A stretch of 25,246 nucleotides of DNA from Cytophagales bacterium. GTDB taxonomy: Bacteria > Bacteroidota > Bacteroidia > Cytophagales > Cyclobacteriaceae. Of this stretch, positions 1 to 25,246 are shown piece by piece. Both the position numbers and the translations under genes were made by a program. Positions within the stretch are counted from its first letter, which is position 1. Each line of letters opens with the position of its first letter. Where the stretch lies: contig DNTA01000084.1 of assembly GCA_003500135.1 (NCBI GenBank), forward strand, positions 1-25,246, read 5' to 3'. The notes under the pieces are model-generated. The model was not told the DNA's origin. It ran no database searches and saw nothing but the letters and a program-made list of their open reading frames with translations.

Positions 1-97
1 CGTTAACAAACGCTAAAAATATTAATTTAGCTGTAATCAACAGAACATACTCAAATAAAGGCAATTGGTCACCTTTGCAGCGTAAAAAGAACCAAAG

Positions 98-739
98 ATG
101 ACCAAAGTTGATTTTTTAATTCGCAAACACTCCGCCGCTACTCCTAAAGAACGTTTAATGCATTATTCCAACCTTAATGAACTGGCATCAAGAATCTACA
201 CCCGGCGGCCCGATTACTCCATACAAAGTTTTGCCACCATCAGTTACACAGATATTCTTAAGGTCTTTAAAAAGCTTCAAAAATATGAAGTGGAGTATTT
301 ACTGGTAGGAGGCATAGCGCAGGCGCTACATGGCTACACCAAGCTCACTTACAACCTGGACCTCTGGCTACCCGAAAATGATGCCAATACGAAGCGTTTG
401 ATCCGTGCTTTGAAAAACCTCAATCTTGAAGATGTGTACTATTTGGAGCACTACCATATTCTCTCGGGCTTTACCAATGTACAATACAAACACAGTTTTT
501 ATATCAACCTTATGCATCGCACCATGTTTTTCGAAGCTAAGGACTACGAAACCTATTGTAAACGAGCAGAAGTAATGACTGTTGATGATTGTCATATCCC
601 TGTAATGCGTCTGAAAGATATCATTTGGGAAAAAGAAGCCTATAATCGCGAGAAAGACCGGGAAGATATCATCGTGTTGCAAAAGCTGCTTAGTGAGCAA
701 AATAAAACTCGACAACGTGTTGCTTCAGATAATATTTAA
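98..739 (+). CDS. Nucleotidyltransferase-like protein with altered catalytic motif
   Basis: This 213-residue protein resembles the minimal nucleotidyltransferase fold (DUF6036/MNT/AbiEii-like proteins), which transfers a nucleoside monophosphate to a small-molecule, RNA or protein target. The hallmark LVGG.A...HG motif lies at about residues 70-80. It is followed by TYNLDLWL, where the family normally has T-x-D-x-D: the first metal-binding aspartate is replaced by asparagine and the second is kept. The C-terminal half (about 160-205) is rich in charged helix, with the conserved-looking RLKDIIWEKEAYNREKDREDI stretch split by variable residues. There is no signal peptide, so it is probably cytoplasmic. 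The ATG start follows an A-rich leader. The gene stands alone on the + strand and its stop overlaps the stop of the convergent membrane-protein gene by 4 bp. A toxin or antitoxin-type role is possible, but no partner gene is visible. Its activity is uncertain because of the substituted residue. Confidence 0.7.
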   Translation: MTKVDFLIRKHSAATPKERLMHYSNLNELASRIYTRRPDYSIQSFATISYTDILKVFKKLQKYEVEYLLVGGIAQALHGYTKLTYNLDLWLPENDANTKRLIRALKNLNLEDVYYLEHYHILSGFTNVQYKHSFYINLMHRTMFFEAKDYETYCKRAEVMTVDDCHIPVMRLKDIIWEKEAYNREKDREDIIVLQKLLSEQNKTRQRVASDNI

Positions 740-1233
740 CCTGACAACCTGGATCTGAAATTTAAAATAGCCAGTCGATAACCTGAGAGAAAAGTCCCAA
801 TCAAGGTCAGGGCCTCCAGAAAGTAAAAGGAAGAAAATGCCCTTGTATTTTGACCTTCATAAAAATCTGTAATGTCACCCTTTAATTCACCTTTGGGAGG
901 ATATACCATCCAGTCGTTGATGTTGACCTGTAAATGGAATGCCAAAAAGAAAAAAAATGCCCCTATCAAACATATCGTTAAAAAAATCATATCGGGCCTG
1001 CGATTAAAACCCTTAATAATGCCCATGAGCCCGATGATCAGGATGCCGAATATTGAAAACAAACCAAAAAACCACTTATAACCGTGCCAGACATAATACT
1101 TGTTGTACACCTGAAATGTAACCTCAGACTGGAACAGCGACAGCTTTCCGATAAGGATTAAATCAAATACAAAGGTGACAGCCGCAATGAACAGGAATAA
1201 TTTCAGATAACGGTCGAAGACTTTTCGGTACAT
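736..1233 (-). CDS. Hypothetical four-helix membrane protein
   Basis: I do not recognise this 165-residue protein. Four hydrophobic segments are visible at about residues 10-30, 52-72, 80-102 and 135-155, with a polar loop between the third and fourth (about 103-133) that contains PPKGELKGD. The N terminus is basic (MYRKVFDRYLK), as expected for an inner-membrane protein. It begins 63 bp after the galT stop in the same direction, so it may be the last gene of the lacZ-galK-galT unit, but nothing in the sequence ties it to sugar metabolism. Its stop overlaps the stop of the convergent nucleotidyltransferase-like gene. The ATG start is the first one available and the only one that preserves the first helix. 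Confidence 0.6.
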   Translation of the reverse strand: MYRKVFDRYLKLFLFIAAVTFVFDLILIGKLSLFQSEVTFQVYNKYYVWHGYKWFFGLFSIFGILIIGLMGIIKGFNRRPDMIFLTICLIGAFFFFLAFHLQVNINDWMVYPPKGELKGDITDFYEGQNTRAFSSFYFLEALTLIGTFLSGYRLAILNFRSRLSG

Positions 1234-1296
1234 TGCAATTTAGTTTAAGCCATCCAAGTTAACGGCTTTTCCGCTATGGGACAATAAATTTCTATT

Positions 1297-2346
1297 TTAT
1301 CGCAGCCTTTTGTAGTGCTCTTTTGGCAATGACTTTAGCATTTTGGCGCTTTGTTCCGGCGTGATATCGCGTTGAGGATTGGCGAGCATTTCGTAGCCTA
1401 CCATAAATTTCTTCACGGTGGCGCTGCGTAACAGTGGCGGATAAAACACCATGTGGAAATGCCATTCCGTGTGTTCCATACCATCAGTAGGCGCCTGGTG
1501 CAGACCGGCAGAGTATGGAAAGGACGTTTTAAACACGTTATCGTAAATGATGGCCAGTTGCCGGTAAGCGGCAGCAAGAGACTTTTCCTCATCGGCAGTC
1601 AATTCCAAAATATTGGTTACAGCCCTCCTACTGATGATCATCGTTTCGAAAGGCCACACGGCCCAAAAGGGAACCAGGCAAACAAAATGCTCATTCTCAA
1701 AAATTATCCGCTCCTGCTTTTGCAATTCCTGCTCAAGGTAATCGCTTAGAAGTGTTGTTCCATATGAATCAAAATACGCCTTCTGATGGGCCTGCTTTTT
1801 GGAAGGTTCCACCGGGATACTTTCCTGCGCCCATATCTGCCCATGAGGGTGCGGATTGGAGCATCCCATTATGGCTCCTTTGTTTTCAAAGATCTGGACG
1901 TGATTGATATAATCCTTTTGCCCGAGTGTTTTATATTCATTTTTCCAGAGCGTCACTACCTTTTCTACTGCCTCTACCTCCATTTCAGCAACAGTTAAGT
2001 CGTGGCGAGGTGAAAAACAGATCACTTTGCAAATACCTTTTTCACTTTTGGCCCTGAAAAGTTCACCATCGGTGATCTCACCACCGGGAACGTCAGGAAG
2101 TAAGGCAGAAAAGTCATTTACGAAAGAGTAGGTGTCGGTATAATGCGGATTTTTATCTCCACTGGCCCGTTGGTTACCGGCACACAGATAACAATTGGGA
2201 TCATGCTCAGGCCTGGTTTCATTGGCTACCTCCTCGGTTTGCCCCTGCCAGGGCCTCCTGGCACGGTGAGGTGATACCTGCACCCATTCACCGGTCAATG
2301 GGTTGTAACGGCGGTGGGAGTGTTCGTTGCTGTCGAAAGAATTCAT
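1297..2346 (-). CDS. galT: Galactose-1-phosphate uridylyltransferase
   Basis: GalT catalyses UDP-glucose + galactose-1-phosphate <-> glucose-1-phosphate + UDP-galactose, the second committed step of the Leloir pathway in the cytoplasm. The 349-residue length is usual for the bacterial family. The active-site HPHGQIWA motif is present, with the nucleophilic second histidine at about residue 168, and the N-terminal zinc-type CYLC pair is at about 52-55. The N-terminal [17 protein letters not shown] stretch is typical for the family. The start codon overlaps the galK stop (ATGA), so the two are almost certainly translated from one message. The upstream lacZ and galK supply the galactose and galactose-1-phosphate. 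No galE or galM gene is in the window, so epimerisation of UDP-galactose must come from elsewhere. Confidence 0.97.
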
Positions 2347-3524
2347 GCGTTTTTCACACTTAAGCTTGCAATCTGTTTTACTCCATCTGAAATATTCACC
2401 TTATGGGCCAGTAAATCTATTCCAAAACGGTCTTTATATTGTTTTTTAAATTTTTCTGCTATTGCCTCACAGCGCTCCGTTTCGATAAGGTTGATGGTGC
2501 AACCTCCGAAGCCCCCACCCATCATGCGGCTGCCTAAAACCAAATCTTCCTGATGAGATAGCTCAACGAGAAAATCGAGTTCCTCACAGCTCACCTCGTA
2601 TCTTTTGCTCAATCCCTCATGTGAGGCATACAACAATTGGCCAAAAGTGTGGTAATCTTTGGATGCCAGGGCTTTGCCGGCCAGTTCCACCCTTCTGTTT
2701 TCGGAAGTAACGAAAACACAGCGTTGATATACTTTTTCGGAAAGGTCATTTTTATGCTGTTCAACCATTTCAGGGCTCACATCACGAAGGCTTTTAATCT
2801 CCGGTTTTATCGTCTGGAAGAATTCGACCCCTTCGTGGCATTCGGCCCTACGGACATTGTATTCAGAACTGCCCAGCTCATGCTTTACCTGGGTGTCAAA
2901 TAAAAGAATGGAGTATTGGTCGAAGTTCGTGTCAAAAAGGGTGTAGTCATATGATCGGCAATCGAGTTGTATGGCTTTATCGGCCTGGCCGTAGATATTG
3001 GCATATTGATCCATCAGGCCGCATTTCACACCCACGAAGTTATGTTCTGCCCACTGACCGATTTTAGCCATATCCAGCTTTTTGAGGTTTAGATCAAACA
3101 TCTGGTTCAGAGCGAAAACAAAGCCTCCTTCCAGCGCTGCGGATGAGGAAAGTCCGGCGCCTATTGGAATATCGCCGGAGAAAACGCAATTAAAGCCGAC
3201 TGACTTGCCGGTAAGCTCTTTAATGCGCTGCACCACTCCCAATATATAGTTTTGCCATACCTTTTCCGAAGGTGATAATCCGTCACTGCTATTAAAAACG
3301 AAGGCGTCGTCCAGATCGAGCGCATGAACTTCACACCGGTTATCCTCCCGTTGTGCCAGGGTAAAGTAGATTCTCCGGTCTATGGCAGCAGGCATCACAA
3401 AGCCCTCGTTATAATCGGTGTGCTCCCCGATCAGGTTGATCCTGCCCGGTGAAGCAATGATAACAGGCTCCTCGTCATAGAGCCCTGAAAAGTGATTCCG
3501 GATATTCTCTATTATCTTTTCCAT
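2343..3524 (-). CDS. galK: Galactokinase
   Basis: GalK phosphorylates galactose at C1 using ATP (GHMP kinase superfamily, cytoplasmic). The 393-residue protein carries the galactokinase signature [19 protein letters not shown] near residues 27-45. The GHMP ATP-binding motif [13 protein letters not shown] is at about 120-132, and the C-terminal [14 protein letters not shown] motif is at about 335-348. The start is an ATG giving [13 protein letters not shown], which is normal for the family. Its stop overlaps the galT start by 4 bp. lacZ lies 134 bp upstream on the same strand. That gap is AT-rich with no clear terminator, so lacZ-galK-galT may be one transcription unit, or galK may have its own promoter there. 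It is confidently identified. Confidence 0.97.
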
Positions 3525-3658
3525 ACGCTTAATTTAATAAACGTAATAATAACACTTAATTATTTGAAATCAAAGCGCCCCTTTAAAATGAGCTATTATC
3601 AAAACTCATAGACAAATATTAATCGATTAAGATGCTTTTGCTTTACCAGTCTTCATTA

Positions 3659-6865
<3,207 letters not shown>

Positions 6866-6882
6866 TTAGATTGCTAATATGT

Positions 6883-6890
6883 CAAAAATA
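6883..6890 (-). promoter_or_regulatory. Possible Bacteroidota -7 promoter element for lacZ
   Basis: On the minus strand this reads TATTTTTG, which fits the TAnnTTTG -7 consensus of Bacteroidota. It lies about 33-40 bp upstream of the lacZ ATG. No good TTG -33 element is seen at the expected distance, so this is a weak candidate from one half-motif in AT-rich DNA. Confidence 0.3.
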
Positions 6891-7286
6891 CACTTATAAT
6901 CTTACCAGTACTATCCTGTTCATAAGTTTTTTCTTGTTGAAATATCTTTCCTAATAAAATACAAACATGCTACCGGAAAAATGATCCATAAATTTTGTAG
7001 GCTTTACACATTCCTCGTCCAAACCCTATACCTGGATTATTTCCACTGTTTTATACGATTAAACTATTTCATTGTGGTTTGTATTTGTTGATAGAAGAGG
7101 TATTTTGATTTTAAATACCGGAATTCAGCTCAGTGCAGATTTTTGGGTAAAGCTACAATATGAGCCCAGCGCTGATAAAAGGTCAAAAAGTCTTTTATTA
7201 TTATAAAGAAGCACTATAACCACTATCTGACCAAAAGCCGACTGGGTATTACCCTTTCTTAGCGAAATGATCGCCCTTTCAATATA

Positions 7287-7328
7287 TAATGTTCACCTAA
7301 AACCCGGCGGGGTATTAGGTGAACATTA
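7287..7328. terminator. Strong stem-loop, probable terminator of the susC-pbfA operon
   Basis: Left arm TAATGTTCACCTAA (7287-7300) is an exact reverse complement of the right arm (7315-7328). After one mismatch, ACCC/GGGT adds four more inner pairs closing on a GGCG loop. It lies 83 bp beyond the stop of the last operon gene. The minus-strand sequence after the hairpin is AT-rich rather than a clean U run, so a protein-binding palindrome is an alternative. Confidence 0.55.
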
Positions 7329-7410
7329 CTCGATGACCGGATGGTTGAAAAGCATTGATGAAGTAAATCAAATGTATTGATCCAACGGTTATTCTTTATG
7401 GAATTTCATT

Positions 7411-8493
7411 TTAATCTATTTCAATCGGTTTTCCGGGCATATCTTTTTCAAAATCCATACTTAATATATGCATGATCGTCGGCGCTATCTGGTTGGTATA
7501 AAGCTGTTGGTTTACCGATACTTCCCCTTTAGCTTTTATACCGGCACTGAAAGCCATGAACCAAACCTCACCGGCGTCCGGGATTTTAATTCCATGGCTT
7601 TTCCAGTTATCAAGAGGCTTGGTACCTCTGCCATGATCGGTGGTAAGCAAAAAGACTGTATTATCTTTATAAAACTTATCCTGTTGAGTAAACGCCCATA
7701 ATTCACGGATCATTCCATCAGTAGTGTGAGCTGAGTGCAAATAAGCATCATAATCGCCGTCGTGAGCAAAATCGTCGGTTTCTCCATAAGCGATGTACAC
7801 TACCTTCGGGCGATGCTTCTTCATGTACTCCAAAGCATAATGATGTGTGAAAGCATCGAGCCTGACCGAACTCCAGGGGCTGGGGATCTGCATTTGTAGT
7901 TCATTTAAAAACAGCTCTCTTTCAGTAAGGTCGTCCGCTTGTGCACATTCAAAACCAGCATTGACCGGCACTCCGGACCTTTCCTCATTTATGATGTAAG
8001 GGAATACATCCCAACTGCCAAATGCCGCAACTGAACCACTGTATTGCGGGTTTTGGTTGATCATTTCTAAAACAGTAACATTGGGGTTGGGCATCTTCTT
8101 ATTGCTGTTGATCCTTTTATCGTCGGCCTGTCCGGTCAAAATTTCGTTATAACCCGGATATGAAAACCACATTTGGTTAGTAAGATCCATTTTATTGCCC
8201 AGTTGACGGTTGCCATAGATCTGTCCTGTTTCACTTATATGGCTCCACACGAATGGCATTAACACCTTTCTGCGCTCTTCGGGTGCATCACGCCAGAATT
8301 CATTCACCAGGGCTGCCGAATCGCTTACATATTCCTTGTTGCCTACCAATAGCGAGTCGGCTCCTGTAAACAATTCCTGCCAACGGAAGCCATCCATTGT
8401 TATCAAAATGATCCTGGGCTGATCGGGTTTCTGGGCTTGGGTAAAATAGCTACAGATCAGCAGCAGTAATGATATGATAATTGTTTTTTTCAT
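7411..8493 (-). CDS. Exported alkaline-phosphatase-superfamily hydrolase (nucleotide pyrophosphatase/phosphodiesterase-like)
   Basis: This 360-residue protein begins with a signal peptide (MKKTIIISLLLLICSYFTQAQ) and so is periplasmic or secreted. The rest is a single alkaline-phosphatase-superfamily domain. It has the first metal aspartate in LITMDGF (Asp34) and a probable nucleophilic serine in FSYPGYNEILTG (Ser111). Further metal ligands are in GETDDFAHDGDYDAY (about 235-250) and TTDHGRG (about 290-296). Members of this superfamily hydrolyse phosphomonoesters, phosphodiesters, sulfates or phosphonates, and the specificity cannot be read from these motifs. It starts 10 bp after pbfA and is the last gene of the operon. 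This suggests it processes a phosphonate ester or a phosphorylated form of the imported substrate. The substrate assignment is inference. Confidence 0.85.
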   Translation of the reverse strand: MKKTIIISLLLLICSYFTQAQKPDQPRIILITMDGFRWQELFTGADSLLVGNKEYVSDSAALVNEFWRDAPEERRKVLMPFVWSHISETGQIYGNRQLGNKMDLTNQMWFSYPGYNEILTGQADDKRINSNKKMPNPNVTVLEMINQNPQYSGSVAAFGSWDVFPYIINEERSGVPVNAGFECAQADDLTERELFLNELQMQIPSPWSSVRLDAFTHHYALEYMKKHRPKVVYIAYGETDDFAHDGDYDAYLHSAHTTDGMIRELWAFTQQDKFYKDNTVFLLTTDHGRGTKPLDNWKSHGIKIPDAGEVWFMAFSAGIKAKGEVSVNQQLYTNQIAPTIMHILSMDFEKDMPGKPIEID

Positions 8494-8503
8494 CGTCTTA
8501 AAT

Positions 8504-9877
8504 TTAAGGTTTGAGTGCTTGTATACTTTTATCTATTATGTCAATGGCTGTTGCCAGTTCTTCACGATTGATGGTAAGGGCCGGTGATAGCTGGATCACA
8601 TTCCCTGCTGATATTTTAAAGCTTAGACCTTCGCCAAGGCATTGATACATCACTTTTTCTGCTTCATCCACTGCCTTTTCGCGAGTCTCCCGGTTTTTTA
8701 CCAGTTCAATACCCCAAAGAAGGCCTATGCCCCGAATATCACCGATCCAATAATGCCGGTCCTGAAGCTCTTTTAGCGATTCTTTCATCCATTGTTCATC
8801 CTGTGTTACCTTGTCCAGAATTTTTTCTTCCTCCAAAACTTCAAGAGTAGCGAGTGCAGCTACTGAACCAAGCGGGCTTTTTTCATAGGTGTAGTGCCCG
8901 AGTGAAATATCCCCGAATCGATTGTATTCATCACGTGCGATGATGGCAGCCATGGGCATTATGCCACCTCCCAACCCTTTTCCCAAACAAAGAATGTCGG
9001 GCTCTATGCCATAGTGTTCGAAGGCAAACATTTTACCTGTACGTCCGAAAGCTATCGGAATTTCATCCAGAATGAGCAATACACCATATTGATCACATAA
9101 GTGCCGCACTTTTTTCCAAAAATCATTGGATGGCACCTGTACATCCGTATTTCGAATGGTTTCTGCCAAAAAAGCTCCTATACCGGGTTCTTTAGAGAGA
9201 ACATAATCGATATATTCCAGACATTTTTGTTCATTATCCTGAAAAATACCCCGATAGGTTACCGGTGGAGGAACACGCTCTACACCAGGCATTAGTGGCC
9301 CCATGTGCAGTGTGAACTGTGCCTCACCCCCAACGCTGATCACATCAAGCGAGGCGCCGTGAAAGGAGTCCCAGAATGACAACACCTTAAACTTACCGGT
9401 AACCGCGCGTGCCAACTTGAGCGCAATTCCTATTGCCGAACTTCCATTGGGGGTGAATAGTACCCTTTTAAGATTTCCTGGGGCCAGTTGAGCAAGTTTT
9501 TCAGCTAGTTCAATGGCGGGTTCATTGGTAAATCGACGTGTGGAAAAGGGAAGTTTATACATCTGTTCTACAAGTCGTTCTACAACATGAGGGTGGCCAA
9601 AGCCAACCTGATGGGCATTGTTACCGTGAAAATCGAGATATGATTTGCCCGCCAGATTTTCCAGATAAGGCCCTTCACAACTCTCCAGCACATCGAGGCA
9701 GGGCGTTGATAATGACTGGTGCAAAAAGTACCTGGCATCTTTCTCCAGCAATTTCATGGTTGGCTCAGAAATGTGATCATTCCACCATTTCTGCCGTGCA
9801 GAGGTGATATTGATATCTCCTTCCGTACGATTGTTCAGAGCTATTCCCGGTGGATTACCGGGAGTTGTAGGGTCCAT
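8504..9877 (-). CDS. pbfA: (R)-1-hydroxy-2-aminoethylphosphonate ammonia-lyase, class III PLP fold
   Basis: PbfA enzymes have the fold of class III aminotransferases but eliminate ammonia from (R)-1-hydroxy-2-aminoethylphosphonate to give phosphonoacetaldehyde. The family-specific stretch ARQKWWNDHISEPTMKLL, followed by ARYFLHQSLSTPCLDVL and DFHGNNAHQVGFGHPHV, is present near the N terminus. The PLP lysine is in CLGKGLGGG (about residue 300), and the preceding ILDEIPIAFGRTG holds the cofactor-ring aspartate. The ATG at 9877 (457 residues) is preferred; an in-frame GTG at 9910 would add 11 residues. Either start overlaps the end of the upstream hydrolase gene (by 23 or 56 bp), so translation is probably coupled. 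There is no signal peptide, so it is a cytoplasmic enzyme placed between exported ones. An ordinary aminotransferase is the alternative, but the motifs and the phosphonate neighbours argue for PbfA. Confidence 0.88.
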   Translation of the reverse strand: MDPTTPGNPPGIALNNRTEGDINITSARQKWWNDHISEPTMKLLEKDARYFLHQSLSTPCLDVLESCEGPYLENLAGKSYLDFHGNNAHQVGFGHPHVVERLVEQMYKLPFSTRRFTNEPAIELAEKLAQLAPGNLKRVLFTPNGSSAIGIALKLARAVTGKFKVLSFWDSFHGASLDVISVGGEAQFTLHMGPLMPGVERVPPPVTYRGIFQDNEQKCLEYIDYVLSKEPGIGAFLAETIRNTDVQVPSNDFWKKVRHLCDQYGVLLILDEIPIAFGRTGKMFAFEHYGIEPDILCLGKGLGGGIMPMAAIIARDEYNRFGDISLGHYTYEKSPLGSVAALATLEVLEEEKILDKVTQDEQWMKESLKELQDRHYWIGDIRGIGLLWGIELVKNRETREKAVDEAEKVMYQCLGEGLSFKISAGNVIQLSPALTINREELATAIDIIDKSIQALKP

Positions 9878-11126
9878 ATGTTCCAATGATTTCTCTTTTT
9901 TCTGATTCACAATTCAGTACAAAAATGGAGTAGCGACCACCTTTTGGCGCCACCCTGACCACAATATGCCCTTGCTGGCTTTTGTATCGATCAAGCAAGC
10001 TGCCAATAACCTCGCGGTTGGCCTGAAGCATGGCCGTGGAAAATAAATCGCGGTCCCCGGGATACAGGTCTTCGGAAAGCAAGCGACGCAGCACATTGTT
10101 ATCAGGATGATCAGACGACCAGGTTTGCCCGATCCATACCCTTGGACGCAGCGTTCGCACATAAAATGTGTTTTGCGAGTCCCGGTTTCCATGATGATTC
10201 AGGGTTGCTACATCCACAGGGCCAATAACCGGAGCTACATGCGACTCCACCCGATCAAAATCGGAATGGCCAAATTGATCTACACCATTGATATCACCAC
10301 CGGTAAAATAATCAAACAGTCCGTAACTGAACTTCAAACAGGTGCTTAATGAGTTTTCCCCTGGATATTGACCGGACGAAAATAACGAATAGTAGCTTTC
10401 GCCCTCACCGGTCCAGATCTTTCCATTTACTGCTATGTTGCGGATGCAAAAATCACCATATTTTTCCGGCGAGCGCGTCAGCACCAGTTGATTATGCGTT
10501 CCAGGCGCCAGGGTTTCATAATGTAATCCTGATGTTCGCTTTTGATAATCGATGAATTTCCAGTAGTTCTGTAAAGTTCCTATCATTTGATAGGCATCAC
10601 CCTTAGTCAGTCGGGCTTGTATCTCATTATCTTTTAAATCCAGCGGGAAATCATCTCCTCTATCGATCATTGTGGCAATGGGTATCAAAGACCCTACTTC
10701 GGTAATCCCGGTCAATTGATAACCTCCTGATTGGTGTACATTCCTCATGCTGTCTATTTCACCAAAATGGTCATCGTGATAATGAGTGATGATGGCATAA
10801 TCAATCACCGAGGAACTATTATCAGGTGTAAACTGCCGGATATAATCTGCAATCCATTGGCCTGTTGTTTTGGTCCTGTTTGGCCAAAGCGGTGTGTTTC
10901 GTGAAGAAAGTGTTCTGGAATGTGTCTCAGACATGTCACCAGCATCGATCAGCATGGTAGTGCCATCGGGTAGTACCAAAAAGGTGGCATCACCACGCCC
11001 GGTGCTGATATGGTGAATATCAAAATAGCCTTCCTGCCATTTCGGTAATTGATCCCCTTCTGATTGTGCAAAAAGTGCAAAAGACCAAAAAACCGTGGCA
11101 CAAAGGAGCAAGATTTTATTAACCAT
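9855..11126 (-). CDS. Exported metallo-beta-lactamase-fold hydrolase (ComEC-type domain)
   Basis: This 423-residue protein has a signal peptide (MVNKILLLCATVFWSFALFAQ) and then a metallo-beta-lactamase fold resembling the soluble ComEC domain. The features are GRGDATFLVLPDGTTMLIDAGD (split around residues 43-64), the zinc motif THYHDDH at 114-120, a later YFTGGD, and LNHHGNRDS near the C-terminal third. The dinuclear metal site implies hydrolysis, probably of a phosphodiester or phosphonate ester, in the periplasm. Pneumococcal phosphorylcholine esterase (Pce) is a known fold relative that cleaves choline-phosphate decorations, and an analogous release of aminoalkylphosphonate is conceivable here (inference). 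Its start overlaps the end of the upstream phosphodiesterase-like gene by 8 bp, and its end overlaps pbfA. A true beta-lactamase role is unlikely given the ComEC-type motifs and context. Confidence 0.8.
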   Translation of the reverse strand: MVNKILLLCATVFWSFALFAQSEGDQLPKWQEGYFDIHHISTGRGDATFLVLPDGTTMLIDAGDMSETHSRTLSSRNTPLWPNRTKTTGQWIADYIRQFTPDNSSSVIDYAIITHYHDDHFGEIDSMRNVHQSGGYQLTGITEVGSLIPIATMIDRGDDFPLDLKDNEIQARLTKGDAYQMIGTLQNYWKFIDYQKRTSGLHYETLAPGTHNQLVLTRSPEKYGDFCIRNIAVNGKIWTGEGESYYSLFSSGQYPGENSLSTCLKFSYGLFDYFTGGDINGVDQFGHSDFDRVESHVAPVIGPVDVATLNHHGNRDSQNTFYVRTLRPRVWIGQTWSSDHPDNNVLRRLLSEDLYPGDRDLFSTAMLQANREVIGSLLDRYKSQQGHIVVRVAPKGGRYSIFVLNCESEKREIIGTYGPYNSR

Positions 11127-12774
11127 TTCCCCGGGTCGTTAAAATACTAGTAGGAATTATCTGTTTTGGGATATCTCGTGTTTGGTAGTACACATCGAGC
11201 CATGCACCTCCGCTTCCATTGAACCATTCCACTTTTAAGGGGTGTAATCCCTTATCTAACTTGATATATCCGGATTTCTCCTGAACTCCATGGTCGCCAT
11301 CATTATCCACCACCAACTGATCGCCGATCCAAAGCTTACTACCATCGTCAGAACGCGTGTAAAACATGTAAGTATCTTCTTTCAATACATTGAGTGTGGT
11401 ACTAAAAACCACCACTGTATTTTCTTTGATTTCATGCTGAACCTCTTCCGAAGTGATTTCAAAGCACTTACCTTTGGCATCGGGCGATAATGATTTCGTA
11501 TCGGGTATTTTACTCAGTCCTTCCAGGTAAAAAAGGGAGTAGGCCACCGCTGGCGAAATACTTTTGGTTTTAATCCGAAAATAGGCTTCAGCTACTATGC
11601 TTTTCATGCTTTCCCCATCGAAAACAGCGCTTTTTATTATTGTATTTGAATCCACTTCAAAAGGGGCGGAATACAAATTTGACGTATAGTTCGGCGCTGA
11701 ACCATCTGTTGTATATCTTAATTCACCTTTTTCATTGGGGTTTTGAATTTCCACTTTAGCTTTCTCATTAAACAAACCGCCAGCGCGACGATTGAAAGCT
11801 TCCCCGGGCAATATTTTGGGCTTTTGCCAACGACGGGTAACCGGAAACCGACCATTCCAATTTTGCCCTTCAAATGCTGTCACTACAGGTTTTCCTATGC
11901 AGGCTCCAGGCAATTCTACTCCGAGCGCATAAGCCACTGTGGCTGCATTGTCGTATTGATAAACCGGTGATATGATCTCATATCCTTTTTTAATGCCTTT
12001 TCCGCAAACAATAAACGGGATCTCAATTTCGTCGAGCGTCTCACCGCCATGTCCATATCCTAAACCTCCATGGTCTGAGCTGATAATGACCAATGTTTTA
12101 TCTAAAATACCGGCCTGGGAAATGCTTTCCATTACCTCTCCCAATAGGGTGTCTGCCTTTTCTACCGATTGATAATAGTCTTCTGTACCATGACCATACT
12201 CATGTCCGGTATGATCTACATGATCAAAATGGATAAAAGTGAAAAGTGGTTGTTTTTCAAGAATATACTTCCCGGCTGTTTTTGCCGTTTCATCCTCGTT
12301 CTTCGGATTGATATCATAATCCACTGCCTTTTTTTCAAATAACCTACCAAACCCACCCCAATGATAGATCGCTCCTATTTCCGCCTCAGGATATTGACGA
12401 TCGATCAGGTTGAAAATAGTAGGAAACAGAAAATCCTCATCTTGTGTAACCGGCGGCAAGATCAGGTTATTGCGCTCCCATGCATTTGAGGTGATGCCAT
12501 GTTGCTCTGGCCCTGCGCCCATTATCATAGACGACCAGTTGGAACTGGAACTCGTGGGCAACACCGCCCTTGCATGAAATGTATGGCTTCCTTCTTTTAT
12601 TAACCGGTCAAAATTAGGCGTGCTGGAGTTTTGCAACCCATCGGGACTTAAACCGTCAAAACCAATAACTACCACGTGTTGAAAACGTGGTCTTTTATCG
12701 ACCTGTTTTGAAGCACAAGACCATAGGGAAAAACCCCCTATGGTCATGATTAGGATTAAATGAAAGGTTTTCAT
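11119..12774 (-). CDS. Alkaline-phosphatase-superfamily lipoprotein with chitobiase C-type and PA14 domains
   Basis: The 551-residue protein starts with a lipoprotein signal peptide (MKTFHLIL...FSLWSC, lipid Cys20). The ATG at 12774 is chosen over an in-frame ATG 48 bases upstream because it places the signal peptide first and removes an overlap with susD. Residues about 30-330 form a type I phosphodiesterase/nucleotide-pyrophosphatase domain. It has VVVIGFDGLS, a Ser/Thr-rich nucleophile region VLPTSSSSNWSSMIMG with the GPEQHGI motif after it, HFDHVDHTGHEYGHG, and SSDHGGLGYGHGG. It is followed by a chitobiase C-terminal-like Ig domain (about 340-400, LRYTTDGSAPN) and a PA14 domain (about 420-545, FYTRSDDGSKLWIGDQLVVDN). 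These two accessory domains usually bind or present carbohydrate, suggesting a glycan- or lipid-linked substrate at the cell surface. It follows susD by 13 bp. Confidence 0.87.
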   Translation of the reverse strand: MKTFHLILIMTIGGFSLWSCASKQVDKRPRFQHVVVIGFDGLSPDGLQNSSTPNFDRLIKEGSHTFHARAVLPTSSSSNWSSMIMGAGPEQHGITSNAWERNNLILPPVTQDEDFLFPTIFNLIDRQYPEAEIGAIYHWGGFGRLFEKKAVDYDINPKNEDETAKTAGKYILEKQPLFTFIHFDHVDHTGHEYGHGTEDYYQSVEKADTLLGEVMESISQAGILDKTLVIISSDHGGLGYGHGGETLDEIEIPFIVCGKGIKKGYEIISPVYQYDNAATVAYALGVELPGACIGKPVVTAFEGQNWNGRFPVTRRWQKPKILPGEAFNRRAGGLFNEKAKVEIQNPNEKGELRYTTDGSAPNYTSNLYSAPFEVDSNTIIKSAVFDGESMKSIVAEAYFRIKTKSISPAVAYSLFYLEGLSKIPDTKSLSPDAKGKCFEITSEEVQHEIKENTVVVFSTTLNVLKEDTYMFYTRSDDGSKLWIGDQLVVDNDGDHGVQEKSGYIKLDKGLHPLKVEWFNGSGGAWLDVYYQTRDIPKQIIPTSILTTRGNG

Positions 12775-12787
12775 TGCGACTGGTTGC

Positions 12788-14239
12788 TTATTGCTCCCAC
12801 CATACTTTGGTAGTAATTTCATCTCCTCCCATTCTGCTTACTGCAGTATTATAATTATCCGCATTCAGCGCCTGTTCTTCGCTTGGGTATTCAAAACGAC
12901 TCGGATAGGCGCTATAAAAAGCATCGGGGCCCGGTTCGATGGTACTTGGAAAGCCCGTTCTTTTAAACTCTATAAAACCCTGATAATCGGTATAGAATAA
13001 AGCGATATATTTCTGTGTAATGATCGTTTCCAAATCATCATCATAGGCAACACCATTTCTGGATAAATAATCCGCTGGCATATCCACCCCCCAATAGTCA
13101 AAGTTGGCCTGGATTCCATCTTCATAATGTGCTTCGGGATCGGAGCTGATCCATCCTCTTTGTGCGGCTTCGGCAAAAATGAAAGCTACTTCCGAATATA
13201 TCATCAACCGGGCGTCGTTGCTGTTGGGCTGTAGATAGAAATAATTGATATTAAATTTCGACAAAAAGGCATCACCCCCTTTGTATTCATACGCCGGACC
13301 ATCCACAATTCCATTTTGCATACCCTGGATCTCCGGAGTGCCATTTTCAACCGAATTCGCCGTCGGGTCGGCAAAGAATTCCAATCTTGGATCGTCGAAG
13401 CTTTGTAAGATCCCAACAAAGTGTTCTGATATTCGATACTCATTAAATGAACCTACACGGTAGACCGATTCTTCTGTAATCGGGTGTGCATCGGGAATGG
13501 ATGGCAAAAACTGCAAGGTGGCATTGTCGGCATTTGATGTCATTACAGGGTACTGTGACGGATTATCAAAAATCTCATTGATCGTACTGCTTGCCAGATT
13601 TTCATCTGCTTCACTCAATCGCATGGCTAGCCTCAGGCGTAATGAGTTGGCAAATTTTTGCCAAAGGGAAATGTCTCCATCAAAAATCAGGTCACCTTTC
13701 AATGCCGTTTCAGCGTTCGCTAAAATGTTACTCGCTTCTTTAAGGTCGGCGATCATTCCGGCATAAATATTTTGCTGCTCGTCATAAATAGGTGTATAAT
13801 TACCTTCGTCAGCTTTGGCAACTTCAGCGTAAGGTACATCGCCCCACATATCGGTGAGGATATGGAATAGCCAGACCTGCATTACCTTCGAAACACCCTC
13901 ATAACTTGCAATAGATTGCTCAGAAGCTATTCTTTCCAATTCTTTGGCATCCCTAAGGCGTAGGTAGAAATTGTTCCATACACCTGACTGATCGCCCCAG
14001 TCAAATAGATCAAAAGAGGTAAATACGATCCTTGCGCCATATTGCCCCATCAGGTTTCCTTCACTCCAGGCATAGCCTACCGCACCACGGATGGCATTTC
14101 GCTGCAGTTGGGTAAGCAAGATCTCCGGGTTATTATTAATATTCAAAGCTACATCCGGATTGTCATTACTCACATTAAAATCATCGCATGACACCATAAA
14201 TATGAGTGTCAGGGAGAGTATGCTTAACATCTTTTTCAT
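12788..14239 (-). CDS. SusD/RagB-family outer-membrane lipoprotein
   Basis: The 483-residue protein has a lipoprotein signal peptide (MKKMLSILSLTLIFMVSC, Cys18) and the helical TPR-like body of the SusD superfamily, most like the SusD-like_2 (PF12771) branch. N-terminal NDNPDVALNINNNPEILLTQ, IWMWGDVPY-like DMWGDVPYAE near residue 125, and the C-terminal FIEFKRTGFP (about 430) are typical landmarks. SusD proteins are surface-exposed lids that bind the substrate and deliver it to the SusC channel. It follows susC by 31 bp and is certainly its partner. The PF12771 branch is often found outside polysaccharide loci and handles diverse substrates. Here the neighbours point to a phosphonate-bearing ligand, which is inference from context only. 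Confidence 0.93.
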   Translation of the reverse strand: MKKMLSILSLTLIFMVSCDDFNVSNDNPDVALNINNNPEILLTQLQRNAIRGAVGYAWSEGNLMGQYGARIVFTSFDLFDWGDQSGVWNNFYLRLRDAKELERIASEQSIASYEGVSKVMQVWLFHILTDMWGDVPYAEVAKADEGNYTPIYDEQQNIYAGMIADLKEASNILANAETALKGDLIFDGDISLWQKFANSLRLRLAMRLSEADENLASSTINEIFDNPSQYPVMTSNADNATLQFLPSIPDAHPITEESVYRVGSFNEYRISEHFVGILQSFDDPRLEFFADPTANSVENGTPEIQGMQNGIVDGPAYEYKGGDAFLSKFNINYFYLQPNSNDARLMIYSEVAFIFAEAAQRGWISSDPEAHYEDGIQANFDYWGVDMPADYLSRNGVAYDDDLETIITQKYIALFYTDYQGFIEFKRTGFPSTIEPGPDAFYSAYPSRFEYPSEEQALNADNYNTAVSRMGGDEITTKVWWEQ

Positions 14240-14270
14240 TTTTTTATCGTCAAAGAGTTAAATACTAGGT

Positions 14271-17200
14271 TTAAAATTCGATGTTAACCGCAAAACCAAG
14301 GCTTCTTGTAGTAGGTACGGTGGCATTTTCCACACCCGGTACATATGAACCCCCTCCAAAAGAAAGTAACTCGGGATCACCATGGTTAAACTCTTTGGTC
14401 CACAACCAGAGATTGGTTCCAATAAGAGAGACCGATATCGACTTCATGTTCCAGTCCTTCATCAATTTGCTGGGGAATGAATAGGTAAGTTTAGCTTCAC
14501 GAAGCTTTATAAAAGTGGCATCATATATACCTTCCGATTCATTTTGTCTGCGATAACGGTTGTTGTGATAGGCATTGGCAGGAACGATTACATCATTTTC
14601 CGCATAAGAACCATCAGCAAGCTGTTTTACACCGTCACCAATAACTCCATCGGTTCTGGTATCCCCGTTAGAATCGGTATAGCTCAGACCGGAATCACTA
14701 ATACCAGGATGTGCACCGCCAAATTCCGGCGCTCTACCCCAGAGTGTTTCCACAACATTTCCCGAAGTAGCAGCGATCAGCCTTGTTCTCGATAACAGCT
14801 CACCACCCTGACGCCAGTCGAATAGGAAGTTAAGCGAGAGGTTCCGGTAGGAAATGGTGTTGTTCCATCCCAGCATGAAATCGGGATTGAAATTACCCAG
14901 TTTGCGCAAAGTATTATCTTGTTGCACCAGGCCTTCATTAAAGATCACCTCTCCAAAGTACTCGCTGTTGGGATCGTCAACCCTTCTGAGGCCGGTTCCC
15001 CACATATCACCAATTGAACCACCTTTTTCAGCTACAAGGGTTATACCATTGCCTCCATAGACATAACGATCCAGGCCATCCATCAACTCAAGTATTTCAT
15101 TTCGATTTAGTGTGAAATTGAAATTGGTGTTCCATCGAAGTCCATTGGAAAGATCAAGTGGTGTAGCGCTTAACATCATTTCAATACCATAGTTTCTAAT
15201 CTCACCGGCATTGATCACCCTGGAGGCCCATCCGGAGGTAACCGGAAGGTCAATGCCCAGGATTTGGTTTTCTGAAATGGTGTTATAATATGTTACATCA
15301 AGACCTATTCTGTTGCTTAAAAACCGAACATCGGCGCCTATTTCGAAGGAGGTTTGTATTTCGGGCTTCAAATCAACATTGGGCAATACATATGATGGAT
15401 TGGCCGTGGGGTTGGACCCTACAGGATTTCCAAGTTGATAAAACTGCTGGAGCCGAAACGGATCGGTGTCGTTACCTACTTGTGCCCAGCTGGTTCGCAA
15501 CTTGGCAAATGAAACGGGGCCGTTATCGCTCAGACCTATCAAATCGGATACCACAAAGCTAAGCGAAGCCGAAGGATAGAAGTAGCTGTTGTTTTGCGAC
15601 GGCAAAGTGGATGACCAGTCGTTTCGGGCTGTTAAATCGAGATAGATCATATTCTGCCAACCCAACTGGGCAAATCCATATAATGAATTGATCTGCTTCT
15701 CTGGTCTGTCTATCGTTTGTACCAGTGGACCATCGGCATTGTTAAACGAATAAACACCTGGTATCAGTAATTTATTCGCCATTAAAGCATTGAAATGGTT
15801 TTTTTGTACCATCCGGTTTCCTCCAAAGTTGAGGTTGACCGACCATATCCCGTTTATTTGCTTTGTGTAATTTAACAGAAAATCAATATTGGTTTCTGCA
15901 AAATTCACCTTGTCTTCACGATACTGACCGTTGGGGAAACGCTGTGTTGAGTATGCTCTTTTAATGAAACGATACTCTGAAAAGAAGTCACGACCGGCAC
16001 GTAGCATCAGGCTCAGGTCGTCGGTAAAATTATAGGTAGCGGATATATTTCCAATCACACGGTCTTTCGAAAGTCCGTTGGTATTTTCATACATCGTAAA
16101 GTACGGGTTATCGTGATAATTATAGTTGTAGTTAAACTGTTGGAAACCTTCAAGGCCTCTTTGCCAATAGTCACGTAATCCTCTTACATCTACCTGCTGG
16201 CCCCACCAGATAAACAGGTACATTACCGATTCCGTACCATAGCCGTTAACATGCCGGTTATCAGATTCCGAATTGATGTAGTTGATATTTGATGAAACTT
16301 TTAACTTGTCAGAGATCTGATAATCCCCGGATAGAGAAACCGTATTTCTTCTTAAGTCGGTATTGGGCAGGATTCCTTCATTATTCAGGTTAGTAAAACT
16401 CACACGGAAGTTTCCATTATCATTCGCTCCATAGAATGAAATATTACTCATTATGGTTCGACCGGTTTCCATGAAGTTCTCAACCGGATCACCCGGATCT
16501 ATAAATGGTGTTTCAATAATGTTACCTCTTCTTTCCAGGTCTACACCTGAAGGGCCTAAGATAAAATCCAGGCCGTGTACATCACCGCCTCGCAGACCAT
16601 TAGTGGTCGGTGAATCATGTTGGGCACGAAGTGTACCGTCCATTCTGGGACCCCATGATTCATCCACTCCGTCGAATGTTCCATTACCATATCCGTCGAC
16701 GAACTGAAAGTCAAAGTTTTTACCCTGGCCATAAACACGTTGATATTCCGGTCCTTTAAGCATATTCTCAAAAGTTACTTTGGTACCTACCGAAACACCA
16801 AAACCAGCTTTGCCTTTACCAGATTTTGTTGTGATAATTATGGCGCCATTAGCTGCTCGGGAACCATATAATGCAGTGGCATTCGCTCCTTTAAGCACCG
16901 AAATGGATTCTACATCATCCGGATTGATCTCCGCTGCTCCATTTCCATAATCGATGTTCATGTTACTGGCGCCTCCCAGGGTATTGGTTCGCGTGTCAGT
17001 ATTATTATTAATAGGTATCCCGTCAACCACAAAAAGCGGTTGGTTATTTCCGGCCATTGAAGAGTAGCCCCGGATAACAACGGAGGAGGATTGGCCCGGG
17101 CCGGTACCATTGGTTACCACCTGCACTCCTGCGGCCCTTCCCGACAGAGTGCTAACCATATTGGTTGAAGTGGACTGCGCTACATCTTCGCCTTCTACCT

Positions 17201-17567
17201 GCTGCACTGAGTAACCAAGGGATTTTTCATCCCTGGCAATATTCAATGCCGTAACAACAATCTCATCGAGTTCCTGCGAGGCAGGTTGAAGTGTAATTTC
17301 TGCATAACTTCTTCCGGCTACATTAACGTTTTTGGTTTCATATCCCAGAAATGATACCACCAGTGTTTCATCTCCGTTCGTTAGTTCGATAGCAAAATTC
17401 CCATCGTAATCCGTTACAACCCCGGAAGTACTTCCCTCAATCATCACAGTGGCGCCGGGAAGTGAAGCGCTGTTTTCATCCACCACTTTACCTGAAAAGG
17501 TGGTTTGCGCGTAAGAAGCGGTGCCCCATAGAAAAACTATAAGGGCAAGTAGTTTAGGTTTTTTCAT
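14271..17567 (-). CDS. SusC/RagA-family TonB-dependent outer-membrane transporter
   Basis: This 1098-residue TonB-dependent transporter has a signal peptide (MKKPKLLALIVFLWGTASYAQ) and a CarboxypepD_reg-like N-terminal extension (about 24-98, VVDENSASLPGATV). A TonB-box-like DEIVVTA is at about 101-107, the plug domain at about 112-235 contains the SusC landmarks GRAAGVQV, VVIRGYSS and PLFVVDGIPI, and a long beta-barrel runs to the final aromatic-rich GFAVNIEF. The ATG at 17567 is preferred to an upstream in-frame GTG at 17600 because it begins the signal peptide cleanly. It imports ligands too large or scarce for porins across the outer membrane with SusD as lid. It is the first gene of the operon containing pbfA, which is the reason to suspect a phosphonate-containing substrate. 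The AAAAAGTTTACAAAT sequence lies directly before the start codon. Confidence 0.95.
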   Translation of the reverse strand: MKKPKLLALIVFLWGTASYAQTTFSGKVVDENSASLPGATVMIEGSTSGVVTDYDGNFAIELTNGDETLVVSFLGYETKNVNVAGRSYAEITLQPASQELDEIVVTALNIARDEKSLGYSVQQVEGEDVAQSTSTNMVSTLSGRAAGVQVVTNGTGPGQSSSVVIRGYSSMAGNNQPLFVVDGIPINNNTDTRTNTLGGASNMNIDYGNGAAEINPDDVESISVLKGANATALYGSRAANGAIIITTKSGKGKAGFGVSVGTKVTFENMLKGPEYQRVYGQGKNFDFQFVDGYGNGTFDGVDESWGPRMDGTLRAQHDSPTTNGLRGGDVHGLDFILGPSGVDLERRGNIIETPFIDPGDPVENFMETGRTIMSNISFYGANDNGNFRVSFTNLNNEGILPNTDLRRNTVSLSGDYQISDKLKVSSNINYINSESDNRHVNGYGTESVMYLFIWWGQQVDVRGLRDYWQRGLEGFQQFNYNYNYHDNPYFTMYENTNGLSKDRVIGNISATYNFTDDLSLMLRAGRDFFSEYRFIKRAYSTQRFPNGQYREDKVNFAETNIDFLLNYTKQINGIWSVNLNFGGNRMVQKNHFNALMANKLLIPGVYSFNNADGPLVQTIDRPEKQINSLYGFAQLGWQNMIYLDLTARNDWSSTLPSQNNSYFYPSASLSFVVSDLIGLSDNGPVSFAKLRTSWAQVGNDTDPFRLQQFYQLGNPVGSNPTANPSYVLPNVDLKPEIQTSFEIGADVRFLSNRIGLDVTYYNTISENQILGIDLPVTSGWASRVINAGEIRNYGIEMMLSATPLDLSNGLRWNTNFNFTLNRNEILELMDGLDRYVYGGNGITLVAEKGGSIGDMWGTGLRRVDDPNSEYFGEVIFNEGLVQQDNTLRKLGNFNPDFMLGWNNTISYRNLSLNFLFDWRQGGELLSRTRLIAATSGNVVETLWGRAPEFGGAHPGISDSGLSYTDSNGDTRTDGVIGDGVKQLADGSYAENDVIVPANAYHNNRYRRQNESEGIYDATFIKLREAKLTYSFPSKLMKDWNMKSISVSLIGTNLWLWTKEFNHGDPELLSFGGGSYVPGVENATVPTTRSLGFAVNIEF

Positions 17568-17582
17568 ATTTGTAAACTTTTT
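17566..17582. promoter_or_regulatory. Left arm of a 17-bp inverted repeat upstream of susC (candidate operator)
   Basis: ATATTTGTAAACTTTTT here is the exact reverse complement of 17691-17707. On the minus strand it reads AAAAAGTTTACAAATAT and abuts the susC ATG. The core AAGTTTACAA recurs ahead of the DUF5690 operon. A regulator-binding role is inferred from position and repetition. Confidence 0.5.
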
Positions 17583-17690
17583 GTGGGTTAGGACTATCAC
17601 AAATTTGAAGAACTAAATTGAATATATTCACCTATATGGGTTAAATGAATGATATTTTTATGTTGCCCCTATTAAGAAATGGTTAATTTT

Positions 17691-17707
17691 AAAAAGTTTA
17701 CAAATAT
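17691..17707. promoter_or_regulatory. Right arm of the 17-bp inverted repeat between susC and the XRE-cupin gene
   Basis: AAAAAGTTTACAAATAT is an exact inverted copy of 17566-17582, with 108 bp between the arms. It lies 139 bp before the regulator start and 124 bp before susC, in the shared divergent control region. The spacing would suit a repressor or activator contacting two sites. Confidence 0.5.
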
Positions 17708-17845
17708 TAAATATTGCCGAAATTAAATTTTGTTGTATATATGCTGTAATTTAAGGCTACAGTGTACGTTTTTACCTGTATTTTGACACATAAAAAAGAC
17801 ATGGAAAGCATAAAATGATTTATATTGTGTTCAACTTTTTAACTT

Positions 17846-18412
17846 ATGGAAGATTATCTACTCGGTATCGGAAAGCACATCAAGACAATACGCAAAGAAA
17901 AAGGTAAAACCATCAGCGAAACTGCGAATGGCGCCGATGTAAGCAGTGGACTGATTTCCAGAATAGAAAATGGCCGTACAATTCCCTCACTGCCGGTATT
18001 ACTTAAAATAATTGAATCGCTGGATATTGAAGTCAGCGATTTCTTCAGGGAAATGCCACATGCCAATGGCTCCGGATTTATCGTTTCCCGAAAAGAGGAT
18101 AATGAGATCATAGAAAAGGAAGACGAAGCAATAGGATTTGTGTACAAGCACATTTTCGGCAAACAATTGTCATCATTGGGCTTCGACTCTGTTTTGCTGG
18201 AGGTACAGCCCGGTTCAAAACGCAACAAGGTGACTACCGACGCTTATGAATTTAAATATGTACTTACCGGCGAGTGTCATTATATTATTGGTGATGATGA
18301 AGTATTGTTGCATGAAGGTGATTCTATCTTTTTTGATGGCAGAATACCACATGTTCCTGTGAACAGAGGTTCCACAACCTCCAGAATGCTGGTCCTGTAT
18401 TTTTATGTGTAA
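17846..18412 (+). CDS. XRE-family transcriptional regulator with C-terminal cupin sensor domain
   Basis: The 188-residue protein has an N-terminal Cro/C1-type helix-turn-helix (about 8-66: IRKEKGKTISETA, DVSSGLISRIENGRTIPSLP). A linker and a cupin barrel follow (about 110-186: VQPGSKRNKVTTDAYEFKYVLTGE, LHEGDSIFFDGRIPHVPVN). XRE-cupin proteins are local regulators whose cupin pocket binds a small ligand, often a pathway substrate. It is divergent from susC across 278 bp and convergent with the phosphonoacetaldehyde-hydrolase-like gene, whose stop is only 6 bp away. This central position makes it the natural regulator of both phosphonate operons, perhaps sensing AEP, hydroxy-AEP or phosphonoacetaldehyde (inference). 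The cupin lacks the usual paired HxH metal ligands in its first motif, so it may bind ligand without metal. Confidence 0.9.
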   Translation: MEDYLLGIGKHIKTIRKEKGKTISETANGADVSSGLISRIENGRTIPSLPVLLKIIESLDIEVSDFFREMPHANGSGFIVSRKEDNEIIEKEDEAIGFVYKHIFGKQLSSLGFDSVLLEVQPGSKRNKVTTDAYEFKYVLTGECHYIIGDDEVLLHEGDSIFFDGRIPHVPVNRGSTTSRMLVLYFYV

Positions 18413-18418
18413 ATACTT

Positions 18419-19108
18419 CTAAACCTCAAGGATTTGAATAAGGTCTTTCAGTGTATTGACAATGTAAGTCGGTTGTGCACTTTCAAGCTGACTGTAGGTG
18501 TGCGCTCCTGTAGTAACCCCGACAGTGATCCCACACTTAGCATTTTTACCTTCTTGAATGTCGATTATGGAATCACCAGCTTTTAATACAAATTCAGGAT
18601 TATCCACATGAGTGGCTTTCATAGCTTCAAGGATCATATCCGGTCCGGGTCTTCCGGAGCTAACATCATCTGCTGTAATCAACACGTCATATTCCTTTCC
18701 TTGTCGCCACTTCATTTTATTGAGTAAAAGGTTGGCTGTTTGCTTATCATAACCGGTATTCAATGCTATTTTCACCCCTGCTTTCCTCAAATGCTTTATA
18801 AGTTCATGAACACCGTCAAATGGTTTTATATTTAGTTTTTGATAGGCCTCTTCAAGCATCTGCCGGAATTCCTTAAATATTTTACCGGCGATCATTTCTT
18901 TCTCTTCTCCCCTTCCTTTTACCTGGTTTTGCAAGATATCCTTTATGGCCTGGTATTTTTCCTTTCCCGCGCCCTGCTCCAATACATAGTCGAGTGGCGC
19001 CTCAAAACCACGCTGTTTGATCGCTTTTTGTAATGTTTTGTACACTACATTGCCTTCATTTATGGTTGTACCGGCTATATCAAATACCGCTAATTGGATG
19101 TTAGTCAT
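18419..19108 (-). CDS. Phosphonoacetaldehyde hydrolase-like HAD enzyme (TIGR03351 type)
   Basis: This 229-residue cytoplasmic HAD-superfamily protein is of the phosphonatase-like group closest to PhnX. PhnX cleaves the C-P bond of phosphonoacetaldehyde to acetaldehyde and phosphate. It has the modified nucleophile motif FDIAGTT (Asp10) shared with PhnX. In the cap region, QGAGKEKYQAI places Lys49 where PhnX has its Schiff-base lysine. DDVSSGRPGPDMI and GDSIIDIQEGKNA complete the HAD site, and the VTTGAH stretch is typical of TIGR03351 proteins. It starts 2 bp after the oxidase gene, in line with the oxidase and pbfA both supplying its aldehyde. The Schiff-base lysine and neighbours favour true phosphonatase activity; a close analogue of phosphonoacetaldehyde as substrate remains possible. 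Confidence 0.85.
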   Translation of the reverse strand: MTNIQLAVFDIAGTTINEGNVVYKTLQKAIKQRGFEAPLDYVLEQGAGKEKYQAIKDILQNQVKGRGEEKEMIAGKIFKEFRQMLEEAYQKLNIKPFDGVHELIKHLRKAGVKIALNTGYDKQTANLLLNKMKWRQGKEYDVLITADDVSSGRPGPDMILEAMKATHVDNPEFVLKAGDSIIDIQEGKNAKCGITVGVTTGAHTYSQLESAQPTYIVNTLKDLIQILEV

Positions 19109-19110
19109 TT

Positions 19111-20265
19111 TTATTGATTCAATATGTGGTCGATATGTGCTTTTGAAAAACCGGCGCTACCCGTCATACCTTTACCTCCTATTCCGGTTACAATATGTAT
19201 GTGTTGATCTATAGTTTTTTGAAATATATCTTTTTGGCTACACTGTACATATACACCGTACCATCGATATTTAATGCGATCGTCGGGCAGTTCGTAAATA
19301 CGTCTGGCCTCCTTCATGATAAATTCGTCAATATCCATATCAAGATCAAACCCCAGTTCATCCTGTTTTGTTGGCGTTGCATAGTGATGCGAATCGCCAA
19401 TGATCACAGAACCATCCAGTGCCTGTTTAAACAAAATATGCACCCCCCATTTCTTTACCTGGCTGTCCACATCTTCTTTTTCATTTATCAATCGATATGA
19501 CGGGCACTCTCTGAAAGATTCGTACCTCCTCACTGATAATCCGGAGAGTACCGCTCCTTTGATATTGAAATTTCGCTGCGGTACGGTTTGCATCATCTGT
19601 AACTTAACCACTTCAAGGTCGCTTTGCGCAAAAATTTCGGGAAAGAGCGTATCCAGATCACTTCCATTACAAATGATCACTTTATTAGCTGTAAAATTTT
19701 TATTACCGGCACATGCTACCTCAACTTTTCCGCCATTCACATCACAGCTAAGTGCCAGGGTACCAAAATAAATGTCGACACCCTTTTCTGCCAGATAATC
19801 CTGTAACCTGTTAATCATCACTTCGGGCTCAATAATAAGCTCTTCGGGAAAATACAAACCAGCCCGAACATAATCTGACTTCAAACCGGGGTATTGTTTC
19901 AGGCATTCCTGACGGGACAAAATCCTGGAAGCATAGTTCTCCTGTTTGTTGATTTCGGAAAGTTCCACCAAAAGGGTTTCTTCTTCCTCGTCAGATGCAA
20001 AATAGATTGTGCCTTCATTGCGAATGGTGAGATCAATTTGGGATTGCAATTCATTATAAATTCGTAAGCTTTCACGACCGTATTGTTGCCATTTCCGATC
20101 CATGCCTGAAGGAACTACCTGACCAAAGTTGCGTACCGTTGCCCCCTGGGGCCGGCGGCCTTTCTCAATCAAAGCCACTTTTAGGCCACGCTTCATCGCA
20201 TGATAGGCATGAAAAGTACCCAAAACACCGCCTCCAATCACCAAACAATCGAAATGATTATTCAT
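19111..20265 (-). CDS. FAD-dependent aminophosphonate oxidoreductase (TIGR03364 type)
   Basis: The roughly 384-residue DAO-family flavoprotein starts with a Rossmann FAD motif (CLVIGGGVLG, residues about 7-16). It carries the group-specific stretches ATVRNFGQVVPSGM, WGVHILFKQALDGSVIIGDSHHYA and the C-terminal GIGGKGMTGSAG. The TIGR03364 clade occurs beside phosphonatase-like HAD genes, exactly as here. Studied recurrent FAD enzymes of phosphonate clusters oxidise N-methyl-AEP, and some oxidise AEP, directly to phosphonoacetaldehyde. The ATG at 20265 overlaps the transporter stop by 8 bp; another ATG four codons upstream is possible. No PhnW transaminase is present, so this enzyme is the likely entry point for AEP-type compounds. 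The exact amine substrate is not determinable from sequence. Confidence 0.88.
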   Translation of the reverse strand: MNNHFDCLVIGGGVLGTFHAYHAMKRGLKVALIEKGRRPQGATVRNFGQVVPSGMDRKWQQYGRESLRIYNELQSQIDLTIRNEGTIYFASDEEEETLLVELSEINKQENYASRILSRQECLKQYPGLKSDYVRAGLYFPEELIIEPEVMINRLQDYLAEKGVDIYFGTLALSCDVNGGKVEVACAGNKNFTANKVIICNGSDLDTLFPEIFAQSDLEVVKLQMMQTVPQRNFNIKGAVLSGLSVRRYESFRECPSYRLINEKEDVDSQVKKWGVHILFKQALDGSVIIGDSHHYATPTKQDELGFDLDMDIDEFIMKEARRIYELPDDRIKYRWYGVYVQCSQKDIFQKTIDQHIHIVTGIGGKGMTGSAGFSKAHIDHILNQ

Positions 20266-21547
20266 AAGCCAACTCACTTTTTTGTGTTGATATATAATAT
20301 TTTGCCCTGTACTTTTTACGGAAATAAAAATAGGAAAATAGCGTTACTGCAATGCCAAATACCGACATGACATAAGTACTGTTCATAAAAAAACGTAACC
20401 ATGACATTTCACTTTGACCAAAATTTTTGTACAACAATATAGCCATACTACCCAGGTAACCGAAAGCATCGGCAATGTATATTAGAAATCCGGCATTGCC
20501 ACCAGACCTGAATGTTGCGATCATACGGTCGAAAAACAAGCCATTGAAGGGCACATAACATACATACAACCCAAAACCGACCAGGATCATCCAGGCTACG
20601 GGCGAGATGAGATGCATTTGAAATAGTTGAGTACCAAGCCCGACAGCGACAGCGCCCAGTAGCAGTAAAATGTGGTAGGACATAAACGCTTTGAAATTGT
20701 CTTTGATAAGGACGAATAAACCAATTAACAGCAATACAAAAATTGCCACTGGCACCTCAGCATAAGTGTAAATGGCTGCATTGCCTTCAAATCCAACAGC
20801 ATCCCAAATCTCCCGGGAGAAATTGTCACGGAAATCACGCATGGCCGTAAGAAAAGTATAAAATCCTACGATAATGATTAAGGGAAACAAAAATTCCGAA
20901 AGTACTTTTTTTCGTGCTGCGGCATTCATAGGTGTTCTCTCCGTCTTCAATGAAATATCTGAAGCCGAAGGTGGCGGCATTTTTTCCAGCATCCATGCAA
21001 AAAGCAGGAAAGGTAAGATAAACACCAGCCCGGTAATAAATGGCATCCAGAACTGATTTACTCCCAGTTGGGTCATCACCAGCAATCCTACAGATTTTAC
21101 CGCTCCGCTTGACACTATAAAACTTGAACACAGGAACACACCTAACAATTCAGTGAATCGTCGTCCTTCGAGATAGGAAAAAACCACTCCCCAGACCAAG
21201 CCTAAAGGCAGTCCATTTAAGAACATAAATACCGTGTTGTAGGGAGCAGGTGTAAGGGCAAACAATAAAAGGAACAGTTCAGCGCTAAAGATCATACCCA
21301 ATAGGTAAGCTAACCTGTTTCTGTTTTTCATGGCCGCTATGATGCGAATCCCCAAAAATTTGGACAGCATATACCCCAAGACCTGTGCAATAATAAGAAT
21401 GATTTTGTAGTCCACACCAAAATAAAATAATTCATCATAAGTCGCTACTGTAAACGGCTTCCTGTAAGCATACATGCAAAAGTAGGCGCCAAATGACGCC
21501 ACGATCCCATAAATGAGCACTTTGATATGTGGAGAATTAATTCGCAA
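20258..21547 (-). CDS. DUF5690/MFS-type membrane transporter, candidate phosphonate importer
   Basis: The 429-residue polytopic protein has about 11-12 hydrophobic helices and the MFS-like N-terminal pattern FGAYFCMYAYRKPFTVATY seen in DUF5690 proteins, with a central basic loop around residues 195-215. It is the first gene of an operon with an aminophosphonate oxidase and a phosphonatase-like enzyme, so import of an aminophosphonate across the inner membrane is the obvious hypothesis. Organophosphate:phosphate antiporters (GlpT/UhpT) of the same superfamily share the YRKPF-type motif, which supports a phosphorus-compound substrate. The start is TTG: an in-frame stop lies two codons before the ATT preceding it, and the next ATG (codon 25) would cut into the first helix. 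A candidate operator lies about 13 bp upstream. Confidence 0.85.
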   Translation of the reverse strand: MRINSPHIKVLIYGIVASFGAYFCMYAYRKPFTVATYDELFYFGVDYKIILIIAQVLGYMLSKFLGIRIIAAMKNRNRLAYLLGMIFSAELFLLLFALTPAPYNTVFMFLNGLPLGLVWGVVFSYLEGRRFTELLGVFLCSSFIVSSGAVKSVGLLVMTQLGVNQFWMPFITGLVFILPFLLFAWMLEKMPPPSASDISLKTERTPMNAAARKKVLSEFLFPLIIIVGFYTFLTAMRDFRDNFSREIWDAVGFEGNAAIYTYAEVPVAIFVLLLIGLFVLIKDNFKAFMSYHILLLLGAVAVGLGTQLFQMHLISPVAWMILVGFGLYVCYVPFNGLFFDRMIATFRSGGNAGFLIYIADAFGYLGSMAILLYKNFGQSEMSWLRFFMNSTYVMSVFGIAVTLFSYFYFRKKYRAKYYISTQKSELAYE

Positions 21548-21847
21548 AATTTTTTACTTATTGTAAACTTATAAGCACAATTCTCCAATATTTTTTACAA
21601 ATAGTTAACTTTTTCAGATTATGATTTGGTTATGAATAGTTTACTTTATACGGGTCGCTTTAACATATCCTTTACAGAAGTTGCAGATGGACCATATTCG
21701 GCCCGGAGCACAGATATTTTATCGTTCGGATACTTTAAATTCAAACTACGATTAGATTTTTAATCTATCCATAAAGCATCGGTAACATCTGGTTCCCATG
21801 TGGGACCTATATTTAAAATCGGAAATGCTAAACTAAACAACACACAC
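21548..21847. promoter_or_regulatory. Divergent control region between the DUF5690 operon and the phoD-like gene
   Basis: This 300-bp AT-rich stretch has no gene and should hold promoters for both directions. Its transporter-proximal end carries the AAGTTTACAA-like sites. A small perfect stem TAGATT/AATCTA with a TTT loop lies at 21753-21767. No clear TAnnTTTG element or Pho box was recognised on either strand. Confidence 0.5.
21561..21612. promoter_or_regulatory. Cluster of AAGTTTACAA-like sites upstream of the DUF5690 operon
   Basis: TTGTAAACTT (21561-21570) is the exact reverse complement of the AAGTTTACAA core found twice upstream of susC. TTTACAAATA (21594-21603) matches the other end of the same 17-mer, and AGTTAACTTTTT follows at once. 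Another AGTTTAC lies at 21638-21644. The sites start about 14 bp before the transporter TTG codon. Confidence 0.45.
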
Positions 21848-23584
21848 ATGGACAGAAAGAAGATTTTGCAGGGACTATCCAGAAGAAAATTTTTGCGCAA
21901 TTCAGTAGTGGCAGCCGCCGGCGCTTCGTTGCTGCCGACCACACTGGCCGGTTGCAACGATGATAGTGAAGAATTTACACCTGAAGGTGATTTTGGTTTT
22001 ATGGAAGGCGTAGCCAGCTTTGACCCTACGCAGAGCCAGGTCATCCTTTGGTCGCGCTATACTCCGGCCGACAATGAATCGGGCAATCCGAAAATCATAC
22101 TCGACGTTGCTACAGATGCCAACTTCAATGATATTGTGGCCAGTGAAACCGTAGAGGTAGATGCTAACAGCGACAACACGATCAATGTCGATGTGAGCAA
22201 TCTGAACTCTAATACCAAATATTATTACCGATTCCGAAACGAACGTACACAAGCCGTTTCCATTACCGGGGAAACAAAAACGCTGCCCGCAACTGGTGAA
22301 GCTAACGAAGTAAAACTGGCCATCATGTCATGCGCCAACTTCCAGGCTGGCCTGTTCAATGTCTATGGCGCCGTTGCTGAATCGGATGTGGACGTGGTAG
22401 TTCACCTTGGCGACTACATTTACGAGTATGAAGCCGGCGGCTATGGCACCAACGATTTGACCGCGTCTTTAGGCCGCGAACATGTGCCTGCCGGCGAGAT
22501 TATTGAAATTGATGAGTACCGGGCACGCTATCGACAATATAGAGGTGACGAACAACTTCAAAAAGCCCACCAGTTGAAGCCGTTCATATGCGTTTGGGAC
22601 GACCATGAAATCACCAATGATGCGTATACAGACGGCGCTGAAAATCACGACCCAAGCGAAGGCGACTACGAAACACGAAAAATGAATGCCATACAGGTAT
22701 GGCACGAGTACTTACCGGCCCGTGTGAGTGACAATACTAAAATATACCGAAGCTTTGATATGGCCGGCATCGTGAATTTAATGATGCTCGACACGCGTAT
22801 TATTGGTCGAAATAAGCAACTCGATTACGCCGACTATTTCACTCTGAATGGATTCGATCAGAACAGCTTCCTGGCGGACTGGCAGGACGCCAACCGGACA
22901 ATCCTGGGTTCGGAACAACTTAACTGGCTCACCAGTCAGCTGGCAGGCAGCAGTGCACAATGGCAGGTTCTGGGCAACCAGGCGCTTATGGGCAAATACT
23001 ACATCCCTGCCGAATTGCTGGAAGTTACGGCTCAAATAGCGGCTACAGGATCAGCCACTCCCGAACTATTAGCCCAATACAATACGCTCGTAACCGAATT
23101 GGTGACCATCAAATCGAGGATATTGCAGGGTGACCCTACTGTTACTGCAGAAGAGCAGGCACGTGTGGAAACCGTATTGCCGTATAACCTTGATGCCTGG
23201 GATGGGTACCCGGTTGAGCGTGAGGTGGTATTTGCGGCAGCCGCCGGTAAAAAACTAATATCGCTGGCAGGAGATACCCACAATGCCTGGTATGCCCAAC
23301 TTTCAGACAACAACAAAAACAAAGTAGGCGCCGAATTTGCAACTGCATCAGTGTCGTCACCGGGCTTTGAAGGTATTTTCGGCGACGATCCGACGGTGAT
23401 TGCAGGATTTGAACAATCCAACCAGTTGCTGATCGACGATCTTTCATATGCTGATGCCAAAAACCGCGGTTATGTAGAGGTGACTTTTAATGATTCAAAT
23501 GCCGAAGCAGATTACCGCTATATCAATACATTAGCCACCGTAGATCCAACGACTACCAGTGGCAATGTGGTAACGGAAAGTTAG
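21848..23584 (+). CDS. phoD: PhoD-family alkaline phosphatase/phosphodiesterase, Tat-exported lipoprotein
   Basis: PhoD enzymes hydrolyse phosphomonoesters and phosphodiesters outside the cytoplasm using a metal centre. The protein starts with a twin-arginine signal (LSRRKFLRNSVVAAAGASLL) ending in a lipobox LAGC (Cys36), so it is a Tat-exported lipoprotein. A PhoD N-terminal Ig-like domain (about 45-150, FDPTQSQVILWSRYTP) precedes the catalytic domain. That domain has VVHLGDYIYEYE (about 183-194), WDDHEITND (about 250-258) and SLAGDTHNAW (about 473-482), which hold metal ligands. The ATG at 21848 (578 residues) is preferred over an in-frame GTG at 21800 because it begins directly before the Tat motif. 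It diverges from the aminophosphonate operon and ends in a strong terminator, so it is a single-gene unit. Extracellular release of phosphate or a phosphonate head group are both possible roles. Confidence 0.92.
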   Translation: MDRKKILQGLSRRKFLRNSVVAAAGASLLPTTLAGCNDDSEEFTPEGDFGFMEGVASFDPTQSQVILWSRYTPADNESGNPKIILDVATDANFNDIVASETVEVDANSDNTINVDVSNLNSNTKYYYRFRNERTQAVSITGETKTLPATGEANEVKLAIMSCANFQAGLFNVYGAVAESDVDVVVHLGDYIYEYEAGGYGTNDLTASLGREHVPAGEIIEIDEYRARYRQYRGDEQLQKAHQLKPFICVWDDHEITNDAYTDGAENHDPSEGDYETRKMNAIQVWHEYLPARVSDNTKIYRSFDMAGIVNLMMLDTRIIGRNKQLDYADYFTLNGFDQNSFLADWQDANRTILGSEQLNWLTSQLAGSSAQWQVLGNQALMGKYYIPAELLEVTAQIAATGSATPELLAQYNTLVTELVTIKSRILQGDPTVTAEEQARVETVLPYNLDAWDGYPVEREVVFAAAAGKKLISLAGDTHNAWYAQLSDNNKNKVGAEFATASVSSPGFEGIFGDDPTVIAGFEQSNQLLIDDLSYADAKNRGYVEVTFNDSNAEADYRYINTLATVDPTTTSGNVVTES

Positions 23585-23605
23585 TCCTCAATCTTCCATA
23601 TCTAC

Positions 23606-23644
23606 ACCTCCACTGGCCGTTGGCTGGTGGGGGTTATTTTTTTT
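23606..23644 (+). terminator. Rho-independent terminator of the phoD-like gene
   Basis: ACCTCCACTGGCC and GGCTGGTGGGGGT pair through 13 positions (three G-U wobbles) around a GTT loop, followed by TATTTTTTTT. It begins 22 bp after the phoD-like stop, with the U run in the correct direction. Confidence 0.88.
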
Positions 23645-23646
23645 AA

Positions 23647-23691
23647 CCTGGCCCATGCCTTAGGATTCGTCGTGAACGCCCAAAATGCAAT
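23647..23691. repeat. Dispersed repeat segment 1, copy A
   Basis: This 45-bp segment ending in GCCCAAAATGCAAT matches 25202-25246 in the same orientation at about 36 of 45 positions. The other copy runs to the window edge, so the true repeat may be longer. Confidence 0.65.
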
Positions 23692-23962
23692 ATGATCAAG
23701 TGTTTAGGGTTATTTTGGAACGGAGGCGTGGTTAACCACCACGGTGAGTATCAAAATGTTCATAAATGCTTGATATTGAATCAGTTTGGACTTTGAATTG
23801 AATGCTAATGCATGATTCAGGTTTAATATCCTTGCTGAATTTGGAGTTCCTCTATTCTTATTTAGACAGTCAATACGCTTATTTGAAATCCATTTCCGAT
23901 TACCTTCTTCCCCGTACTGGATTTGATATCAATTGAAAACAACATCAATTTAATTTGACCCA

Positions 23963-24022
23963 CATTAAAAATGCTGGTGTTCATATCAATGTCGATATTT
24001 GGGTATAGATCAAATCCACACC
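23963..24022. repeat. Dispersed repeat segment 2, copy A
   Basis: This 60-bp segment beginning CATTAAAAATGCTGG matches 25090-25149 in the same orientation at about 52 of 60 positions, with no gaps. Both copies are intergenic and flank the 24151-24831 lipoprotein gene. Confidence 0.75.
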
Positions 24023-24150
24023 TTCATATTAAATCGGCTTCACGAATAGCAAATATTGTGTGAGAATTGCACGCGTTGCTATTTATTTATTATAACTTTT
24101 ATCCCACCCTATCAGCCATCAACCGTCTATTTACTTCACAACTCATTTGA

Positions 24151-24831
24151 TTAGTCCAAATGCGGATCTACTCTTTCAAAGACAAAATCAAACGTCAGAT
24201 CTGGCTTGGGCTCAGGCAATGAGGAAGTAAGATTATATCCGGGTTTTGAATGACCTGAAATAGTGTATTTGCCATTAATTATCTCTGAATGTGATATTAA
24301 AAGACTTATAACACCATCCCAATCGAAAAGCCCCAATGGATCATTGATCGCTTTCTTGATGATCAATAGATCTGATTCATTATCATCATTAAAACGATCA
24401 TTAAAAGAATAATCAAACACCCAACTGGAAATACCCATCCCTTCAGGACATTCCACTTCGGCATAAAACACAACATCACCATATATAATACCAATATCTT
24501 CTTGAAAAGGTGGATCATCTGTAAACCTAAAGGCTATCTCTTCTATTGAAGAACAGTTGCCATATACATTGAATATATCGAATAATACCGATTTTGCATC
24601 AGTGGTTGGGAGCATGTTCCCCGGACCGTCCAGGTCTACCATTTCACGAAATTCAGCGCTTTCAAGAATCCAGCTACTCAAGATTCCATCTTGTTCAATT
24701 CGCCAGGTGTCTTCTTCATCTGCCGGTGGGCAACCGGAAAAGAGTATTAATAAGAGGATTGCTGTTATCAATAAAGCCGTATTGATCACTCTTTTCCTTA
24801 AGTCATGCGAAAGTGAAACATGTGTTTTCAT
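24151..24831 (-). CDS. Hypothetical lipoprotein
   Basis: I do not recognise this 226-residue protein. It has a long basic n-region, a hydrophobic stretch and a lipobox ending LFSGC (Cys34), followed by acidic PADEED, a typical surface-lipoprotein beginning in Bacteroidota. The mature part is acidic with no recognisable catalytic motif. Alternating strands such as DVVFYAEVECP and LTFDFVFERVDP suggest a beta-rich, lipocalin-like fold, but this is a guess. The ATG at 24831 is preferred over an in-frame TTG three codons upstream. It stands alone, 560 bp from the phoD-like gene, and is flanked by copies of two intergenic repeat segments. No link to phosphonate metabolism is visible. Confidence 0.6.
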   Translation of the reverse strand: MKTHVSLSHDLRKRVINTALLITAILLLILFSGCPPADEEDTWRIEQDGILSSWILESAEFREMVDLDGPGNMLPTTDAKSVLFDIFNVYGNCSSIEEIAFRFTDDPPFQEDIGIIYGDVVFYAEVECPEGMGISSWVFDYSFNDRFNDDNESDLLIIKKAINDPLGLFDWDGVISLLISHSEIINGKYTISGHSKPGYNLTSSLPEPKPDLTFDFVFERVDPHLD

Positions 24832-25007
24832 TTTGATCAATTTTGGTTGATTGATGGATCAATTGACTACAATAATTTAATCAAAAATTTACACTTTAAC
24901 CAGTATTTAGGCGTGCAATACATTACAGTTAAAGCGGCTTTTTCATTTTCGATTTCAGTACAAAAACCCAATTATACAGGTTAATGAAATAAGATAATTA
25001 ACAATCC

Positions 25008-25043
25008 AAAAAGCACGTATGGTATATACGGCCAGGGCTTTTT
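25008..25043. terminator. Possible bidirectional terminator-like stem-loop
   Basis: AAAAAGC (25008-25014) pairs with GCTTTTT (25037-25043), and CGTAT (25016-25020) with ATACG (25026-25030) inside. The outer arms would give a U run on either strand. No gene end is visible next to it in this window, so it would have to serve a leftward gene beyond the right edge, or be something else. Confidence 0.3.
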
Positions 25044-25089
25044 CAGAAAATAACACACATAAAATGGAGGATTGGAATACCACTACACG

Positions 25090-25149
25090 CATTAAAAATG
25101 CTGGCGTTCATGCCGATGATGATATTTGGGTGTAGATCAAATCCACATC
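25090..25149. repeat. Dispersed repeat segment 2, copy B
   Basis: This is the ungapped match to 23963-24022 (about 52 of 60 identical), in the same orientation. Here it lies 52 bp left of repeat segment 1 copy B, whereas in the other location segment 1 is 271 bp to its left, so the order of the segments differs. Confidence 0.75.
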
Positions 25150-25201
25150 CAGTTTTTCTTTTCTTTCAAACCCGGGTGAAGATGGTTTTTACACCTTTAT
25201 A

Positions 25202-25246
25202 CCTGGTTAATGCATTTGGATTTATCATGAAAGCCCAAAATGCAAT
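25202..25246. repeat. Dispersed repeat segment 1, copy B, cut by the window end
   Basis: It matches 23647-23691 at about 36 of 45 positions and shares the exact final GCCCAAAATGCAAT. It touches the last base of the window, so its right limit is unknown. Confidence 0.65.

Follow-up and report, generated by a model that had tools for sequence, protein, structure and literature searches.

The window analyzed here, the whole 25,246-nt stretch of contig DNTA01000084.1 from a Cytophagales bacterium, carries two operons that probably serve to scavenge ester-linked aminophosphonates; we put this reading at roughly 65%. A SusC/SusD pair (SusCD) would import the substrate, exported esterases would cleave it, a DUF5690 membrane protein would carry the product inward, and PbfD, PbfA, and a PhnX-like enzyme would release its phosphate. 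To our knowledge, known phosphonate catabolic pathways start from free small phosphonates. The locus offers concrete candidates for the steps that are missing at the start, namely, capture, ester cleavage, and inner-membrane carriage, and its presence in cultured genera such as Zobellia, Maribacter, Saonia, and Flavobacterium makes the question of these steps testable. According to two earlier papers, phosphonates occur in lipids and glycans (PMC8316502), and bacteria that can make them reportedly use most of this capacity for tailoring the cell surface (PMC6697681).

Gene content of the two operons

Operon A (positions 7411-17600, minus strand) has the order SusC-SusD-PDE-MBL-PbfA-AP, and its neighboring genes overlap or are separated by at most 31 bp. 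Operon B (18419-21547, minus strand) consists of the genes for DUF5690, PbfD, and the PhnX-like enzyme. The two are separated by a gene for an HTH-cupin regulator (17846..18412, plus strand; PF01381 and PF07883), which is divergent from SusC. The earlier note had placed a SusC/SusD pair in one operon with PbfA and three hydrolases, and a transporter, an aminophosphonate oxidase, and a phosphonatase-like enzyme in a second one. All the genes that it named are open and lie where it had located them.

SusC (14271..17600, minus strand), a SusC/RagA TonB-linked outer-membrane transporter, scored 637 bits with TIGR04056 against a cut-off of 368. Its translation more likely starts at the ATG at 17567 than at the listed GTG at 17600, and it is 77% identical to SusC of the PbfA locus of Saonia flava. 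The SusD-like lipoprotein (12788..14239, minus strand; PF12771, 307 bits) has a lipobox followed by CDD, and its solved relatives are SusD/RagB proteins.

The three hydrolases of operon A carry export signals, as judged by eye. The first is a type I phosphodiesterase of the NPP type (PDE; 11119..12822, minus strand) with Fn3-like and PA14 domains (PF01663, PF13290/PF13287, and PF07691). Its structure matches include ENPP/NPP, and residues D56, S92, D200, H204, D250, H251, and H258 are invariant in 11 of 11 aligned sequences. The PA14 and chitobiase-C-terminal-like domains that it bears are often linked to carbohydrate. The second is a metallo-beta-lactamase-fold protein (MBL; 9855..11126, minus strand), which keeps the metal motif HxHxDH, as THYHDDH, in 9 of 9 sequences. 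Its best solved relative is the phosphorylcholine esterase Pce/CbpE (1wra), to which it is weakly similar (E = 7.7e-6 alone and 9.8e-7 as a profile; 31 bits). A structure model of MBL was poor (pLDDT 49) and was discarded. The third is a small hydrolase of the alkaline phosphatase superfamily (AP360; 7411..8493, minus strand; PF01676/PF00884), the signal peptide of which was also assigned by eye; a sequence search of the PDB with it gave zero matches.

The earlier note had spoken of surface hydrolases, a placement that is possible at most. Acidic residues after the lipobox cysteine can be a surface signal. By a crude pattern, a lipobox-like cysteine was found in 29 of 30 SusD sequences and 23 of 40 PDE sequences, and at least two of the next six residues were acidic in 25 of those 29 and 14 of those 23, respectively. 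The same pattern found such a cysteine in 0 of 17 AP360 and 0 of 8 MBL sequences.

PbfA, the PbfD-type oxidase, and the PhnX-like enzyme all scored above their NCBIfam cut-offs. The values were 722 bits against 525 for PbfA (8504..9910, minus strand; NF049939), 399 against 285 for the FAD-dependent aminophosphonate oxidase PbfD (19111..20277, minus strand; TIGR03364), and 232 against 219 for the PhnX-like HAD hydrolase (18419..19108, minus strand; TIGR03351). Thus, both phosphonoacetaldehyde-forming enzymes of the phosphonatase-type pathway are represented above the family cut-off. The third enzyme is a candidate phosphonoacetaldehyde hydrolase; it reached 121 bits with TIGR01422, the model of PhnX proper, which is below the cut-off of 220, and its Lys51 is invariant in 10 sequences and aligned with a lysine of solved PhnX. 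PhnW, PEP mutase, and PhnJ were not found above cut-off in the bacterium's own genome (94% complete). This agrees with a consumer that relies on the route without PhnW, which a passage of PMC10590968 describes for PbfD2.

The DUF5690 protein (20258..21547, minus strand) is the candidate inner-membrane carrier of aminophosphonates. It had zero sequence matches in the PDB, and its predicted model has an MFS fold, as in SLC37/OPA-type carriers. Arg29 is invariant in 10 sequences and, judged only by the starts of the aligned ranges, corresponds in position to Arg28 of G6PT and Arg45 of GlpT, which we take to be phosphate-binding arginines.

Both operons are preceded by an operator-like motif, TATTTGTAAAC. 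One exact copy (17567..17577, plus strand) adjoins the likely start of SusC, an inverted distal copy (17696..17706, minus strand) is also exact, and a copy with one mismatch (21593..21603, minus strand) lies ahead of operon B. With one mismatch allowed, the window contained no match besides these three.

Recurrence in other genomes

The earlier note had called for a synteny check. In 29 of 80 named PbfA loci, from several Bacteroidota families, SusC, SusD, and PbfA formed a single run on the same strand; the controls, loci of class III aminotransferases, had such a run in 0 of 20 cases (P = 6e-4, the loci not being independent). A phosphoesterase-type hydrolase was present in 29 of the 29 runs, a number that drops to 27 when the PHP protein, the assignment of which is weak, is disregarded. 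The expected company of hydrolases was thereby upheld in kind, and its constancy fits an ester-linked phosphonate. Homologues of the HTH-cupin regulator and of AP360 were found in 37 and 17 of the 80 loci, respectively. The motif ahead of SusC recurs in 13 loci, with copies ~145 and 19 bases upstream of SusC in relatives. Four other candidates for parts of the locus were rejected: PhoD occurred in 0 of 80 PbfA loci, as did LacZ and GalT at E = 1e-8, with one weak match for GalK at that threshold. In the window, lacZ, galK, and galT are on the same strand as operon A, 560 bp past its end.

The association was also seen starting from the PbfD family. In 29 other genomes, SusD lay within ~9 kb of PbfD in 11 cases compared with 1 of 40 control windows, with the SusD and SusC query sets drawn from PbfA loci and hence biased towards finding kin. 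AP360 and DUF5690 were found around PbfD in 6 and 18 of the 29 genomes, respectively, and each in 0 of 40 control windows. A propeller-PF04185 protein was not enriched there (3 of 29 versus 1 of 40; P = 0.3). PDE is rare: at a threshold of E = 1e-40, it was present in 10 of 296 genomes. It tracks PbfA, which was found in 7 of 9 PDE-bearing genomes as opposed to 11 of 295 overall (P = 3e-10, the window genome excluded).

The full arrangement is far from universal. The PbfA run lacked SusCD in 51 of the 80 loci, some of which belong to short contigs, and in many loci of Chitinophagaceae, PbfA was the sole gene shared with the window. When genomes were drawn evenly, only 2 of the 13 further PbfA regions had both SusC and SusD. 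Among 20 Dyadobacter loci, 17 had no SusCD in the PbfA run and 18 had PDE, so that esterase and importer can part. The gene set is present in Flavobacteriaceae, Dyadobacter, and other Bacteroidota, and the survey supports the view that the window genes form one recurrent system across several families.

The earlier note had made its case depend in part on whether the most similar SusCD pairs are tied to phosphonate genes. This held for the closest two SusC proteins in unselected genomes, both inside PbfD-type loci without PbfA, but not for lower-ranked relatives from the same search. In 8 of 15 contexts, the latter adjoined metallophosphoesterases, and the 14-16 kb that was read showed no phosphonate gene; a ninth had a metallophosphoesterase neighbor by a weak match, again with no phosphonate gene seen. 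The SusCD lineage of the window may thus serve phosphoesters generally. A single origin of phosphonate-linked SusC was disfavored (AU test, P = 0.0207; 3 changes) in a quick tree built without a mixture model and containing long branches; its 29 comparison sequences were picked as kin of the window SusC, which makes the test not neutral. The tree kept 51 of 67 sequences. The other 16 were left out: five SusC proteins that belong to no PbfA run, a solitary SusC on a long branch (locus L101), and ten duplicates or near-duplicates. The SusC of locus L050 was counted as phosphonate-linked despite an opposite-strand gene between it and PbfA.

Proposed route and competing explanations

We infer the substrate, the location of the hydrolases, the order of the steps, and the link between the regulator and its sites as follows. 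SusCD would bind a molecule bearing ester-linked 2-aminoethylphosphonate (AEP) or its 1-hydroxy form (HAEP) and then import it using TonB energy. The carrier molecule may be a lipid or a glycan, the kinds of large molecule that the earlier note had suggested, or a small diester. PDE, MBL, and AP360 would free the aminophosphonate on the outer side of the inner membrane, the periplasm being the likeliest place, and DUF5690 would move it across that membrane. In the cytoplasm, PbfD, by oxidizing AEP or N-methyl-AEP, and PbfA, by deaminating R-HAEP, would each yield phosphonoacetaldehyde, and the PhnX-like enzyme would cleave this to acetaldehyde and phosphate. The HTH-cupin protein may govern both operons via TATTTGTAAAC-type sites. 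According to passages in PMC8154272, R-HAEP was first isolated from an Acanthamoeba polysaccharide, and HAEP has been reported in a membrane lipid of Bdellovibrio stolpii.

The strongest competitor, to which we give about one chance in four, is a general low-phosphate system in which SusCD and the esterases take ordinary phosphodiesters, such as lipid headgroups or nucleic acids, and the phosphonate genes adjoin since both serve phosphorus hunger. The metallophosphoesterases beside lower-ranked SusC relatives speak for it, as do six expressed PusCD complexes that, in a passage of PMC8115612, are co-located with phosphoesterases and phosphonate-degrading enzymes. However, PbfA lies within the SusCD run in the 29 loci, not merely nearby, the rare PDE tracks PbfA, the adjoining regulator is of the HTH-cupin kind, and a motif recurs at both operons.

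Import of small free aminophosphonates or phosphonate peptides by SusCD, with the hydrolases doing something else, is considerably less likely. SusCD-like systems do extend beyond glycans, as RagAB does with peptides, and most Dyadobacter loci keep PDE without SusCD in the PbfA run. Yet free AEP should pass through porins, and each SusCD run contains a phosphoesterase-type hydrolase. Least credible of all is an ordinary polysaccharide locus inserted by chance beside phosphonate genes; lacZ, galK, and galT past the operon would suit it, but neither their near absence from PbfA loci nor the excess of SusCD-PbfA runs over the controls does.

Relation to known systems

The preferred reading, scavenging of ester-linked aminophosphonates, has a precedent in the PusCD systems of Flavobacterium, which, as described in passages of Lidbury et al. 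2020 (PMC8115612), combine a SusCD pair with phosphoesterases in place of CAZymes. The window shares this trait, with three such hydrolases in operon A. The same paper places enzymes of phosphonate degradation alongside low-phosphate PusCD complexes, so that the window set extends a known kind; it is possibly identical to one of the PusCD forms reported there. In contrast to those descriptions, the SusCD run of the window contains an aminophosphonate lyase and a PA14-bearing phosphodiesterase and is accompanied by the operon of the PbfD oxidase and by the HTH-cupin regulator gene. Among the titles, abstract openings, and passages searched, outside subscription papers and preprints and with queries other than PbfA paired with SusC or SusD, SusCD-type pairs and phosphonate-degrading enzymes were joined in one sentence of PMC8115612 only. 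The window gene set itself appears not to have been described before, the link between importer and phosphonate genes having been noted once.

The cytoplasmic chemistry is that of the PbfA/PbfD-PhnX clusters, in its PhnW-free version (PMC8154272 and PMC10590968), and the FCB group is named among the bearers of PbfD homologues in a passage of PMC10590968. The passages describing these clusters include neither SusCD nor exported esterases, and the words "TonB" and "Bacteroidetes" have 0 occurrences in the main texts of the two papers. We tentatively propose, while considering it somewhat doubtful, a distinct Bacteroidota locus class for phosphonoglycans or phosphonolipids: the whole carrier molecule would enter via SusCD, the PA14 phosphodiesterase and the Pce-like MBL would act as exported esterases dedicated to phosphonates and strip off AEP or HAEP ahead of the known aminophosphonate pathways, and DUF5690 would be a new aminophosphonate carrier. 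The likeness of MBL to Pce/CbpE consists of the core motif and the weak 31-bit match.

Unlike polysaccharide utilization loci, the window operons lack glycoside hydrolases and polysaccharide lyases, as judged by the Pfam matches of 10 genes. They resemble such loci in that SusC, SusD, and exported hydrolases share one operon, and PDE has carbohydrate-associated accessory domains.

Gene content of the two operons

Both operons named in the earlier note are present in the window, and their reading frames are open. Operon A, on the minus strand, comprises in order SusC, SusD, PDE (a type I phosphodiesterase that also carries Fn3-like and PA14 domains), MBL (a metallo-beta-lactamase-fold protein), the aminophosphonate lyase PbfA, and AP360 (a small alkaline-phosphatase-superfamily protein). 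Operon B consists of DUF5690, a PbfD-type FAD oxidase and a PhnX-like hydrolase, and the gene for an HTH-cupin regulator lies between the two operons, divergent from SusC. PbfA and the oxidase scored 722 and 399 bits against NCBIfam cut-offs of 525 and 285, respectively. The PhnX-like protein exceeded the cut-off of its own NCBIfam model (232 bits versus 219) and fell below that of PhnX proper (121 versus 220). Its Lys51 is invariant in 10 aligned rows and is aligned with the GLLK-stretch lysine of phosphonoacetaldehyde hydrolases of solved structure, which we take to be the Schiff-base residue.

In the organism's own genome (94% complete), PhnW, PEP mutase and PhnJ were all without a match above cut-off. 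The organism therefore looks like an aminophosphonate consumer on a PhnW-free route of the type described for PbfD2 by Zangelmi et al. (PMC10590968).

Two neighbors flank the operons. The genes galT, galK and a lacZ-type beta-galactosidase follow one another on the minus strand (1297-6850), 560 bp past AP360; they do not belong to the conserved locus. A PhoD-type alkaline phosphatase (21800-23584) is divergent from operon B and had no match in the best 80 of 319 PbfA loci.

Recurrence around PbfA and PbfD

The earlier note had joined SusCD, the phosphonate genes and the hydrolases into one locus for a large phosphonate-bearing molecule. The unity of this locus is well supported: the system recurs whether approached from PbfA or from PbfD. 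PbfA exceeded its cut-off in 12 of 296 genomes of the phylum, the window's genome counted. The 13 PbfA regions from 12 other genomes, one of which (in G179) holds a split gene below the cut-off, contained SusC and SusD in 2 cases and PDE in 6. At an E value of 1e-40, PDE was found in 10 of the 296 genomes, 8 of which had PbfA, 7 of them on the same contig. With the window's genome set aside, PbfA was present in 7 of 9 PDE-bearing genomes versus 11 of 295 overall (Fisher p 3e-10).

The best 80 of 319 named PbfA loci contained PDE in 40 cases, SusC in 34, SusD in 30, PbfD in 46, the PhnX-like gene in 47, DUF5690 in 41, HTH-cupin in 37, AP360 in 17 and MBL in 8. SusC, SusD and PbfA shared one same-strand run (gaps of up to 350 bases allowed) in 29 of these 80, as opposed to none of 20 control loci, although the loci are not independent (p 6e-4). 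The controls were the 20 next-best class III aminotransferases, which are not PbfA; none had any of the locus genes in surroundings of up to about 8 kb. All 29 runs included a phosphoesterase-type hydrolase: PDE, MBL, AP360, or a purple-acid-phosphatase-like, propeller-PF04185 or PHP protein, the last three kinds being assigned from one to three scanned cluster members. Since the PHP assignment is below its cut-offs and supplies the sole hydrolase in 2 runs, 27 is the safer count.

The other 51 of the 80 loci, some of them on short contigs, had no SusCD in the PbfA run. In Dyadobacter this held for 17 of 20 loci, yet PDE was present in 18 of the 20. Many Chitinophagaceae loci carried PbfA alone. 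At L062-L064, L080, L085, L086 and in other Chitinophagaceae/Bacteroidota MAGs, PbfA-like genes had no other window genes nearby and may serve a different function. At L040 and L041, a tandem pair of PDE-like genes adjoins PbfA.

The PbfD family gave an independent starting point: among 345 genomes from the class, 30 have a member of it. We compared the 29 loci outside the window with 40 control windows, taken from 20 of the genomes that carry them at distances of roughly 80 to 600 kb; these counts measure nearness, which is not same-operon membership. SusD was near PbfD in 11 of 29 loci versus 1 of 40 controls and SusC in 15 versus 6, the queries for both being drawn from PbfA loci and thus biased toward their kin. 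DUF5690 and the PhnX-like gene were each found in 18 of 29, PDE-like and HTH-cupin genes each in 8, and AP360 in 6, all versus 0 of 40; the propeller protein was found in 3 versus 1. PbfD genomes span 14 families, and the SusD-bearing ones 5. Three PbfD loci (L226, L228 and L229) have a lone SusC-like transporter (a weak BLAST match), no SusCD, and an AP-superfamily phosphodiesterase-like gene.

Contexts of related SusC proteins

If the SusCD lineage served phosphonates only, its kin should not be tied to unrelated substrates. We searched 345 genomes, scoring two candidates in each, and, of the 19 top-ranked places below the window's own, inspected the neighborhoods of 15. The two best matches in unselected genomes (50% identity in G583 and 47% in G049) agreed with the earlier note: both lie in aminophosphonate loci, with no PbfA within the stretch read. 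One context contains PhnX-like, DUF5690, PbfD, SusC, SusD, AP360, PhoX and GDPD-like genes, and the other PbfD, HTH-cupin, SusC, SusD, AP360 and two metallophosphoesterases. Eight of the lower-ranked kin, and a ninth by a weak match, stand instead beside metallophosphoesterases. In seven of the 15 contexts, SusCD is accompanied by a PF12850-type metallophosphoesterase and a 455-residue-type protein; Pfam was run on one of the seven, where the latter protein had no match, and the remaining six were linked to it by BLAST. One context had SusCD and AP360, one another metallophosphoesterase, one a weak metallophosphoesterase match, and three nothing nameable. This evidence goes against the strict reading. 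Taken together, these contexts make the lineage look linked to phosphoesters in general, the aminophosphonate loci forming one part of it. In the SusC tree, phosphonate-linked rows fell into at least three groups, and a single clade for all of them was disfavored (p 0.0207). The set recurring at seven places (L170 and L172-L177), in which the protein accompanying SusCD has ~450 residues, is possibly an undescribed phosphoester uptake locus.

Hydrolases and the probable substrate

PDE resembles NPP/ENPP structures. Residues D56, S92, D200, H204, D250, H251 and H258, kept in 11 of 11 rows, fit an NPP-type metal site by analogy. Its PA14 and chitobiase-C-terminal-like domains hint at a carbohydrate ligand. 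The HxHxDH motif of MBL is intact in 9 of 9 rows. Among solved structures MBL is closest, though with weak scores, to Pce/CbpE, the teichoic acid phosphorylcholine esterase. Since 2-aminoethylphosphonate (AEP) is the phosphonate counterpart of phosphoethanolamine, esterase activity on a headgroup would be a plausible role here. MBL had 2828 homologues at E 1e-3, and the named ones among the best 120 are annotated as ComEC/Rec2 family, MBL fold, beta-lactamase superfamily hydrolase or hypothetical; among the best 120 of at least 8000 AP360 candidates, the names include phosphoglyceromutase, sulfatase-like and alkaline phosphatase family. As to where the hydrolases may sit, acidic residues follow the lipoprotein cysteine in 25 of 29 SusD rows and in 14 of the 23 cysteine-bearing PDE rows (40 rows in total); no AP360 or MBL row has this cysteine.

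The substrate is most likely an ester-bound aminophosphonate. According to two papers (PMC8154272; PMC12366243), R-HAEP, of the 1-hydroxy form of AEP, was first isolated from an Acanthamoeba polysaccharide, and HAEP was reported in Bdellovibrio stolpii membranes; thus, glycan and lipid carriers are both possible.

The nearest precedent is Lidbury et al. 2020 (PMC8115612), which already joins SusCD and phosphonate genes, so that link is not new. The locus is a variant form of the PusCD kind, the SusCD-type complexes of Flavobacterium phosphate utilization systems. In the accessible portions of the open literature, we found no account of a PbfA-PDE-SusCD operon, of how widely it occurs or of its motif.

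The Kriegella aquimaris locus (L050) contains PDE, PbfA, PhnA, an aldehyde dehydrogenase and a FAD oxidase, along with a gene that groups with PhnW from another locus, L104. Its PhnA, a phosphonoacetate hydrolase, scored 474 bits against a cut-off of 408, and the locus has an ending of the PhnY-PhnA type in place of PhnX. The AepP transporter was named from this species (PMC8316502).
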